Made by a program: the position numbers and the translations under genes | Assembly (NCBI RefSeq): GCF_030824335.1 | Contig: NZ_JAVBXX010000003.1 | Span: 234,472-298,471 of the forward strand | Length of the DNA stretch: 64,000 nt | DNA from: Azonexus sp. | GTDB lineage: Bacteria > Pseudomonadota > Gammaproteobacteria > Burkholderiales > Rhodocyclaceae | Direction: 5' to 3' | Notes under the pieces: generated by a model | Told to the model about the DNA's origin: nothing | Databases searched by the model: none | What the model saw: the letters and a program-made list of their open reading frames with translations, nothing else | Part shown: positions 1 to 64,000 of the stretch, in pieces | Numbering within the stretch: the stretch's first letter is position 1 | How the letters are laid out: each line of letters begins with the position of its first letter

Positions 1-38
1 ACCTGCCGGCATAGCGACCTATCCGCCTGGCTCCGGTT

Positions 39-650
39 TCACGCCTGCATCACCTCGTGATATGTCGGCATGTTGTATCTCGTTGACGGGGCAACCATGT
101 CGGACTTGCCAACCAAAGTGCGATACGAATCCGGCAGACTGTTGTCGAACGCCTGAAGGCTTGACAACAACTGCTCGTCAGACAGTCCTTTGGCTTTTCC
201 TTCCTGGAAAATCCCGACTCTCTGTCTGGTTACGTCCATCAGCATCTTTTGGTATTTATCGGCAACGGACCCGCTGAGTATTTCGCCGGTCGATTTGACG
301 ACAAAAGGATAGGATCGCCCGTCAATATCCAGGCCATCAGGACGGTAGACGTTGTATTCCAGGCGCGAGACATCCTTTGGCAATCCCATGGCTGCCCCAT
401 CGCCAAATGAAAAATAATCCAGTGCGGCCATCGGCATGCCGCCATTCACAGCATCATTGCCTTTTTGTACCGGGTTATTCAAAACAGTTGTGCCTGATGC
501 AGGCGCGGATGTTTTTTCTTCGCCGGTTTTCTGCGCGTGGCTCAATTTCTCGGCAAATGACGACGCAGCCGGATTGGCCGAAGTCTTGATGCGTGAATTC
601 ATCAATTCACTGAAAAATTTCGATCCATTGCTGTTGATGCTCAAGGTCAT
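39..650 (-). CDS. Unknown 203-aa protein
   Basis: I do not recognise this family. The start is set at the ATG at 650 because GGGAGAG lies about 6 nt upstream; a longer reading to 698 lacks such a site. The first 75 residues are rich in Ser, Ala, Asn and Thr and look disordered (starts MTLSINSNGSKFFSELMNSR). The rest is more ordered, with Tyr/Asp-rich stretches. There is no signal peptide, Cys or membrane segment. The low-complexity N-terminus resembles in style, but not clearly in sequence, the repeat protein at 53707. A sigma-54-type promoter sits about 50 nt upstream. The gene is convergent to nothing in the window and its downstream neighbour is outside it. Confidence 0.7.
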   Translation of the reverse strand: MTLSINSNGSKFFSELMNSRIKTSANPAASSFAEKLSHAQKTGEEKTSAPASGTTVLNNPVQKGNDAVNGGMPMAALDYFSFGDGAAMGLPKDVSRLEYNVYRPDGLDIDGRSYPFVVKSTGEILSGSVADKYQKMLMDVTRQRVGIFQEGKAKGLSDEQLLSSLQAFDNSLPDSYRTLVGKSDMVAPSTRYNMPTYHEVMQA

Positions 651-699
651 GCTTACTCTCCCGACAAGGTTGGATTCCGGCTGCTTGCAGCAAATCACA

Positions 700-714
700 G
701 CAAGTTACAGGCCA
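700..714 (-). promoter_or_regulatory. Candidate sigma-54 (-24/-12) promoter
   Basis: On the minus strand the sequence reads TGGC, seven bases (CTGTAAC), then TTGCTG. This matches the sigma-54 layout TGGC-N7-TTGC, with GG and GC elements 10 bp apart. It would start transcription near 688, giving a 5' leader of about 38 nt before the unknown protein starting at 650. The match is by eye only; no enhancer-binding site was identified. Confidence 0.4.
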
Positions 715-821
715 CATCGCTCCGGTATCTGCCAAGTCCGCAACACACCAGCATCAGCGATATTTTCGACAGATTCAGTTATCGCAACTGGCATTTTTTG
801 CCGGTGGGGCAAATCCCTGCC

Positions 822-2522
822 TCACCCCTCCGCCTGCTCCAGCGCCCGGAACATCGAGCAGCGGCGGAATACCTCCTCCGTCGGCGCCGTCTGTTTCTGG
901 CTGCAGTACTTGGCGACCAGCTTGGCCAGGCCCTTGATGTCGCGTCCTGACGCCTGCGGGAAGATGTCCGGCAGGCGGTCGAGCAAATCGGCCTCGATGG
1001 TCAGCCCGAACTGGTCGGCCATGACGCCCCAGATCTTTCTGCGGTCGACGCGCTCCGGCGGGTAAAAACGGATCAGCGCGATGCAGCGCGAGACGATGGC
1101 TTCGTCGATGTCATCCACCCGGTTGGTCGTCAGGAACAGCAGGCCGTTGAAATACTCCAGCACGCGCAAAAACACGCCGACGACGGCATTCATCGTGATG
1201 TTGTCGTCGCGCCGCTTGATATACACGTCGGCCTCGTCGATCAGCATCACCGCGCCCCAGCGCTGGGCGCGGGTCAGCACTTCCTTCAGCGATTTTTCCA
1301 TTTCCGCGACGTTCAGACCGAGCTGGCCGGAGTGCACGCGGTACAGCGGGCGGCGGATGATTTCCGAGTAAACCTCGGCGGTCAGCGTCTTGCCGACGCC
1401 CGGTGGCCCGGCGCAGAGCACCGTCGTACCGCCCGATTTGCCGGCGACGATGTCGTCCATCAGTACGTCCATCTCGGCGGTCAGGATGTCGATCAGGTCG
1501 GTCTGCTCGGGCGGCAGCACCAGCTTGTCCTTGAGTTCCGGCTGGTAGGCGTAGGACGCGATGTCGTCCACATGCACCCAGACGTAGTGATGCAGGTCGA
1601 GGTGGAACATCAGGATGTAGAAATGCACCGGCAGTTCGGTGAACAGCCCCTTGGCGATGCCGTCGCGGGTTTCCTCGACTTCGCTTTCCTCCTTGCCGGA
1701 CAAGCGCGCGTTGCGCTGCACGCGGCGCACGAACTTTGCCAGGATGTCGCCGCTGGCATCGAGCGCCAGCACGCGCTCGCCGAGAATGCTTTCATCGTTG
1801 ACCAGGCGCGCCGGGCTGCCGGTCGACGACAGGATGATCTGGTCCTTGCGCGAATAGTCGGTGTCGCGGTGCGTCGCCGTCGGGTTCTCGGCGAACCAGC
1901 CGGTGCCGCTGCCGGAGAACTGCGCGCCGTACTGCGCCCGCCAGTCGAAATAGCGCGCCGCCGCTTCGTCGTAACTCGCCAGCAGCGCTGGCGTTTCCTT
2001 GACGTAGCCCTTGCTGGCGAGGATTTCCGGGATCGTCCGGCCGGCGATGTCGGGCCCGGCGATGCGCACGGTGACCATGGCCATCCGGGCGCGCGAATTG
2101 GCCTTCAGTTCGACAAAGATCTTGCCGCTTTCCTCTTCCGACGGCGGCGTGTAATCAAGCCGCGTCACCACCCAGGCCAGCGGCTTGCCAGTGATCGCCG
2201 CCGAGAACACCCAGCCGCGCGTGGCGTCTTCGGCCAGATAACGGGCGATGGCCGGCACCGCCATTTCAAGTTCTTCGGCATCGAAGCGCTTGCCGCCCTC
2301 GGCGAACGCGCTGCGCAAGGTGGCGATCTGCGCGGCGCGTGCGCGCAACTCGGCGTCGCCGGCGGCGTACAGCGCCTGCAGCAAATCGAGTTCAGCGGCT
2401 TCGAGTTGCGGGAAAGCCAATTCGACGCGATTGCCGAAACGCAACTGCTCGCGCACGAAGTCGAGACGCGGAAAAGCCTGCAGCATCGTTTCGATGTGCG
2501 GCCGGTCGATCTGCAGCTTCAT
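822..2522 (-). CDS. AAA+ ATPase, family unassigned
   Basis: A 566-aa protein with a C-terminal AAA+ module: Walker A GPPGVGKT at about residues 371-378 and Walker B VMLIDEAD at about 420-427, followed by a sensor-like LTTNR and an Arg-rich second region. The first 300 residues are a large, unrecognised domain with no membrane segment. Start at 2522 is supported by GGGAGG about 7 nt upstream; an extension to 2597 is possible but lacks a ribosome site. The protein probably remodels a protein partner with ATP, but nothing nearby names a substrate. It is divergent from rlmF, and the 166-bp gap between them carries a GCGGTCGACCGC palindrome. Confidence 0.85.
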   Translation of the reverse strand: MKLQIDRPHIETMLQAFPRLDFVREQLRFGNRVELAFPQLEAAELDLLQALYAAGDAELRARAAQIATLRSAFAEGGKRFDAEELEMAVPAIARYLAEDATRGWVFSAAITGKPLAWVVTRLDYTPPSEEESGKIFVELKANSRARMAMVTVRIAGPDIAGRTIPEILASKGYVKETPALLASYDEAAARYFDWRAQYGAQFSGSGTGWFAENPTATHRDTDYSRKDQIILSSTGSPARLVNDESILGERVLALDASGDILAKFVRRVQRNARLSGKEESEVEETRDGIAKGLFTELPVHFYILMFHLDLHHYVWVHVDDIASYAYQPELKDKLVLPPEQTDLIDILTAEMDVLMDDIVAGKSGGTTVLCAGPPGVGKTLTAEVYSEIIRRPLYRVHSGQLGLNVAEMEKSLKEVLTRAQRWGAVMLIDEADVYIKRRDDNITMNAVVGVFLRVLEYFNGLLFLTTNRVDDIDEAIVSRCIALIRFYPPERVDRRKIWGVMADQFGLTIEADLLDRLPDIFPQASGRDIKGLAKLVAKYCSQKQTAPTEEVFRRCSMFRALEQAEG

Positions 2523-2575
2523 GGGCCGCCTCCCTGTCGTTTGAACAGGCAAAGGACTAGCCAGTTTCGTGCCTT

Positions 2576-2587
2576 GCGGTCGACCGC
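2576..2587. repeat. GCGGTCGACCGC palindrome
   Basis: A 12-nt perfect palindrome in the spacer between the divergent AAA+ ATPase and rlmF genes. It is a member of the dispersed TGCGGTCGAC family found at about 20 places in this window. It could be an operator, a binding site for a nucleoid or repair protein, or a REP-like relic; the sequence alone does not decide. Confidence 0.6.
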
Positions 2588-2688
2588 GCCAAATCATTAA
2601 AAATCAATCGATTGGCGCAAACCGGCATTGTCGTGCTTGCGACAGGCTTTCGTGGGACAATCCCGACCCCGCAGAAGGAAGGACCGCC

Positions 2689-3816
2689 ATGCACCCGCGC
2701 AACAAGAACGCCAACGGCTACGATCTGGCCGCACTGACCGCCACCTCGGCCGCGCTGGCGAAGCACGTCAAGACCACGCAGGCCGGCAAGGCCAGCATCG
2801 ACTTCGCCAATCCAGCGGCGGTCAAGATGCTGAACCGGGCGATCCTGATGCATCACTACGGCGTCAAGGGCTGGGAAATTCCCGAAGGCTACCTGTGCCC
2901 GCCGATTCCCGGCCGTGCTGACTACATCCACAGCGTGGCCGACCTGCTGGCCACCTGCAACAAGAAGAACATCCCGGCCGGCGCCAGCGTGCGCGTGCTC
3001 GACATCGGCACCGGCGCCAACCTCGTCTATCCGCTTATCGGCCACGCCGAATACGGCTGGTCCTTCCTCGGCGTCGATATCGACGAAGCGGCGCTGACCA
3101 ACGCACAGGGCATTTTGGCGAAAAATCCGGGGTTGACCGTAGATATCGAACTGCGCCACCAAACGGTCTGGGACAACATCTTCACCGGCTTGCTGCGCAC
3201 CGGCGAGTACTTCGACCTGTCGATTTGCAACCCGCCCTTCCACAATTCGCCGGATGAGGTGCTGGCAGTCAGCCAGCGCAAATGGAACAACCTCGGCAAG
3301 CCGGGCGCCAAGAAAGGCAGCGCCCAGCCGCGCCTCAACTTTGGCGGCGGCGGCACCGAACTGTGGTGCAACGGCGGTGAACGCGCTTTCGTCAAACTGA
3401 TGATCGAGCAAAGCTGCAACATCCCGAAGCGCGTGCTGTGGTTCACCAGCCTGCTGTCGCAGGGCGAAAACCTGCCGCACATTGAGGCGGCGCTGAAGAA
3501 AGCCAAGGTCGTCGAATCGCGCATCATCCCGATGGCGCAAGGCCAGAAGCAAAGCCGGCTGATCGCCTGGACCTTCTGCGCCAACGGCGAACGCGAAAAA
3601 TGGCGGCGCGAACGCTGGTCGTCGTCACCCGCCTTCTCCACCCCTGCAATTGCCGAACAAGCCAGTCCGCCGACTGACGAAACACCTTCTGCGACCATAG
3701 AAGCAAATGCTGGCCCTGGGACCATAGAAGCAAATGCTGGCCCTGGGACCATAGAAGCAAATGCTGGCCCTGGGACCATAGAAGCAACGGCTGGCCCTGG
3801 GGTCGACCCCGTATAA
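2689..3816 (+). CDS. rlmF: 23S rRNA m6A1618 methyltransferase RlmF with repeat-derived tail
   Basis: Methylates N6 of A1618 in 23S rRNA using SAM (known for the RlmF/YbiN family). The start MHPRNKNANGYDL follows AGAAGGA. The SAM site VLDIGTGANLVYPLIG lies at about residues 103-118 and the catalytic NPPF at about 181-184. The family normally ends around 310 residues; this protein has 375. The extra tail includes four copies of a nine-residue unit (TIEANAGPG) encoded by a 27-bp tandem repeat, and it ends in VDPV inside a GGGGTCGACCCC palindrome. The tail is most simply a repeat element that captured the stop codon and is unlikely to be catalytic. Confidence 0.93.
   Translation: MHPRNKNANGYDLAALTATSAALAKHVKTTQAGKASIDFANPAAVKMLNRAILMHHYGVKGWEIPEGYLCPPIPGRADYIHSVADLLATCNKKNIPAGASVRVLDIGTGANLVYPLIGHAEYGWSFLGVDIDEAALTNAQGILAKNPGLTVDIELRHQTVWDNIFTGLLRTGEYFDLSICNPPFHNSPDEVLAVSQRKWNNLGKPGAKKGSAQPRLNFGGGGTELWCNGGERAFVKLMIEQSCNIPKRVLWFTSLLSQGENLPHIEAALKKAKVVESRIIPMAQGQKQSRLIAWTFCANGEREKWRRERWSSSPAFSTPAIAEQASPPTDETPSATIEANAGPGTIEANAGPGTIEANAGPGTIEATAGPGVDPV
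3693..3810 (+). repeat. 27-bp tandem repeat (4 copies) ending in a GGGGTCGACCCC palindrome
   Basis: Four head-to-tail 27-nt units (3693-3719, 3720-3746, 3747-3773, 3774-3800). The first three are identical and the fourth has two changes. Each holds CCATAGAAGCA and GCTGGCCCTGG. The array ends in the 12-nt palindrome GGGGTCGACCCC (3799-3810). The repeat is in frame with rlmF. A fifth, diverged unit lies on the opposite strand at 56747-56773. The GGGGTC...GACCCC palindrome resembles REP-type palindromes that accompany RAYT transposases in many proteobacteria; no such transposase is present here. Confidence 0.9.
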
Positions 3817-3845
3817 TTGTCTTTTTCTGTCTGGAATATCTGCCT

Positions 3846-4715
3846 GTGTTCGACCGCCTTGCTGTACTGCCCCAATACCTGCTGCCCAAACAGGCGCTGA
3901 CCATCCTCGCCGGCAAGTTTGCATCGACCGAAGCCGGCGAGATGACAACTCGCGTCATTCGCTGGTTTGTTGGCCGCTACAACGTCAACATGGACGAAGC
4001 GGCCAATCCGGACATTGCCAGTTACAAGAGCTTCAACGAGTTTTTCACCCGACCGCTGAAAGATGGCGCCAGACCGCAGGCCGCTGCCGGTTTCCTGTGC
4101 CCGGTCGATGGCGCGATCAGCCAGTTCGGCGCCATCGAACGCGACCAGATTTTCCAGGCCAAGGGTCACAGCTATTCGACCACCGCGCTGGTCGGCGGCG
4201 ACCGCGAACTGGCCGCACGCTTCAACAATGGCAGCTTCGCCACGCTGTATCTCAGCCCGCGCGACTATCACCGCATCCACATGCCCTGCGACGGCCGGCT
4301 GACCCGGATGATCTACGTACCCGGCGCGCTGTTCTCGGTCAATCCGACCACGGCGCGCGGCGTACCCGGCCTGTTTGCCCGCAATGAACGCCTCGTCTGC
4401 GTGTTTGATACGGCCAGCGGCCCGTTCATCATGACGCTGGTCGGCGCGACCATCGTCGGCAGCATGGCAACCGTCTGGCAAGGGGTGATCAATCCGCCAC
4501 GCCCCGGCGTCGTCCGGGAATGGCGATACGATGGCGAAGCCACGGTCAACCTGAAAAAAGGCGATGAAATGGGCCGTTTCCTGCTCGGCTCCACCGTCGT
4601 CATGCTCTTCCCGAAAGACAGCATCGCCTTCAATGCCGACTGGGCACCAACCCGCGCCATCCGGATGGGCGAAGCAATGGGTGAAAAATTCATGGCTCAA
4701 ACCAAGGCCGGCTGA
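3846..4715 (+). CDS. psd: Phosphatidylserine decarboxylase proenzyme
   Basis: Converts phosphatidylserine to phosphatidylethanolamine at the inner membrane. The 289-aa proenzyme carries the LGST self-cleavage motif at about residues 246-249, where the Ser becomes the pyruvoyl group, and the upstream family signatures PVDGAIS and YLSPRDYHRIHMP. Start is a GTG at 3846 (MFDRLAVLPQYLLP), matching the usual N-terminus of the family; GGAA lies about 10 nt upstream. It is followed after 3 nt by mnmH, so the two are probably cotranscribed, although their functions are unrelated. Confidence 0.95.
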   Translation: MFDRLAVLPQYLLPKQALTILAGKFASTEAGEMTTRVIRWFVGRYNVNMDEAANPDIASYKSFNEFFTRPLKDGARPQAAAGFLCPVDGAISQFGAIERDQIFQAKGHSYSTTALVGGDRELAARFNNGSFATLYLSPRDYHRIHMPCDGRLTRMIYVPGALFSVNPTTARGVPGLFARNERLVCVFDTASGPFIMTLVGATIVGSMATVWQGVINPPRPGVVREWRYDGEATVNLKKGDEMGRFLLGSTVVMLFPKDSIAFNADWAPTRAIRMGEAMGEKFMAQTKAG

Positions 4716-4718
4716 TTG

Positions 4719-5843
4719 ATGGCTGCGCCAGAGAATGCGCCGCGCCGACGTCAGAAAGGCGTCGCCACCTTGGACGAAATGGCGAACTTCGATGCCATCA
4801 TCGACGTTCGCTCACCGGCCGAATTTGCCGACGACCATATTCCCGGTGCCATTTCCTGCCCGGTGCTCGACAACGCGCAACGCGCCGAGGTCGGCACGCT
4901 GTACAAGCAGGTATCGCCCTTTGCTGCGAAGAAACTGGGCGCGGCCTATATCTCGGCCAACATCGCCCAGCACCTGCACAACGGCTTTCTCGAACGCGAC
5001 AAAAACTGGCGGCCGCTGATCGTCTGCTGGCGCGGCGGCATGCGCTCCGGCGCGATGACCACAGTGTTCCGTGCCATCGGCTGGGATGCCTGCCAACTCG
5101 ACGGTGGCTACAAGATTTTCCGCAACCATGTGCTGGCACAGCTGGAAACCCTGCCCGACCGCTTCCGTTTCCAGGTCATCAGCGGACCCACCGGCTCGGC
5201 CAAGACGCGCATCCTGCAAGCCATTGCACGCCAGGGTGGGCAAGTGCTCGACCTCGAAGAAATCGCCCGCCACAAAGGTTCGGTGCTTGGCCGCCTGCCC
5301 AGCCAGCCGCAGCCTTCGCAAAAACGCTTCGAAACACAGATCTGGCAAGCCTTGAGCAGTTTCGACCCGGCCCGGCCGGTGTTTGTCGAATCGGAATCGC
5401 GCAAGATCGGCAGCCTGCGCCTGCCCGAACAGCTATTCATCGGCATGCAGGCCGGCCCCTGCCATGAAATCCGGGCCGAACTCGCGCATCGCGTCGAATT
5501 CCTGCTGTCCGACTACGATTATTTCGTCAATGATGCGGTCGACCTGAAAAAACACCTCGATACGCTGCGCACGCTGCTCGGCCACGAACTGGTCAACCAG
5601 TGGCATGGGCAAATCGATCAACAGGACTTTGCCGGACTGACCGAATCACTCTTGCTCAAGCACTACGATCCGCTCTACGCCCGTGCCCGGCAGCGTGATT
5701 ACGCCAACAGCCCGCCCACCCTGTTTGCCGCAGCCAGACTGGATAGCGGAGAAATCGAGCGCCTGGCTGCGACCATTCTTGAACACGCCGCCCGAGCCGG
5801 GGAGAAAGATAAGGACAAAGACAAGGAGAAAGACAGCGCATGA
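4719..5843 (+). CDS. mnmH: tRNA 2-selenouridine synthase MnmH/SelU
   Basis: Replaces sulfur by selenium at the wobble 2-thiouridine of tRNA, via a geranylated intermediate, using selenophosphate. The 374-aa protein has an N-terminal rhodanese domain with the active-site loop CWRGGMRSG (Cys about residue 103) and a C-terminal P-loop domain (SGPTGSAKT at about 155-163). The C-terminus is Lys/Asp-rich (KDKDKDKEKD) and low in complexity. Start ATG at 4719, 3 nt after psd. Its TGA overlaps the next start by ATGA. Presence of the gene implies selenophosphate synthase (selD) elsewhere in the genome. Confidence 0.93.
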   Translation: MAAPENAPRRRQKGVATLDEMANFDAIIDVRSPAEFADDHIPGAISCPVLDNAQRAEVGTLYKQVSPFAAKKLGAAYISANIAQHLHNGFLERDKNWRPLIVCWRGGMRSGAMTTVFRAIGWDACQLDGGYKIFRNHVLAQLETLPDRFRFQVISGPTGSAKTRILQAIARQGGQVLDLEEIARHKGSVLGRLPSQPQPSQKRFETQIWQALSSFDPARPVFVESESRKIGSLRLPEQLFIGMQAGPCHEIRAELAHRVEFLLSDYDYFVNDAVDLKKHLDTLRTLLGHELVNQWHGQIDQQDFAGLTESLLLKHYDPLYARARQRDYANSPPTLFAAARLDSGEIERLAATILEHAARAGEKDKDKDKEKDSA

Positions 5844-6184
5844 ACGACAAGCAAACCAACAACCCGGACAGCGAACAAACCAAAAGACAACGTGCCATTG
5901 TCCTGATTCGCGGCATCAGTGCCATCGCCATTTTCCTGCCGATGCTGTGGATCGCCTGGTACTACACGCCGGTTCCGCTGCTCGTCACGCTCGGTGTGAC
6001 GGCCGCGCTGGTTTGCATCCGCATCGGTCAGGCCGGCGAAGCACGTTACGGTCGACGCGTCCAGGTCACCGAAATGCTGCCGCTCGGTCGCCAGGGCGAC
6101 AAGCAGATGCTGATCGGCGGCATCGCCGGTTACCTGATGATCGCCCTGTTCGGCCTGGCCGCCTGGCTGGCCTTTCACGACTGA
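5840..6184 (+). CDS. Small two-TM membrane protein
   Basis: A 114-aa protein of unknown function. After a polar, Gln/Asn-rich N-terminus (about 20 residues) come hydrophobic segments at about residues 22-62 (probably two helices close together) and 90-112, separated by a basic loop (RYGRRVQVTEMLPLGRQ). It overlaps mnmH by four bases (ATGA), which indicates translational coupling. No motif identifies a role. Confidence 0.7.
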   Translation: MNDKQTNNPDSEQTKRQRAIVLIRGISAIAIFLPMLWIAWYYTPVPLLVTLGVTAALVCIRIGQAGEARYGRRVQVTEMLPLGRQGDKQMLIGGIAGYLMIALFGLAAWLAFHD

Positions 6185-6211
6185 GATACGTGACTGAGAT
6201 GCAGAACTGAC

Positions 6212-6661
6212 ATGCAGATCTGGGTCGATGCCGACGCCTGCCCCGGCGTCATCAAGGAAATCATCTTTCGTGCGGCCGAACGCCGGCAAATCCAGACTAC
6301 GCTGGTGGCCAACCAGATGTTGCGCACGCCGCCGTCAAAATATATCCGCGCCATCCAGGTAGCCAGCGGTTTCGACGTCGCCGACGCGCACATCGTTGAC
6401 CAGCTGGCCCCCGGCGATCTGGTCATTACCGCCGACATTCCGCTCGCCGCGCTGGTCATCGAACGCGGCGCTCACGCGCTGAATCCACGCGGCGAGTTGT
6501 ACACTACAGCGACCATCCGTGAACGCCTGAACATGCGTGATTTCATGGAAGGCCTGCGCGCCGCCGGCATCGAAACCGGCGGACCAGCCCCCTTCAGCCA
6601 GACCGACCGCCAAGCCTTCGGCAACCAGCTCGACCGCTTCCTGGCGAAAATTCCTGGCTAG
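6212..6661 (+). CDS. yaiI: UPF0178 (DUF188) protein YaiI
   Basis: A 149-aa member of the YaiI/YqxD family. Signatures are the N-terminal [11 protein letters not shown], the central VITADIPLA and NPRGELYT. The fold is PIN/NYN-like with conserved acidic residues, so a nuclease role has been proposed for the family, but the function is not established. It lies 27 nt behind the small membrane protein and is convergent with trmJ. Confidence 0.9.
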
Positions 6662-6706
6662 ATATAAACGCCGATCAGAACGCCGGAAAACCGGCTCGCA
6701 GGCGAA

Positions 6707-7468
6707 TCAGCCCTTGCGGCCGTGCCCGGTACGCACTTGCGTGGACGCCAGAATACCGCGCAGGATGTTGATTTCATCCTTCTCCAGCCCGGCCCGGCCG
6801 AACAAGCGACGCAACTTGGGCATCAAGCGCCCCGGCTGCTGCGGATTGAAAAATCCGGTATCCGTCATCAGCGTTTCCAGATGGCCGTACAGCCCTTCGA
6901 TCTCGTCGTGCGTGGCCGGTGGCGAGACAAAGGGCGTCGCGCCCTGACTGCTCAACGGCGCCGCGCCGGAAAACGCCGCCATGCGGCACTCGTAGCACAG
7001 CACCTGGACGGCCGCGCCGAGATTCAGCGAACTGAAATCCGGGTTGGTCGGAATGGTCACTGCCGCCTGGCATTGCAGCACTTCCTCGTTCGACAGGCCC
7101 ATCGTTTCGTTGCCAAAAACCAGTGCCACGACACCCTGCTGCGCTGCCTCAAGCAAGCGGGCCATCGTTTCGCGCGGCGTGCCGACCGCTGGCCCGAGAT
7201 CGCGCTGGCGGGCCGAGACGGCCACGGCAAACACACTGTCGGCCAAGGCTTCAGCCAGCGTCGCGGTGATTTTTGCGTTATCAAGCAGGTCGACCGCACC
7301 CGTCGCCCGCGTATCGGCCTCCGGGTCAGGAAACTGCTTGGGGTTGACCAAACGCAGGTCGGACAAGCCCATGGTCTTCATCGCCCGTGCCGCGGCACCG
7401 ATGTTTCCGGGGTGGCTAGGACGGCAAAGGACAACTCTGATGCGGGACAGCAGGACTTCCGGTTTCAT
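6707..7468 (-). CDS. trmJ: tRNA Cm32/Um32 methyltransferase TrmJ
   Basis: SPOUT-class methyltransferase that 2'-O-methylates position 32 of several tRNAs. The N-terminal SAM-binding domain shows RIRVVLCRPSHPGNIGA, FGNETMGLSNEE and IPTNPDFSSLNL, the last two forming the trefoil-knot cofactor site. The C-terminal ~80 residues are the family's helical extension. Start at 7468 (MKPEVLLSR) is chosen by family alignment; an in-frame TTG at 7492 has a poorly spaced ribosome site. Divergent from suhB with a 96-bp gap. Confidence 0.92.
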   Translation of the reverse strand: MKPEVLLSRIRVVLCRPSHPGNIGAAARAMKTMGLSDLRLVNPKQFPDPEADTRATGAVDLLDNAKITATLAEALADSVFAVAVSARQRDLGPAVGTPRETMARLLEAAQQGVVALVFGNETMGLSNEEVLQCQAAVTIPTNPDFSSLNLGAAVQVLCYECRMAAFSGAAPLSSQGATPFVSPPATHDEIEGLYGHLETLMTDTGFFNPQQPGRLMPKLRRLFGRAGLEKDEINILRGILASTQVRTGHGRKG

Positions 7469-7564
7469 GGTGTAAAATTCGTTCTTTCCCAAATAAGAAT
7501 CGGGTGGGTTGTCGAGTGGCTTTCAGTCCACGACCGCAGCCGTCCGATCGCTCTTTCATAAGCC

Positions 7565-8389
7565 ATGCATCCAGCCCTCAATATCGCCATCAAGGCCGCG
7601 CGTCGCGCCGGCCAAGTCATCAATCGCGCTTCCAACGACCTTGATCTGCTCAAGGTTTCAACCAAGCAGCCAAACGACTTCGTAACCGAAGTCGACAAGG
7701 CTGCCGAAGCCGCGATTATCGAAATTCTGCGGGATGCCTATCCGAATTACGGGATTCTAGCAGAGGAGTCCGGTGTAATCCCCGGCAAGAGCGCCGGCAA
7801 GGATGAAGCGGATGCGGAATACCAGTGGATCATCGATCCGCTCGACGGCACCACCAACTTCATCCACGGCATGCCGCAATACGCCGTGTCGATTGCGCTG
7901 GCCAAGGGCAGCGTCATCGAACAGGCCGTCATTTTCGATCCCAACCGCAATGAATTGTTCACGGCCAGCAAGGGCGGCGGTGCCTTCCTGAACGAACGTC
8001 GCATCCGCGTTTCGCGCCGCCTCAAGTTGCAGGACGCGCTGCTCGGTACCGGTTTCCCCTACCGCATGCTCGACAAGATGGATCTCTATCTGGCCATCTT
8101 CAAGGAACTGACCGAAAAAACCGCCGGCCAACGCCGTCCGGGTGCTGCTTCGCTCGACCTGGCCTACGTTGCCTGCGGCCGTTACGACGGCTTCTGGGAA
8201 TTCGGCCTCTCGCCGTGGGACATGGCAGCCGGTGCGCTGCTCATTTCCGAAGCTGGCGGTCTGGTCAGCGATATGCGTGGCGAAGCCAACTATCTGGAAA
8301 GCGGCAACATCATCGCCGGCACCCCCAAGGTTTTCGCCCCGCTGTTCAAGGTGATCGAAGACAAGCTGCCGGAATCGATGCGCGGCTAA
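7565..8389 (+). CDS. suhB: Inositol-1-monophosphatase SuhB
   Basis: Mg-dependent inositol monophosphatase family. Metal-binding motif 1 [12 protein letters not shown] lies at about residues 88-99 and motif 2 [15 protein letters not shown] at about 218-232; the upstream Glu (ILAEESG, about 60-66) is also present. In proteobacteria SuhB also acts as an RNA polymerase/antitermination factor for rRNA transcription; which role dominates here cannot be seen. The divergent pairing with trmJ fits an RNA-metabolism role. A strong intrinsic terminator follows. Confidence 0.95.
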
Positions 8390-8431
8390 TCGGGAGGCGG
8401 CTGATTCTGGCCGCCGTCCGACTGGGCAACA

Positions 8432-8457
8432 AAAAAGCCGGTTTGCACCGGCTTTTT
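8432..8457 (+). terminator. Intrinsic terminator after suhB
   Basis: Perfect inverted repeat AAAAAGCCGGT / ACCGGCTTTTT around a TTGC loop, with T runs on both strands. It can end suhB transcripts and also transcripts of the convergent DUF3460 gene at 8499. Confidence 0.9.
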
Positions 8458-8498
8458 GCATTTTCAGGCTCCCCCATAAAGAGAAAGCCGGCGCAGAA

Positions 8499-8708
8499 TC
8501 ACTCGCCGAAGAAATTCACGTCGTAAGGATAAGGCTTCTGCGGAACTTTCGACTGCGCATTGCGATCAGTCGCTTCGACTTCCTGCTTTTTGTCCCACCA
8601 CAAGGCACGTCCGGCCTTCTGATCTTCAACCCACTGCGGGTTTTTCTCGAGCTGCTCGTTCATCCACTTCGTGTGATCAGAAACGTAACTGGTATTGACG
8701 ACACCCAT
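8499..8708 (-). CDS. DUF3460 family protein
   Basis: A 69-aa soluble protein typical of betaproteobacteria. The family signature QKAGRALWWDKK is at about residues 32-43. Start at 8708 (MGVVNTSYVSDHTKW) is preferred over an ATG nine bases upstream because GAGG has proper spacing only for the inner ATG. Function unknown; no catalytic motif is visible. It shares the bidirectional terminator with suhB. Confidence 0.8.
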   Translation of the reverse strand: MGVVNTSYVSDHTKWMNEQLEKNPQWVEDQKAGRALWWDKKQEVEATDRNAQSKVPQKPYPYDVNFFGE

Positions 8709-8906
8709 TTTCAACATCCTCAGGCTAATCCGGACAAGGGTGAAATTCTAGCATGGCTACGCAGCAGCGTCATTTTCCGGATGGCCGGAAAAACGCTGTT
8801 TTAAGCGCTTAAGGCCACCGAACAAAGAACTGTACATCCATACAGCTTTCGATTAATCTACAAGGACTGGTTTTTCATACAGCTCAATGTAATGAGGAGA
8901 AAGCAC

Positions 8907-9077
8907 ATGAAACAACTGCAAAAATGGTTTGACCTGATCGCCGGCATTTCGGAAGAGGAACAAAAACGCCTGGCTCTGGCCCATGCAATTTTCGGCCAAC
9001 GCGGCCCAGATCTTGCCGAACTCAGTCGCCCGGCCTGCTGGCGCCGTTCCAGCCACATCCAGCGGCGCAGCGCCTGA
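8907..9077 (+). CDS. Putative 56-aa protein
   Basis: Short reading frame preceded by a strong ribosome site (GAGGAGAA, 5 nt before ATG). Its N-terminal half (MKQLQKWFDLIAGISEEEQ) looks like an amphipathic helix, while the C-terminal half is Arg-rich and less protein-like. Nothing identifies it. The 198-bp gap upstream holds a small TTTTCCGG/CCGGAAAA hairpin near 8772. Confidence 0.4.
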   Translation: MKQLQKWFDLIAGISEEEQKRLALAHAIFGQRGPDLAELSRPACWRRSSHIQRRSA

Positions 9078-9292
9078 GCCTCGCCTGACACAGCGCCCGC
9101 CCCCCCGTATTGCACGCACAGACCAGCGGCACGACAAGCTGAAAACAGGCGGGCAGAAAGCCCGGCATTCTCCCAACAAATATCGGCATTCTGGCCATCT
9201 CAGGCAGGCAGGCAAGGCCACCTGCGGCATAATGGCGGTTTGGAAGACCAAAGCCGCTCTCGGCGGCAATTTCACTCCGGGGAAATGCAATC

Positions 9293-9652
9293 ATGAAGCG
9301 TATCGACATCGACGAGGCCATACGCCAGCACAACAAGTGGCGTCGCCAGTTTCTCAACGCATTTGCCGGTGGCAACTATGCCGACATGCCGCTTTCCGAA
9401 CACCGCTGCTGTACGCTGGCCAATTCATTGGTCAAATCGCTGGCCGAGCACCAGTCATCCCGGCAGACGCCAGATAATCTATCCGGTTTGATTTCGGTCC
9501 ACAACCGATTCCACGATCTGGCCAACGAAATTGTCGACCTCAGTCAGAATGGCTTGGGGGATTCAGCGGATTTGCTTTTGCCTGAACTGAACGAAGGTGC
9601 GCATCAATTGGTCGCCGCCCTCGATCAATTGCGTGAACAACTGGCTGAATAA
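9293..9652 (+). CDS. Stand-alone CZB (chemoreceptor zinc-binding) domain protein
   Basis: A 119-aa protein that is essentially a CZB domain. It has an N-terminal H-x-x-W helix (RQHNKW), a central Cys after DMPLSEH (EHRCC), and a C-terminal HNRFH. These correspond to the 3His/1Cys zinc site that CZB domains use to sense zinc or hypochlorous acid at the end of chemoreceptors and diguanylate cyclases. Here no receptor or cyclase is attached, so it may act in trans. GGGG lies about 11 nt upstream of ATG. It ends before the minus-strand operon at 9692. Confidence 0.65.
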   Translation: MKRIDIDEAIRQHNKWRRQFLNAFAGGNYADMPLSEHRCCTLANSLVKSLAEHQSSRQTPDNLSGLISVHNRFHDLANEIVDLSQNGLGDSADLLLPELNEGAHQLVAALDQLREQLAE

Positions 9653-9691
9653 TTCAGCTTGTTCAAGCTTGTCCGCAAGCAGATGCCGCGA

Positions 9692-9970
9692 CTAAAGCAG
9701 CGCGGCACGCCAGAGGGCCAAGCCAACCCAGAGTGCCAAAAGCAGAACAAAGCAGAGCAGGCCGGATAATCCCGGCCCGACTTTGTTGCGCAGCAAGCAC
9801 GCGACAAGACGACGGGGGGCTCGGGTAATCAGGGCAAAAAGCTGATAAATAGGATTTTTATCACGCTGACTGCCGGCCAGGACATACATAAGCGCCAACC
9901 CGAGCAGCGCCAGCCCGAGCATTTCGATCACAGCGCGCAAGGCGCTGATCAGAAACAGCAGCACAAACAC
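9692..9970 (-). CDS. Small membrane protein, last gene of the transport/sensing operon
   Basis: A 92-aa, very Leu/Ala-rich protein with two predicted helices (about residues 2-32 and 66-90) joined by a basic loop containing RAPRRLVACLLRNK. The start is uncertain: a GTG at 9970 is used, but a CTG a few codons upstream has a better ribosome site (AGAGGG). It follows the DUF4212 gene by 36 nt in the same operon. Unknown function. Confidence 0.5.
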   Translation of the reverse strand: MFVLLFLISALRAVIEMLGLALLGLALMYVLAGSQRDKNPIYQLFALITRAPRRLVACLLRNKVGPGLSGLLCFVLLLALWVGLALWRAALL

Positions 9971-10006
9971 CCGCGCCAGACCGCTTCTTTCCTGCAGCGC
10001 CCTCTT

Positions 10007-10255
10007 CTATTCCGCATCGCCAGCATATTCGGCATCCAGTTGCCGCATGCGACGACTGTAATAGACGATGATGCCCAGATAACAGAGCAAGATGCCTTGG
10101 GCGGCAAAATAGAAGCCAAAAGGAAAACCGAAAAAGCTGTAGGCATTCAGTTCCCGGGCGAACCAACTGACACAGAAAGTCAGAACGACCCAGATGACCA
10201 GCAACCAGGCAGTCAGATGTCGTGTCTTGCGCCAGTAGGGAGAAACCTGATTCAT
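10007..10255 (-). CDS. DUF4212 small subunit of a sodium:solute symporter
   Basis: An 82-aa two-helix protein (about residues 15-33 and 45-66) with the family features WFARELN and FPFGFYFAAQG. DUF4212 proteins are the usual small partners of SSS transporters of the VC_2705 type. It overlaps the symporter stop by four bases (ATGA), which implies matched expression. Here it is downstream of the symporter gene; in many genomes the order is reversed. Role presumably assembly or gating of the symporter (inference). Confidence 0.88.
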   Translation of the reverse strand: MNQVSPYWRKTRHLTAWLLVIWVVLTFCVSWFARELNAYSFFGFPFGFYFAAQGILLCYLGIIVYYSRRMRQLDAEYAGDAE

Positions 10256-12294
10256 ATGCCCTCCCCGCGACGATCCGGCTGTCGGATGCGGGCCAGAAAA
10301 TCTGCCGCCTGAGGCGATGGACGGGTAAATAGGCTGACCAGCACATTGGTCATGAAGCCAGCCACAATACCGAACACCCCCGCCGAGGTCGATTGCAGAT
10401 GCAACCAGGGTTTCAGGGGAGCGCCTTCAAGACCGAGCCAGGCAAAGCCGCCGAACTCAAGACGCAGGATGTAGTAAAGCGTCAACAACAGGCCAACCAA
10501 CATGCCGGCAATGGCCCCGGCCCGCGTTGCCCGCGCCCAGAAAATCCCGAGCACCAATGCCGGGAAGAAAGCCGAACCGGCGATCGAGAATGCCCAGGCC
10601 ACCATCGACAAAATCGTGCCGGGTTTCTGGGCGGCAACGGTTGCAGCAAAAACCGCGACCACCAGCAACAGCGATTTGGAAATCACCAGACGCAGTTGGG
10701 TCGATGCACCCGGACGGAAAATCCGGTAATAAACGTCATGCGACAATGCGCTGGTAATGGTCAGCAACAGGCCATCGGCGGTTGACAGCGCGGCCGCCAA
10801 AGCGCCCGCGGCGACCAGTCCGGAAACCACATAAGGCATGCCGGCAATTTCCGGTGTCGCCAGCACGATAACGTCCGGGTTAAGCGACAGCTCAGCCAAC
10901 TGCAAGATGCCGTCGCCATTGATATCCTCAATACCGACCAGGCCCACCTTGGTCCACGCTGCAACCCAGCCGGGCAATTTGGCAATCGGGATGCCGGCCA
11001 GATTGGACAGCACTTCGAACTTGGCGAATACCGCATAGGCCGGTGCCGTGATGTACAGGATGACAATGAATAACAGCGACCAGACCACGGACTCTCGGGC
11101 CTGTGACACTGATGGTGTCGTGTAATAACGCATCAGGACATGCGGTAGCGCAGCGGTACCAATCGTCAGGCAGAAAATCAGCCCCAGGAAATTGAAGCGC
11201 AAGGCATTTTGTTCTTCAACTGTTTTGGCCGGGAAGGGTTCGGCGTGATGAATTGGCGGTTTACTGCGGTCGACCGCAGTAAACATCTCATTTTCCCAGC
11301 GCAATCTGGCCTGTTCCGGATCATGCGGCAGTTCGCGGCGCTGACGTTCCAGTGCGACGATTTCGCGCATCTGTACGTCGCTGGATTTCAGTTCGTTGAT
11401 CTGGATCGACAAGCGCTCGCGTTCCAGGATCAGCGACTGTGGCAGCTGCATGATTTTCTGTGCATAAAGGTCGGCGCGCTCCTGATAGAGTTCGCGCACC
11501 TCCAGCTCCTTGGCTGAGTCGAACAACTGATGTTCGAGCGTGGTCACCTTTTCCAGCACTTGCCCGTAAACCAGTTGCGGAATCGGCACCCCGGTGACGT
11601 TGTAGGACAGGATGGCGACCGGCGTTACGTAAGCCACGATCAGGATCAGGTATTGCGCCACCTGCGTCCACGTCACGGCCCGCATGCCCCCCAGGAAGGA
11701 ACAGACCAGGATGCCGGCCAGACCGACGAAGACCCCGACCTCGAATTGCAAACTGACGAAGCGGCTGGTAATGACGCCGACACCGTAAATCTGCGCAACG
11801 ACATAAACAAAGGACGCGAGAATGGCCGCAGCGACAGCGACCAGCCGGATGAAATTGCCGCCGTAACGGGCCACCAGGAAATCCGGAATGGTGTATTGCC
11901 CGAAGCGCCGCAGATAGGGGGCCAGCAGCAAGGCGACCAGCACGAAACCGCCGGTCCAGCCGATCACGTAAGCCAGCCCCTGGAAGCCTTGCAGATAGAG
12001 CGTGCCGGCCAGCCCCATGAAGGACGCCGCACTCATCCAGTCGGCACCGGTCGCCATCCCGTTGAACAGGGCCGGTACCCGGCGCCCCGCCACGTAGTAC
12101 TCCGAGACATCCGTGGTTCGACTGAAAACGCCGATGGTGGCGTACATCGATACCGTGAAAACGAGGAAAGCATAGCCGACCCAACGCGGCGGCATCCCGT
12201 GACGCTCAAGGAGTGCCAGCGTCAGGACGAACAGCACGAAGACCGCCGTGTAATACAGGTAGTAGCGCTGCAGCCGGGTCAACGAATTAAGCAT
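10252..12294 (-). CDS. Sodium:solute symporter, VC_2705/ActP-like
   Basis: A 680-aa SSS-family transporter, probably for acetate or another short carboxylate, judged by family and by acs upstream. N-terminal helices include FNGMATGADWMSAASFMG, the usual Na-site region. Between the helical halves lies a long hydrophilic insert with a coiled coil (about residues 250-330: repeated Glu/Arg/Leu heptads). Residues 457-468 (DINGDGILQLAE) match an EF-hand calcium loop at positions 1, 3, 5, 6, 8 and 12. A perfect 26-nt palindrome falls in the coding sequence at residues 338-346 (FTAVDRSK). Starts 10 nt after the DnaQ-like gene. Confidence 0.88.
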   Translation of the reverse strand: MLNSLTRLQRYYLYYTAVFVLFVLTLALLERHGMPPRWVGYAFLVFTVSMYATIGVFSRTTDVSEYYVAGRRVPALFNGMATGADWMSAASFMGLAGTLYLQGFQGLAYVIGWTGGFVLVALLLAPYLRRFGQYTIPDFLVARYGGNFIRLVAVAAAILASFVYVVAQIYGVGVITSRFVSLQFEVGVFVGLAGILVCSFLGGMRAVTWTQVAQYLILIVAYVTPVAILSYNVTGVPIPQLVYGQVLEKVTTLEHQLFDSAKELEVRELYQERADLYAQKIMQLPQSLILERERLSIQINELKSSDVQMREIVALERQRRELPHDPEQARLRWENEMFTAVDRSKPPIHHAEPFPAKTVEEQNALRFNFLGLIFCLTIGTAALPHVLMRYYTTPSVSQARESVVWSLLFIVILYITAPAYAVFAKFEVLSNLAGIPIAKLPGWVAAWTKVGLVGIEDINGDGILQLAELSLNPDVIVLATPEIAGMPYVVSGLVAAGALAAALSTADGLLLTITSALSHDVYYRIFRPGASTQLRLVISKSLLLVVAVFAATVAAQKPGTILSMVAWAFSIAGSAFFPALVLGIFWARATRAGAIAGMLVGLLLTLYYILRLEFGGFAWLGLEGAPLKPWLHLQSTSAGVFGIVAGFMTNVLVSLFTRPSPQAADFLARIRQPDRRGEGI
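11259..11284. repeat. 26-nt perfect palindrome inside the symporter gene
   Basis: Perfect inverted repeat, with half-site GTTTACTGCGGTC followed by its reverse complement, centred between 11271 and 11272. It is the longest member of the TGCGGTCGAC family in the window. It stays in frame and encodes part of the hydrophilic loop after the coiled coil of the symporter. Confidence 0.9.
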
Positions 12295-12304
12295 GCCGTC
12301 TCGT

Positions 12305-12967
12305 TTAATGGGTCCGACGCAGGTGGCTGCTGGCTTTCGATTCCTCGATCAGTTCGTCCACCGTATAAACCCCTTTGGCATGTGCGCGCACCACCAGCAT
12401 TTGCAGCAGGCGGGCCAGCAACAAATTGTTTTCACAGGGGCTACGCCGCCCATCGCCAAGATCAAGGCCAAAAGCAAGCAGCCAGTCATCCAGCGGCATG
12501 GGTTTGTGGTGTACCTCGCTGAACATCGCCGGCAGTAACCAAGTCAAGTCGACCCAGCGCGGCTGGAAATTGATGCCCAGTCGCTTCTTCAACAATTGCT
12601 CCAGGAAGGCGCTGACGAAAACGACATGGTAGGAAACCAGCGGCGATTTACCGATGAATTGCAAAAATGCCGCCAATTGCCGGTCGACCGCAATATCGTC
12701 AGTTGCCGCCGACAAGTCGATGTAGATACTCTGCGCCGGCGAAGCAACGCCTTGATGCATCACCGTGGCAGCAATCGCGGTCACCTGATCGGTTTCTGCA
12801 TTGGCGCCTGTAGTCGCAATATCGACGATGACGTAGCGCGTCAGATGATGCGATGACTCAAGGCCAGCCAGTTCGAGTCCCTGCCAGGCAACAACAGCAG
12901 CCTTGACGTCGGCCGGCAGATTTTCGTTCGGTCCTTCCCCGAACAGGAATTTCTTGATGCCGAACAT
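12305..12967 (-). CDS. DnaQ-like protein without catalytic residues
   Basis: A 220-aa protein with the layout of a DEDDh 3'-5' exonuclease but a ruined active site. Motif I reads VDIATTG (D49-I50-A51) instead of D-x-E. Motif II is SYHVVFVSAFL with Val118 where Asp is needed. Motif III lacks both His and Asp (RSPCENNLL). Compare the intact domain in the gene at 16039. It is therefore probably a binding or regulatory protein (inference). Start ATG is 2 nt after the CBS-DUF294 stop; the symporter follows after 10 nt. Confidence 0.75.
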   Translation of the reverse strand: MFGIKKFLFGEGPNENLPADVKAAVVAWQGLELAGLESSHHLTRYVIVDIATTGANAETDQVTAIAATVMHQGVASPAQSIYIDLSAATDDIAVDRQLAAFLQFIGKSPLVSYHVVFVSAFLEQLLKKRLGINFQPRWVDLTWLLPAMFSEVHHKPMPLDDWLLAFGLDLGDGRRSPCENNLLLARLLQMLVVRAHAKGVYTVDELIEESKASSHLRRTH

Positions 12968-12969
12968 GA

Positions 12970-14913
12970 TCAGTGATTCACCTGGTAATCGAGCTTGAGA
13001 CGCGACTGTATCTTGCGCGCCTGACGGAAGGACTCCTTGAGAATCCGGCGATCAAGCTCATTGAGTTTTTCCGGATCAATCAGGTTGTCGCCCTGGCGTC
13101 CCGGCTCACCTTCCAGATACTGGTGCTGCAGGCGCAGCAACTGGATGAAGTTCAGACCATCGAGAATGGCGTTGATTTCATCGCCCTTGATGTTCATTTT
13201 CTGTGCGGACATTCTCAGCCGCTGGCCGGTATTGGTGCCGTGCACGCCGACGGCCAGCGCGTAAATGCGCGCCACATCGACAAAAATGCGCGAACCATAT
13301 TTCTTCAGATCGATCTTGCCCGGATGATCCGGCTCGAGATCGGTCAAGAAATCGCGAATCTTGCCCAGCGGAGGACTGACATCGAGGGCATTACGCGCCA
13401 TGGCCTGCAGGAAAATCGGCGTTGCGGCTGCCTGCGCCAATAAATGCCGGCGCATGGCATCGGCCAGTTCGCTCTTGCCAAAAAGCGGCCGGAAGTCGAA
13501 AAAGATGGTTGCATTGAGCAAGGCAGTCGGCTCCGGTGTGCGAATCCACTTGCTGAACTGTGACCGCCACTCGTCCAGCGTCATGCACCACTCGGGATTG
13601 CTGGCCATGATATTGCCCTTGCACAACGGGAAACCGACCTTGTCGAGATCCTTGTTGGTATCGAGCGCAAAAGCCAGGAAACGCTGCTTGAGGGCATCCT
13701 GCGATTCCCCTTCGGGCACCACGAAAACAATGCCGTTATCCTGATCGGTACTGAAAGTCTGCTCATCGCGGCCTTCCGAACCGAAGGCCAGCCAAGCCCA
13801 ATCGATACCGGAAAAATCGTGCTTTTCCAGGTTGAGCTGGATGACGCGCCGGGTCAACGCGTCGTTCAGGGCAGAAATGAACTGCGTCAACTGCTCAGCG
13901 CCTATCCCTTGCGCCAGCATGTTGAACGACAACTGGCGCACATCGGCGGCAGAATGTTGCAGCGCTTCGACATCCGGTGCGGCCTCGATGGCCTGGCGAA
14001 TCTGGCGCAAGCCAACGCGCTGCAAGGCAAACAGGTCGCGCTCGGAAACCACGCCGGTCAGGCAGCCGGCGTGATCGGTCACCAGCACATGGCGAATGCC
14101 GTGCGTTGCCATTGCCAACATCGCGTCGTACGCCGTGGCATGCTCGCTGAGCATGAAAGGCGAAGACGACATGGCACTGCTGATCGGTGAAGTAAGTTCC
14201 AGACCCGCCAGCACGACGCGATCAAGCAAATCGCTGCGGGTAAAAATACCGACCGGTTTCTTCTCCGGATCGGCCACCACCATCGAACCGATACCCTTCA
14301 GCGACATGGTTTCCAGCACGCTGCGCAACGGCGTTTCCGGCAAGACGGAAATCGGCTCACGCGTCCCGATACCAACTAGCGGCGAATTCAGCGTCTGCTG
14401 TTCGCTCGCCTTCTGGGCAAACTGGGCCTGCAACTGGCGCCGTGACTGGTCGAGCAGGCTGGCAATGTACTGGGTACAGAACAGGTTGAACTCCGGGCTG
14501 CTCGACATCAGCAGGAGAAAATCCTCGGCCGGCAGGTGATAGCAGAACGTATCTTCGACTGCCGTATAGATGTTGGTGGAAGGACGCCCCGCCGTCACCG
14601 CGCCAATCGGGAAACTCTCGCCCGCCCCCAGGCTGAGAATGGAATATTCGGTCACCGTCACTTCACCCGCCTGGCGGGCCTGCACCTTGCCGGACTCGAT
14701 CAGGTAAAAGAACCGGACATTGCCGGAATCCGGCCCGACGATCAGGCTCCCGGCCGGATAAAAGGCAATATGCGCCTTTTCGCCGAAGCGCTGCAGCGCT
14801 TCGGCTGACATCTTGTTGAACGGCGCATGCTTGCGCAGGAAGGTCATCGTGTTGCCTGCAGCGCGATGCAAACCTTCCTCGCGCAACATGGCTTCAACTT
14901 GGTTTACATCCAT
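12970..14913 (-). CDS. cNMP-binding / CBS-pair / DUF294 nucleotidyltransferase-like protein
   Basis: A 647-aa multidomain protein. Order: cyclic-nucleotide-binding fold (about 30-145, with YPAGSLIVG and FYLIESGKVQ), a CBS pair (about 175-300), a DUF294 nucleotidyltransferase-like domain with GSEGRDEQ (378-385) and TDQDNGIV, and a C-terminal substrate-binding domain. The G-S-x-G-R-x-E-Q...DxD pattern is the GlnD-like nucleotidyltransferase signature, so uridylylation or adenylylation of a partner is plausible. Start at 14913 has AGAG about 9 nt upstream; an upstream TTG was rejected. Known neighbourhoods place this family beside SSS transporters. Confidence 0.88.
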   Translation of the reverse strand: MDVNQVEAMLREEGLHRAAGNTMTFLRKHAPFNKMSAEALQRFGEKAHIAFYPAGSLIVGPDSGNVRFFYLIESGKVQARQAGEVTVTEYSILSLGAGESFPIGAVTAGRPSTNIYTAVEDTFCYHLPAEDFLLLMSSSPEFNLFCTQYIASLLDQSRRQLQAQFAQKASEQQTLNSPLVGIGTREPISVLPETPLRSVLETMSLKGIGSMVVADPEKKPVGIFTRSDLLDRVVLAGLELTSPISSAMSSSPFMLSEHATAYDAMLAMATHGIRHVLVTDHAGCLTGVVSERDLFALQRVGLRQIRQAIEAAPDVEALQHSAADVRQLSFNMLAQGIGAEQLTQFISALNDALTRRVIQLNLEKHDFSGIDWAWLAFGSEGRDEQTFSTDQDNGIVFVVPEGESQDALKQRFLAFALDTNKDLDKVGFPLCKGNIMASNPEWCMTLDEWRSQFSKWIRTPEPTALLNATIFFDFRPLFGKSELADAMRRHLLAQAAATPIFLQAMARNALDVSPPLGKIRDFLTDLEPDHPGKIDLKKYGSRIFVDVARIYALAVGVHGTNTGQRLRMSAQKMNIKGDEINAILDGLNFIQLLRLQHQYLEGEPGRQGDNLIDPEKLNELDRRILKESFRQARKIQSRLKLDYQVNH

Positions 14914-14975
14914 TTCAGTCGCTCTCCCGATATTTTCTTGTTTTGAATGCACGGCAAATCCTTCCTGATTTACTG

Positions 14976-16037
14976 TCAAAGTGAGTAGTTTAACTTTAGT
15001 CGTTGTTGCAGATGGCGCGCCTGACGCAGTGCTTCACGCAGGATCACGCGGTCGATTTCATGGAGCGAAGAAGGGTGAAAACCCGCTTGCTCCATCCCGC
15101 TCTGGCTTGCTTGATGCTCCAGGCGCAAGCGCAGAATCTGTGACAGCGCCGCCTGGGCCACGCGGATTTCGTAATCCTTCATGCACCCCAAAGGTCCGGC
15201 ATCGCGCAAGCGGTCGAAGGTATTGACCGCCGACACGCCGCTGGCCAGCGCCAGGATGCGGGCGGTGTCGACGAACAGTCGGCTGCCCAGTTTTTTCAAA
15301 TCCACGGTTTCTGCGTCGTCGACCGCAACATCGCCGAGAAAACCCAGCGGCGGATGCACCGCCAGGGCATTGACCGCCATCAAATGCAGAAATGCCGGGG
15401 CATCGGCGGTCAAGCGAGAAACCAGTTCGCGCAAGGAAACACCGAGTTCAAAATGACCGTACAAGGGGCGAAAATCGAAGAAGATCGTCGCATTGAGCAA
15501 AGCTTCCGGTTCTGGACAACGGACCCAGTCAATGAACTTGCCACGCCATTCATCCAGCGACAAACACCAAGCGGGATTGCCCGCCATGATCTCGCCGGGA
15601 CAACGGGTGAAGCCGCAGGCCGCAAGGTGCTCGTTGGCTTCCCGGGCAAACGGCAGGAACAATTCACGCAATGCTTGGGCCTCGCTGCTGCTGGTAGCGA
15701 CGAAAACCAGTCCGTTATCCTGATCGGTGACCAGCGTCTGTTCATCGCGCCCTTCCGAGCCCATCGCCAACCAGCACCATTCGGTCGGCGGCAATCGATG
15801 GCGACGGGCGACCAGTGCCAGCACACTTGCGGTCAACTGGTCGTTGAGGCGAGAAATCAGGCGTGTCGCGGCTTCGCCCGACAAACCGCTGACTGGAATC
15901 CGGCGCTGGAAATCGTGCAAGCGCCTAGCCAGTTCAGGTGCCAGTGCCAGATCGCCAAGCGCTGCGAGCTCGCCGGACAATGCTGCCAGTTCTATACACG
16001 GCAGCCCCGGCATTTCCGGCAAAGACACGCACGCCAT
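14976..16037 (-). CDS. DUF294 nucleotidyltransferase-like protein lacking CBS domains
   Basis: A 353-aa paralogue of the C-terminal half of the gene at 12970. It keeps GSEGRDEQTLVTDQDNG (starting at residue 93) and the same downstream pattern (NPAWCLSLDEWR, ATIFFDFRPLYG, DLKKLGSRLFVD), but has no cNMP or CBS sensor. Starting ATG is one base after the stop of the exonuclease fusion. The shared motifs suggest the same type of transfer reaction on a different partner, or regulation through hetero-association (inference). Confidence 0.82.
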   Translation of the reverse strand: MACVSLPEMPGLPCIELAALSGELAALGDLALAPELARRLHDFQRRIPVSGLSGEAATRLISRLNDQLTASVLALVARRHRLPPTEWCWLAMGSEGRDEQTLVTDQDNGLVFVATSSSEAQALRELFLPFAREANEHLAACGFTRCPGEIMAGNPAWCLSLDEWRGKFIDWVRCPEPEALLNATIFFDFRPLYGHFELGVSLRELVSRLTADAPAFLHLMAVNALAVHPPLGFLGDVAVDDAETVDLKKLGSRLFVDTARILALASGVSAVNTFDRLRDAGPLGCMKDYEIRVAQAALSQILRLRLEHQASQSGMEQAGFHPSSLHEIDRVILREALRQARHLQQRLKLNYSL

Positions 16038-16038
16038 G

Positions 16039-18195
16039 TCAGTACTTGATCCGGGCAAAATAGGTCTTCTCAGCCGCTTCCAGCGCCTGACGCACGGTGA
16101 CAATGCCCATTTGTTCCAGCAGCGGGACCAATTTCAGAAAGACCTCGCCGGTTGCGACGGCGTCTTCGAGGGCATTGTGTCGCGTATCGATGGAAATGCC
16201 GAGGCGCTCAAGAATGACATCGAGCTTGTGCGATTCCTGGTTGGGATGAACCACCGCCGACAGCAGCAAGGTATCGAGCACCGGCTGGGTGAAACGCAGA
16301 CCGGTACGATCCTCCTTCAACTGCAGGAAACGCATGTCGAAAGCCGCATTGTGGGCGATCAACACGGTTTCTTCACAGAAAGCATGGAAGGCCGGCAACA
16401 CGATATCAATGTTCGGCTGGCCGCGCACCATGTCCTCGGTGATGCCGTGAATGGGGATGGACTCCGGCTTCAATGGGCGTTCCGGATCGACGATCTGATT
16501 GAAGGTTTCCTGCTTGAGCAGGCGGTTATTGACAATGCGCGCCGCCCCGATCTGGATGATCTCATCGCCTTTCGATGGCTCCAGCCCGGTCGTTTCGGTA
16601 TCGAACACGGTGTAAGTCAGGTCGGACAGCTTGCGGTCGAGGTCTATCGTTTGATCCTCGAATTTGAACAAGTCGAAATCGTAATACTCCGGTCGGCCGG
16701 TCGCCCGGCGCTCATCCAGCAACTCGGTCTCCGGCGCCGCTACCGGCAGCACGAAGCGGAAGAATGCCCGGTGTGCCGCCTTGTCGCGCTGATACCAGAT
16801 TTCGCCGCCGTGCCGGTCGATCACGTCACGCAGGGACAAGGAGGAACTCTCGCCCAGTGCCTGCATGGTCTCCATTTCCCACGTGTAGAAAGTCTCGGAG
16901 GAAATCGCCTGACCGACCCAAATCAAGTCAAGATAGGCCAATTTTCCCTCGTGACTGGTGCGGAAACGCAGATCGCGAATCTGGTAATGATCGAGCAAAC
17001 GTTCGGCCAGGAAAGTCAGCGCGAAAACCAGCGAGAAACTGTCGGCCTTGATCCACAAGCTTTCATCCACATCCTCGATCTTGCTCGGCAGCTTCAGCTT
17101 GTCGTCGATCCGGCGTTGCGCAGCACTGATCACGTCGATTGCCAGCACATCTTCCAGCGGCCAGCGCGTCTTCATCGAATCGGAAAACTCGCCCATCGTG
17201 TCGTCCAGGCGCTGGCTCATGCGGGCAGCTTCGTCATCGACTACCTTGACGAAACGTTCGCGCAACTCGGGGTCCATTTCCGGGTAATCGATCAGGTTGG
17301 CCACTGCTGCGCGAATACTGCCCAGTGCCGCCCGGCTGCCTTCGGTCAGCGAATGCAGCGCCTGATCGCGCCGCGCCTCTTCTTCCAGTGTGCGGGTGAT
17401 GTTCTCAACCGTCAGCACATACCCGGTCATTTTCGCTTCACCTTCTTCGTGCACGGCAGACAGCACCGGCACCATCTGGACGCGCAACAACTGGCCACCG
17501 CGCGTCGTCGTGACGAAGTTGGCCAATGCCGATTTGCCGTTACTCAGGCGCTGGCGAATGATTTCCTGCGAATGCTCAACCTGGTTCTTTTCCAGGATGG
17601 AGAAAATCGACCGTCCCAGACCAATCAGCGCGCCGCCCGCCACCGTCGTCGGACCTTGCGACAGCGCCTTGAATTGCAACCTGGCGCGATTGTTGTAGAG
17701 CAGGATACGGCCGTCGAGATTGCACACGACCACCGCTTGCGCCAACTCGGACATCAGCGCGGCCAAGCGGTTTTTCTCCTCTTCGACCGAGGCATTGGCT
17801 TCAGCAATCTGCGAATCGACATCATCCATCAAGGCATCGCGTTGCGCTGCCAGATCGTTGGCCACCCGGGCCAGTTGCTGGACTTCCGGCGGGCCATCGA
17901 GTTTGACCCGGAAATTGCGATTGGCGCCCAGCATCAAGCGCAGTTGTTCGGCCATTCCAAGCAAACCTTCGACATACTGTTTGAACAGCTTGTGCAGCAC
18001 CCCGACACCGATACCAAAACCGAACAGGGTCATCATCGTGCCAATCGGCAAACGCGAGACCAGCAGATCGATCAGTATCTGACGCTCGCTTTCCCCCATG
18101 TCCACCCAGACCAGGAAGGAAGTCACGACGAATGGCCCGGTCATCAACAGACCGAGAACGACAACAGCAATAGCAAAGCGTACTTTGGCCTTCAT
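16039..18195 (-). CDS. Membrane pseudokinase fused to a DnaQ-type exonuclease
   Basis: A 718-aa protein. Two N-terminal helices (about 7-30 and 48-66) are followed by a HAMP-like and coiled linker, a PAS domain (about 150-275), and a histidine-kinase-like core. In the core the H-box is degenerate: TEGSRAALGSIR with Glu285 where His belongs. The ATPase region has no recognisable N or G boxes. The C-terminus is an intact DEDDh exonuclease: FDTETTG (D532, E534), AHNAAFDMRFL (D620) and RHNALEDA (H673, D678). GGAG lies 8 nt before ATG. So it looks like a membrane sensor that controls a nuclease rather than a phosphoryl donor (inference). Confidence 0.85.
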   Translation of the reverse strand: MKAKVRFAIAVVVLGLLMTGPFVVTSFLVWVDMGESERQILIDLLVSRLPIGTMMTLFGFGIGVGVLHKLFKQYVEGLLGMAEQLRLMLGANRNFRVKLDGPPEVQQLARVANDLAAQRDALMDDVDSQIAEANASVEEEKNRLAALMSELAQAVVVCNLDGRILLYNNRARLQFKALSQGPTTVAGGALIGLGRSIFSILEKNQVEHSQEIIRQRLSNGKSALANFVTTTRGGQLLRVQMVPVLSAVHEEGEAKMTGYVLTVENITRTLEEEARRDQALHSLTEGSRAALGSIRAAVANLIDYPEMDPELRERFVKVVDDEAARMSQRLDDTMGEFSDSMKTRWPLEDVLAIDVISAAQRRIDDKLKLPSKIEDVDESLWIKADSFSLVFALTFLAERLLDHYQIRDLRFRTSHEGKLAYLDLIWVGQAISSETFYTWEMETMQALGESSSLSLRDVIDRHGGEIWYQRDKAAHRAFFRFVLPVAAPETELLDERRATGRPEYYDFDLFKFEDQTIDLDRKLSDLTYTVFDTETTGLEPSKGDEIIQIGAARIVNNRLLKQETFNQIVDPERPLKPESIPIHGITEDMVRGQPNIDIVLPAFHAFCEETVLIAHNAAFDMRFLQLKEDRTGLRFTQPVLDTLLLSAVVHPNQESHKLDVILERLGISIDTRHNALEDAVATGEVFLKLVPLLEQMGIVTVRQALEAAEKTYFARIKY

Positions 18196-18236
18196 GGCTG
18201 GTACTCCACAGCAAGCGTTTTTACGCCGCGCACGGC

Positions 18237-18249
18237 GTCGACCGCAGAA
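18237..18249 (+). repeat. GTCGACCGCA repeat in the RR / pseudokinase spacer
   Basis: The 93-bp gap between the response regulator and the pseudokinase-exonuclease gene contains GTCGACCGCAGAA, a copy of the dispersed family. The same extension (CAGAA) is found in the perfect palindrome at 62594. Confidence 0.55.
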
Positions 18250-18288
18250 TCGAAAGAAACGGACCCGGGACTGGAAACGAAACGGGAC

Positions 18289-18660
18289 TCAGGCCATGCC
18301 AAGCAGGGACTTGACCTGAATCACCAGATCCTTGGTCGAGAATGGCTTGGTCACATAGGCATCGGCCCCGATGGCCAGCCCCTTGGCGACTTCCGTGTCG
18401 CGCCCCTTGGCGGTCAACATGACGATACGCAAATCCGCCTTGGCCGGATCGGCACGCAAGGCTTCGCAGACTTCGAAACCGGATTTTTTCGGCATCATGA
18501 CATCAAGCAGGATCAGATCCGGTGCGAAGGAAGCCGCTTTGGCCAACGCTTCTTCACCATCGACTGCCACTGCGACATCAAAACCTTCCTTCTTCATGAG
18601 GAACTCAAGCGAGATGACGATATTCGGCTCGTCATCGGCAATCAGAATTTTTTTGGACAT
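18289..18660 (-). CDS. Receiver-only response regulator
   Basis: A 123-aa CheY-like receiver with no output domain. It has the acidic pair DDE at about residues 9-11, the phosphorylation site in LILLDVMMPKKSGF (Asp about 53), Thr in MLTAKG and the conserved Lys in VTKPFS. It lies 18 nt behind the SSS-sensor kinase gene, its obvious phosphodonor, and ahead of the pseudokinase-exonuclease. With no DNA-binding domain, its target is probably a protein, perhaps one encoded in the same operon (inference). Confidence 0.92.
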   Translation of the reverse strand: MSKKILIADDEPNIVISLEFLMKKEGFDVAVAVDGEEALAKAASFAPDLILLDVMMPKKSGFEVCEALRADPAKADLRIVMLTAKGRDTEVAKGLAIGADAYVTKPFSTKDLVIQVKSLLGMA

Positions 18661-18678
18661 TTGTCCAGTCTCCCATTG

Positions 18679-21390
18679 TTATGCTTCCGGCACCGGCAAG
18701 GGCACCGTGAAAATGAAGGTAGCACCGGCACGCGGCGTACTTTCGACCCAAAGCTTACCACCAAAATACTCGACGATTTGCCGGCTGATCGGCAGGCCAA
18801 GACCCGTTCCCTGGGGCTTGTTTGTCAGCGTGTTTCCGCCCTGGCGGAACTTCTCGAAAATGACCGAGCACTCCTCCGCACTCAAGCCAGGACCGTTGTC
18901 GGCGACCGCCACCCGGACCTCGTGCGCACCGGCAGTCACGCTGACCCGGACCACACCATCGCCCCCCGGTACAAACTTGACAGCATTGGACAACAGATTG
19001 ACCACGACCTGCGTCAGGCGGTCGCGGTCAGCCAGCACACACGGCAAATCGGCAGCAATCTCGTCGTCGAGACGCACCGCCTTTTCCCGGAAAAGCTGGC
19101 CCAGTACGACCATGGCATCGCGTACCACTTCCCCGATATCGACTTCGGCCGTCGTCCACTCGGCTCGCCCGGACTCCAGCTTGGCCATGTCGAGAATCTG
19201 GTTGATCAAACGCGTCAGGCGCTCGGTCTCACTGACGATAATGGCCATGAAGCGCGTGCGGTCGACCAGTTCCATCTGGGGGTCTTCGTGCAACATTTCG
19301 GACAGGGCGCGAATCGACGTTAGCGGGGTGCGCAATTCATGCGTCACCGTCGAGATGAAATCGTCCTTCATGCGATCCAGTTCGCGCAGACGCTCATTGG
19401 CTTCGCGCAACTCGCTTGTCGCCACCTCCAGCGCCAGTTGCTTGGCCTCCAGTTCGCGGCTATAGGCGCGAACCTGGGTTGCCTCATCAAGAATATCCAG
19501 CACCTCCTCCAAGCCCAGGTTCTCCTCACGCGTCACGCTGGAGACCATAACCCGCGCACTGGCCGAGCCGATGGCACCAGCCAGTTCGGCTTCGGCGAAA
19601 TGCACGAAGGCCGCGTCGGGCGGCAAAACCTGCCAGTGTTCAACGCCGCGCATCTGCGCATAGGAAACCAGTTGCTGCTGAGCCCGCAAGGGCCCGAGAA
19701 AGCGCTCGAGCAAATCGACCAGATCCTTGACTGAGGCATCGCCGCGCCACAAGCGGGTATCGGGGCCGCGCTGGGCATGCCGGAAAACATCGACAAAACG
19801 CTCGGCCTGCCCGGCTTCAACAACCCCCGGCACGCTGTTCAACGAAACCACCACGTAGGCACCGAGATTGGCCAGCAGACTCCACCACAGGCAATGTGAA
19901 ATCTCGTCCAGTCCGCTCAAACCGAATAAAGCCTGCGCCTTGAGCCAGCCCAGACCGAACAGGCCGTGCTCGACGAAGCCATTGGCAATCCAGCCCGATT
20001 TGGCAAACGACGGCAGCAGCAAGGTATAAAGCCAGACGGCGAAACCGGCGAGCAAACCGGCCAGCGCACCGGCCCGCGTCCCCTGCTTCCAGTACATGCC
20101 GCCAAACAGCGCCGGGGCGAACTGGGCCACAGCGGCAAAGGAAATCAGCCCAATGCCAACCAGCGCATAAGCTTCGCCGGCCGCACGGAAATAGATGTAA
20201 CCGAGCAACAGGATCAGGATGATGGCGACCCGCCGAATGCCGAGCAGCAAGCCGGAAAGATTGCCCCTTTTTTCCATTTTCAGCCAGGTCGACCGCAACA
20301 AAATCGGCATCACCAGATCGTTGCAAATCATTGTCGACAACGCGATGGTTTCGACGACGACCATACCGGTAGCGGCCGACAGACCACCAATGAAAACCAG
20401 TAGCGCCAACGACTCGGCACCTTGGGAAAGCGGCAGGGTGAGGACGAAAGTATCGGGATTGAAATTCTGCCCGCTGAAATGCATCAAACCACCCAAAGCC
20501 ACCGGCAGCACGAAGATGTTGATCAGCAGCAGGTAGAGCGGAAACAGCCAGACCGCCCGCTTGAGATGCGACTCATCGACATTTTCCACCACCATGACCT
20601 GAAACTGGCGCGGCAGGAAAACAATGGCCAAACCGGAAAGCAGGACCATCGCCGTCCATGTCCCGGCCCGTGCGGAATCCAGCTCCAGCAAGCCGACCAG
20701 TTCCGGATGCGTTGCCGCCCGCTGAAAAAGATCGGAAAATCCGCCATACATGCCATAGGTGACGAACAGACCAACCGCCACGAAAGCGAACAGCTTGACC
20801 ACTGACTCGAAGGCAACAGCAGCCACCATGCCTTCGTGGCGCTCCGTGGCATCGAGATGGCGGGTCCCGAACAGGATGGTGAACAAGGCCAGCACGGCAG
20901 CCACCAACAAGGTCGAATCGATACCCCACAACTGGATGGCATGCCCCGGCCGGTCAAACAGCACATCCAGACTGGCGGCCACCGCCTTGAGCTGCAAGGC
21001 GATATACGGCACGATGCCGATCACTGCAATCACCGTCACCAGGCCAGCCAGCAACTGGCTCTTGCCATAACGCGAGGCGATGAAGTCGGCGATGGAGGTG
21101 ATGCGCTGCGCCTTGGCGATACGGATCATCTTGATGATGACCCCGACGCACATCAGCATCAGCGTCGGACCAAGGTAGATGGTCAGGAAAGACAGCCCGC
21201 CGGAAGTGGCGCGGCCGACACTGCCGAAAAACGTCCAGGAGGTGCAGTAGACCGCAAGTGACAGGGCATAAACGTTGGCTGAGATGATCGACTTGCCCGC
21301 ATCCGCCCGCGCATCGCCAAAACGGGCAACGGCAAAGAGGAGCCCGACATAGGCGGCAGACAAAAGCGCGATGAACCAGCCGGAAAGCAT
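18679..21390 (-). CDS. SSS-transporter-type sensor histidine kinase (CbrA/MxtR-like)
   Basis: A 903-aa protein. Residues ~1-500 are a sodium:solute symporter fold (about 13 helices; RITSIADFIASRYGKS and GGLSAATGMVVVE are typical). A STAC-like linker (~510-620) and a coiled coil lead to HisKA with THELRTPLTSIRA (His684), and then HATPase with the N-box NLLSNAVKF, VADNGPGL, FEKFRQGG and GTGLGL. This resembles CbrA/CrbS/MxtR, which control use of amino acids or acetate. Unlike MxtR/CrbS the receiver is separate. Its ATG directly abuts the preceding stop. Probably senses the same substrate class as the downstream symporter (inference). Confidence 0.9.
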   Translation of the reverse strand: MLSGWFIALLSAAYVGLLFAVARFGDARADAGKSIISANVYALSLAVYCTSWTFFGSVGRATSGGLSFLTIYLGPTLMLMCVGVIIKMIRIAKAQRITSIADFIASRYGKSQLLAGLVTVIAVIGIVPYIALQLKAVAASLDVLFDRPGHAIQLWGIDSTLLVAAVLALFTILFGTRHLDATERHEGMVAAVAFESVVKLFAFVAVGLFVTYGMYGGFSDLFQRAATHPELVGLLELDSARAGTWTAMVLLSGLAIVFLPRQFQVMVVENVDESHLKRAVWLFPLYLLLINIFVLPVALGGLMHFSGQNFNPDTFVLTLPLSQGAESLALLVFIGGLSAATGMVVVETIALSTMICNDLVMPILLRSTWLKMEKRGNLSGLLLGIRRVAIILILLLGYIYFRAAGEAYALVGIGLISFAAVAQFAPALFGGMYWKQGTRAGALAGLLAGFAVWLYTLLLPSFAKSGWIANGFVEHGLFGLGWLKAQALFGLSGLDEISHCLWWSLLANLGAYVVVSLNSVPGVVEAGQAERFVDVFRHAQRGPDTRLWRGDASVKDLVDLLERFLGPLRAQQQLVSYAQMRGVEHWQVLPPDAAFVHFAEAELAGAIGSASARVMVSSVTREENLGLEEVLDILDEATQVRAYSRELEAKQLALEVATSELREANERLRELDRMKDDFISTVTHELRTPLTSIRALSEMLHEDPQMELVDRTRFMAIIVSETERLTRLINQILDMAKLESGRAEWTTAEVDIGEVVRDAMVVLGQLFREKAVRLDDEIAADLPCVLADRDRLTQVVVNLLSNAVKFVPGGDGVVRVSVTAGAHEVRVAVADNGPGLSAEECSVIFEKFRQGGNTLTNKPQGTGLGLPISRQIVEYFGGKLWVESTPRAGATFIFTVPLPVPEA

Positions 21391-21585
21391 CTAGGCATTC
21401 CGCCGTTCAGCGATCCAGGCGGCCAACGCAATCAAGCCGGCCCAAACGCCGAAAAGGTAAAACACAATCATCGGGATACCCGCCAGGCTGCCTTTCGGCA
21501 AACCGAGCAACGGGTAAGTCAGCAGAGGAATACCGCACAAGCCGATCGCCGCCAGGCGCTGCCGGGTTGGACTACCGCGTTTCAC
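21391..21585 (-). CDS. Small two-TM protein heading the operon
   Basis: A 64-aa protein with hydrophobic stretches at about residues 11-27 and 35-58 and a basic C-terminus (ERRNA). It begins with GTG, preceded by AGGGGG about 6 nt upstream. The layout (G-x-P in the middle, aromatic second helix) recalls DUF3311-type partners of SSS transporters, but the match is weak. Its stop abuts the ATG of the SSS kinase, so it may be a partner of that membrane domain (inference). Confidence 0.55.
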   Translation of the reverse strand: MKRGSPTRQRLAAIGLCGIPLLTYPLLGLPKGSLAGIPMIVFYLFGVWAGLIALAAWIAERRNA

Positions 21586-21598
21586 CAGATACCCCCTG

Positions 21599-21640
21599 TA
21601 AAAATAAAAACGGCTGACACGCCAAGCGTGCCAGCCGTTA
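21599..21640 (-). terminator. Intrinsic terminator between acs and the downstream operon
   Basis: On the minus strand a strong hairpin (ACGGCTGGCACGC / GCGTGTCAGCCGT, one mismatch) is followed by TTTTTATTTTT. It sits right after acs and only about 14 nt before the GTG of the next gene, leaving little room for a separate promoter there. Confidence 0.88.
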
Positions 21641-21664
21641 TGCCATGCAGTCTGTTAGACCGCC

Positions 21665-23626
21665 TTAGCCCTTGAGTTGCTCAAGGATCGCCGGGTTTTC
21701 CAGCGTCGAGGTGTCTTGCGTCAGTTCCTCGCCCTTGGCCAGGCCACGCAGCAGACGACGCATGATCTTGCCCGAACGGGTCTTCGGCAGGTTGTCACCG
21801 AAGCGGATGTCCTTCGGCTTGGCGATCGGACCGATCTCCTTGCCCACCCAGTCGGACAGTTCCTTGATCATCTTCTTGGCATCGTCACCGGTCGGGCGCT
21901 GGCCCTTCAGCACGACGAAGGCGACGATGGCTTCACCGGTCAGATCATCCGGACGGCCAACCACGGCAGCCTCGGCAACCAGCGGATTGGCAACCAGAGC
22001 GGATTCGATTTCCATCGTACCCATGCGGTGACCGGAAACGTTCAGCACGTCATCGATACGGCCGGTAATGGTGAAGTAACCGGTGTCCTTGTCACGGATC
22101 GCGCCGTCGCCTGCCAGGTAGTACTTGCCCTGGAAGTCGGCCGGGTAGTAGGACTTGACGTAGCGTTCGTCGTCATTCCAGATCGTGCGGATCATCGACG
22201 GCCACGGCTTCTTGCACACCAGGATACCGCCTTGACCCCACGGCAGATCGGCACCGGTCTCATCGACCACGGCGAACTGGATGCCCGGGAACGGCAGCGT
22301 GCAGGAACCCGGCACCAGCGGGGTTGCGCCCGGCAGCGGGGTGATCATGTGACCACCGGTTTCGGTCTGCCAGAAGGTATCGACGATCGGGCAACGACCG
22401 CCGCCGACATTGTTGTGGTACCACTCCCAGGCCGCCGGATTGATCGGCTCACCGACCGAACCGAGGAGGCGCAGCGACGACAGGTCGAAGCTCTTCGGAT
22501 GGATTTCCGGCTTGGTATCGCATGCCTTGATCAGCGAACGGATGGCGGTCGGCGCGGTGTAGAAAATGCTGACCTTGTGATCCTGGATCATCTTCCAGAA
22601 ACGGCCGGCATCCGGGTAGGTCGGCACGCCTTCGAAGACGACTTCGGTGGCACCGCAAGCCAATGGGCCGTAAGCGATATAGGTGTGACCGGTGACCCAG
22701 CCGATGTCAGCCGTACACCAGAAGACATCGGTCGGCTTGATGTCGAAAGTCCACTGCATGGTCATGATGGCGTGCAGCAGATAGCCGCCGGTAGAGTGCT
22801 GAACACCCTTCGGCTTGCCGGTGGAACCCGAGGTGTAGAGCAGGAACAGCGGATGTTCTGCGCCAACCCATTCCGGCTCGCAGGTTTCCGGCTGATTGGC
22901 CAGACCGTCGTGCAACCATTCGTCACGGCCGGCAACCATGTTGCACTCAACGCCGGTGCGCTTGAAGACGACAACACCCTTCAGGGATTCGCAACCGCCC
23001 ATGGCCAGGGCTTCGTCGGCAATGGTCTTCAGCGGCAAGGCCTTGCCGCCGCGGAACTGGCCGTCAGAGGTAATCAGCAACGTGGCGGCAGCATCGTTGA
23101 TACGGTCGCGCAGTGCCTGAGCGGAGAAGCCGCCGAACACGATGGAGTGCGGCGCGCCGATACGGGCGCAAGCCTGCATGGCCACTACGCCTTCGATGGT
23201 CATCGGCATGTAAATGACGACGCGATCACCCTTCTTGACACCCTTGGCCTTGAGCAAATTGGCCATCTTGCAGACCTTGACCAGCAATTCCTTGTAGGTC
23301 ACCTTGGTCACGTCGCCGTTGTCGGCTTCGAAGATGATGGCGACCTTGTCGCCCAGACCGGCTTCGACCTGACGGTCGAGGCAGTTGTAGGAAACATTCA
23401 GCTTGCCGTCGGCAAACCACTTGAAAAACGGAGCGTTGGACTCGTCCAGCACCTGGGTGAACGGTTCCTTCCAGGTGATCAGTTCGCGGGCCCGCTTGGC
23501 CCAAAAACCTTCGTAGTCGGCTTCTGCTTCCGCGCACAGCGCCTTGTAGGCGTCCATCCCCGAAACCGCCGCGTTCTTGACCATTTCGTCAGACGGATAA
23601 TAAAACTGCACGGACTCATTCGACAT
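21665..23626 (-). CDS. acs: Acetyl-CoA synthetase
   Basis: Activates acetate to acetyl-CoA via acetyl-AMP. The 653-aa protein has the N-terminal ACAS leader, the P-loop [14 protein letters not shown], and the C-terminal hinge and catalytic lysine in [13 protein letters not shown] (Lys620, equivalent to the Lys that is acetylated by Pat in Salmonella). Start at 23626 has GAGGAG about 6 nt upstream. The next genes on the strand encode an acetate-type sensor kinase and symporter, which fits a shared acetate regulon. Divergent from the UPF0114 gene. Confidence 0.96.
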
Positions 23627-23873
23627 ATTCTTCTCCTCTGCGGTACTTCGCATTTATGTTGAAACAACCGATCGGATCTCGGGGAAAACCCCGGGATGTA
23701 GTAAAGCCGTACGCACTGGAATTGACACACTCCCCAGTCCAGCGCCGAACCGGCATTACACGTCGATAATCTTACAAACGCCTTACGAAATCACGCTGCG
23801 GCGCAGCATTTCCGCTTATCGGGAACCGTCCTGCAGTCGCGTGATAAACTCCGGCCTTCCATAACAACCCACC
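23627..23873. promoter_or_regulatory. Divergent intergenic region upstream of acs
   Basis: A 247-bp gap that must hold the acs promoter and the promoter for the UPF0114-fumarase pair. I see no convincing -35/-10, sigma-54 or CRP-like site by eye and no repeat of the TGCGGTCGAC type. Confidence 0.4.
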
Positions 23874-24416
23874 ATGACGATGAATTCCCCTGTCAAGTCA
23901 CTTGAAACTTTCATCTTCGCCAGCCGCTGGATTCAGGCTCCGCTCTACGTCGGCCTGATTGTTGCCCAAGTCGTGTATTGCTGGCTGTTCATGATCGAAC
24001 TGAGCCATCTGGTTACCGGTGCCTTCAGCTCGCAGCACATGAGTGAGGCTGATGTGATGCTGGTGGTTCTTGGCCTGATCGACGTGGTGATGATCGCCAA
24101 CCTGCTGGTCATGGTCATCGTCGGCGGCTACGAAACCTTTGTCTCCCGCCTCGATCTCGATGATCACCCGGACCAGCCGGAATGGCTGTCGCACGTCAAT
24201 GCCGGCGTCCTCAAGATCAAGCTATCGACTGCCATCATCGGCATTTCGTCGATCCACCTGCTGAAAAGCTTCATCAATGCGGCCAATCTGTCAGAGCACA
24301 CATTGATGTGGCAGGTGATCATTCACGTCGTATTCCTTTTCTCTGCCCTGGCCATGGCGCTTGTCGACAAGACCATGACCCAGACTCTCGCCCTGCAACA
24401 TCAAAAAAACCATTGA
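23874..24416 (+). CDS. UPF0114 (YqhA-like) membrane protein
   Basis: A 180-aa integral membrane protein with about four helices and the family signature [16 protein letters not shown] at the N-terminus, followed by [11 protein letters not shown] in the cytoplasmic loop and [18 protein letters not shown]. Function of the family is not known. It is 13 nt upstream of the fumarase start and likely cotranscribed with it. Confidence 0.9.
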
Positions 24417-24429
24417 TTCGGAGTTGTGC

Positions 24430-25965
24430 ATGACCGCCATCAAACAGGAAGACCTGATCCAGTCCGTCGCCGATGCTTTCCAGTACATCAGCTACTACCA
24501 TCCGCTCGATTACATCAAGGCACTGGGCGAAGCCTATGACCGTGAGGAATCCCCTGCCGCCAAGGACGCCATCGCCCAGATCCTGACCAACTCGCGGATG
24601 TCGGCCGAAGGCCATCGTCCGATCTGTCAGGACACCGGTATCGGCATGGTCTTCATCAAGGTCGGCATGCAGGTCACCTGGCCGGATGCGACGATGAGCA
24701 TCCAGCAGATGATCGATGAAGGCGTGCGTCGCGCCTACGGCAATCCGGACAATCCGCTGCGCGCCTCGGTGCTGGCAGACCCCGCCGGTGCCCGCAAGAA
24801 CACCAAGGACAACACCCCGGCCGTCGTGCATTTCGAAATCGTTCCCGGCCATCACGTCGAAGTGATCTGTGCGGCCAAAGGCGGCGGTTCGGAAGCCAAG
24901 TCCAAGTTCGCCATGTTGAATCCGTCCGACGACCTGGTCGACTGGGTGTTGAAGAAGATCCCCGAAATGGGCGCCGGCTGGTGTCCGCCCGGCATCATCG
25001 GCATCGGCATCGGCGGCACGCCGGAAAAGGCCATGCTGCTGGCCAAGGAATCGATCATGGCACCGGTCGACATCCATGAACTCAAGGCCAAGGCGGCCAC
25101 CGGCGCCAAGCTGACCCGTCCGGAAGAACTGCGCCTCGAACTGATGGAAAAGATCAACGCCCTCGGCGTCGGCGCCCAGGGCCTCGGTGGCCTGACCACC
25201 GTGCTCGACGTCAAGGTTCTGGATTACCCCTGCCACGCCGCCAACCTGCCGGTTGCGCTGGTGCCGAACTGCGCCGCGACCCGCCATTGCCATTTCCACC
25301 TCGACGGCTCCGGCCCGGCCAAGCTCGAAGTGCCGAAACTCGAAGACTGGCCGGCCGTGACCTGGACGCCGGACCTCAAGTCGGCCACCCGCGTCGATCT
25401 GAACACGCTGACCAAGGACGAAGTCGCTGCCTGGAAGCCCGGCCAGAAACTGCTCCTGAACGGCAAGATGCTGACCGGCCGCGATGCCGCGCACAAGCGC
25501 ATTGCCGACATGCTGGCCAAGGGCGAAAAGCTGCCGGTCGACTTCACCAACCGCGTCATTTACTACGTCGGCCCGGTCGATCCGGTGCGTGACGAAGTCG
25601 TTGGACCAGCCGGCCCGACCACCGGCACCCGCATGGACAAGTTCACCCGGATGATGCTCGAACAGACCGGCCTGATCTCGATGATCGGCAAGTCCGAGCG
25701 CGGCCCGGTTGCCATTGAGGCAATCAAGGACAACAAGTCGGCCTACCTGATGGCAGTCGGCGGCGCTGCCTACCTGGTCGCCAAGGCGATCAAGTCGGCC
25801 AAGGTGGTCGGCTTTGCCGACCTGGGCATGGAAGCGATCTACGAGTTCGACGTCGAGAACATGCCGGTGACCGTTGCCGTCGATTCCTCCGGCGTCAGCG
25901 TGCACGAAACCGGCCCGAAGGAATGGCAGATCAAGATCGGCAAGATCCCGGTCAAGACCGCCTGA
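24430..25965 (+). CDS. fumA: Class I (iron-sulfur) fumarate hydratase
   Basis: Interconverts fumarate and malate with an oxygen-labile [4Fe-4S] cluster. The 511-aa chain carries both the alpha-type part (RPICQDTGIG, Cys66, and PNCAATRHCHF) and the beta-type part (YYVGPVDP, GPTTGTRMDKF, GAAYLVAKAI). Start at 24430 has CGGAG about 7 nt upstream; a TTG six bases earlier was rejected. Such fumarases suit low-oxygen life. A class II enzyme may exist elsewhere. An intrinsic terminator follows. Confidence 0.94.
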   Translation: MTAIKQEDLIQSVADAFQYISYYHPLDYIKALGEAYDREESPAAKDAIAQILTNSRMSAEGHRPICQDTGIGMVFIKVGMQVTWPDATMSIQQMIDEGVRRAYGNPDNPLRASVLADPAGARKNTKDNTPAVVHFEIVPGHHVEVICAAKGGGSEAKSKFAMLNPSDDLVDWVLKKIPEMGAGWCPPGIIGIGIGGTPEKAMLLAKESIMAPVDIHELKAKAATGAKLTRPEELRLELMEKINALGVGAQGLGGLTTVLDVKVLDYPCHAANLPVALVPNCAATRHCHFHLDGSGPAKLEVPKLEDWPAVTWTPDLKSATRVDLNTLTKDEVAAWKPGQKLLLNGKMLTGRDAAHKRIADMLAKGEKLPVDFTNRVIYYVGPVDPVRDEVVGPAGPTTGTRMDKFTRMMLEQTGLISMIGKSERGPVAIEAIKDNKSAYLMAVGGAAYLVAKAIKSAKVVGFADLGMEAIYEFDVENMPVTVAVDSSGVSVHETGPKEWQIKIGKIPVKTA

Positions 25966-25983
25966 TTTTCTGCTGCCCCAGCC

Positions 25984-26013
25984 AAAGCCGTCCGTCATCC
26001 GGACGGCTTTTTT
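25984..26013 (+). terminator. Intrinsic terminator after fumarase
   Basis: Perfect inverted repeat AAAGCCGTCCG / CGGACGGCTTT around a five-base loop, followed by a T run. It ends the UPF0114-fumarase transcript. Confidence 0.9.
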
Positions 26014-26057
26014 CGTACACTTCCCGGTCTCGGATGCGGCAAATTCCCCATTTATTC

Positions 26058-26067
26058 CGGTCGACCG
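26058..26067. repeat. CGGTCGACCG repeat
   Basis: Ten-nt palindrome followed by CAA, between the fumarase terminator and the 3' end of the hybrid kinase gene. It belongs to the dispersed TGCGGTCGAC family. Confidence 0.5.
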
Positions 26068-26125
26068 CAACTAGCGAGCAAATCCTGAAGAGGTACGCCG
26101 GCTTCTCCTCTACCCGACAATCCTA

Positions 26126-27934
26126 TCAGACGGAATTATCCAGCCACTTCAGCAAACAGGTGTAAAAGCTGTCGGGATCAACCGGCTTGGCAACATGATC
26201 ATTCATGCCAGCATCCAGACAAGCCTGACGATCTTCGGCAAACGCATTGGCTGTCATCGCCAGAATGGGCGTTGAAGCATATCCCGGCAACGCCCGTATG
26301 GCCCGCGTTGCAGTCAAGCCATCCAGTTCTGGCATCTGCATGTCCATCAGGATCAAGGCATAGCAATTAGCTTGTGCCATCTTGACGGCCTGCTGCCCAT
26401 TTTCGGCGAAATCAACGTTCAGGCCACAATACGCCAGGATTTCGCCAGCAACCTCACGATTGATTTCTTCATCCTCAGCCAGCAGTACACGCGTACCGTG
26501 ATATTTCTTCTGGATGAGTGCCGCAGCGCTTCCCTGGGCGGGCACATCGGGCATTTTTGCCTCGACCAACGCCGTCGCCTTGCCCAGCCTGACGGTCAAC
26601 CAGAAAATGCTTCCCCCTTGCGCCCGTGTTTCGATCCCGACTTCACCGCCCATCAATCGCGCCAGATGACGATTGATGACGAGGCCCAGCCCGGTGCCGC
26701 CAAAACGTCGGGTAATGCTGCTGTCGGCCTGCTCAAAGTTGCTGAACAGTCGGGTCTTCTGCTCCTCTGTCACACCAATGCCGGTATCTTCGACGCTGAA
26801 ATTCAGTAACAACGTCTTGCCATCCTCCTCGATAATCCGCCCACGCAAGGCGATTTCACCGGCATCAGTGAATTTGACGGCATTACCCAGATAATTGAGG
26901 AGCACCTGGCGCAGACGGGTGACATCGCCATTCAGAATATTCGGCAAATGGTCGGTATCGATGACGAAACGCAGCCCCTTTTCCGCGATTGCGCCCCCCA
27001 TCAAGCCACAGATGTCCTCAATCAAGGCATTCAGGTTGAAATCCGCGTGCTCCAATGTCAGCTTGTCAGCCTCGATCTTGGAGATATCCAGGATGTCATT
27101 GATGATTGCCAGAAGATGATTGGAAGCACCGACAATCTTGTGCAGCTTTTCTTGTTGCTCGACATTCAGCTGGCCTTTTTGCTGCAGCGTATAAGCAAGC
27201 CCTGTAATGGCATTCATCGGGGTGCGGATTTCGTGGCTCATGTTGGCCAGGAAAGCACTCTTGGCACGATTGGCGGTTTCCGCTTCCTGAACGCGTTTCT
27301 CCAGTTGCTGATTGAGATCGGTAATCTGGGCTGTACGCTGAGCAACCAGATTTTCCAGATGACAACGGTAGTTATCCAGCTCGGCCTCGGTTCGCTTGCG
27401 CTCGGTGATATCCATCGCGACCACATGAAAAACCGGAGCGTTATCGGCCAGCACGACCTCAAGGTGGATATAGGCCGGCGTCGTCTGTGACGCACTGGCA
27501 GTCAGGGCCAGATCGCAGGTTTTACGGCCAGGAATGGCATGCGCACTGACTAGCACGCTATTGAAATCCGATTTTGCATTCAGCCCGATGAAATCCGCAA
27601 AACGGCGGCCAATCAAGGAGGAGCGATCAGCGCCAAGAAGGCGCGCACCGGCCAGATTGACGCGAACGATAGTGCCTGGCCGGTCGATGGTGAAATATCC
27701 CACCGGTGCAAAATCATACAACTCGGTATAGCGGCTCAATGCGCTTTCAAGTGCCGACTGGGTTTCTGCCAGTTCGCTGTTCTGCATTTCCAGCTCGATC
27801 TGATGCACCTGGAGTTCGTGCACCAGACGCGGCAGTTCAGCGCTATTCTCGGCGCGCAGTGCCTCAGCCTTTCCGACGGCAAGGCGCGCCTCGGCAATAC
27901 GGCGCAGTTCGAGGCCATCGCCTTGAAGGGTCAT
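26126..27934 (-). CDS. Hybrid sensor histidine kinase with PAS and receiver
   Basis: A 602-aa soluble kinase. An N-terminal coiled coil (about 10-65) precedes one PAS domain (about 70-180), a second coiled coil, and HisKA with FLANMSHEIRTPMNA (His234). HATPase carries LLNYLGNAVKF, VEDTGIG and GGTGLGL, and the C-terminal receiver has LILMDMQMPELDG (Asp531) and Lys in VAKPVD. Its ATG overlaps the TGA of the CheB-CheR gene, so the two are translationally coupled and probably act as one signalling unit. No output regulator lies next to it. Confidence 0.92.
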   Translation of the reverse strand: MTLQGDGLELRRIAEARLAVGKAEALRAENSAELPRLVHELQVHQIELEMQNSELAETQSALESALSRYTELYDFAPVGYFTIDRPGTIVRVNLAGARLLGADRSSLIGRRFADFIGLNAKSDFNSVLVSAHAIPGRKTCDLALTASASQTTPAYIHLEVVLADNAPVFHVVAMDITERKRTEAELDNYRCHLENLVAQRTAQITDLNQQLEKRVQEAETANRAKSAFLANMSHEIRTPMNAITGLAYTLQQKGQLNVEQQEKLHKIVGASNHLLAIINDILDISKIEADKLTLEHADFNLNALIEDICGLMGGAIAEKGLRFVIDTDHLPNILNGDVTRLRQVLLNYLGNAVKFTDAGEIALRGRIIEEDGKTLLLNFSVEDTGIGVTEEQKTRLFSNFEQADSSITRRFGGTGLGLVINRHLARLMGGEVGIETRAQGGSIFWLTVRLGKATALVEAKMPDVPAQGSAAALIQKKYHGTRVLLAEDEEINREVAGEILAYCGLNVDFAENGQQAVKMAQANCYALILMDMQMPELDGLTATRAIRALPGYASTPILAMTANAFAEDRQACLDAGMNDHVAKPVDPDSFYTCLLKWLDNSV

Positions 27935-30552
27935 GATTTTTCCTTGAGTGGTCGACCGCTGGCTCTCAGCTCTGCCTCCAGTTGTTTGGCACGACTGATG
28001 TCGTTGCAGGTAATGACAATGCCGTCAATGACATTTTCCAGTGTCCGGTAAGGCATGATCTTGACCTGAAACCACCGATCATCCTTGGTAACGACCTCCC
28101 GATCCGAATAGGCCAGCGTCCGCAGCACCTCTTCGGCAGTAGCCGGCAACTCGGGATAATCGAGATCGGTGACGATATCCGACAAGGCTCGCCCCACATC
28201 ACTCGGAATCAGCTTGAACAGACGAGTCGCCTGCGTCGTGAAACGCCGGACATGCAATTCGTTATCAAGAAAAACGGTCGCGATATCGGTGCTGTTGAGG
28301 AGATTCTTCATATCGTTGTTGGTGCTTGAAAGCTCGTCCACCTTGGATTGCAGTTCGACATTCACTGTCTGCAACTCCTCATTCAGGGACTGCATTTCCT
28401 CCTTCGAGGTCGTTAGCTCCTCATTGGCCGACTGGAGCTCTTCATTGGTGGATTGCAACTCTTCGTTGGCTGATTTGAGCTCTTCCTGAGAGCTTTGCAT
28501 CTCCTCGCGCAACGTCTGCACTTCCTCATGCATCCGAACGAGCGACAGCTCCAGTTCGGCTTCACGCTCCCCCCGTTTGCTGTCATCTTTTTCGCCTGCA
28601 ATGGCCAATTGTTGCGGTCGACTGGCCACATCGGCAAAAACCAGCATCACCATGCCACTCAGTTCCGCTGGTTCGGCGATTGGCTGCACCGTCAGATCGA
28701 CGACCTGCACGCGCTCACCGGAAGCGATGGAAAGATTACGGCAGATAACGGTTTCGCCCGTTCGTAGCGCCCTGGGTAACGCCAGAGAAATTTCCTGGCG
28801 CAACCCTTCGCGGGCCATCGCGTGGATATTCCAGTTCACCTTGCCAGCCGCCGGTTCCAGGTACTTCCCGGTGCGCCCGCTGATATAGACCAGATCGCCA
28901 GTAGCCGTAACCAGCACGGCGGCTGGTGAGAATCGCTGCAGCAGCAAGTCGTTGGCAAGCGTCTGCAGATTCGCGGTAACGTGTTCGGGCGTGCTGTCCA
29001 TGGTGGGCTCACTTTTTTTGGTGAATTCGCGGGTCGGGAATTCAAGGGACTTGGCGCGCAGCAGATTGTCGCTGCGCCGGAACAACCGCGCCTTGCTTTC
29101 CAGTGGTGCAAAGAGTTCGGTAAAACTACCGATCGACTCGGCACTGCCGAGCATCAATATCCCACCCGGCTTGAGGCTATAGTGAAACAAGGGAAATACC
29201 CGTTTCTGCAACTCGGGGCCAAGATAAATCAACAAGTTACGACAGGTCAGGATATCGAGCTTGGTAAACGGCGGGTCAATGATCAGATTCTGCGGCGCGA
29301 ACACCACCATCTCGCGAATATCCTTGCGTACCCGGTAAGTACCGCCCTCATCGATGAAGAAACGTTTCAGGCGCTCCTCGGACACGTCACTCGCAATGTT
29401 GGCGGGATAGACGCCACGCCTCGCCTTTTCGATGGCATCGGGGTCGAGATCGGTGGCGAATATCTGCAAGGTATAAGGAGCATGGTGTTGCAAGTCAGCC
29501 AAGGTTTCGCGAAAGGCGATAGCCAGCGAGAAAGCTTCTTCACCGCTCGAACAGCCAACCACCCAGGCGCGTAGTGCAGCCCCGTCAGGATAGGCAGCCA
29601 GCAGATCAGGCAGCACGACTTCCTGCAAATAAGCCCAGATTGCCGGATCGCGAAAGAAACTGGTGACACCGATCAGCAATTCCTTGAACAGCAGATCGCA
29701 CTCCTGCGGGTTCTCTTGCAGGTAGCACACGTAGTCAGCAATCCGCTCAAGTTGATGGATAGCCATACGGCGCTCAATCCGCCGGTAAACCGTGGTCTTC
29801 TTGTAAAGCGAGAAATCGTGCCCGGTACGGGCGCGCAACAGAATGCAGATTTTGTCGAATACCGATTTCTGCTCGACTGTTTCGGTTTCCTTGGGAAGCT
29901 TGCCGAGCACAGCCGAGCGCAAATGATGCAGCGACTCGATCAGTTGCTGCGGCAGATCTTCAGGCACGCCAACGATGTCAGCCAGACCGGCAGCGATCGC
30001 ACTCTTCGGCATGCTGTCGAATTTTGCGCTTGCAGGTTGCTGAACCAGCGTCCGGCCACCGTGTTCCTTGATGGCGCGCAAGCCAAGCGTACCGTCCGAA
30101 CCCATGCCGGAAAGGATGATGCCGATAGCCTGCTCGCCACGATCCTCGGCCAGGGCATGAAAGAAAAAATCAATCGGCAAGCGCAACCCCCTTGGTGCAG
30201 ATGGCTCAAGCAGATGAAGGCTGCCATGCAGGATGGAGATATCGGAGTTGGGAGGAATGACATAGACGCAATCAGGCTTGATCTTCATGCGATTCTTCAC
30301 CTGCGTCACCACCATCGGCGTCACCCGCTGCAGCAGTTCGGACAGCATAGCCTTGTGGTCAGGATCAAGATGCTGGATGACAACAAAAGCCATACCGCTG
30401 GCCGGGGGAACATGGCTGAGAAACTGTTCCAAAGCATCAAGCCCGCCAGCCGATGCACCGATGCCCACAACAGGAAAGCCAGGCAGACGCAAGGACGCAC
30501 CGGCTGTGCTCACGACACCGCTGCGGCTACGCCTGATGGTTTTCGCCAACAT
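27931..30552 (-). CDS. CheB-CheR fusion with coiled coil and PAS
   Basis: An 873-aa cytoplasmic protein. Residues ~25-215 form a CheB methylesterase domain (GIGASAGGLDALEQF, QHLDPDH, ILSGMGSDGTLG). Residues ~240-500 form a CheR methyltransferase (TSFFRDPAIW, WVVGCSSGEEAFSLA, LDILTCRNLLIY). Then come a PAS-like part, a long heptad coiled coil with repeated NEELQS units (~660-735), and a last PAS domain. The family usually sits with hybrid kinases and signals outside classical chemotaxis. Start is the ATG at 30552, not the preceding TTG. The downstream kinase overlaps by 4 nt. Confidence 0.92.
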   Translation of the reverse strand: MLAKTIRRSRSGVVSTAGASLRLPGFPVVGIGASAGGLDALEQFLSHVPPASGMAFVVIQHLDPDHKAMLSELLQRVTPMVVTQVKNRMKIKPDCVYVIPPNSDISILHGSLHLLEPSAPRGLRLPIDFFFHALAEDRGEQAIGIILSGMGSDGTLGLRAIKEHGGRTLVQQPASAKFDSMPKSAIAAGLADIVGVPEDLPQQLIESLHHLRSAVLGKLPKETETVEQKSVFDKICILLRARTGHDFSLYKKTTVYRRIERRMAIHQLERIADYVCYLQENPQECDLLFKELLIGVTSFFRDPAIWAYLQEVVLPDLLAAYPDGAALRAWVVGCSSGEEAFSLAIAFRETLADLQHHAPYTLQIFATDLDPDAIEKARRGVYPANIASDVSEERLKRFFIDEGGTYRVRKDIREMVVFAPQNLIIDPPFTKLDILTCRNLLIYLGPELQKRVFPLFHYSLKPGGILMLGSAESIGSFTELFAPLESKARLFRRSDNLLRAKSLEFPTREFTKKSEPTMDSTPEHVTANLQTLANDLLLQRFSPAAVLVTATGDLVYISGRTGKYLEPAAGKVNWNIHAMAREGLRQEISLALPRALRTGETVICRNLSIASGERVQVVDLTVQPIAEPAELSGMVMLVFADVASRPQQLAIAGEKDDSKRGEREAELELSLVRMHEEVQTLREEMQSSQEELKSANEELQSTNEELQSANEELTTSKEEMQSLNEELQTVNVELQSKVDELSSTNNDMKNLLNSTDIATVFLDNELHVRRFTTQATRLFKLIPSDVGRALSDIVTDLDYPELPATAEEVLRTLAYSDREVVTKDDRWFQVKIMPYRTLENVIDGIVITCNDISRAKQLEAELRASGRPLKEKS

Positions 30553-30658
30553 CAACTTTCTCTATTCATATTGCTTTTATCATTGAATCAGATTATCACC
30601 TTTCGCAGCATCACCCCCGAACGATGATGCACGGCTCACCGGCAAGGCTTGCCACAGA

Positions 30659-30688
30659 TTGACAGCCAAGCCGCGAGATGAGGATAAT
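30659..30688 (+). promoter_or_regulatory. Sigma-70 promoter of the glycine riboswitch
   Basis: Perfect -35 TTGACA (30659-30664), an 18-nt spacer and -10 GATAAT (30683-30688). The predicted start near 30695 falls just before the first base of riboswitch stem P1 (30698), which supports both assignments. Confidence 0.8.
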
Positions 30689-30697
30689 CCGCCCGAT

Positions 30698-30890
30698 CTG
30701 CGGGAGAGAGAGCACCGGATTTCCGGGCTCCGCCGAAGGCGCAAACTCCCATAATCGCTCAGGCACATTGAACCGCAGAAATGATTCGCCGGCTGGAGAG
30801 AAGTTTCGAGCATCAAGATGCTCGCAAACTCACCGAAGGGGCAGGCCCTCGCAGGGCTCAAACTCTCAGGTAAAAGGACAGGGGGAGAGG
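30698..30890 (+). ncRNA. Tandem glycine riboswitch
   Basis: Two consecutive gcvT-type aptamers. Aptamer I is closed by CTGCGG (30698-30703) and CCGCAG (30773-30778) and holds GCCGAAGGCGCAAACTCCC. Aptamer II (about 30791-30881) has GGAGAGAAG, CACCGAAGGGGCAGG and CAAACTCTCAGGTAAAAGGA, the classic 3' signature. A hairpin (30896-30921, CAGAAGC/GCTTCTG) and a pyrimidine tract follow. GGGAGAG at 30883-30889 can pair with CTCTCCC (30936-30942), adjacent to the start codon, so control may be at translation (inference). The regulated gene is the TRIC channel at 30943. Confidence 0.93.
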
Positions 30891-30942
30891 CGTCACAGAA
30901 GCATCCGACTCGGGGCTTCTGCTCTTTGACGGAGTCTCTCCC

Positions 30943-31611
30943 ATGCTAGAAAGTCTCGCCCTCGTTTTTCAGCCCCTCGCGACCAAGCAATTCGATCTGC
31001 TGCTGGTCATCTACCTGATCGCCATCACCACCGAAGCCATGTCCGGCGCACTGGCCGCAGGACGTCGCAACATGGATATTTTCGGCGTCGCCGTGATTGC
31101 ATTCGTCACCGCGCTGGGCGGTGGAACGATCCGGGATGTCGTACTTGGCAACTACCCGATTGGCTGGACGCAACACCCCGAATATGTGTATCTGGTCGTC
31201 CTCGCCGGACTGGCCACCATCCTGCTCGCCCGCTTCATGCACCACATGAAAAGCATCTTCCTGATGCTCGATGCGATGGGCCTGGTCGCCTTTTCGCTGA
31301 TTGGCTGCAATGTGGCCCTGCAACTGGAATACCCGGTAGTCGTCATCATCATGGCCGGCATGATCACCGGCATATGCGGCGGCATTCTGCGCGATGTCCT
31401 GTGCAACCAGCTCCCGGTGATCTTTTGCCGCGAGCTTTACGCCAGCGTCTCGCTCTTTGTCTGCATCCTGTTTCTGGCCATGCGTTCGCTGGGCGTCGAC
31501 GCCGACCTGAATACCCTGCTGTGTTTTGTCCTCGGCTTTGGCTTTCGCATGCTGGCGCTACGTTTCAGCTGGAAGCTCCCGACGTTTTCCTACCAGCAAC
31601 GTTGGGATTAG
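30943..31611 (+). CDS. TRIC cation channel family protein (UPF0126)
   Basis: A 222-aa, seven-helix membrane protein with the duplicated signature of the family: AMSGALAAGRRNMDIFGV...GGGTIRDVVLG in the first half and FSLIGCNVAL...GGILRDVLCNQ in the second. Prokaryotic TRIC homologues form trimeric, K-selective channels. In betaproteobacteria some members lie under glycine riboswitches, as here, suggesting a role linked to glycine uptake or export (known association, mechanism unclear). GGAG precedes ATG by about 8 nt. Confidence 0.92.
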   Translation: MLESLALVFQPLATKQFDLLLVIYLIAITTEAMSGALAAGRRNMDIFGVAVIAFVTALGGGTIRDVVLGNYPIGWTQHPEYVYLVVLAGLATILLARFMHHMKSIFLMLDAMGLVAFSLIGCNVALQLEYPVVVIIMAGMITGICGGILRDVLCNQLPVIFCRELYASVSLFVCILFLAMRSLGVDADLNTLLCFVLGFGFRMLALRFSWKLPTFSYQQRWD

Positions 31612-31729
31612 CCGCAACGCCATCCATCGCCGCCCCCGGCAAGGCCAGGTAAACCAACGCTTGCCTGCATTGGAAAATAGCCTTGCTGCATGTACAGTCC
31701 GCACCTTTCCCGTTACCACCCGAACCACC

Positions 31730-31912
31730 ATGAAACAAGCCAAACGCAGAACCCGCTACCCGGACATCTCCTTTCCCGCTGAACTTGATGCCATCGTCGA
31801 TGCAGAAGTTCAGGACAAGGGATACAGCAACAATACCGAAGCCATGCAGGCATTCACCGCTTATTTACGGCGTGCCGTGGCATTTGAGCAGAAACAGCGA
31901 TACGGTCGCTGA
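31730..31912 (+). CDS. Small unknown protein, possibly ribbon-helix-helix
   Basis: A 60-aa basic protein (MKQAKRRTRYPDISFPAEL...). A short strand-like segment (YPDISF) is followed by two helices with a turn (KGYSNNTEAMQAF), reminiscent of ribbon-helix-helix DNA-binding proteins, but no family was recognised. The ribosome site is weak. An intrinsic terminator follows within 15 nt, which supports that the frame is real. No partner toxin gene is adjacent. Confidence 0.5.
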   Translation: MKQAKRRTRYPDISFPAELDAIVDAEVQDKGYSNNTEAMQAFTAYLRRAVAFEQKQRYGR

Positions 31913-31924
31913 ATGAAACAAACA

Positions 31925-31951
31925 AAAGGCCAACACTGTGTTGTCCTTTTT
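31925..31951 (+). terminator. Intrinsic terminator
   Basis: Stem AAAGG-C-CAACA / TGTTG-T-CCTTT with a small internal mismatch, a CTG loop and a T run. It ends the transcript of the 60-aa gene. Confidence 0.7.
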
Positions 31952-31977
31952 CACTTTTCGTGATCAGTCCGTCGTTT

Positions 31978-32041
31978 TAGCTCAATTTCTCCGGTCGACC
32001 GCAATATTTCTTGTATTTCTCGCTGCTACCTCAGATTCAGT
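31978..32041 (-). pseudogene. Remnant of a SEC-C (YecA-type) gene 3' end
   Basis: Read on the minus strand this piece encodes GSSEKYKKYCGRPEKLS followed by a stop, preceded by in-frame stops. It aligns without gaps to the C-terminus of the intact gene at 37106 ([17 protein letters not shown]), about 83% identical over 64 nt by hand count, including the CGGTCGACCG palindrome (31992-32001). The rest of the gene is missing: two bases after it begins the stop end of the first island gene. It marks the distal border of the four-gene island. Confidence 0.75.
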
Positions 32042-32045
32042 CAAT

Positions 32046-33140
32046 TTAATTAATCGCCCCACAAAGATCTACCACATGTAACTCATAAGGACCTGACTGA
32101 GGAAAAAAAGCCTTCCGTAAATCGATAGCGTAAGCAAGCTTGCACCCATCCGGCGAAAGTCTTTGGGTTTCTTCGGAAATCCATCCAGAATCAATTAACC
32201 TCACCCCACCATTTTTTGTTCTCTGATATAAACCCATTGGATTGGATCTAGCAGATCTTGCGACAATACCGTCCCGATAGGGAATAACTCCAGAATAATT
32301 AAAAAACTGCCAATCTCCATTCCGTTGGAAGATAAAAGCCTCCTCCACTTTTCCATCTGGATACAACCACCACAACCCACCATACTTTGTCCCACTGTCC
32401 CGCAGCGCAACCAAGTAAGCATTGCGAAATGCTTCATAACGCAAATCAATTATTTGGTAACCCTTATCCAACCATTTGGCAAATGGCGCCCGATCAATTT
32501 TGATTGGGCTATCCTCACGGCCCGGCGGATAAATCGCCAGCGGACCGTAATCCCCTTCGTTCTGTTGCATCGCCAGCCAGCCGTGCGCTGGTTGCAAACG
32601 AGCCATCCAGACCTGGCGATTGTTCATCTCCTTTTCTTCCCTGGCCTTTCTTTCCCGCCAGAGTTCCCTTGCAGCCACCGCAGCATTTAAATCAGGCAAG
32701 CAATTCTCTGGATCGATCGGAACAGACTTTTGAATTACTTCCTCGCCGAAACGACCATAGAACAAATCCGATTCTTCATTTATTGGACACTGCCCATCCC
32801 GGACAATACGACGGCGATAACTGACATTCCCGTTCACATAACAAAGACCCTGTATCCCAAGATCGCTATACCGGCTCAGCTTTTGTGTCCGCGTATCGAA
32901 AATCGCCAAGTGCTGAAGTGATGCCTTGTTAGTATTGGGAGGCTCACCCACATGACAAAACTCACCGCCATGAGCGAGAAAAAGCACACGATCATCATCC
33001 AGCCAAAATATTTTCTTATTACCTGGTATAACATTTTCAGCGCCACTGTTCATCACCAATGGCGCACCAAGAGAACAAGCGCTCAGCAAGACAAGAATCC
33101 CCAAATAAAACGCCTCACGAATCCGCCAGAAATTTCTCAT
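32046..33140 (-). CDS. Secreted paralogue A (lipoprotein-like), unknown family
   Basis: A 364-aa member of the four-gene family. A signal peptide with lipobox LLSAC (Cys about residue 23) suggests a lipoprotein. The mature part has the family motifs WLDDDRVLF, FDTRTQK, CYVNGN, YGRFGEE, YPPGRE...IKIDRAPF, LWWLYPDGK and LSPDGCKLAY, ending in DLC. Six Cys positions are shared with the paralogues. Repeated short Trp/Tyr-Pro/Ser-Pro-x-Gly strand motifs hint at a beta-propeller-like or beta-rich fold. Start at 33140 is set by AAGGA about 10 nt upstream. Last gene of the D-C-B-A operon. Confidence 0.75.
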   Translation of the reverse strand: MRNFWRIREAFYLGILVLLSACSLGAPLVMNSGAENVIPGNKKIFWLDDDRVLFLAHGGEFCHVGEPPNTNKASLQHLAIFDTRTQKLSRYSDLGIQGLCYVNGNVSYRRRIVRDGQCPINEESDLFYGRFGEEVIQKSVPIDPENCLPDLNAAVAARELWRERKAREEKEMNNRQVWMARLQPAHGWLAMQQNEGDYGPLAIYPPGREDSPIKIDRAPFAKWLDKGYQIIDLRYEAFRNAYLVALRDSGTKYGGLWWLYPDGKVEEAFIFQRNGDWQFFNYSGVIPYRDGIVARSARSNPMGLYQRTKNGGVRLIDSGWISEETQRLSPDGCKLAYAIDLRKAFFPQSGPYELHVVDLCGAIN

Positions 33141-33191
33141 TCCGCACATTCCTTCGAGAAACATCACCAAACTCCCGGTTGAATACAGCAA

Positions 33192-34442
33192 TTACTGTGC
33201 AGCTTCAGCACACAAATCAATCACACGCAAAACATCTTCGCGCAAATGAGGCGGTCCCTCCCCTTCCTTGCGCATACCAAATGCCAATTTGCATCCACCG
33301 GGAGATACCGTTGGTTCAATAAGCAAACTCACATCCCTCCGGTATATCAAGCTTCGCGTGCCATCAGGTTTGACTTGGTAGAAGCCTTTGTTGTGCTCCT
33401 GATTAACCAACACCCCCTCCTTGACCGGAATTAATTCCGGCTTCCATACAGAACGATGCGTCAAAACATGCTCAAGCTTGCCATTGGGATATAACCACCA
33501 CAATCCTGTAATCACCGCATCAAACAACTGAATTCCTGCTGTCGATTCGTAGGGCGTTTTCTCTACTTTCGATTTGTAGGAAGCTCTCAGCAGATAGGCA
33601 CCACGGAAGGTTTCATAATGCAAAAAGTTGACCCAAGCATCCTGAGTCAGCCAATCGACGAAGGGTGCCCGGTCGATCAAAATCGGTTTGCTCTCACGCC
33701 CCGGCGGATAAACGGCCAACGGCCGGCGGTCATGCCCCTCATCCAACACGGCCAACCAGCCATGACTTTTGTTCAAGCGAATCATCTTGATTCTGCGTTT
33801 GTTTTTTATCAGTTCATCAAGCGCGATCTGGGTTGCCCAGTCCTCCTCCGGGTCATTCGATGGCCTGGGCAGGCAGGTTTCCGGGCTGATCAAGGTTTTC
33901 GGCTGTACCTTTTCCTCACCCAAACGGCCATACACACGTTCCCATTCGTCCCGCAGGCATTTGCCATCGGTCAGCACTCGCTGGAAATACGCGATATTTC
34001 CATTGGCATAACATGGCGCATCGATACCGATCGCACTGTGGAAGGTCGTCTTTTGCGTTCGGGTATCGAAGATGGCCAGACGATTGAGTTCCAGCCCCCG
34101 ATTGCGCTTGGGCTGGACGGAGCGCGGCATCAGGCTGTCACCCAGTTGCACCGCCTGCGGCTTGTCATGCGTCGAAGGGATAATCCGCTCACAGAAGGTG
34201 CCGCTCCTGGTGGGAAACATCACCCGGTGTTCATCCATCCAGCGTATTCGATATGGCGAAACAATGGCAAGGTCGCTGTCCAGGATGACAGCCTCAGCCT
34301 GCACGGCGCATGGAAACAGCAGCAAGCTTCCCAGCATTAGCAGGCTTGCCCGCCATCGATTCACTTGGTTTTTTACGCGCGGCTGCGGATCAATCCGCGC
34401 CGAATCTCCGAGCGAGTATTTGCCGCGTGTCTTGTGTTGCAT
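33192..34442 (-). CDS. Secreted paralogue B, unknown family
   Basis: A 416-aa protein, closest to paralogue D: they match almost exactly over the first 60 residues and remain closely similar throughout. An unusually long, basic N-terminal region (about 30 residues) precedes the hydrophobic core ASLLMLGSLLLFPCAVQAEA, which looks like a Sec signal cleaved after AQA/AEA-type residues. Family motifs: WMDEHRVMF, FDTRTQK, CYANGNIAYF, YGRLGEEKVQ, YPPGRESKPILIDRAPF, LWWLYPNGK and LSPGGCKLAFG-type ending, DLC. AGGGG lies 8 nt before ATG. No enzymatic motif recognised. Confidence 0.75.
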   Translation of the reverse strand: MQHKTRGKYSLGDSARIDPQPRVKNQVNRWRASLLMLGSLLLFPCAVQAEAVILDSDLAIVSPYRIRWMDEHRVMFPTRSGTFCERIIPSTHDKPQAVQLGDSLMPRSVQPKRNRGLELNRLAIFDTRTQKTTFHSAIGIDAPCYANGNIAYFQRVLTDGKCLRDEWERVYGRLGEEKVQPKTLISPETCLPRPSNDPEEDWATQIALDELIKNKRRIKMIRLNKSHGWLAVLDEGHDRRPLAVYPPGRESKPILIDRAPFVDWLTQDAWVNFLHYETFRGAYLLRASYKSKVEKTPYESTAGIQLFDAVITGLWWLYPNGKLEHVLTHRSVWKPELIPVKEGVLVNQEHNKGFYQVKPDGTRSLIYRRDVSLLIEPTVSPGGCKLAFGMRKEGEGPPHLREDVLRVIDLCAEAAQ

Positions 34443-34481
34443 GATCGTACCCCTATACACCTCTGGCATTTAAATCATTAC

Positions 34482-35654
34482 TCAACGATTGGAACATCCG
34501 TCAAAGACGTTAAGATAATATTGGCTCTTACTGCTCATGCTGAGACTTGGAGCTATTCCATAAGCAAATTTACAACCATTTGGCGAAATAATCCCTCTCT
34601 GGTACCTGGGGGTATTGTAAAAAGACAATGAAACTCCTTTATCAACCAGGGAAAGATGCTGCTTTTCACCCACAAGATAAAATCCAGACCCCCCACCATC
34701 ACCATTCTTTGAATAAGGCCTATAAACCAATAATCCATTTTTAAATGGAAACACATTACCACTCACCACGGAGCTCCAACTTTCTTTCCGTTTGTAACTT
34801 ATAACCCCCTCAATTCTTCCATCTGGAAATAGCCACCAGACTTGCCCATCTTTAGTAGGCGTGCCATTTACACTCCCCTTGGGTACTCCTTCTAGACCTA
34901 TTAAATACGCTTTTTTGTATTCAAAATAACCAACGAAATCAATTTCATACCCAAGCCAAAGCCACATCGAAAAAAAATCAACATTTAAATTTATTGGGTT
35001 GTTTTCACGACCCGGTGGATAGATTTTCGTAGGGTAATGCCCATTTTCCTTCTGAATTTCCAAAAAACCATCTTCCGGTTTCAAATAAACCACGCGAACC
35101 GATCGATTATTCAGCGCTTTTTCTTGTTGAACGAATTCTTTCTCCCTGATTTTTTTAGTACTGAAAAATGAATTGGGTTTGATCTGACAAGTTTCGCTAT
35201 CAACCCAATGACCATCCTGAACCGCACTCTCATTTCCAAAACTACCAAAAACCAATTCGCGCTTGCTACTATCACACTGATTTTTATTTCTTAGATAAGC
35301 CGAATTTCCATTTGAAGAACAAATCAATCTATAAACATCCAAATCTTCATGCCATGTAATTTCTCTTGTCCTGGTATTGAAAATACCTATTTGGCGCTTC
35401 CTCCACTTGCTCTCTCTCGGGTTTTGTGGAGTTGCAGCATCATGGCAATATTTGTCAGAAAGATTGGAAAAAATCACTCGATCATCATCAAGCCACATCG
35501 ATGACGCGAAGTAATCCAGGACTACGCCACTTTCAATAACTCGAGGATCTCTTTCTTCAGAAAAAAAATCAGGAAGAAAAAGTACGAATATCAAAATAAA
35601 AACAAAAATGGTTTTTTTATTCATAAACCAGCGCCCAGTGTTTTTATCACTCAT
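34482..35654 (-). CDS. Secreted or membrane-anchored paralogue C, AT-rich
   Basis: A 390-aa member of the same family, much more AT-rich than its neighbours. The N-terminus has a hydrophobic segment KKTIFVFILIFVLFLP that may act as a signal or anchor, without a clear lipobox. Motifs retained: WLDDDRVIF, FNTRTRE, CSSNGN, FGSFGNE, YPPGRENNPINL, VWWLFPDGR and ISPNGCKFAYG. The six family cysteines are present. Start at 35654 uses GGGG upstream; MNKKTIF at residue 11 is an alternative. It lies between the near-identical B and D, 39 and 29 nt from them. Confidence 0.72.
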   Translation of the reverse strand: MSDKNTGRWFMNKKTIFVFILIFVLFLPDFFSEERDPRVIESGVVLDYFASSMWLDDDRVIFSNLSDKYCHDAATPQNPRESKWRKRQIGIFNTRTREITWHEDLDVYRLICSSNGNSAYLRNKNQCDSSKRELVFGSFGNESAVQDGHWVDSETCQIKPNSFFSTKKIREKEFVQQEKALNNRSVRVVYLKPEDGFLEIQKENGHYPTKIYPPGRENNPINLNVDFFSMWLWLGYEIDFVGYFEYKKAYLIGLEGVPKGSVNGTPTKDGQVWWLFPDGRIEGVISYKRKESWSSVVSGNVFPFKNGLLVYRPYSKNGDGGGSGFYLVGEKQHLSLVDKGVSLSFYNTPRYQRGIISPNGCKFAYGIAPSLSMSSKSQYYLNVFDGCSNR

Positions 35655-35683
35655 TTTTTTCCCCGAATCTGAAAACACCGCGA

Positions 35684-36916
35684 TTACCGGAGCACATCGG
35701 TACACAAATCAATCACACGCAAGACATCGTCACGCAAATGTGGCGATCCTTCCCCTTCTTTGCGCGTACCAAATGCCATCTTGCATCCACCAGGAGATAG
35801 CGTTGGTGCAATAAGCAGGTTCACACCCTTGCGGTATATCGACCTTCGCGTCCCATCGGGTTTGATTTGGTACAAGCCTTCGCTGAAATGCTTGACCAAT
35901 ACCCCCTCCTTGAAGGGGATTAGCTCCAGCCCAAAAGCGCCACGATGCGTCAAAACATGCTCAACCCTGCCATCGGGATACAGCCACCAAAATGCCGTGA
36001 TCACAGGATTAATCTGTCCCGCCATCTCCGGCCGGTACTCTCCACTCAGCAGGTAGGCACCACGGAAGGTTTCATAGCGCAGGAACCTGACTTGAGTCGC
36101 CCTCTTTTCATCTTGCGTCAGCCAATCGATGAAGGGCGCCCGGTCGATGAGAATCGGTTTGCTCCCGTGCCCCGGCGGATAGATTGCCAGCGGCCGATAG
36201 TCGCGAGCCTCCAGCGACATTGCCAACCAGCCGTGGGCCTTGTTCAAGCGGATCATCTTGATTGTGCGTTTGTTTTTTACCAAGGCATCATCAAGCCCGA
36301 CCTGGGTTAGCCAGTCCTCCTCCGGGTCATTCGACGACTTGGGCAGGCAGGTTTCCGGGCTGATCAAGGTTTTCGGCTGTACCTTTTCCTCACCCAAACG
36401 GCCGTACACACGCTCCCATTCCTCCCGCAGACATTTGCCACCGCTCAGCACTGGCTGGAAATACGCAATATTTCCGTTGGCGTAACATGGCGCATCGATA
36501 CCGACAGCCCCCTGGAAGCTCGTCTTTTGCGTGCGGGTATCGAAAATGGCCAAACGATTGAGCGCCACCCCCTGATTGCGCTTGGGCTGATCGGAGCGCG
36601 GCATGAGGCGGTCCCCCGATTGCAGCATCTGCATTTTGTCATGCGTTGAAGGGATATTCCGTTCACAGAACGTACCGCTTTTGGCAAGAAATATCACCCG
36701 ATGCTCATCCATCCAGCGCATCCAATATGGCGTAGCAATCGCAACATCGCTGTCCAGGATGACAGCCTCAGCCTGCACGGCGCTTGGAAACAGCAGCAAG
36801 CTTCCCAGCATTAGCAGGCTTGCCCGCCATCGATTCACTTGGTTTTTTACGCGCTGCTGCGGATCAATCCGCGCCGAATCTCCGGCCGAGCATTTGCCGC
36901 GTGCCTTGTGTTGCAT
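35684..36916 (-). CDS. Secreted paralogue D, first gene of the island operon
   Basis: A 410-aa protein, near-duplicate of paralogue B including the untranslated leader (AGGGGGATACGATC then ATGCAACACAA). Long basic N-terminus, then the hydrophobic signal ASLLMLGSLLLFPSAVQAEA. Motifs: WMDEHRVIF, FDTRTQK, PCYANGNIAYF, YGRLGEEKVQ, YPPGHGSKPILIDRAPF, FWWLYPDGR, LSPGGCKMAFG and a terminal DLC. The promoter should lie in the 189 bp up to 37105, but none stands out. Function unknown; secretion to periplasm is the only supported inference. Confidence 0.75.
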   Translation of the reverse strand: MQHKARGKCSAGDSARIDPQQRVKNQVNRWRASLLMLGSLLLFPSAVQAEAVILDSDVAIATPYWMRWMDEHRVIFLAKSGTFCERNIPSTHDKMQMLQSGDRLMPRSDQPKRNQGVALNRLAIFDTRTQKTSFQGAVGIDAPCYANGNIAYFQPVLSGGKCLREEWERVYGRLGEEKVQPKTLISPETCLPKSSNDPEEDWLTQVGLDDALVKNKRTIKMIRLNKAHGWLAMSLEARDYRPLAIYPPGHGSKPILIDRAPFIDWLTQDEKRATQVRFLRYETFRGAYLLSGEYRPEMAGQINPVITAFWWLYPDGRVEHVLTHRGAFGLELIPFKEGVLVKHFSEGLYQIKPDGTRRSIYRKGVNLLIAPTLSPGGCKMAFGTRKEGEGSPHLRDDVLRVIDLCTDVLR

Positions 36917-37076
36917 GATCGTATCCCCCTGGCGGTGACGGGCTGGACTAACGCGACGCACGCCTATGCCCGGCAAGCGTAGCCTAGCCGAACATTAAAT
37001 GCTTTGGGAATATCACTTTGGTGCTACTGCACCATTCGCCCTATGCCGGGCGAGACCGCCAGATCAGCGGAGAAAC

Positions 37077-37098
37077 GATCCGGGCGATTGCCCGGATC
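37077..37098 (-). terminator. Terminator-like hairpin after the SEC-C gene
   Basis: Perfect stem GATCCGGGC / GCCCGGATC with a four-base loop, directly behind the stop of the SEC-C gene. The following T tract on the minus strand is short, so termination may be incomplete. Confidence 0.6.
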
Positions 37099-37105
37099 GG
37101 CATAT

Positions 37106-37801
37106 TTAGTTCAATTTTTCCGGTCGACCGCAACATTGCTTGTATTTCTTGCCGCTGCCGCAGGGACAGGGGTCGTTGCGACCGGATTTCGGTTCGTCGT
37201 GCTGCACCGTCATCCCGCCACGCTTGGCGCGCCAGAAGTTGTACAGCGTCTGCACGATGACCGGCAGGTTGTCCTGGATATCGCCCATCAGGCGGGCTTC
37301 CTCGGCGGGCAGGAACCAGCGTTCGCCACTTTTTTCGGCATCTTCCTTGAGCATGCCGTTGAGCATGAACAGCGGCTCGAGCAGTTCAGACAAGTCGTCG
37401 GCGTGCTTGCCGGCCAGTTCGTACCAATCGCCGCCGAGTCCGGCACCAAAGACATAAGCATCGGCCCAAGCGGCAAAATCGTATTCTTCCGAGCCTTCAT
37501 CCACCGGGTAAAGCAACGGCGATATGGTTTCATCGGCCAGCAGGGATTGCGCGATGTCGTTGTTCAATCGAATCAACAATTCGACCGTTTCCCCAACCAC
37601 TGGATCGTCAACCTTGCTGGCGGCGGCGCCGAGTACCTCTGGTAGCCAGACGGCCGGCTGAATCGGCTGCGGACTGCTGACCACAGCGCAGATCAATGCC
37701 TGCGCTTCGTCCAGACGCATCGACTCTTCGCCAAAAATTTCTGCCTCGAGCAATTCTTCAAGCCGGTCGAGATCGGCTTCGGTCAATGGATTCGGGTTCA
37801 T
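37106..37801 (-). CDS. YecA-like UPF0149 protein with SEC-C zinc motif
   Basis: A 231-aa protein: an N-terminal helical UPF0149 domain (residues ~1-185, [43 protein letters not shown]) and a C-terminal SEC-C zinc motif [16 protein letters not shown]. This motif binds SecB or ribosome/chaperone partners in SecA and YecA. The final codons contain the CGGTCGACCG palindrome (37121-37130). Start at 37801 has GAGG about 10 nt upstream and overlaps closely with the AraC gene (1 nt apart). A decayed copy of this 3' end lies at 31978-32041. Confidence 0.9.
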
Positions 37802-37802
37802 T

Positions 37803-38642
37803 TCACTTATCCTCGGGAATAGTTGAATCATAGCCCAGATTGCCGTTCCCCCCGGAAGACTGGGCGCGTGACTGCATGAATCGAGCCGGCGATACGCCAA
37901 AGGCGCGTTTGAACATGGCGGAAAAAGCCGCCTGACTGGCGTAACCGAGTTCGCTCGCAACCTCACCGCAAGCCCGCCCCCGGCCGATCAGGTCGAGTGC
38001 TCGGGCCAGGCGTAGCTGCTGACGCCAGGCGCCGAAGCTCATTTTCAGTTCGCTGGCGAACAGCCGGGCCAGCGTCCGTTCGCTGGCGCCGACGCGAACC
38101 GACCATTCGGCCAACGAAAGTTTGGCCGCCGGATCCTCCATCAAGGCGCCGCACAAGGTTTGCAGACGCCGGTCGCGTGGCAAGGGCAAGCCCAGCGACA
38201 ATGGGGGCGCGCGACTAATTTCAGTCAACAACAGACGAATCATCAACTCACGACGCTCGTCCTCTTCCTCCGCCAATGCGCTGATTGCTTCAATCAAGGC
38301 GCGCATCAGATCGGATACTTCAACCACGGAACAAGCGTCGAGCGGTAATGGTGCAGCCTCGGTCGCGATGTAAATGGTACGTAACTCGACCTGGCCGAGC
38401 ATCACCACTTCGTGCTCGATCTGTGGCGGAATCCACACCGCACGGAAGGCCGGGACAAGCCAGGCCATGCCTGCAGCCGCGATGCGCAAAGCACCACGTA
38501 GCGGAAAAGCCAGTTGCGCCCAGTCGTGGCTGTGCAAGGGTACGCGCACGTCGGACGGCAGGCTGCGCAGGTTGACGGTCAGCGGCTCGGCGACAGTAGG
38601 TGCCCGGCGGGGGCAGGGATCGAAGGGGAGATGTGTCAGCAT
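37803..38642 (-). CDS. AraC-family transcriptional regulator
   Basis: A 279-aa regulator. The N-terminal cupin-like part has [17 protein letters not shown] and [10 protein letters not shown] (about residues 35-80). The C-terminus holds two helix-turn-helix motifs ([21 protein letters not shown] and [20 protein letters not shown]) with the typical ending [12 protein letters not shown]. The sensor half resembles regulators that control divergently placed MFS efflux genes, as here. Likely acts on the 85-bp spacer with the MFS gene (inference). Confidence 0.92.
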
Positions 38643-38727
38643 TGCGATAATTTTTGTCCTATTATCGAATTTACGTCAAGTAGCACGTCGCTAAACTGCA
38701 AGCACACGCATTTCTTCTGCTGCCGAC

Positions 38728-39936
38728 ATGAGTACTACTGCCCTTCCCCCACCTGTTACGCACGATATCGAAACCATTTCGCTGATCGGTTTCGTACATG
38801 GTGTCTCGCACTTTTTTCATCTGCTGCTGCCACCACTCTTCCCATGGCTGATGGTGGATTTCGCACTGAACTTCACTGCCGTTGGCACGACGATGACAGT
38901 CTTTTTCGTCATTTCCGGTATCGGCCAGGCTGCGGCAGGATTCTTCGTTGACCGCTTCGGTGCCTTCCGTGTTCTCGCCGCCGGCATCTGCTGTTTCATA
39001 CTCGCCGGCATCGCGCTGCATTTCGCCAACGGCCTGCCCGGACTACTCATCGCTGCCGGGCTCGCCGGTCTGGGCAACAGTGTTTTCCATCCAGCCGATT
39101 TCACCGTGCTCAACCGTCATGTCTCACAATCCCGGCTCGGCCACGCTTTCTCGGTGCATGGCCTGTCCGGCAATCTCGGCTGGGCTGCTGCACCGGTGTT
39201 CATGACAGGAATTGCCGCCGTATCCGGCTGGCGCGATGCCGCCCTCGCCGCCAGCCTGCTGGCACTCGCCGCGCTGGCTGTACTGTTCTGGCGTCGCCAG
39301 GCCATTGCCGATCCGCGTGGCGAATACGCCAGTCGGCCACCGGAAAAAGCCGTACCGCCGCTGGCCTTCCTGCGCGTACCGGCGGTCTGGCTGTGTTTCC
39401 TGTTCTTCTTTCTGATCACCGCCGCCTTCGGTGCCATCCAGAATTTTTCCAGCCCGATCCTGCAGGCACTTTATGGCCTGAGCCTGGCAAGCGCAGCCAG
39501 CGCCTTGTCGGCCTACTTGCTCGGCGGCGCAGTCGGTATCGTGCTCGGAGGCTTTCTCGCGCAGAAAAATGCACACGACTGGCTGATCGCTGCGGCCCTC
39601 GGCATCGCCGCACTGCTCGCATTACTGCTCGCCAGCAGCCTTCTACCCGCCTGGAGCATGCTGCCGCTGATGAGCGCCATCGGCTTCTGCACCGGCATCG
39701 CCGGCCCATCGCGTGATCTGCTGGTGCGCCGGGCTGCCACGGCGCGCTTTGGTCAGGCGGCATTCGGACGCATCTACGGTTTCGTTTATTCCGGGCTGGA
39801 CCTCGGCTTGGCCTTGGCGCCCTTGCTGTTCGGACGATTGATGGATGCCGGAAATTTTACGGAGGTGCTATTTGGCATTGCCGGCTTCCAGATACTGGCC
39901 ATTTTCACCGCCCTGCGGGTTGGTCGGGCCGGCTGA
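38728..39936 (+). CDS. MFS transporter, fosmidomycin-resistance (Fsr)-like
   Basis: A 402-aa, twelve-helix major facilitator. The signatures GFVHGVSHFFHLLLPPLFPWL and GNSVFHPADFTVLNRHVS are typical of the Fsr-like group, which exports fosmidomycin or related compounds; other members move sugars or organic acids. Divergent from the AraC regulator, which probably controls it. The ATG has no strong ribosome site, and the fit to the family N-terminus decides the start. Confidence 0.88.
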   Translation: MSTTALPPPVTHDIETISLIGFVHGVSHFFHLLLPPLFPWLMVDFALNFTAVGTTMTVFFVISGIGQAAAGFFVDRFGAFRVLAAGICCFILAGIALHFANGLPGLLIAAGLAGLGNSVFHPADFTVLNRHVSQSRLGHAFSVHGLSGNLGWAAAPVFMTGIAAVSGWRDAALAASLLALAALAVLFWRRQAIADPRGEYASRPPEKAVPPLAFLRVPAVWLCFLFFFLITAAFGAIQNFSSPILQALYGLSLASAASALSAYLLGGAVGIVLGGFLAQKNAHDWLIAAALGIAALLALLLASSLLPAWSMLPLMSAIGFCTGIAGPSRDLLVRRAATARFGQAAFGRIYGFVYSGLDLGLALAPLLFGRLMDAGNFTEVLFGIAGFQILAIFTALRVGRAG

Positions 39937-40012
39937 ATGAAGCTGGCCTGGCGGACGCCCCCCCGCATGACATGGTGGGTGGATAGCATAGGGAGAATGG
40001 CGTGCAACGAAG

Positions 40013-40174
40013 TCAGATGTTACGGAACAAACTGCCATCTCCCCGTGAGTTCCCGCCGATTTCGCCCCCCCGTTTTTTCCGGTCGAAATGCATCAGCGCC
40101 AAAGCACTCACCCAGACGGTCGCACCGACTCCGGCAAGGAAACAAAGGATGATAAGCAGTATGTTGGTATCCAT
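40013..40174 (-). CDS. Possible 53-aa membrane-anchored peptide
   Basis: Short frame starting MDTNILLIILCFLAGVGATV, with one hydrophobic helix followed by a basic, Gly-rich tail (FDRKKRGGEIGGN). No ribosome site is visible. Its helix-plus-basic-tail design is typical of small membrane proteins, but the evidence is weak and it lies in a 650-bp region without larger genes. Confidence 0.3.
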   Translation of the reverse strand: MDTNILLIILCFLAGVGATVWVSALALMHFDRKKRGGEIGGNSRGDGSLFRNI

Positions 40175-40321
40175 TGAACAAAAATACCATTTGAATAGAT
40201 TGCCAGGCAATTACCAAAAATAGGTATATGACAACGTAGCAAAAAATCATCCTTGTAAAGTTCGATTTCTGGACTAAAGTGAAAGTGCACAGCACGTTGT
40301 TTCACCGAAAGGAAATGAATC

Positions 40322-40432
40322 ATGTGTGTAGTAACGCAAAGAAACAGGCCGATGATGAATCCGGGAATTACCAAGGCAACACGGGCTGAAGATTCAGCCG
40401 AGGATGATCCGCCGCAAATCGGTCGGCACTGA
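40322..40432 (+). CDS. Possible 36-aa peptide
   Basis: Frame MCVVTQRNRPMMNPG... ending ...DDPPQIGRH with AAAGGA about 8 nt before ATG. An intrinsic terminator follows about 30 nt after the stop, and a weak promoter-like pair (TTGTAA, 16 nt, TAAAGT) lies near 40253-40280. The peptide is rich in Asp/Glu in its second half and contains one Cys at position 2. A short independent transcript is likely; whether it is translated is not certain. Confidence 0.4.
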   Translation: MCVVTQRNRPMMNPGITKATRAEDSAEDDPPQIGRH

Positions 40433-40460
40433 ACGGAGAGCGTTACGGTGCCAGCAGAAA

Positions 40461-40488
40461 GGCCAGCAAAACAGCTGGCCTTTTTCTT
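40461..40488 (+). terminator. Intrinsic terminator
   Basis: Stem GGCCAGC / GCTGGCC with an AAAACA loop and a T run. It would end the transcript of the short frame at 40322 and separates this region from the convergent radical SAM gene. Confidence 0.85.
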
Positions 40489-40593
40489 GGTCCTTCCTTC
40501 TTGGTCCTTCGTTCTGAGCGCTGAATTCAACAACATCCGGCGGGCAAGAAATGCCCGATGCTTGAAAAATACATCAGGAAAACCAGGGCAGCG

Positions 40594-41484
40594 TTACAAA
40601 CCGCGCGCCCAGAGAGGCCGCAGTCGCGCTTCCTGCGGTCGTTCAATCGCTTGCCTGACCTGCGCCAACAGTCTTTCCTTATCCGCTCCCAAGGTGCCTT
40701 TCAGGATCAGGGCATTGGAGGCGTGATCGCTGCGAAACACGGTACGCGTCAACGTCAAGCGCGAGAGAAAATCTTCCATTTCAGTGAACAAGGCCTGTTG
40801 GTCAAGCGGTTCCCACTGAGGAAAATCCGCACGAAAACGCTGCTCGCCTTTCGGAAAACTGACCACCAGGGTGGCAAGGTATTCAGGCTGTGTCAGATTC
40901 GCCAGCTTCGCGGAGTTGACTGCGTGCTGGTGGGTGTAGACCTGCCCGCCCAAGCCATTGAGGATCATCACGGAACGGGAGATACCTGCGTTTCCCAATT
41001 TTTCCAAAGCCTCGCAGGTCGTAGCGAAGCTTTCTCCCTTGGTAACCAAGGCCAGGACTTCATCGTCGCCAGATTCGGCACCGACATAAACCATTTTCAA
41101 ACCAGCCGCCGCCAGTTCGTCGATTTCCTGCTGCGACTTTTTCCTTAAATTTCGCGGCAGGCAATACGAAGAAATCCGGCGCACCGCCGGTAGATGGGTA
41201 TGGATTGCCTCAAGTACGGTCAACAAGCGTTTGGTCGGCAAAACCAGTGCATCGCCGTCCGCCAGAAAGACACGCCGGATATCGTTACCATAGCGTTCAC
41301 CTGTCAGGCGGATACTCTCCAATACCTCGGCTTCTTCACGGGCGCGGAATTTTTTCTGCGGCGCGGTGTACATCTCGCAGAAAGTGCATTTGTTCCAGGA
41401 ACAACCATCAGTGAGCGGCAGGATCAGCGATTCAGCCTCACTCGGCGGCCGGTAGACCGGCTCGACGTAGCGGATCGGGATCAT
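40594..41484 (-). CDS. Radical SAM protein, Elp3/B12-type fold, unknown substrate
   Basis: A 296-aa radical SAM protein with the cluster motif GCSWNKCTFCEM (Cys28, Cys33, Cys36; C-x4-C-x2-C). Further family features are VFLADGDALVLPT, YVGAESGDDEVL and the second-half NGLGGQ. Start at 41484 (MIPIRYVEPVYRPPSEA) overlaps the thioesterase stop by ATGA, so the two are cotranslated. It shares its cysteine pattern and nearby residues with the larger radical SAM at 54711. The substrate is unknown. Confidence 0.88.
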   Translation of the reverse strand: MIPIRYVEPVYRPPSEAESLILPLTDGCSWNKCTFCEMYTAPQKKFRAREEAEVLESIRLTGERYGNDIRRVFLADGDALVLPTKRLLTVLEAIHTHLPAVRRISSYCLPRNLRKKSQQEIDELAAAGLKMVYVGAESGDDEVLALVTKGESFATTCEALEKLGNAGISRSVMILNGLGGQVYTHQHAVNSAKLANLTQPEYLATLVVSFPKGEQRFRADFPQWEPLDQQALFTEMEDFLSRLTLTRTVFRSDHASNALILKGTLGADKERLLAQVRQAIERPQEARLRPLWARGL

Positions 41485-41909
41485 GCGCCGCCGACCTTGG
41501 CAAGAAAGGCTACCGGCACTACCGCCTTGCTCCGTGCCGCGTAGTCGAAAAAGACGATGCCATGCTTGCCACGCGCCACTTCGCGCCCGCTCGCCAGGTC
41601 GGACAAACGCCAGAGCAGATCGCAACCGTGGTTGTGAAAGTCGCCGGCAGCGAATTCAATCCGCAAGGTCTCGCCGTGAAACGCTTCGGAACGATACTGT
41701 GCTGCGACATCGGCAACGATGACACCAACGCCTTCGACGTCGAGTTCGGAATAACCGAGTGAGCGGAAGAAGCGGACCCGCGCTTCCGAGACCAACATCA
41801 ACAATGCGGCGTTATCGAGGTGATTGCCATAGTTGATGTGGTTAATATAAATAGGCACTTCGGTGGAAAAAACGAAGTGTTCAGGCAGGTCGATCTTGAT
41901 GCGCGGCAT
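41481..41909 (-). CDS. 4HBT hot-dog acyl-CoA thioesterase
   Basis: A 142-aa hot-dog protein of the YbgC/FadM type. The N-terminal strand and helix contain VPIYINHINYGNHLDNAALL, where the usual Asp of the 4HBT motif is replaced by Asn-Tyr-Gly spacing. An ATG six bases upstream (41915) is an equally possible start; no clear ribosome site decides it. It hydrolyses acyl-CoA thioesters by family analogy. Overlaps the radical SAM gene. Confidence 0.8.
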   Translation of the reverse strand: MPRIKIDLPEHFVFSTEVPIYINHINYGNHLDNAALLMLVSEARVRFFRSLGYSELDVEGVGVIVADVAAQYRSEAFHGETLRIEFAAGDFHNHGCDLLWRLSDLASGREVARGKHGIVFFDYAARSKAVVPVAFLAKVGGA

Positions 41910-42012
41910 GATCATCCGGTTCGTGACAGAAAAGCCGTATTTTAGGCCTTCGACAGCCGAACCGTGACGATCTCCCGCGGCCGAGCCGCAAGTCGGCAAA
42001 ACACGCTCAGGC

Positions 42013-44058
42013 TCAGGTTCTGAAACGGCCGATGCTGGCGCGCAACTGGGTCGACAGCGCCTCCATACCGTGCGCAGTATCGGCCGTTGCTTTGGCCTGC
42101 ACATAGTTTTCTTCCGCTTGCTGGGCGATCAGTTCGACATTGCGGGCAATTTCCTGATTCGCCATGTTCTGCTCGCGCAGCGCCTCGGAAATCCCGACCA
42201 CGGCAACGCTGACTTCATCCGCCCCGGACTTGATGTCGTTGATCCTGCCGCCAGCCTCGCTGGCCAGACGAACGCCTTCGTCAACCTGCTTTTCTCCGGT
42301 TTGCATGCTGTCGACCGCATGATTTGCCCCTTGCTGAATGCTATTCACCATGCGGGTAATTTCCTGCGTCGACTGGGTCGTCCGTTCGGCCAGTTTGCGC
42401 ACTTCATCGGCCACCACGGCAAAACCCCGACCGGCCTCGCCGGCCCGTGCCGCTTCAATCGCGGCATTGAGCGCCAGCAAATTGGTCTGTTCGGCAATTT
42501 CGCGAATCACATTGACGATATGCGATATCTGCTGCGACTCCTGCCCCAGGCGCGCTACTGCCGTTGAGGAATGGCCGACGGTCTGGGCAATGGAACTCAT
42601 CCCCTGCACCGCCCGGTTGATCACTTCGATCCCGGTATCGGAAACCCTGCCCGAGGTTTCTGCAAGGCTCCGGCATGCCTCGGCATGCATTGCAACCTGC
42701 TGCATGCTGCTACTCATCTCTTCAACAGTCGCCGCCATGGTCGTTGCTGCCGAGCTTTGCTCGCCGGAACTGCTGGCAACCGATTCGGAAGCCAGCGACA
42801 AGCGGTGCGCATCATTCGCCAGACCACCAATCCCGGCATCGATTTCACTGACCATCTGCCGCAGTTGATTGCTCATCGCGTCCAGAGCCGAAAGAAGGAG
42901 CCCGACCTCATCCGACGAGGTCGCCCGGATATGTTGCGTCAGATCGCCGCCGGCCACGCGGTTCGTTACGGCAACAGCTTCGGCCAGCGGCTTGCTGATC
43001 CAGCGATGCGTGGTCCACAGAATGGCAATGGCGATCACCAGCAGAATGGATATCCCGACAATGGTCAGTTGCCACTGAACGGCAGTCACTTCACGACTGA
43101 ATTCTTCGGTATACGCCCCCGTGGCCACAATCCAGCCCCACTTCTCGAAGGGGGCTACTACCGTGATTTTTTCCCGCGCCGCAGTTTCACCCACGGCGGC
43201 GTTCTGCCACCAGTAACGCAATTCGCCAGACTTTATCTCGATCAGGCGGCGCACGACGGCAACACCGTTCTTGTCCTGAATATCGAGAATGTTCTTGCCT
43301 TCGGAAGCCGGGTGAATGATTGCCAGCCCCGGCTCTTTGACCGCGTCGATCACAAACGGGTAGCCGGACTCGCCGACCTTGAGCGCCAGAATCCTGGCCT
43401 TCAGATTTTTCAGGCTATCCGTGAAATCCATGCCAATGAACGAGATCCCGACGACTTTGCCCTCCGCATCGAGCAAAGGCAGATAAGCGCTCATGTAATT
43501 GCGGCCGAAAAGTGCAGCCGGACCAAGATAGCTTTTACCCGCCAGAACGGCAGCGTAGGCTGGATGCTTGCTGCCCAGCGGTGTACCGATCACCCGCTCA
43601 CCCGCCGGGTTGCGCAAGGAGGTCGTGACCCGGTAAAACTCGTCACCCTGGCGAACAAACAGGGTAGCCACGCCGCCGGTCGTTTTTGAAAATTGATCCA
43701 CCAGGGCGAACTGGTTATTGAGCCCGACATCACCAGCCTTCAGCAACGGCAGGGCGAGTGGCCCGGTCGGCACCTGCTGGTGTGCATCCAGCGAAATCCC
43801 CTTCGGCAAGGAAGCGGTAAAACTGGCCCCCAGCATTTCGGCTGAACGCTCAAGCACGCTGGCGTAGGCTTCGACCATGTCGACCACCTGCTGGTTGGTA
43901 CGTTTTAGCTCATCGATGCCACGCGCCTCGAGACGATTGCCAAGCCAGCTTGAAAGAAAGGTGCCCGCAACAAGAAATATCGCCACAATGACGGAGAGCA
44001 GGATGAAATTGAGCTTTGCAGCGATGGAACGGTGAGCAGCCGACAGCATGTGAGCCAT
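42013..44058 (-). CDS. Methyl-accepting chemotaxis protein with Cache sensor
   Basis: A 681-aa chemoreceptor. TM1 lies at about residues 15-38, then a large periplasmic Cache-type domain (~40-320), TM2 ([20 protein letters not shown]), HAMP, and a cytoplasmic signalling domain whose tip reads [20 protein letters not shown]. The periplasmic part has a dCache layout ([29 protein letters not shown]). Cache receptors often bind small organic acids, which would suit the acetate genes here, but nothing fixes the ligand. AGGAGG precedes ATG by about 4 nt. No CheR-binding pentapeptide at the C-terminus. Confidence 0.93.
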
Positions 44059-44270
44059 GTATCCTCCTTTTTTCCCCAAGCAGAAATAAGCATGGTGGCT
44101 TATGGCAAAGGGGAATTTTGAATGGCCAATCTTTTACGTTGGCCTGTACTTTCAGGTTGTAAAACCTTCAAGCGAAAAACGCGGACTATACACATCACCA
44201 GGCAAAGAAACGACAACTAAATAACCAGATAATGAAATGGAAATATTGTGATTACACGAAACGAGGCTCA

Positions 44271-45461
44271 GTGAACACAAAAAATCCGAACGGGCCACTG
44301 TCCGTTTTTCTTGTTTTTCTTCGCCTGGGGCTGACCGCTTTCGGCGGCCCTGTCGCGCATCTGGCTTACTTCAGGGAGGAATTTGTCCTGCGTCGGCGCT
44401 GGCTGACGGATGCAGCCTACGCCGACCTTGTCGCGCTATGTCAATTCCTGCCCGGACCGGCGAGCAGCCAGGTCGGACTGGCCATCGGTCTGCAGCAAGC
44501 CGGCTACCGTGGCGCACTGGCGGCATGGAGCGGCTTCACGCTGCCCTCGGCGCTGCTGCTGATCCTGTTTGCCCTCGCTCTGGGCGAGTTCGGCAATGCC
44601 TTGCCCGCCGGCCTGCTTCAGGGCTTGAAGATCGTTGCCGTTGCAGTCGTCGCGCAAGCCGTCTGGGGCATGGCAAAAAGCCTTTGTCCCGACGGGCTAC
44701 GACGCGTACTTGCGCTGGCGGCCACCGCGGCGCTCCTGGCATGGCCATCAGCCTGGAGCCAGATCGTGGTCATCCTGCTCGCCGGACTGATCGGCTTGAG
44801 CCGCTCATGGCCAGTGAGCGGTGCTCCGGCAGAAAGCCTCTTCCCCGGCATGGAACAACGAACCGGCGCGCTCTGGCTGGCATTTTTCTTCGCCCTGCTT
44901 ATCGCCTTGCCAGTACTAGCCCAGGCATTTCCCGTTCATGGGCTGGCCTTGATCGATGCGTTCTATCGCGCCGGTGCGCTGGTTTTCGGCGGCGGCCATG
45001 TCGTGTTGCCACTACTGCAGGCGGAAATTGTCGGTCATGGCTGGGTCGACCGCGAAATTTTCCTTGCCGGCTACGGCGCAGCCCAGGCGGTACCCGGTCC
45101 ACTGTTCACTTTCGCCGCTTTCCTCGGCGCCGCGGCCAGCCCGTCACCCAATGGCTGGGCGGGCGGCCTGCTCTGCCTGTTGGCGATCTTTCTGCCGGCC
45201 TTTCTGCTACTGGCCGGCGCCTTGCCCTTCTGGGACCGCCTGCGCACCAATCCACGGGCCAGAGCGGCGCTGGCCGGGATCAACGCGGCAGTAGTCGGCA
45301 TCCTGCTGGCAGCACTCTACGACCCACTATGGACCAGCACGATCCACACGCTGGCGGACCTGCTGCTTGCACTCCTTGCCTTCACTGCGCTGACCCTTGG
45401 CAAACAAGCGCCGTGGCGCATCGTCGCCGCCTGCGCACTGACCGGCGGGCTGTTGTTCTAG
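44271..45461 (+). CDS. chrA: Chromate transporter ChrA
   Basis: A 396-aa long-chain CHR family protein with two homologous halves. The first has FGGPVAHLAYFREEFV and QFLPGPASSQVG, the second FGGGHVVLPLLQAEIV and QAVPGPLFTFAAFLG. Exports chromate by proton or sulfate-linked transport. Start is a GTG at 44271 with CGAGG upstream; an ATG at 44232 has no ribosome site. Its stop overlaps that of the convergent zinc-ribbon gene by four bases. No chrB regulator is adjacent. Confidence 0.92.
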   Translation: MNTKNPNGPLSVFLVFLRLGLTAFGGPVAHLAYFREEFVLRRRWLTDAAYADLVALCQFLPGPASSQVGLAIGLQQAGYRGALAAWSGFTLPSALLLILFALALGEFGNALPAGLLQGLKIVAVAVVAQAVWGMAKSLCPDGLRRVLALAATAALLAWPSAWSQIVVILLAGLIGLSRSWPVSGAPAESLFPGMEQRTGALWLAFFFALLIALPVLAQAFPVHGLALIDAFYRAGALVFGGGHVVLPLLQAEIVGHGWVDREIFLAGYGAAQAVPGPLFTFAAFLGAAASPSPNGWAGGLLCLLAIFLPAFLLLAGALPFWDRLRTNPRARAALAGINAAVVGILLAALYDPLWTSTIHTLADLLLALLAFTALTLGKQAPWRIVAACALTGGLLF

Positions 45462-46501
45462 GCCTCACCGCGCGCTGCCGCGCCACAGGCGTGGCAAAAA
45501 CGGGCGAAGGCACTCTTGCGTTCCTTGCAGCCCGAGCAATGATCGAACAGGCAAATGCCGCAATGCGGGCAGAAATCGATGGCGGTGTTGCTCAGATCGA
45601 CCGTGCGCTCGCAGCCGGGGCAGACCTTCTTGCCCAGTCGCGCCAGCGCCACGTCGTAGGACAATTCCTTGCGCCGCTCGACGTCGGGCATCGCTTCGGC
45701 CAGTTTCTGTCGTTCCAGGTAGCGGTTCAGTCCGATGATCGCGTAACGGCCAACCAGCACCGTCAGCGCAATGCCAACGACGTAGCGCACCCAGCCGCCA
45801 TAGCTTGGAATGTAGGGCACGAGTTCGACAAAGAAGGCGAACAGGGCGAAGTAGATGAAGCCCCAGACAAATGGCCACCAGATGCTCTGGCGCTTTTTTG
45901 CAAATAACCAGCCGGCAACACCCAACAATGGCAGGGTCAACAACAAGCGATAGCCAAAAACCCGCAACTCCTGGCTACGCAACTCGCTGCTCAAGCGATT
46001 CCCAGCCAGTCGCTGCAACTCGCGCAACTGGCTTTGGACGCGTTGCTCCAACTGCTGCTGGTCGAGCAAAACCTGCTGTTGCGCCTGTACTGCAGCCAGC
46101 GCCTGCCGCTCGGCCGCTTTCAGGAGATCCAGCGCCGCAGTGCGGGCAATCACCTCGCTATCCTGCTCAACGCGTTTGGTAACGTGCCGAGCGGCCAGCC
46201 AGTTGTTGAACGTGTCTCTTGCGGTCGACGCGTCGGAACGGGCGGAATTCAGTTGCAGTTGCGCCTGATCAAGCGCATCTTTTGCCTGCTGCTGCGCCGT
46301 CTGAGCCTGCGTGATTTCGACCCGCAAGGCTTCGGCGGCAGGTCGGTCAATGAAGCTGTCCAGCGTCAGCCGCTGCTCCACCTTCGGCAGATTTTCGACG
46401 ATGTTTCCGCCCAGCCCGATCAAGAAACTGGCGAAGACCACGGCCACGATCCACAGACCAAAACGGAACCAGCGTTCCGACCAGCGCAATGCCTTGCTCA
46501 T
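45458..46501 (-). CDS. Membrane protein with coiled coil and C-terminal zinc ribbon
   Basis: A 347-aa protein: TM helix at about residues 14-33, a periplasmic or cytoplasmic Gln/Ala-rich coiled coil (~55-175), three more helices (~185-260), then a C-terminal double zinc ribbon with CPGCERTVD, FCPHCGICLFDHCSGC and FCHACG. Function unknown; similar zinc-ribbon membrane proteins occur in betaproteobacteria. Start at 46501 has AGGTGG about 7 nt upstream. Convergent overlap with chrA. Confidence 0.8.
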   Translation of the reverse strand: MSKALRWSERWFRFGLWIVAVVFASFLIGLGGNIVENLPKVEQRLTLDSFIDRPAAEALRVEITQAQTAQQQAKDALDQAQLQLNSARSDASTARDTFNNWLAARHVTKRVEQDSEVIARTAALDLLKAAERQALAAVQAQQQVLLDQQQLEQRVQSQLRELQRLAGNRLSSELRSQELRVFGYRLLLTLPLLGVAGWLFAKKRQSIWWPFVWGFIYFALFAFFVELVPYIPSYGGWVRYVVGIALTVLVGRYAIIGLNRYLERQKLAEAMPDVERRKELSYDVALARLGKKVCPGCERTVDLSNTAIDFCPHCGICLFDHCSGCKERKSAFARFCHACGAAARGEA

Positions 46502-46720
46502 TTTCGCCACCTTTCAATGCGTTGAAGGCGTCATGTTACAAGCCAATCAGCATGCCGCGCACAGCACATCGCAGCGATCCAGCGCGTGTGCCGCGTTCCG
46601 TCGATGCATCCAGAGGGATGCGAGTTTTGCGGTCAACTGGCAGAACTCGCCATTTTCCCGGGTTGGCAAACGGGCAGCCAAGGCGAGCCATATAGGCACG
46701 CCCAAGCGGACAAAACGCCC

Positions 46721-47374
46721 TTAGATTTCGCTGATGACCACGTCGGCCGACAAGCGGGATTTCGGCAAGCTTGCATTGAAATCCTGCGCACTGCGATAGC
46801 CGAGCGCCAACAGGACCACGCTGCGCAAGCCTTTTTCTTCCAGACCGAGCGCCTGATCCAGCGCGGCGCAATCGATCCCTTCCATCGGGCACGCATCCAG
46901 CCCCAGAGAGGCAGCGCCGAACATCAAGCTGCCCAGCGCAAGGTAAACCTGCTTGTCCATCCACACTGGTGCATCCTGCAATTGATCGCGGTGCAGGCTG
47001 GCATAAAAATTACGCGTGTTCTGCTGGCCTGTCCGGGCTTCTGGCGTAGCAAAGCGACCATCCTTCTCTTCTTGCGCCAGGATCGACGCCAGATGCGCGT
47101 CATCCAGTTCACGGCGAGCGCACAGCACGACCACATGCGATGCATTGCGCACCTTGGGTTCGTTGTAAGCAAAATTGGCCTTCAGGGTATCGGCAATAGA
47201 CGCCTTGCCTGACTCGCTGCTGGCAATGATGAAATGCCAAGGTTGGGAATTGACGGAAGACGGCGCAAAACGCAGCAGCGTGCGCAACTGGTCGATCAAG
47301 GCGGCATCAATGCGCCGGCTGGCATCGAATGCCTTGCAAGTGTGACGGGTACTGGCGATCTCGGCGATATTCAT
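46721..47374 (-). CDS. NfsB-like NAD(P)H nitroreductase
   Basis: A 217-aa flavin reductase. The family signatures are STRHTCKAFD at the N-terminus, APSSVNSQPWHFIIA, and the C-terminal half with LDACPMEGID and LALGYRS. The E. coli NfsB group reduces nitroaromatics and quinones in two-electron steps using FMN. Start ATG at 47374 has GGAG about 9 nt upstream. Follows the DUF342 gene by 85 nt on the same strand. Confidence 0.9.
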   Translation of the reverse strand: MNIAEIASTRHTCKAFDASRRIDAALIDQLRTLLRFAPSSVNSQPWHFIIASSESGKASIADTLKANFAYNEPKVRNASHVVVLCARRELDDAHLASILAQEEKDGRFATPEARTGQQNTRNFYASLHRDQLQDAPVWMDKQVYLALGSLMFGAASLGLDACPMEGIDCAALDQALGLEEKGLRSVVLLALGYRSAQDFNASLPKSRLSADVVISEI

Positions 47375-47459
47375 GGGAAGTGGCTCCGGATTCTGGTCAA
47401 ATGACAGTGAAAAATAGCAAGGCTGCACGGCCAAGCTGCGGACGGCAAGATAACGGGCG

Positions 47460-49085
47460 CTAGGGCTTTTCGTCCAGCGCCAGCAACGCCAGGCCGTCCC
47501 GACCGATCCCGACGGCACAAGCGCCCTGTTCCCCGGTAACGCGGTAACGCTGATTGCCCATGTGCACCTCGACCCCCTCGTGCAGAAGTTGCTGAGCTAC
47601 GACACGCGACTGTTGCGAAAGCTCAATTTTTTTCGTCAGCACATCGTGTTCTTCGCGCATGGCTGCAATTTCTGCCGATAACGAAGCGGCAGTCGTACGC
47701 GCCTTTTCGCACATTTCCGGGCGCAATTTGCCAGGATTCTTGCGGGCGAAATCAAGCAATTTGCTGACTTCCAGCAACTGGGTTTCGCGCTCATCCCGCA
47801 GCTTGCTCATTTGCAGCAACTGCTTGTGCATCAGCGGATTGACCCCGATTTCACAATAGGTCAGCACGCGGTTGGGCGAACCGATGACTTTGGCCGTAAT
47901 CGACAGCGTGGCATGGATGCGCCCGCCGATGATGTGGCCACGCCGCTTGCCGGCCACATGCACGTGATTGATCGCCGACAACTCGCACTGCATTGCCGTG
48001 TCGTCGATGAAAATACTGTCCCCCGCTTCGATCCGCGCCTGCTGGGCATACGCCGCGTGGATCGAGCCGGCACAATGAATGTGACATTCCTCGCTGGTCT
48101 TGCGGCCCAGGGAGCCCATCACACCGCCCTTGACGACAATACTGCCGCCGGCCTCCAGCGTCCCCATATCGACCACGCCCCCCACTTCGATATCGCCACT
48201 GGCCTTGACCCGCATACCGGTATTGATATCGCCCTTGATCACCACGCTGCCGTCGAAATCGATATTCCCGCTGGCCGTACCGACTTCCGCCACATTGAAT
48301 ACCGGCTCGACGATCATGCCGCCTTTGACCACGACGGGCTGCCCGGTAATCGCGGCGACCAGCAAATCCGGATTGGCCGGATCGAAAGCCGTCCCCGGCA
48401 GCGATGATGCATAGGCTGCCGGCTTGCCAGGCAGCGCGTCGATTTTTTCACCAAGCAGCGTTTTACCGGGCGTCCCGGGCGTTGGCGGGTGGCGCAACAT
48501 CAACCAGTCGCCCGCATGCACGACAAAAATATCCCCCAGGTCACGATAATCGGTGTGACCGCTTTCATCGACCCGAGGCACGCGGCTGCGCACATCCGGG
48601 ATCAGGGACTCCAGCCGACCGTCCAGCCCATGCTCGGGGGGCAAACCACGCGCAATCACCAGGCCCTCGGCGGCGCCGGCGGCAACTGCTGCTGCAATGG
48701 CATCGTGCAGAATTCCATCGCCGATACCGTTATCTGCCAAAAGTGCAAAAATCGAGTCGGCGTCAACCGGAACACCACCCGCTGCAGGCTGAATATCGAG
48801 ATATGCCTCAACACCATCAGCTGAAATTTCAATGTTCAGACTGGCATCGACAGACTCGGCCAATTTGATTTCAAGCGCCGTACCAGCGTTGTAATTGGCC
48901 AGCACGGCAAGCAGTGCCTGTGGCTCGTAACGTAATGTCGCATAACCATTTTTGGTCAGATACTCATTCAACCAGACGTCATCAATCGGACTCGACTCGG
49001 CGTCTGGCGTCACGGTCGCCATCAGCGACTTGCTCTCCTGATCAAGCCGCAAGCTCAGGCCTCGCCCTCTTTGATCTTCTTCCAT
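47460..49085 (-). CDS. DUF342 / FapA-like protein
   Basis: A 541-aa DUF342 protein. The N-terminal ~160 residues are a separate domain; the central part (~200-400) contains the repeated beta-strand pattern of the family (DGSVVIKGDINTGMRVKASG, GGVVDMGTLEAGGSIVVKGG). A coiled coil follows (~420-500). The family includes FapA, which is thought to bind cell-envelope or polymer components; the exact role is unknown. Start at 49085 (MEEDQRG) is chosen over a nearer ATG because GGGAGGGG is correctly spaced only for it. Confidence 0.85.
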   Translation of the reverse strand: MEEDQRGRGLSLRLDQESKSLMATVTPDAESSPIDDVWLNEYLTKNGYATLRYEPQALLAVLANYNAGTALEIKLAESVDASLNIEISADGVEAYLDIQPAAGGVPVDADSIFALLADNGIGDGILHDAIAAAVAAGAAEGLVIARGLPPEHGLDGRLESLIPDVRSRVPRVDESGHTDYRDLGDIFVVHAGDWLMLRHPPTPGTPGKTLLGEKIDALPGKPAAYASSLPGTAFDPANPDLLVAAITGQPVVVKGGMIVEPVFNVAEVGTASGNIDFDGSVVIKGDINTGMRVKASGDIEVGGVVDMGTLEAGGSIVVKGGVMGSLGRKTSEECHIHCAGSIHAAYAQQARIEAGDSIFIDDTAMQCELSAINHVHVAGKRRGHIIGGRIHATLSITAKVIGSPNRVLTYCEIGVNPLMHKQLLQMSKLRDERETQLLEVSKLLDFARKNPGKLRPEMCEKARTTAASLSAEIAAMREEHDVLTKKIELSQQSRVVAQQLLHEGVEVHMGNQRYRVTGEQGACAVGIGRDGLALLALDEKP

Positions 49086-49281
49086 GGACATCCCCTCCCC
49101 CAAGGATTGCTTTGATGTGTTTATCAATTAATACGCAAATATCTGTTTTTCTTGCATATTAGCCCATTTTTAACAAAATACGCGCCGCTGAAATCCCCCG
49201 CCCCCTCTTGCGACCCGTTAAAATCGCCCGGTTTCGCCGTCTTCTGCGGTCAACCCTGTTTCATTGCCGATTTCCACCACG

Positions 49282-51243
<1,962 letters not shown>

Positions 51244-51315
51244 GCAACGGCCCGGCACGAACCAAAATCATCCCGCCACACCAGCATCTCCCGCCAAATA
51301 CCATCGAGTCCGCCC

Positions 51316-52152
51316 ATGAAAACACCGAAAAGACTCATCACGCTCGTTGAGGAAGGCCTGGTTGACGAAGTCCTGGGTCAGTTAATGAGCGGCAAGGAAG
51401 CCACCGTCTATATCGTTCGCTGCGGCGAGCACATTCGTTGCGCCAAGGTATACAAGGATGCCAAGCAGCGCAGTTTCCGCAAGGCCGCTTCCTATCAGGA
51501 AGGCCGCAAGGTGAAGAATAGCCGGCAAGCGCGGGCCATGGAAAAAGGCAGTCGCTACGGCCGCCAGATGCAGGAAGAAACCTGGCAGAACGCCGAAGTT
51601 GATGCCCTTTACCGGCTGGCCAACGCTGGCGTTCGGGTGCCGCAGCCGCACATCTGCTTCGAGGGTGTACTGCTGATGGATCTGGTCACCGATGCGGAAG
51701 GCAATGTGGCACCGCGGCTCAACGATGTCGCGTTGAGCGAGGCGACCGCACTGGAATACCACGCCCTGCTGGTCAACCAGGTGGTGCGCATGCTGTGCGC
51801 CGGGATCATTCACGGCGATCTTTCGGAATACAACATTCTCGTTGCCGAAGACGGCCCGGTCATCATCGACCTGCCGCAGGCCATCGACGCGTCGGCCAAC
51901 AGCACGGCGGCCGAAATGCTGGAGCGCGACGTGATCAATCTGCGCAGCTATTTCAGCGCCTTTGCCCCGTCGCTGAAAGATACCCAATATGGCAAGGAAA
52001 TCTGGAGCCTGTACGAAAGCGGCAACTTGCGGCCCGATCAGGTGCTGAGCGGCCAGGTCGTCCTCGATGACAGCCCGGCCGACGTCGAAGCAGTATTGCG
52101 CCAGGTAGAAGAAGCGATCCGGGAAGATGAAATTCGCCGGATGTGCCGTTAA
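51316..52152 (+). CDS. RIO-type serine protein kinase
   Basis: A 278-aa atypical protein kinase. The ATP site includes SGKEATVYIV and the Lys in RCAKVYK; the catalytic loop is IIHGDLSEYNILV (Asp168) and the metal loop IIDLPQA, both as in RIO1/RIO2-like bacterial kinases. Insert SRQARAMEKGSRYGRQMQEE is basic and typical. Bacterial RIO kinases are poorly understood and their targets are unknown. Lies 72 nt behind parE and overlaps (or abuts) the patatin gene. Confidence 0.9.
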   Translation: MKTPKRLITLVEEGLVDEVLGQLMSGKEATVYIVRCGEHIRCAKVYKDAKQRSFRKAASYQEGRKVKNSRQARAMEKGSRYGRQMQEETWQNAEVDALYRLANAGVRVPQPHICFEGVLLMDLVTDAEGNVAPRLNDVALSEATALEYHALLVNQVVRMLCAGIIHGDLSEYNILVAEDGPVIIDLPQAIDASANSTAAEMLERDVINLRSYFSAFAPSLKDTQYGKEIWSLYESGNLRPDQVLSGQVVLDDSPADVEAVLRQVEEAIREDEIRRMCR

Positions 52153-52153
52153 C

Positions 52154-53044
52154 GTGAGCCGCATACGCACCCTCTCCCTGCTGCGCCGCAGCCTGTTGAC
52201 CGCCGGTTTGCTCTGGCTGACCGGCTGCGCCTCGCCACCGCCAGCCAAACCGCTGATTATCGCGGTCAACCCACCGGCCAAGGCAAAAATTGCCCTCGCC
52301 CTCGGAGGCGGTGCAGCACGCGGCTTTGCCCACATCGGCGTGATCAAGATGCTGGAATCGCAAGGCATCGTGCCCGACTACATCGTTGGCACCAGTGCCG
52401 GCGCTGTCGTCGGATCACTGTACGCCGGCGGCTTCGATGCCTTCGCCATGCAGAAAATTGCCCAACAACTGGACGAGACCCTCTTTGCCGACTGGACACT
52501 CGGCGGACGCGGATTGCTGAAAGGCGAAGCGCTGCAGGATTTCATCAATCAACATCTCAACCGGCGACCGCTGGAAAAACTACGCATTCCTTTCGGTACC
52601 GTCGCCACCGATCTGAACAGCGGTGAGCGCGTGGTCTTTCGCAACGGCGATACCGGCATGGCGGTACGTGCTTCGGCCGCCGTTCCCGGCGTTTTTCAGC
52701 CCACCCGGATCAATGGCAAAAACTATGTCGATGGTGGTCTGAGCAGCCCGATTCCGGTTAAGGCAGCGCGCGAAATGGGCGCCGACTTCGTCATCGCCGT
52801 CGATATTTCGGCCATTGCCGAAGGCCAGCCGGTAGATAGCATGAGCAGTATCCTGTGGCAAACCACAACGATCATGGGCAGCATCATCGGCAAGAACGAA
52901 CTGGCCAGCGCTGACATCGTCATCCGGCCGAAGCTGCCCTACGTCAAATCCTGGGACTTCACCGCCCGCCACGACGCAATGCTTGAAGGCGAACGCGCCG
53001 CACTGGTGGCGTTACCGGCGATCAAACAAAAACTGGGGCGCTGA
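52154..53044 (+). CDS. Patatin-like phospholipase, lipoprotein
   Basis: A 296-aa patatin-family esterase with a lipoprotein signal (LLWLTGCAS). Motifs: oxyanion hole GGGAARGFAH, nucleophile GTSAG (Ser81) and catalytic DGG (Asp193). RssA-like domain order. Start GTG at 52154 directly follows the kinase stop (one base between); an ATG at 52127 would overlap the kinase and is less likely. Role: cleavage of membrane lipids or fatty acyl esters in the periplasm. Confidence 0.88.
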   Translation: MSRIRTLSLLRRSLLTAGLLWLTGCASPPPAKPLIIAVNPPAKAKIALALGGGAARGFAHIGVIKMLESQGIVPDYIVGTSAGAVVGSLYAGGFDAFAMQKIAQQLDETLFADWTLGGRGLLKGEALQDFINQHLNRRPLEKLRIPFGTVATDLNSGERVVFRNGDTGMAVRASAAVPGVFQPTRINGKNYVDGGLSSPIPVKAAREMGADFVIAVDISAIAEGQPVDSMSSILWQTTTIMGSIIGKNELASADIVIRPKLPYVKSWDFTARHDAMLEGERAALVALPAIKQKLGR

Positions 53045-53055
53045 GGCAGTCGACC

Positions 53056-53322
53056 GTGGCAATGCATACTGTACACATGCCCAAATACCCGGAATGCTGG
53101 GAAAGCTGCGGTTCGTGTGCCAGCGGCGATGTGTTCATCCTGGAAATCCTGGTACAAATCGGTGACTTGCTGGCTCGGGACGACAATATCCTGACGCTGG
53201 AAACCGGCAAGGTGGCGCTGGATATCCCCACCCCCTGGGCCGGCCGAGTTCTTGAAATACATGTGACGGCGGGCGACAAAGTCGCCGAAGGTGCGCCACT
53301 GCTTACACTGGAAAGTGAATGA
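53056..53322 (+). CDS. Stand-alone lipoyl/biotinyl-like domain
   Basis: An 88-aa protein that is one lipoyl-type beta-barrel. The hairpin reads LETGKVALDIPTPWAGRV; the attachment loop has Gly-Lys-Val (Lys52) where Asp-Lys-Ala is usual, so lipoylation is possible but not certain. It has two extra Cys (CGSC) near residue 20. Start is GTG at 53056 with GAGG 9 nt upstream; an ATG two codons later is alternative. Follows the patatin gene by 11 nt. Confidence 0.75.
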   Translation: MAMHTVHMPKYPECWESCGSCASGDVFILEILVQIGDLLARDDNILTLETGKVALDIPTPWAGRVLEIHVTAGDKVAEGAPLLTLESE

Positions 53323-53416
53323 ACCGTGATTGCTACCGCCGCCTGTCAGCTTATCGGACACCACATCGCCAAATGACAGCCAGCGAAAGACGCCCAGGCA
53401 ACAGGAACTCCTGATC

Positions 53417-53641
53417 ATGAAAATAATTGCCTATCTGGTTTTGCTGAGCATTCTGGGTAGCATTACCTGGAAATATCCCTTCCTGTTTGAACTGCCCCTG
53501 ATCGGTGCCATCGCTGGCGCCTATTGGTTGTTTTTCCGCCAGCCCGATCAAAATACAAAGCCAGAAGATCACCAGAAACCACAAAGTCAGCAAGCCAACC
53601 GGGAAAATGCACTTTTGCCTTTGCATAAGCGGCCGGATTGA
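53417..53641 (+). CDS. Small membrane-anchored protein
   Basis: A 74-aa protein with two short hydrophobic segments (about residues 1-18 and 25-42; YLVLLSILGSITWKYP and LPLIGAIAGAYWLFF) and a hydrophilic Gln/Asn-rich tail. AGGA lies about 12 nt before ATG. No family recognised. Confidence 0.55.
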   Translation: MKIIAYLVLLSILGSITWKYPFLFELPLIGAIAGAYWLFFRQPDQNTKPEDHQKPQSQQANRENALLPLHKRPD

Positions 53642-53706
53642 CCTAAAGTACAACTAAGTCGTCGAAGTGTCTTTGACCTTCAAATTGTTTATTCGAGGTA
53701 AATAAA

Positions 53707-54573
53707 ATGCCCACCGCCGTTAATTCGAGTAGTTCCACTCAGGAAGCCTACCGGGCAAAGCTCGCCAATGGCCTCAGTAATTCGCTTGCCAATGCGACGA
53801 ATAGCCTGAAGGCCACCGATAAAATGGTGAAAACCTCTGGAACAGAGGCTGCGGGTGTTCAAAATGCGTCAAAGAATGTTTCCGGTAGCCAGAATCAGGC
53901 TAGCCCAGCTACTTCTTCGACCAAGGTCAGCTTGAGTTCTGAAGGCATTGCTCGATTGCAGGCTGAGAACAGCACGAAAGCCTCGTCGGCCAATACATCG
54001 GCAACGCCAAGCCCGGCGTCTTCCGGCAACGCACGGCCTGAACGCCGTCAGTTCAATTCGGTTGATGAAGCCATTTCCTACGGTGCCAGCCGGGCAGCCG
54101 AACAAGCGAATACCCGCGCCGCAGCCAGAACGGCCAGCGCGAATGGTGAGGTACGCTCGGCCAATGCTGCAAATTCGGCCAATGCGGCCAACAACACAAC
54201 GGCAAACTCGTCCAGCAATGCCGCAACGAATTCTGCGGCCACCGCGTCAGCCAATTCGAATAAATCGACTGTATCCACCGACAGCACAACGGCGTCTTCA
54301 ACGAGCAGCCGTGCCGAAAGACGTCAGGTCAATTCGGCTGACAATGCAACTGCCTACGGCGCTGGGCGGGTAGCTTACAAGCCAGACACCCAGTCTACGA
54401 CTAAAACAAACAACGCGAGCGAGTCGGGTTCGACCAACGCACAAAGTGAAACCGCTGCAGCTAATCGTTCGGACAGGAAACGTTTCAGTTCGGTCGATGA
54501 AGCCATCTCCTACGGCGCCCAACGAGCCGTCGAGCAGTACTCGAAACAGCAGAGCGTCATTCGCGGCGCCTGA
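53707..54573 (+). CDS. Low-complexity protein with three degenerate repeats
   Basis: A 288-aa protein of Ala, Ser, Asn and Thr (no Cys or Trp), predicted disordered. Three copies of an ordered segment stand out: residues 110-133 (RPERRQFNSVDEAISYGASR), 202-225 (RAERRQVNSADNATAYGAGR) and 254-277 (RSDRKRFSSVDEAISYGAQR). Between copies 1 and 2 a 60-residue Asn/Ala/Ser/Thr tract separates them. An N-terminal KVSLSSEGIARLQ recalls motifs in surface or flagellar-associated proteins. No signal peptide. GAGG lies 9 nt before ATG. Terminated by a strong hairpin, so it is monocistronic. Confidence 0.75.
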   Translation: MPTAVNSSSSTQEAYRAKLANGLSNSLANATNSLKATDKMVKTSGTEAAGVQNASKNVSGSQNQASPATSSTKVSLSSEGIARLQAENSTKASSANTSATPSPASSGNARPERRQFNSVDEAISYGASRAAEQANTRAAARTASANGEVRSANAANSANAANNTTANSSSNAATNSAATASANSNKSTVSTDSTTASSTSSRAERRQVNSADNATAYGAGRVAYKPDTQSTTKTNNASESGSTNAQSETAAANRSDRKRFSSVDEAISYGAQRAVEQYSKQQSVIRGA

Positions 54574-54595
54574 TTCATCGCTGCAGCACACCATC

Positions 54596-54628
54596 AAGGG
54601 TGGTCATGAACTCATGACCACCCTTTTT
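54596..54628 (+). terminator. Strong intrinsic terminator
   Basis: Fourteen-pair stem AAGGGTGGTCATGA / TCATGACCACCCTT with a T run. It ends the transcript of the repeat protein. Confidence 0.92.
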
Positions 54629-54710
54629 ACGTCAACGTACCCGCTTGATCACGAGGCAAAATCACGACGCGCTGACGCCAGACGGCGCATCCACAGGTAA
54701 ACTGCCGGCC

Positions 54711-56708
54711 ATGACCTCCGCTCCTTCCTGCGCCGCCCCTTCCGTCGCGCCACCCATCGAAATTGGCCGCGCGCCCGGCAACATCAGCCCGCCTCATGCC
54801 GGATCGCCACGCATCCTGTCGATCATCCCGCCGATGACGCAGCTCAACACGCCCTACCCGGCCACCGCCTATCTGACCGGCTTCCTGCGTTCGCGCGGTT
54901 TTGTCGCGGAACAGGCCGATCTGGCGCTGGCATTGGTACTTGAGTTGCTTTCTCCGGCCGGTTTACCCAAGCTCAAGGTGGCCGCCGAAGCGATTCCCGG
55001 CAAGAAGCGCTCGCCGACGATCAAAACTTTCCTCAACGAATTCAACCGCTACCTCGCCAGCATTGGCCCGGCCATTGCGTTCCTGCAAGGCCGGGATACG
55101 TCAATGGCACATCGCATCGGCTCGCGGGCCTTCCTGCCTGAAGGGCCGCGCTTTGCTTCGCTCGACAATTACATTGACGAAGATGGCGGCGATCCACTGG
55201 CCTGGGCTTTCGGCGCGCTCGGCGTACAGGACCGGGCACGCCATTTGGCCACGCTGTATCTCAACGACCTGGCCGATGTCTTGCGCGAGGCGGTCGATAC
55301 ACGCTTCGAATTCGTCCGCTATGCCGAGTCGCTGGCGCAAAGCCAGGCCAGTTTCAATCCGCTGGCCAGCGCACTCGCTGCAGCCAAGACGCTGGTCGAC
55401 GAAACCTTGGAAAAACTGACGATTTCCACGGTCGACCGCAATAATCCAGGCATTTTGCTCATTTCCGTACCTTTCCCCGGTTCGGTCTATGCCGCGTTTC
55501 GCATCGCGCAAACAGTGAAACGAAAATACCCACACATCGTCACTGTGCTGGGCGGCGGTTACGTCAATACCGAATTGCGCGAGCTGGCCGAGCCGCGCGT
55601 TTTCGACTATTTCGATTACGTCACGCTTGATGATGGCGAAAAGCCGCTGCTCGCGCTGTTCGAACATTTGGCCGGCGAGCGCCCACGACTCAATCTGGTG
55701 CGCACCTTTAGCCGCGTCGATGGTGAAGTCCGTTACTTCAATGCGCAAGAACCCGACATCCCCTTCGAAGAAGTCGGCACGCCGACCTGGGATGGCTTGC
55801 CGCTGGACCGCTACCTGTCGCTGCTCGACATGCTCAATCCGATGCACCGACTGTGGTCGGACGGCCATTGGAACAAGCTCACCGTAGCCCACGGCTGCTA
55901 CTGGAAGAAATGCAGTTTTTGCGACGTCAGCCTCGATTACATTTCGCGTTACGAAGCCGCCAGCGCCAGCACGCTGGTTGACCGCATCGAGCGCATCATC
56001 GACGAAACCGGCCACACCGGCTTCCATTTTGTCGACGAAGCAGCCCCCCCCAAAGCCCTGCGCGCGCTGGCCGAGGAACTGCAACGACGCAACCTGGCCA
56101 TTTCCTGGTGGGGCAACATCCGTTTCGAAAAATCGTTCACCCCGGAACTCTGCTTGCAACTGGCCGACAGCGGCTGTATCGCCATTTCCGGTGGCCTGGA
56201 AGTGGCCTCCGACCGCCTGCTGGAATTGATGAAAAAAGGCGTCTCGGTCGATCAGGTAGCCCGCGTCACCCGCGCTTTCACGGATGCCGGCATTCTCGTC
56301 CACGCCTACCTGATGTACGGTTTCCCGACGCAAACCCAGCACGACACCGTCGACGCGCTGGAATACGTGCGCCAGCTTTTCGCCGAAGGCTGCATCCAGT
56401 CCGGCTACTTCCACCGCTTCTCCTGCACGGTGCATTCGCCGGTTGGCCAGAATCCAGCCGAATACGGCATTCGCCTGCAGCCTTTACCCCCGGGCAAGTT
56501 TGCCAAAAATGATGTGCAATTCATCGATCCAACGGGGGTCGACCACAGCACTCTGGGACGTGCACTGAACAAGGCACTATACAACTACATGCACGGCATC
56601 GGGCTTGATGACGATGTGCGCAACTGGTTCGACTGCAAGGTGCCGCGGCCACGGGTTGCCCGACACTTCATTTCCCGTGCACTCAATGCCGAACTCAGCA
56701 GGCCATGA
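54711..56708 (+). CDS. Large radical SAM protein with cobalamin-binding-like N-terminus
   Basis: A 665-aa protein. The N-terminal half (~50-330) includes a Rossmann-like B12-binding type region (LTGFLRSRGF, VTVLGGGYVNTELRELAEPRV). The radical SAM core starts at GCYWKKCSFCDV (C-x4-C-x2-C), followed by FVDEAAPPKALRAL, GGLEVASDRLLELM and MYGFPTQT. No Cys-rich C-terminal module. Substrate unknown. Start at 54711 (MTSAPSCAAPS) is tentative; no strong ribosome site. Its stop overlaps the cupin start by four bases. Confidence 0.85.
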   Translation: MTSAPSCAAPSVAPPIEIGRAPGNISPPHAGSPRILSIIPPMTQLNTPYPATAYLTGFLRSRGFVAEQADLALALVLELLSPAGLPKLKVAAEAIPGKKRSPTIKTFLNEFNRYLASIGPAIAFLQGRDTSMAHRIGSRAFLPEGPRFASLDNYIDEDGGDPLAWAFGALGVQDRARHLATLYLNDLADVLREAVDTRFEFVRYAESLAQSQASFNPLASALAAAKTLVDETLEKLTISTVDRNNPGILLISVPFPGSVYAAFRIAQTVKRKYPHIVTVLGGGYVNTELRELAEPRVFDYFDYVTLDDGEKPLLALFEHLAGERPRLNLVRTFSRVDGEVRYFNAQEPDIPFEEVGTPTWDGLPLDRYLSLLDMLNPMHRLWSDGHWNKLTVAHGCYWKKCSFCDVSLDYISRYEAASASTLVDRIERIIDETGHTGFHFVDEAAPPKALRALAEELQRRNLAISWWGNIRFEKSFTPELCLQLADSGCIAISGGLEVASDRLLELMKKGVSVDQVARVTRAFTDAGILVHAYLMYGFPTQTQHDTVDALEYVRQLFAEGCIQSGYFHRFSCTVHSPVGQNPAEYGIRLQPLPPGKFAKNDVQFIDPTGVDHSTLGRALNKALYNYMHGIGLDDDVRNWFDCKVPRPRVARHFISRALNAELSRP

Positions 56709-57076
56709 CGCCAAACACCAACCTTTTTGCCGATTTATCGCCGTCGCCCCTAGGGCCAGCCTCTGTTTCTATGGCCGCAGAAATTGAGCAAAACAGCGAA
56801 CAATTCAGCGAACTGCTCGCCCGCCCGGGCCTGCGCATCGAACGCATCATCTCCACCGGCCAATGTAGTCCGCCCGATTTCTGGTACGACCAGGACGAGG
56901 GCGAATGGGTTGTTTTGTTGCAGGGGGAAGCGCAGTTGCGTTTTGCCGACGAAGCAAAAGCCCGTCACCTGCGTGCCGGCGACCATCTCGATATCGCGCC
57001 GCATCGCCGGCATCGCGTGGACTGGACGGCGCCGGACCAGACGACAATCTGGCTGGCCATTTTCTATCGAGCCTGA
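56705..57076 (+). CDS. Cupin-domain protein
   Basis: A 123-aa single-domain cupin; the strands include FWYDQDEGEWVVLLQGEAQL, RAGDHLDIAPHRRHRVDW. His/Glu residues for a metal site are present (E, H, H). Between MTPNTNLFADLS and EQFSELLARPGL is an insert that copies the 27-nt REP-like unit of rlmF (56747-56773, opposite strand); related cupins lack this insert. Starts inside the radical SAM stop (ATGA). Confidence 0.85.
   Translation: MTPNTNLFADLSPSPLGPASVSMAAEIEQNSEQFSELLARPGLRIERIISTGQCSPPDFWYDQDEGEWVVLLQGEAQLRFADEAKARHLRAGDHLDIAPHRRHRVDWTAPDQTTIWLAIFYRA
56747..56773 (-). repeat. 27-nt REP-like unit inside the cupin gene
   Basis: On the minus strand it reads CCATAGAAACAGAGGCTGGC plus CCTAGGG, matching the rlmF repeat unit (3693-3800) at 23 of 27 positions. 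It stays in frame in the cupin gene. Confidence 0.75.
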
Positions 57077-57210
57077 CGGCCAGCTTTCCCGATTTAGAGC
57101 GTTCAGCCGATGACTACCTGTGCGCCAACCGCTGGCAAGCCCGAAGCCGGTTGGAACAGGAACATATCGGCGACCTCCTGAGCCTGCTCCCGTAGCTTGC
57201 CCGCTACGGC

Positions 57211-58569
57211 TTAGCCGATCACCCCAATGACGTTGAGGAAGATGATCACGATTGCCACCGGCGAAACATAGCGGACAACGTTGAACCACAGCGTGAATAC
57301 CCCGCCACTCAGGCCGATTTCATCGAACACGTGAGCACGCTTCATCGTCCAGCCGGCAAACAAGGCGATCAACAAACCAGCCAGCGGCATCATGATCTTG
57401 GTCGTCAGCGTATCGAGGAAGTCGAACAGGCCCAAGCCGAACAGCGTGAAGCCGCTCCAGTCGTTGAACGACAGCGCGACCGCGATGCCGAGCAGCCAGA
57501 CGCCGCAGCACAGCACAACGACTGCCTGCTTGCGGCCCATGCTGAAACGCTCATTGAGCAGCGAAACGCCCGGCTCGAGCAGCGAGATCGCCGAGGTCCA
57601 GGCGGCAAAAACGACCAGCACGAAAAACAGCAGGCCGACGGCATGGCCGCCCGGCATCTGCGAGAAGGCCAGCGGCAACGTCTGCAGGATCAGGCCGGGA
57701 CCGGCCGCCGGCTCGAGGCCCTGGGCGAAAACGATGGAGAAGATGGCGAGGCCGGCGAGCAGTGCGACCAGCGTGTCGGCGCCGGCGATGGCCAGGCCGG
57801 TGCGCGGGATCGAGACGTCGCGCTCGAGGTAGGAGCCGTAGGTGATGATCGCGCCCATGCCCAGGCTTAGCGTGAAGAAGGCGTGGCCCATGGCGGCGAA
57901 GAGGACACCGCGGTTGATCGCCGACGGGTCGAAATGGAACAGGAAGCGCCAGGCTGCCGGCAGGTCTGCCGCCACCGCGCCGTAGCCGACGAGGAAGACG
58001 AGGATGCCGAACAACGCCGGCATCATGATCTTGTTGGCGCGCTCGATGCCGCCGGTGACGCCGCCGAGCACGACCAGTGCCGACATCGCCATGAACACGG
58101 TGTGCCAGAAAATCAGCCGGCCCGGGCTGGCGAGCAGCGCGCCGAAGGCCTCGGCGAAGGCTTCCTTGGGCAGCGCCTTGAAGCCTTCGGCGGCCTGCCA
58201 GGTGTAGTCAAGCACCCAGCCGGCAACGACGCTGTAGAACGACAGGATGAGGAAGGCGCCGACGATGCCGATGTAGCCGATCACCTGCCACAGCCGGGTG
58301 GCGCCGGCTTCGTCGGCGAGCAGACGCATGCTGCCGACCGGGCTGCCCTGGCCGCGCCGGCCGAGCATGCTTTCGGCCATCAGCAGCGGCACGCCGATGC
58401 CGAGGATGCAGCACAGGTAAACCAGCACGAAGGCACTGCCGCCGTTGCTGCCGGTCATGTAGGGGAATTTCCAGATGTTGCCAAGGCCGACCGCCGAACC
58501 GACGGTGACCAGGAAAAAGGCCCAGCGACCCGACCAGTGGGCGCGTGCCGTTTGCACGTGTTCAGACAT
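57211..58569 (-). CDS. Neurotransmitter:sodium symporter (SNF) family transporter
   Basis: A 452-aa, roughly eleven- or twelve-helix LeuT-fold transporter. Family motifs: GSAVGLGNIWKFPYMTGSNG in helix 1 (Na sites), TFSLGMGAI-type helix 6, and SLLEPGVSLLNERF. It probably moves an amino acid or similar small organic with sodium. Start at 58569 has AAAGG about 10 nt upstream. Convergent with the cupin gene; a hairpin without T tract (57191-57206) lies between. Confidence 0.9.
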   Translation of the reverse strand: MSEHVQTARAHWSGRWAFFLVTVGSAVGLGNIWKFPYMTGSNGGSAFVLVYLCCILGIGVPLLMAESMLGRRGQGSPVGSMRLLADEAGATRLWQVIGYIGIVGAFLILSFYSVVAGWVLDYTWQAAEGFKALPKEAFAEAFGALLASPGRLIFWHTVFMAMSALVVLGGVTGGIERANKIMMPALFGILVFLVGYGAVAADLPAAWRFLFHFDPSAINRGVLFAAMGHAFFTLSLGMGAIITYGSYLERDVSIPRTGLAIAGADTLVALLAGLAIFSIVFAQGLEPAAGPGLILQTLPLAFSQMPGGHAVGLLFFVLVVFAAWTSAISLLEPGVSLLNERFSMGRKQAVVVLCCGVWLLGIAVALSFNDWSGFTLFGLGLFDFLDTLTTKIMMPLAGLLIALFAGWTMKRAHVFDEIGLSGGVFTLWFNVVRYVSPVAIVIIFLNVIGVIG

Positions 58570-58737
58570 TCTGCTCACCTTTAATTGATTGCCGGAGCAA
58601 CCCGGTCTTTTCGGAAAAGTCCGCGATTCTACGCGGCCGGTTGAAGCACCGTAGCTAGGGATTTCACCTAGGGCAGGAGTCGCCGCCAGGACAAATCGGT
58701 TAACATCGCGCTCGCTTGCCGCCAATTGCCGATTGCC

Positions 58738-61065
58738 ATGACTGACCAGCTCAACCTCTTCGATCCGAACAACCCGACCGCCGCCGAAGCCGGCGATGCC
58801 CAACAGCCGCCGCTGCCGCCCGCCGCCAGCGGCCCGGCCGATGACATCCCCTCGCCCGCCGACTACGCCGCCCGCCGCTACCTTGAGTACGCGATGAGCG
58901 TGGTCACCGGCCGCGCGCTGCCGTCGAATGCCGACGGCCAGAAGCCGGTACAGCGCCGCATCCTCTACGCCATGCACCGGATGGGCCTGTACAAGAGCCC
59001 GAAGCACGTCAAATCGGCGCGCGTCGTCGGCGACGTCATCGGTAAATACCACCCGCACGGCGATTCGTCGGTCTACGACGCCATGGTGCGCATGGCGCAG
59101 GACTGGAGCCTGCGCTACCCGGTGGTCGACGGCCAGGGCAACTTCGGCTCGCGCGATGGCGACAACGCCGCCGCCATGCGCTACACGGAAACCCGGCTGA
59201 CACCGATCGCCGAACTGCTGCTGGCCGAACTCGACGAAGGCACCGTCGACTGGAAACCGAACTACGACGGCGTCAATGACGAGCCCTGCCTGCTCCCGGC
59301 CCGCCTGCCCTTCGCGCTGCTCAACGGCGCCTCCGGCATCGCCGTCGGCATGGCGACCGAAATCCCGTCGCACAACCTGCGCGAAATCGCCAATGCTGCG
59401 GTCAACCTGATCCGCAACCCGGATTTCAGCGAAGACGAAGTCCTGGCATTGGTGCCCGGCCCGGATTACCCGGGCGGCGCACAGATCATCTCAACGCCCG
59501 AAGAAATCGCTGCCACCTACAAGAGCGGTCGCGGCAGCCTGCGCGTGCGCGCCAAATGGAAGATCGAAGCCCTGGCACGCGGCCAGTGGCGCCTCGTCAT
59601 TACCGAACTGCCGCCGGGCGTTTCCACCGCCACGGTGATGTCGGAAATCGAAGCCTGCTCCAACCCGGTGGCCAAGGAAAAGGCCGGCAAGAAAGTCTTC
59701 ACGCCGGAACAACTCAATTTGAAGGCGGCCTTCCTGTCGGCCATTTCCGAGTCTGGCGTGCGCGATGAATCGGGCAAGGAACACGACGTGCGACTGGTCA
59801 TCGAACCAGCCAGTTCGCGCCAGGGGCAGGACGATCTGGTGCGTCTGCTGCTCGCCCACACCAGTCTGGAGACGAACGCCTCGATCAACCTGACCGTGCT
59901 CGGACTGACCAGTTCGCCGCGCCAGGGCACGCTCTATGACATGATCGCGGAATGGTGCCGTTTCCGGCTGTCGACCGTGGAAAAACGCACTCGCCACCGC
60001 TTGGCCGCCGCCGAACGACGCATCCACATCCTCGAAGGCCGGCAGGCGATCCTGCTCGACATCGACAAGGTGATCAAGGTCATCCGCGAATCGGACGATC
60101 CGAAGGCCGACCTGATTGCCCACTTCAAGCTGTCCGACATCCAGGCTGAAGACATCCTGGAAATTCGCCTGCGCCAGTTGGCACGACTGGAAGGCATCAA
60201 GATCGGCGAAGAGCTGGCGAAACTGCGCGAAGAAGCCGCCGGCCTAAACAAGCTGCTCGATTCGGAAAGCGAACTGCGCGCCTGCGTCGCCGCCGAAATC
60301 GAGGCCGACGCCAAGAAATACGGCGACGACCGGCGCACGCTGATCGAAGCCGACGCCAAAGTGACGATGTCTGACGCCAAGAACGTCTCCATCCCGGACG
60401 AACCGACCACGCTGATCGTCTCGAAACACGGCTGGCTGCGTTCGCGTACCGGCCACAGCGTCGATCCGACGCAACTGACCTTCCGCTCCGGCGACAGCCT
60501 GCTCGCCTGCCTGCCCTGCCGCACGGTCGATCAACTGATCCTGCTCGACACCAAGGGCCGCGCTTATTCGATTGCTGCGTCCGACATTCCCGGCGGCAAG
60601 GGCGACGGCGTGCCGGCCACCTCGCTGGTCGATTTCCAGGATGGCGGCAAGACGGTGCTCGCCTGGCCGGTTTCCGCCGACAAGCTGTACCTGGTCGCCG
60701 GCGAAGGCGGCTATGGCTTCCGCGTCAAGGGCGAGGACTTCATCTCGCGCGGCAAGGCCGGCAAGGCCTTCCTTACGCTGGACGAGGGCGAATCGCCGGC
60801 CATCTTCCAGCCGGCCCCGGCCGACGGCGAGATCGCAGTATTCACCAAGGACGGCCGGGCGCTGGTCTTCCCGCTCGAAGAAATCCGCCTGCTCGCCAAG
60901 GGCCGCGGCCTCAAGCTGATCGACGCGGCACCGGGCAAGACGGCGCTGGATGCCATCGAACCCGTGCTCAATGGCGTTGCCGGCAAGCTCAAGGGCGAAC
61001 GCCTGGAAGTCTGCCGCGGCAATCGCGGCGGCAAGGGCAAGCCGGTGAAAGCGCCGCGCAAATAG
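58738..61065 (+). CDS. parC: DNA topoisomerase IV subunit A
   Basis: DNA breakage-reunion subunit. The 775-aa chain has [20 protein letters not shown], the quinolone-resistance region [12 protein letters not shown], and the active-site Tyr in [12 protein letters not shown] helical neck follows (~450-540) and a C-terminal beta-pinwheel with HSVDP, KGRAYSI and similar repeats (~560-770). Position 80 is Ser, and the downstream acidic residue is Asp rather than Glu. parE is upstream on the same strand. Confidence 0.96.
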
Positions 61066-61071
61066 AATTCT

Positions 61072-61118
61072 GCGGTCGACCGGAAAAAAGACCAAAAAAG
61101 CCAGTCGACCGCAATATT
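61072..61118. repeat. Two TGCGGTCGAC-type repeats between parC and the TrpB2 gene
   Basis: GCGGTCGACCGG (61072-61083) and AGTCGACCGCAATATT (61103-61118) lie 20 nt apart in the 145-bp gap, with A-rich flanks. The pair could form an imperfect stem-loop just after the parC stop. Confidence 0.55.
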
Positions 61119-61210
61119 TACCCCGACTCACAGCCGATTGCTGCGCTTGGTCAGCACCGGCATTTCGGGTAATTTATCGGCCTTCAAAAAAACAAATTCA
61201 GGGAGAACAC

Positions 61211-62575
61211 ATGACACCGCTACGCATCAATCTCGAACAGGACGAGATTCCGACCCACTGGTACAACGTCGTCGCCGACCTGCCGACACCGCCCGCCCTG
61301 CCGCTCGGGCCGGATGGCCAGCCGGTACCACCAGAAGCGATGGGAGCGATCTTTCCCGATCCGATCATCGAGCAGGAAATGAGCGCCGAGCGCTGGATTC
61401 CGATTCCTGAAGAAGTCCGCCAGATCTACGCCCAATGGCGCCCCGCCCCACTCTGCCGCGCGCTGCGCCTGGAACAGATGCTGGGCACGCCAGCCAAAAT
61501 CTTTTTCAAGTATGAAGGCGTCTCGCCAGCCGGTTCGCACAAACCGAACTCCGCCGTACCACAGGCCTTCTACAACAAACTTGCGGGTACCAAGAAACTG
61601 ACGACCGAAACCGGTGCCGGCCAATGGGGTTCGTCGATTGCCTATGCCGGCCAGATGTTCGGCCTGCCGGTGCGCGTCTTCATGGTCAATGTCAGCTATC
61701 AGCAGAAGCCCTTCCGCCGCTCGATGATGCAGACCTGGGGCGCCGAAGTGTTCGCCAGCCCAACCAAGCTGACCAACGCCGGCCGGGCCGCCCTGGAGAA
61801 CGATCCGAACTGTCAGGGTTCGTTGGGTCTGGCGATTTCCGAGGCGGTGGAAGAAGCCGCCGCCGACCCAAACACCTGCTACACGCTGGGCTCGGTGCTG
61901 AACCATGTCGTGCTGCACCAGAGCATCATCGGTCTGGAAGCGAAAAAGCAGTTCGACAAGATCGGCCTCTACCCGGACGTGATTTTTGGCCCTTGCGGCG
62001 GCGGTTCCAGCTTCGGCGGCATCGCCTTCCCCTTCCTCGCCGATCAGGCGGCTAGCGACCCGCGCGCAAAAAATCTGCGCTGCGTCGCCGTCGAGCCGAC
62101 CTCTTGCCCGACCCTGACCAAAGGCGCCTACACCTACGACTACGGCGACGCTTCCGGCTACACGCCGATCATGAAGATGTACACCCTGGGCCATGACTTC
62201 ATGCCGCCCGGCATCCACGCTGGCGGCCTGCGCTACCACGGCGATTCGCCGCTGGTTTCGCAACTGTTTCACGAAAAATTGCTCGAAGCCGTTGCCGTGC
62301 CGCAGGTCGCAACCTTCGAAGCCGGCGTGCAGTTCGCCCGCGCCGAGGGCATCATCCCGGCACCGGAATCCTGCCACGCCATCCGTGCCGCAATCGACGA
62401 AGCGCTGAAATGCAAGGCGACCGGGGAAGCCAAGACAATTTTGTTCTGCCTGACCGGCCACGGCCATTTCGACATGGCCTCATACGACAAATATTTCTCC
62501 GGCCAGCTTGAAGATTACGACTACCCGGCCGAAGCCATCGTCGAATCGCTGAAGCACTTGCCCAAGGTCGGCTAA
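61211..62575 (+). CDS. trpB2: TrpB2-type tryptophan synthase beta-like enzyme
   Basis: A 454-aa PLP enzyme of the TrpB2 (TIGR01415) group: PLP lysine in the loop AGSHKPNSA, the ammonium/serine motif TETGAGQWGSS and the phosphate-binding GGGSSFGG. Such proteins make tryptophan from indole and serine and often occur without trpA, as here. GGGAG precedes ATG by about 5 nt. Confidence 0.93.
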   Translation: MTPLRINLEQDEIPTHWYNVVADLPTPPALPLGPDGQPVPPEAMGAIFPDPIIEQEMSAERWIPIPEEVRQIYAQWRPAPLCRALRLEQMLGTPAKIFFKYEGVSPAGSHKPNSAVPQAFYNKLAGTKKLTTETGAGQWGSSIAYAGQMFGLPVRVFMVNVSYQQKPFRRSMMQTWGAEVFASPTKLTNAGRAALENDPNCQGSLGLAISEAVEEAAADPNTCYTLGSVLNHVVLHQSIIGLEAKKQFDKIGLYPDVIFGPCGGGSSFGGIAFPFLADQAASDPRAKNLRCVAVEPTSCPTLTKGAYTYDYGDASGYTPIMKMYTLGHDFMPPGIHAGGLRYHGDSPLVSQLFHEKLLEAVAVPQVATFEAGVQFARAEGIIPAPESCHAIRAAIDEALKCKATGEAKTILFCLTGHGHFDMASYDKYFSGQLEDYDYPAEAIVESLKHLPKVG

Positions 62576-62593
62576 GCCGGAAAATGATCGAAA

Positions 62594-62613
62594 TTCTGCG
62601 GTCGACCGCAGAA
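62594..62613. repeat. 20-nt perfect palindrome of the TGCGGTCGAC family
   Basis: TTCTGCGGTCGACCGCAGAA, perfect on both strands, just behind the TrpB2 stop and 8 nt before the terminator. Confidence 0.85.
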
Positions 62614-62620
62614 ATGGCCC

Positions 62621-62650
62621 AAAAACGGAACCCGCAAGGTTCCGTTTTTC
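62621..62650 (+). terminator. Intrinsic terminator after the TrpB2 gene
   Basis: Stem AAAAACGGAACC / GGTTCCGTTTTT with a CGCAA loop and T run. Confidence 0.9.
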
Positions 62651-62722
62651 ATGAACATCACGGGCAGAGAGCAGTGGACATATAATCGTATGCTAATAAA
62701 TAACGCCACCCTGACCGAGAAC

Positions 62723-63433
62723 ATGAAAATCGCCGACCCGACCCAAACCACCATCGTCAATGAAGTCCGCCTGATGCTGGACGAGCTGCCCTTCGACGGC
62801 GCACGCGTTGTCGAACTCGGCTGCGGCAAGGCAGAAAAAACGCGCACGCTGGCAGAAACCGGGCGTTGCCGGGAAATCCTGGCGCTTGAGGTGGATACCA
62901 TCCAGCATGCCCGCCACCTGGAAATCACCGATCTGCCAACCGTCCGCTTCCTGCACGCCGGTGCCGAAGCCATTCCGGCCGATGAGGCCAGCGTGGACAT
63001 CGTCATCATGTTCAAATCGCTGCACCACGTCCCCGTCGCGCTGATGGATCAGGCCTTATCCGAAATCGCCCGCGTACTCAAACCCGGCGGCCTGGCCTGG
63101 ATATCCGAGCCCGTCTTTGCCGGCGAACTGAACGAAATCATGCGCCTGTTCAACGACGAAGAAATCGTCCGCGAAGCCGCTTTCGCGGCATTGAACAAGG
63201 CCGTCAGCGATGGCCGGCTGACGCTCGCCAGACAATATTTTTTCCAGACGCGCAGCCATTTCGATGACTTTGCTGCTTTCGCGCAGCGCATGATCCAGGT
63301 CACCCACAGCAATCACAGCCTGTCTGCGGAAACTTATGCCGCCGTGCAACAGCGATTTGCCACCCATTTGACGACGGAAGGAGCGACTTTCCATTCGCCA
63401 CAGCGCGTCGACCTGCTGCAAAAACCCCGCTGA
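62723..63433 (+). CDS. Class I SAM-dependent methyltransferase
   Basis: A 236-aa methyltransferase. Motif I VVELGCGKAEKTR at about residues 30-42, acidic residue in ALEVD, and the post-II region DIVIMFKSLHHV with VLKPGGLAWISEP. Family (UbiE/Methyltransf_11) substrates are many; none can be named. Start at 62723 uses GAG close upstream; upstream ATGs at 62651 and 62690 overlap the terminator or lack a ribosome site. Confidence 0.85.
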   Translation: MKIADPTQTTIVNEVRLMLDELPFDGARVVELGCGKAEKTRTLAETGRCREILALEVDTIQHARHLEITDLPTVRFLHAGAEAIPADEASVDIVIMFKSLHHVPVALMDQALSEIARVLKPGGLAWISEPVFAGELNEIMRLFNDEEIVREAAFAALNKAVSDGRLTLARQYFFQTRSHFDDFAAFAQRMIQVTHSNHSLSAETYAAVQQRFATHLTTEGATFHSPQRVDLLQKPR

Positions 63434-63449
63434 CCGAACAGTCGGCTCG

Positions 63450-64000
63450 CTAATCCAGTTTCAGATCGCGCGTCACCAGTTGCTGGCGCAAAACCTGCTC
63501 GTGCGCATAGCGGGCGCGCAACCGGGGATCGGTGAGCAACATGCCAAGCGTTTCGCCAACCACCATGATCACGCCCAGTACCGGCAGCACCAGCATCAGC
63601 CCCGGCACACCGGCTACCGCCCCACCGACAAAAATCATCAGTACCGTCAGCAGCGGATGCATCTTCAGGCTCTTGCCGATAGTCAGCGGCATGAAGACGA
63701 AATCGTCGAGTAGACGGACGAAAAGAAAGAGCACTATCGCTGCATAGGCAACGCCTGGCTGACCGGGGAAATCGGTCGCTGCAACCAGCACGACCAGCAG
63801 ACAGCCAAGCACCGAGCCAATGTACGGCACCCAGGCCAGCACAGCCGTCGCCAAGCCCAGGGTCAGCGCGCCGGAAATCCCGATAGCCGATAAACCCAGT
63901 GCCAGACAAACGGTGTCGAGCAGTGTCAATTGCATCAGCCCGACAAAATAGAGGCGCGCCGTGCGGTCAACCTCGTCCATGACATACAAACTGCGCTCGA
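63450..64000 (-). CDS. AI-2E family transporter, 5' part outside the window
   Basis: The last 183 residues of a permease of the AI-2E/PerM family; the reading frame continues past 64000. It has four or five helices, with IGSVLGCLLVVLVA, FVRLLDDFVFMPLTIG and KMHPLLTVLMIFVGG typical of the family C-terminus. Members export quorum-sensing signals or act as Na/H antiporters; no role can be fixed here. Confidence 0.88.
   Translation of the reverse strand, partial: ERSLYVMDEVDRTARLYFVGLMQLTLLDTVCLALGLSAIGISGALTLGLATAVLAWVPYIGSVLGCLLVVLVAATDFPGQPGVAYAAIVLFLFVRLLDDFVFMPLTIGKSLKMHPLLTVLMIFVGGAVAGVPGLMLVLPVLGVIMVVGETLGMLLTDPRLRARYAHEQVLRQQLVTRDLKLD

Follow-up and report, generated by a model that had tools for sequence, protein, structure and literature searches.

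Comparison of related loci revealed that the conserved element in a ten-gene cluster of Azonexus sp. is the pairing of a DUF294 nucleotidyltransferase with a DnaQ-type exonuclease, not of each block with its mirror image. The cluster occupies positions 9692-21585 of the window, the whole 64,000-nucleotide stretch analysed. We tentatively read it as an operon for the sensing and uptake of acetate or related carboxylates, organized around a DUF294 writer and a DEDDh eraser that might tag proteins reversibly. The near-constant adjacency of the two enzymes in related bacteria points to a division of labour, in which a nucleotide tag would be attached by one enzyme and taken off again by its partner.

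All ten minus-strand open reading frames (ORFs) were confirmed (Table 1), and the ORF list and gap count agree with the spacing of -4 to 93 nt given by an earlier, sequence-only reading, with the short nucleotidyltransferase NT_s starting at the ATG at 16037. The alternative TTG start at 16103 in the ORF list would make NT_s overlap the upstream gene. Pfam and NCBIfam matches recover the kinase domains of the symporter-kinase, the receiver, the kinase-like protein with RNase_T, the DUF294 proteins and the symporter pair. Both symporter subunits exceed the curated cut-offs of TIGR03648 and TIGR03647, as expected of the VC_2705 type. The small ORF at the downstream end has no match in Pfam or NCBIfam, and similar ORFs are present in some relatives; the one at the upstream end has no Pfam match, and relatives carry similar small ORFs 5' of the symporter-kinase.

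Table 1. Features of the ten-gene interval and its upstream neighbour
Feature	Position	Strand	Basis or remark
acs (acetyl-CoA synthetase), 662 aa	21665..23653	-	Upstream neighbour; judged by comparison and by features of the family
Terminator-like hairpin between acs and the ten-gene interval	21609..21639	-	Stem of 14 pairs with a T tail
Small membrane-like ORF, 64 aa	21391..21585	-	End abuts symporter-kinase start
Symporter-histidine kinase, 903 aa	18679..21390	-	HisKA, HATPase_c (Pfam); kinase motifs intact
Receiver-only response regulator, 123 aa	18289..18660	-	Response_reg 5.8e-28
HKexo: helices at the N terminus, a PAS-like and pseudo-histidine-kinase part, and a DEDDh exonuclease of the active type at the C terminus	16039..18195	-	RNase_T 2e-35, motifs, model
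HKexo exonuclease domain	about 16042-16608	-	RNase_T residues 530-686
NT_s: short DUF294 + DUF294_C nucleotidyltransferase	14976..16037	-	Family match, motif intact, GlnE-like model
NT_L: borderline cNMP, two CBS, DUF294, DUF294_C	12970..14979	-	Family match; motif intact
exoX: DnaQ-fold protein, catalytic residues lost	12305..12967	-	Motif comparison; no Pfam match
VC_2705-family sodium/solute symporter	10252..12294	-	TIGR03648 754 bits, cut-off 320.75
DUF4212 / symporter small subunit	10007..10255	-	TIGR03647 91.4 bits, cut-off 26.05
Small membrane-like ORF, 92 aa, no family	9692..9970	-	ORF list

The families had also been said to occur near acs, and a neighbourhood with acs indeed recurs in related loci, where acs homologues stand at the head of the cluster. 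In the window, a strong terminator-like hairpin, absent from the sequence-only reading, separates acs from the ten genes; the 71 nt folded have a minimum free energy of -27.5 kcal/mol (z -4.22). The scan by itself says little, as it returned 25 terminator-like sites in the region against 18.2 expected. The same holds for a sigma-70 scan of 9400-24000, which gave 0 sites compared to 4.2 expected by chance.

Samples of 249 Pseudomonadota and 118 Bacteroidota genomes gave strong DUF294 matches in 96 and 39 genomes, respectively. From 138 Pseudomonadota matches, 100 regions were examined, a non-random choice in which those with the best E values predominate, with several regions from some genomes and the two of the window excluded. 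A DnaQ-type exonuclease is present in 92 of these 100 regions, from 34 of 37 families, and 79 pairs lie on the same strand within 500 bp, including three single-protein fusions. Distances were taken between stop-to-stop ORFs, which were annotated with HMMs built from the window proteins and their relatives. Exonuclease, CBS and DUF294 reside within a single ORF in three regions, and seven of the eight unpaired regions belong to genomes that encode HKexo or a further pair at a different site. By comparison, the exonuclease was found in none of 40 control regions around GlnE, one locus per genome from genomes that also have DUF294. The same 100 regions contain a symporter in 54 cases and acs in only 22. 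Among the Bacteroidota, 14 of the 20 regions examined (of 45 matches listed) are paired, and in 12 of these 14 neither symporter nor acs was found nearby. Among free-standing exonucleases, Glu replaces the motif-II Asp in 33 of 91, and one more shows a further loss; separately, an exonuclease-like ORF in one region (L290) fits the motifs poorly. Our literature search, whose coverage excluded most subscription journals and bioRxiv, found no description of a DUF294-exonuclease pair or of a pseudokinase-exonuclease.

The catalytic motif GSEGRDEQT...TDQDN is intact in both DUF294 proteins of the window, and the G-S and DxD residues are kept in 195 of 197 nucleotidyltransferase relatives. Of the two relatives without the motif acids, one adjoins an exonuclease that also lacks an active-site Asp; the region around the second contains no exonuclease. 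Re-comparison of Foldseek matches showed that the predicted model of NT_s most closely resembles both halves of GlnE (Z 24.6 over 315 residues, rmsd 3.8; Z 23.9 over 302 residues, rmsd 3.2) and DrrA (Z 22.8), the next row falling to Z 11.7. The model thus points to a GlnE-like fold, a likeness that by itself is no demonstration of function. A sequence search of solved structures with NT_s returned nothing at E 1. GlnE and DrrA are protein AMPylases, and SidM (DrrA) is reported to be encoded beside its eraser SidD (PMC12409994). In NT_L, the cNMP match is borderline, at 27.1 bits against a cut-off of 27.5. Short copies of the NT_s type form one Rhodocyclales clade in a tree of 109 of the 197 nucleotidyltransferase rows, and tandem DUF294 genes occur in 8 of 97 comparison loci (L034-L130; DUF294 lies within 65 of these stretches, some of which are short). 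NT_s is a domain-stripped, fast-evolving DUF294 copy that, together with the catalytically dead exonuclease exoX, doubles the unit in this genus. Two of the loci (L046 and L101) seem to derive from a single contig, which means that one genome is counted twice, and in another (L051) NT_L is divided between two ORFs.

The symporter-kinase carries HELRTP and GTGLG within intact HisKA and HATPase_c domains, as in a histidine kinase; its symporter part has no SSF match in Pfam and was judged from sequence and relatives. The N-terminal half of HKexo possesses neither the H-box histidine nor the glycine-rich ATP box. The H-box motif searched for occurs in 0 of 96 HKexo relatives, and the phospho-acceptor column, Glu in the window, is Glu or Asp in 69 and His in one of the 87 relatives in which it is filled, in keeping with the earlier description of a pseudokinase. 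A GxGLG string appears in 5 of the 96, and at the single position checked (L050) it belongs to the PAS-like loop. In the exonuclease domain, the D-E-D-H-D metal-site residues are present in the window and in all 117 other fused domains. Judged by these residues, HKexo joins an active-type exonuclease to a membrane PAS/kinase-like module that lacks a phospho-histidine. A lone receiver precedes HKexo in 70 of 99 loci and none does in 29; no DUF294 was seen within the fetched stretch in 28 of the 99.

As the sequence-only reading held, exoX is a dead DnaQ protein: its metal site reads D-A-V-R-N in place of the D-E-D-H-D of active relatives, and all six members share D-A/V-V-R-N. It was found only in the window and five close loci of the 97, and might perhaps serve as a scaffold. 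In the exonuclease tree (91 of 218 rows), exoX groups with free-standing exonucleases and not with the fused domain (13 rows, SH-aLRT 99, with a long-branch warning), a placement that does not favour its having arisen by local duplication of the exonuclease domain of HKexo. Free decay is not favoured either, given conserved C-terminal residues and a dN/dS of about 0.18-0.34, a rough estimate because dS is high.

The sequence-only reading had centred on a mirror-image design, in which each block occurs twice, once as an active sensor and once as an inactive transporter part, and the pairing itself is functional. The gene order is literally palindromic, and of the exonuclease pair one member is dead. 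Palindromes, however, make up 6 of 90 random orders, and both doublings occur together in only 4 of 97 related loci. The contrast of active and inactive copies holds for the exonucleases only, as both DUF294 proteins retain GSEGR...DQDN, and the two exonucleases fall into separate clades (with the same long-branch warning). We set the design aside as the main idea because of the order count, the gene content of relatives and the two trees, and consider it very improbable. Of the signalling chain proposed with it, the succession of symporter-kinase, receiver and pseudokinase-exonuclease fits the gene order, whereas the paired mirror design finds no support.

We propose instead that DUF294 is a GlnE-like enzyme whose CBS and cNMP-like domains would control the transfer of an NMP (probably AMP) onto a hydroxyl group in a side chain of its protein target. 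Hydrolysis of the NMP-protein phosphodiester by the DEDDh enzyme would release the NMP. In this lineage, the active eraser would be the one fused to the membrane PAS/pseudo-histidine-kinase: the symporter-kinase might sense a carboxylate and phosphorylate the lone receiver, which could dock on the pseudo-DHp domain of HKexo and switch the eraser. The symporter pair or acs are possible targets. The eraser role gains plausibility from a DEDD oligoribonuclease that is reported to hydrolyse p-nitrophenyl-TMP (PMC6390093) and from RNase Z, a nuclease described as a deAMPylase (PMC12663964). Against the proposal stand the Glu in place of the motif-II Asp in many free-standing exonucleases, the limited presence of symporter and acs in the 100 regions, and the HKexo loci that lack an upstream receiver or, within the fetched stretch, DUF294. 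In addition, deletion of the DUF294 gene in P. fluorescens is reported to have a negligible effect on growth on acetate (PMC5715377), and the exonuclease may act on nucleic acid instead. The full picture is possible but doubtful: a widespread GlnE-like writer would be undone by a DnaQ-fold eraser, which the symporter-kinase and lone receiver would gate through a pseudokinase with an acidic residue in place of its phospho-acceptor, and carboxylate outside the cell would thereby determine the tagging of a protein for transport or activation.

Three other readings start from the same pair of enzymes. If the pair edited RNA 3' ends, DUF294 would add nucleotides and the DEDDh exonuclease trim them, thereby controlling carbon-use RNA. 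Nucleotidyltransferases acting on RNA ends are well known, DEDDh enzymes are as a rule 3'-5' exonucleases, and the best sequence matches of the fused HKexo domain are PolC and Pol III epsilon. However, protein AMPylases are the closest structural matches of the DUF294 model, well ahead of the next row; the rows shown for NT_s include neither a poly(A) nor a CCA polymerase, an absence that is no evidence. We regard RNA editing as unlikely, and as about equally unlikely a scheme in which the nucleotidyltransferase modifies its partner exonuclease and turns the nuclease on or off. Gene adjacency and the three fusions suit the latter, as does the reported adenylylation of the HepT RNase by MntA (PMC7641770), but the exonuclease fold differs from HEPN, and the catalytically dead exoX has no activity that could be turned off. 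More improbable is a circuit in which DUF294 produces an oligonucleotide or a small nucleotide messenger and the DEDDh enzyme degrades it, by analogy with the clearance of pGpG by oligoribonuclease. Input through CBS/cNMP domains and a nuclease bound to the membrane would be in keeping with such a messenger circuit, yet the top structural rows are GlnE/DrrA-like and not a messenger synthase, which argues weakly against it.

In the papers found, the role of DUF294 is predicted only, and with a near-constant partner this family of unknown function becomes a two-enzyme system that can be tested. Were the exonuclease to remove NMP from protein, signalling would be added to the roles of proofreading-type nucleases, and a new class of eraser to protein AMPylation. 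Should our reading of the HKexo fusion be true, it would provide a case of a receiver that acts on an enzyme of nuclease fold by way of a dead kinase.

CrbR is a LuxR-type DNA-binding response regulator, and no such transcription factor is encoded among the ten genes, whose regulator is receiver-only with 123 residues. The cluster resembles CrbS/R (MxtR/ErdR) of Vibrio and Pseudomonas in its symporter-type histidine kinase and in acs, an ActP-type symporter, a small membrane partner and a cNMP-CBS-nucleotidyltransferase, reported as co-regulated there (PMC5715377, PMC5436829). In P. fluorescens, acs, actP, the small partner and the cNMP-CBS-nucleotidyltransferase are described as all under CrbS/R (PMC5715377), and parts of this kind are also described for the Pseudomonas PA3232-PA3235 cluster (PMC9765439). 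Unlike CrbS/R, the kinase here is followed by a receiver without an output domain and then by the pseudokinase-exonuclease. DUF294 shares with GlnE the nucleotidyltransferase fold with a helical C-terminal domain and a DxD-type catalytic motif, but has one nucleotidyltransferase domain compared to two in GlnE, in addition to CBS/cNMP input and a DnaQ-fold partner. As in SidM (DrrA)/SidD, a GlnE-like AMPylase gene adjoins an eraser gene, the eraser role being proposed here; SidD, however, is described as having a phosphatase fold, and SidM/SidD as acting on a host GTPase (PMC12409994), whereas the present pair occurs either by itself or among bacterial genes for uptake and sensing. SelO/RNase Z likewise has a nuclease as eraser of protein AMPylation, which is a proposal only in our case; RNase Z is reported to adopt a metallo-beta-lactamase fold with a pseudokinase as writer, and the parts of that source consulted claim no gene pairing (PMC12663964). 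MntA/HepT differs in its minimal nucleotidyltransferase, HEPN RNase and toxin-antitoxin logic. Nevertheless, this MNT-HEPN system is similarly described as a two-gene unit of a nucleotidyltransferase and a nuclease (PMC7641770).

Downstream of acs, ten minus-strand ORFs occupy positions 9692-21585 with intergenic gaps of -4 to 93 nt, and every gene named by the sequence-only reading was found. A hairpin with a stem of 14 pairs and a T tract (21639-21609; MFE -27.5 kcal/mol, z -4.22) separates acs from this set. As the hairpin is strong and lies ~23 nt from the first start codon, the ten genes are probably expressed either by read-through from acs or from an unseen promoter, and expression may depend on read-through of this hairpin. 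The window also encodes a CheB-CheR-PAS protein and a PAS-kinase-receiver protein overlapping by 4 nt (26126-30555), adjoined by a fumarase gene (24424-25965).

The ten ORFs in order of transcription
Order	Coordinates	Strand	Product
1		-	Small membrane-like ORF
2		-	Symporter-type protein fused to intact histidine kinase
3		-	Receiver-only regulator
4	16039-18195	-	HKexo: kinase-like protein, C-terminal RNase_T (DnaQ-type) exonuclease
5	14976-16037	-	NT_s: short DUF294 protein
6	12970-14979	-	NT_L: CBS-CBS-DUF294, cNMP match borderline
7	12305-12967	-	exoX: DnaQ-like, without Pfam match
8		-	VC_2705-family symporter
9		-	DUF4212 small subunit of VC_2705-family symporter
10		-	Small membrane-like ORF

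The proposed palindromic order (SSS-DnaQ-DUF294 / DUF294-DnaQ-SSS) is present, but 6 of the 90 possible orders of such a set are palindromes. The comparison covered 97 loci: 17 from the same taxonomic order and the best 80 found on scanning bacterial and archaeal genomes. Eight of them have DUF294 genes in tandem (L034, L035, L051, L054, L055, L067, L093, L115), five have exoX (L034, L051, L052, L093, L115) and only four have both doublings; a mirror design is thus most improbable. What recurs, in varying order, is acs, a small ORF, the symporter-kinase, the receiver, HKexo, one DUF294 gene (with CBS in most), DUF4212 and the symporter. DUF294 lies within the fetched stretch at 65 of the 97 loci, and 18 of 200 genomes of the order have a clear HKexo, full or partial. 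In the NTase tree the short DUF294 copies fall together, on long branches, in a single clade made up of ten Rhodocyclales rows (SH-aLRT 99), and NT_s and NT_L are 66% and 90% identical to their nearest tree rows, both from one Dechloromonas locus. The suggested division into active and inactive forms does not fit this pair, because both copies keep the GSEGR...DQDN motif.

By contrast, the label of dead DnaQ suits exoX, whose metal-site positions read D-A/V-V-R-N in all six members, compared to D-E-D-H-D in active relatives; judged by these residues, exoX is catalytically dead. Free decay is disfavoured by a dN/dS of ~0.18 to 0.34 against five relatives, a rough value owing to high dS. In the tree, which carries a long-branch warning, exoX clusters with free-standing exonucleases and not with HKexo. 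At a guess, it might be a scaffold.

DUF294 was matched at E 1e-15 or better in 96 of 249 Pseudomonadota genomes (138 matches summed). Up to 14 kb around 100 of these matches, mostly from the top of the E-value list, revealed a DnaQ-type exonuclease in 92 regions, all above 50 bits and covering 34 of 37 families. It lies within 500 bp on the same strand in 79 regions, at 500-3000 bp in 11 and farther in two. Where both genes share a strand and lie no more than 700 bp apart, the exonuclease follows the nucleotidyltransferase (NTase) in 81 cases and precedes it in two, whereas in the window's relatives HKexo precedes DUF294. The 79 include three single-ORF fusions (L207:5548-7896, L218:6337-8448, L229:6403-8538) comprising RNase_T, two CBS, DUF294 and DUF294_C, all above Pfam cut-offs. 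HKexo is present in the genomes of five of the eight exonuclease-less regions (G020, G402, G301, G286, G232), and a further NTase-exonuclease pair in those of two (G312, G295); neither was seen in the genome of the eighth (G346). No exonuclease occurs at GlnE control loci from 40 genomes also carrying DUF294 (548 kb). Within the order, DUF294 is present in 16 of 18 HKexo genomes versus 18 of 40 without HKexo (Fisher p 0.0017), the two exceptions being 85% and 87% complete. The symporter (54 of 100 regions; acs, 22) is a looser companion than the exonuclease, which occurs without it in 42. DUF294 is also found in 39 of 118 Bacteroidota genomes, where an exonuclease adjoins in 14 of 20 loci fetched from 45 matches; in 12 of these 14, no symporter or acs was found. 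Three loci (L199, L200, L206; genomes G308, G267, G312) carry two pairs back to back and divergent, an independent doubling of the unit.

The HKexo architecture extends over beta-, alpha- and gammaproteobacteria, Desulfuromonadales, Bacteroidota, Acidobacteriota and one Caldilineaceae record. Its predicted pseudokinase nature is upheld: the H-box motif is absent from all 96 aligned sequences, and the phospho-acceptor column holds Glu/Asp in 69 of 87 filled rows and His in one. A GxGLG string occurs in five of the 96; the one placement checked (L050) is a PAS-like loop. The window's fused exonuclease domain and all 117 others retain D-E-D-H-D. The HKexo model, of middling quality (mean pLDDT 76.8, pTM 0.37), matched WalK-type kinases and PolC/Pol III epsilon exonucleases in Foldseek. 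A lone same-strand receiver lies upstream at 70 of 99 scorable loci (none at 29), 18 of the 70 being without a symporter-kinase in the fetched stretch. In two Bacteroidota loci (L114, L124), with neither receiver nor symporter found nearby, a CBS-DUF294 gene adjoins a shorter HKexo-like protein without the pseudo-H-box stretch.

The NT_s model is good (mean pLDDT 87.5). A second comparison run on Foldseek's own matches gave as nearest structures both halves of GlnE from E. coli (Z 24.6 and 23.9) and the AMPylase DrrA (22.8), over ~300 residues, followed by a DrrA piece (11.7), a HEPN domain (10.0) and aminoglycoside nucleotidyltransferases (from 9.9). GlnE and DrrA move AMP onto or off proteins; NT_s shares the fold, which does not imply the function. 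In the available part of PMC3710099, DUF294_C is classed with GlnD/GlnE C-terminal domains.

Our best, still tentative, reading is that DUF294 would write a nucleotide tag on a protein and the exonuclease would erase it. The writer may be controlled through its own CBS/cNMP domains, and in HKexo lineages the symporter-kinase and receiver would control the eraser; the acidic residue replacing the phospho-His might, at a guess, fix the pseudo-DHp in a phosphorylated-like state. Only two of 197 NTases lack the DxD acids: L203:5812-8531, whose adjoining exonuclease has lost the last Asp and has Glu in motif II, and L302, whose region holds no exonuclease. The joint loss in L203, a single case, is no more than suggestive. 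Conversely, dead exoX adjoins intact NT_L, yet the same operon has an active-type HKexo. Counting against writer and eraser, the motif-II Asp is Glu in 33 of 91 free-standing exonuclease rows, and 28 of 99 HKexo cases have no DUF294 in the stretch. In some free-standing exonucleases, among them L152:7910-8632 and L138, motif II reads HYRxIE, not HNAxFD. Of the other readings, RNA editing, with the NTase acting on RNA, appears unlikely; modification of the partner exonuclease itself is no more probable, and a nucleotide messenger is distinctly improbable.

The individual parts, the acetate context and reversible AMPylation as a kind are already known, whereas the accessible portions of open PMC papers yielded no description of the pseudo-histidine-kinase exonuclease, of the DUF294-exonuclease unit with its near-constant pairing, or of natural fusions of the two. 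According to the available text of PMC5715377, the CrbS/R regulon includes acs, actP, a small partner and pflu5625, which is predicted to act as a regulator by nucleotidylation and whose deletion had a negligible effect on growth on acetate. As far as the accessible sections go, writer and eraser have precedents in RNase Z, a nuclease that removes AMP from protein (PMC12663964), as proposed here for the DEDDh exonuclease, and in SidM/SidD (PMC12409994), where the gene of a GlnE-like writer adjoins that of its eraser, as proposed for the DUF294-exonuclease pair.
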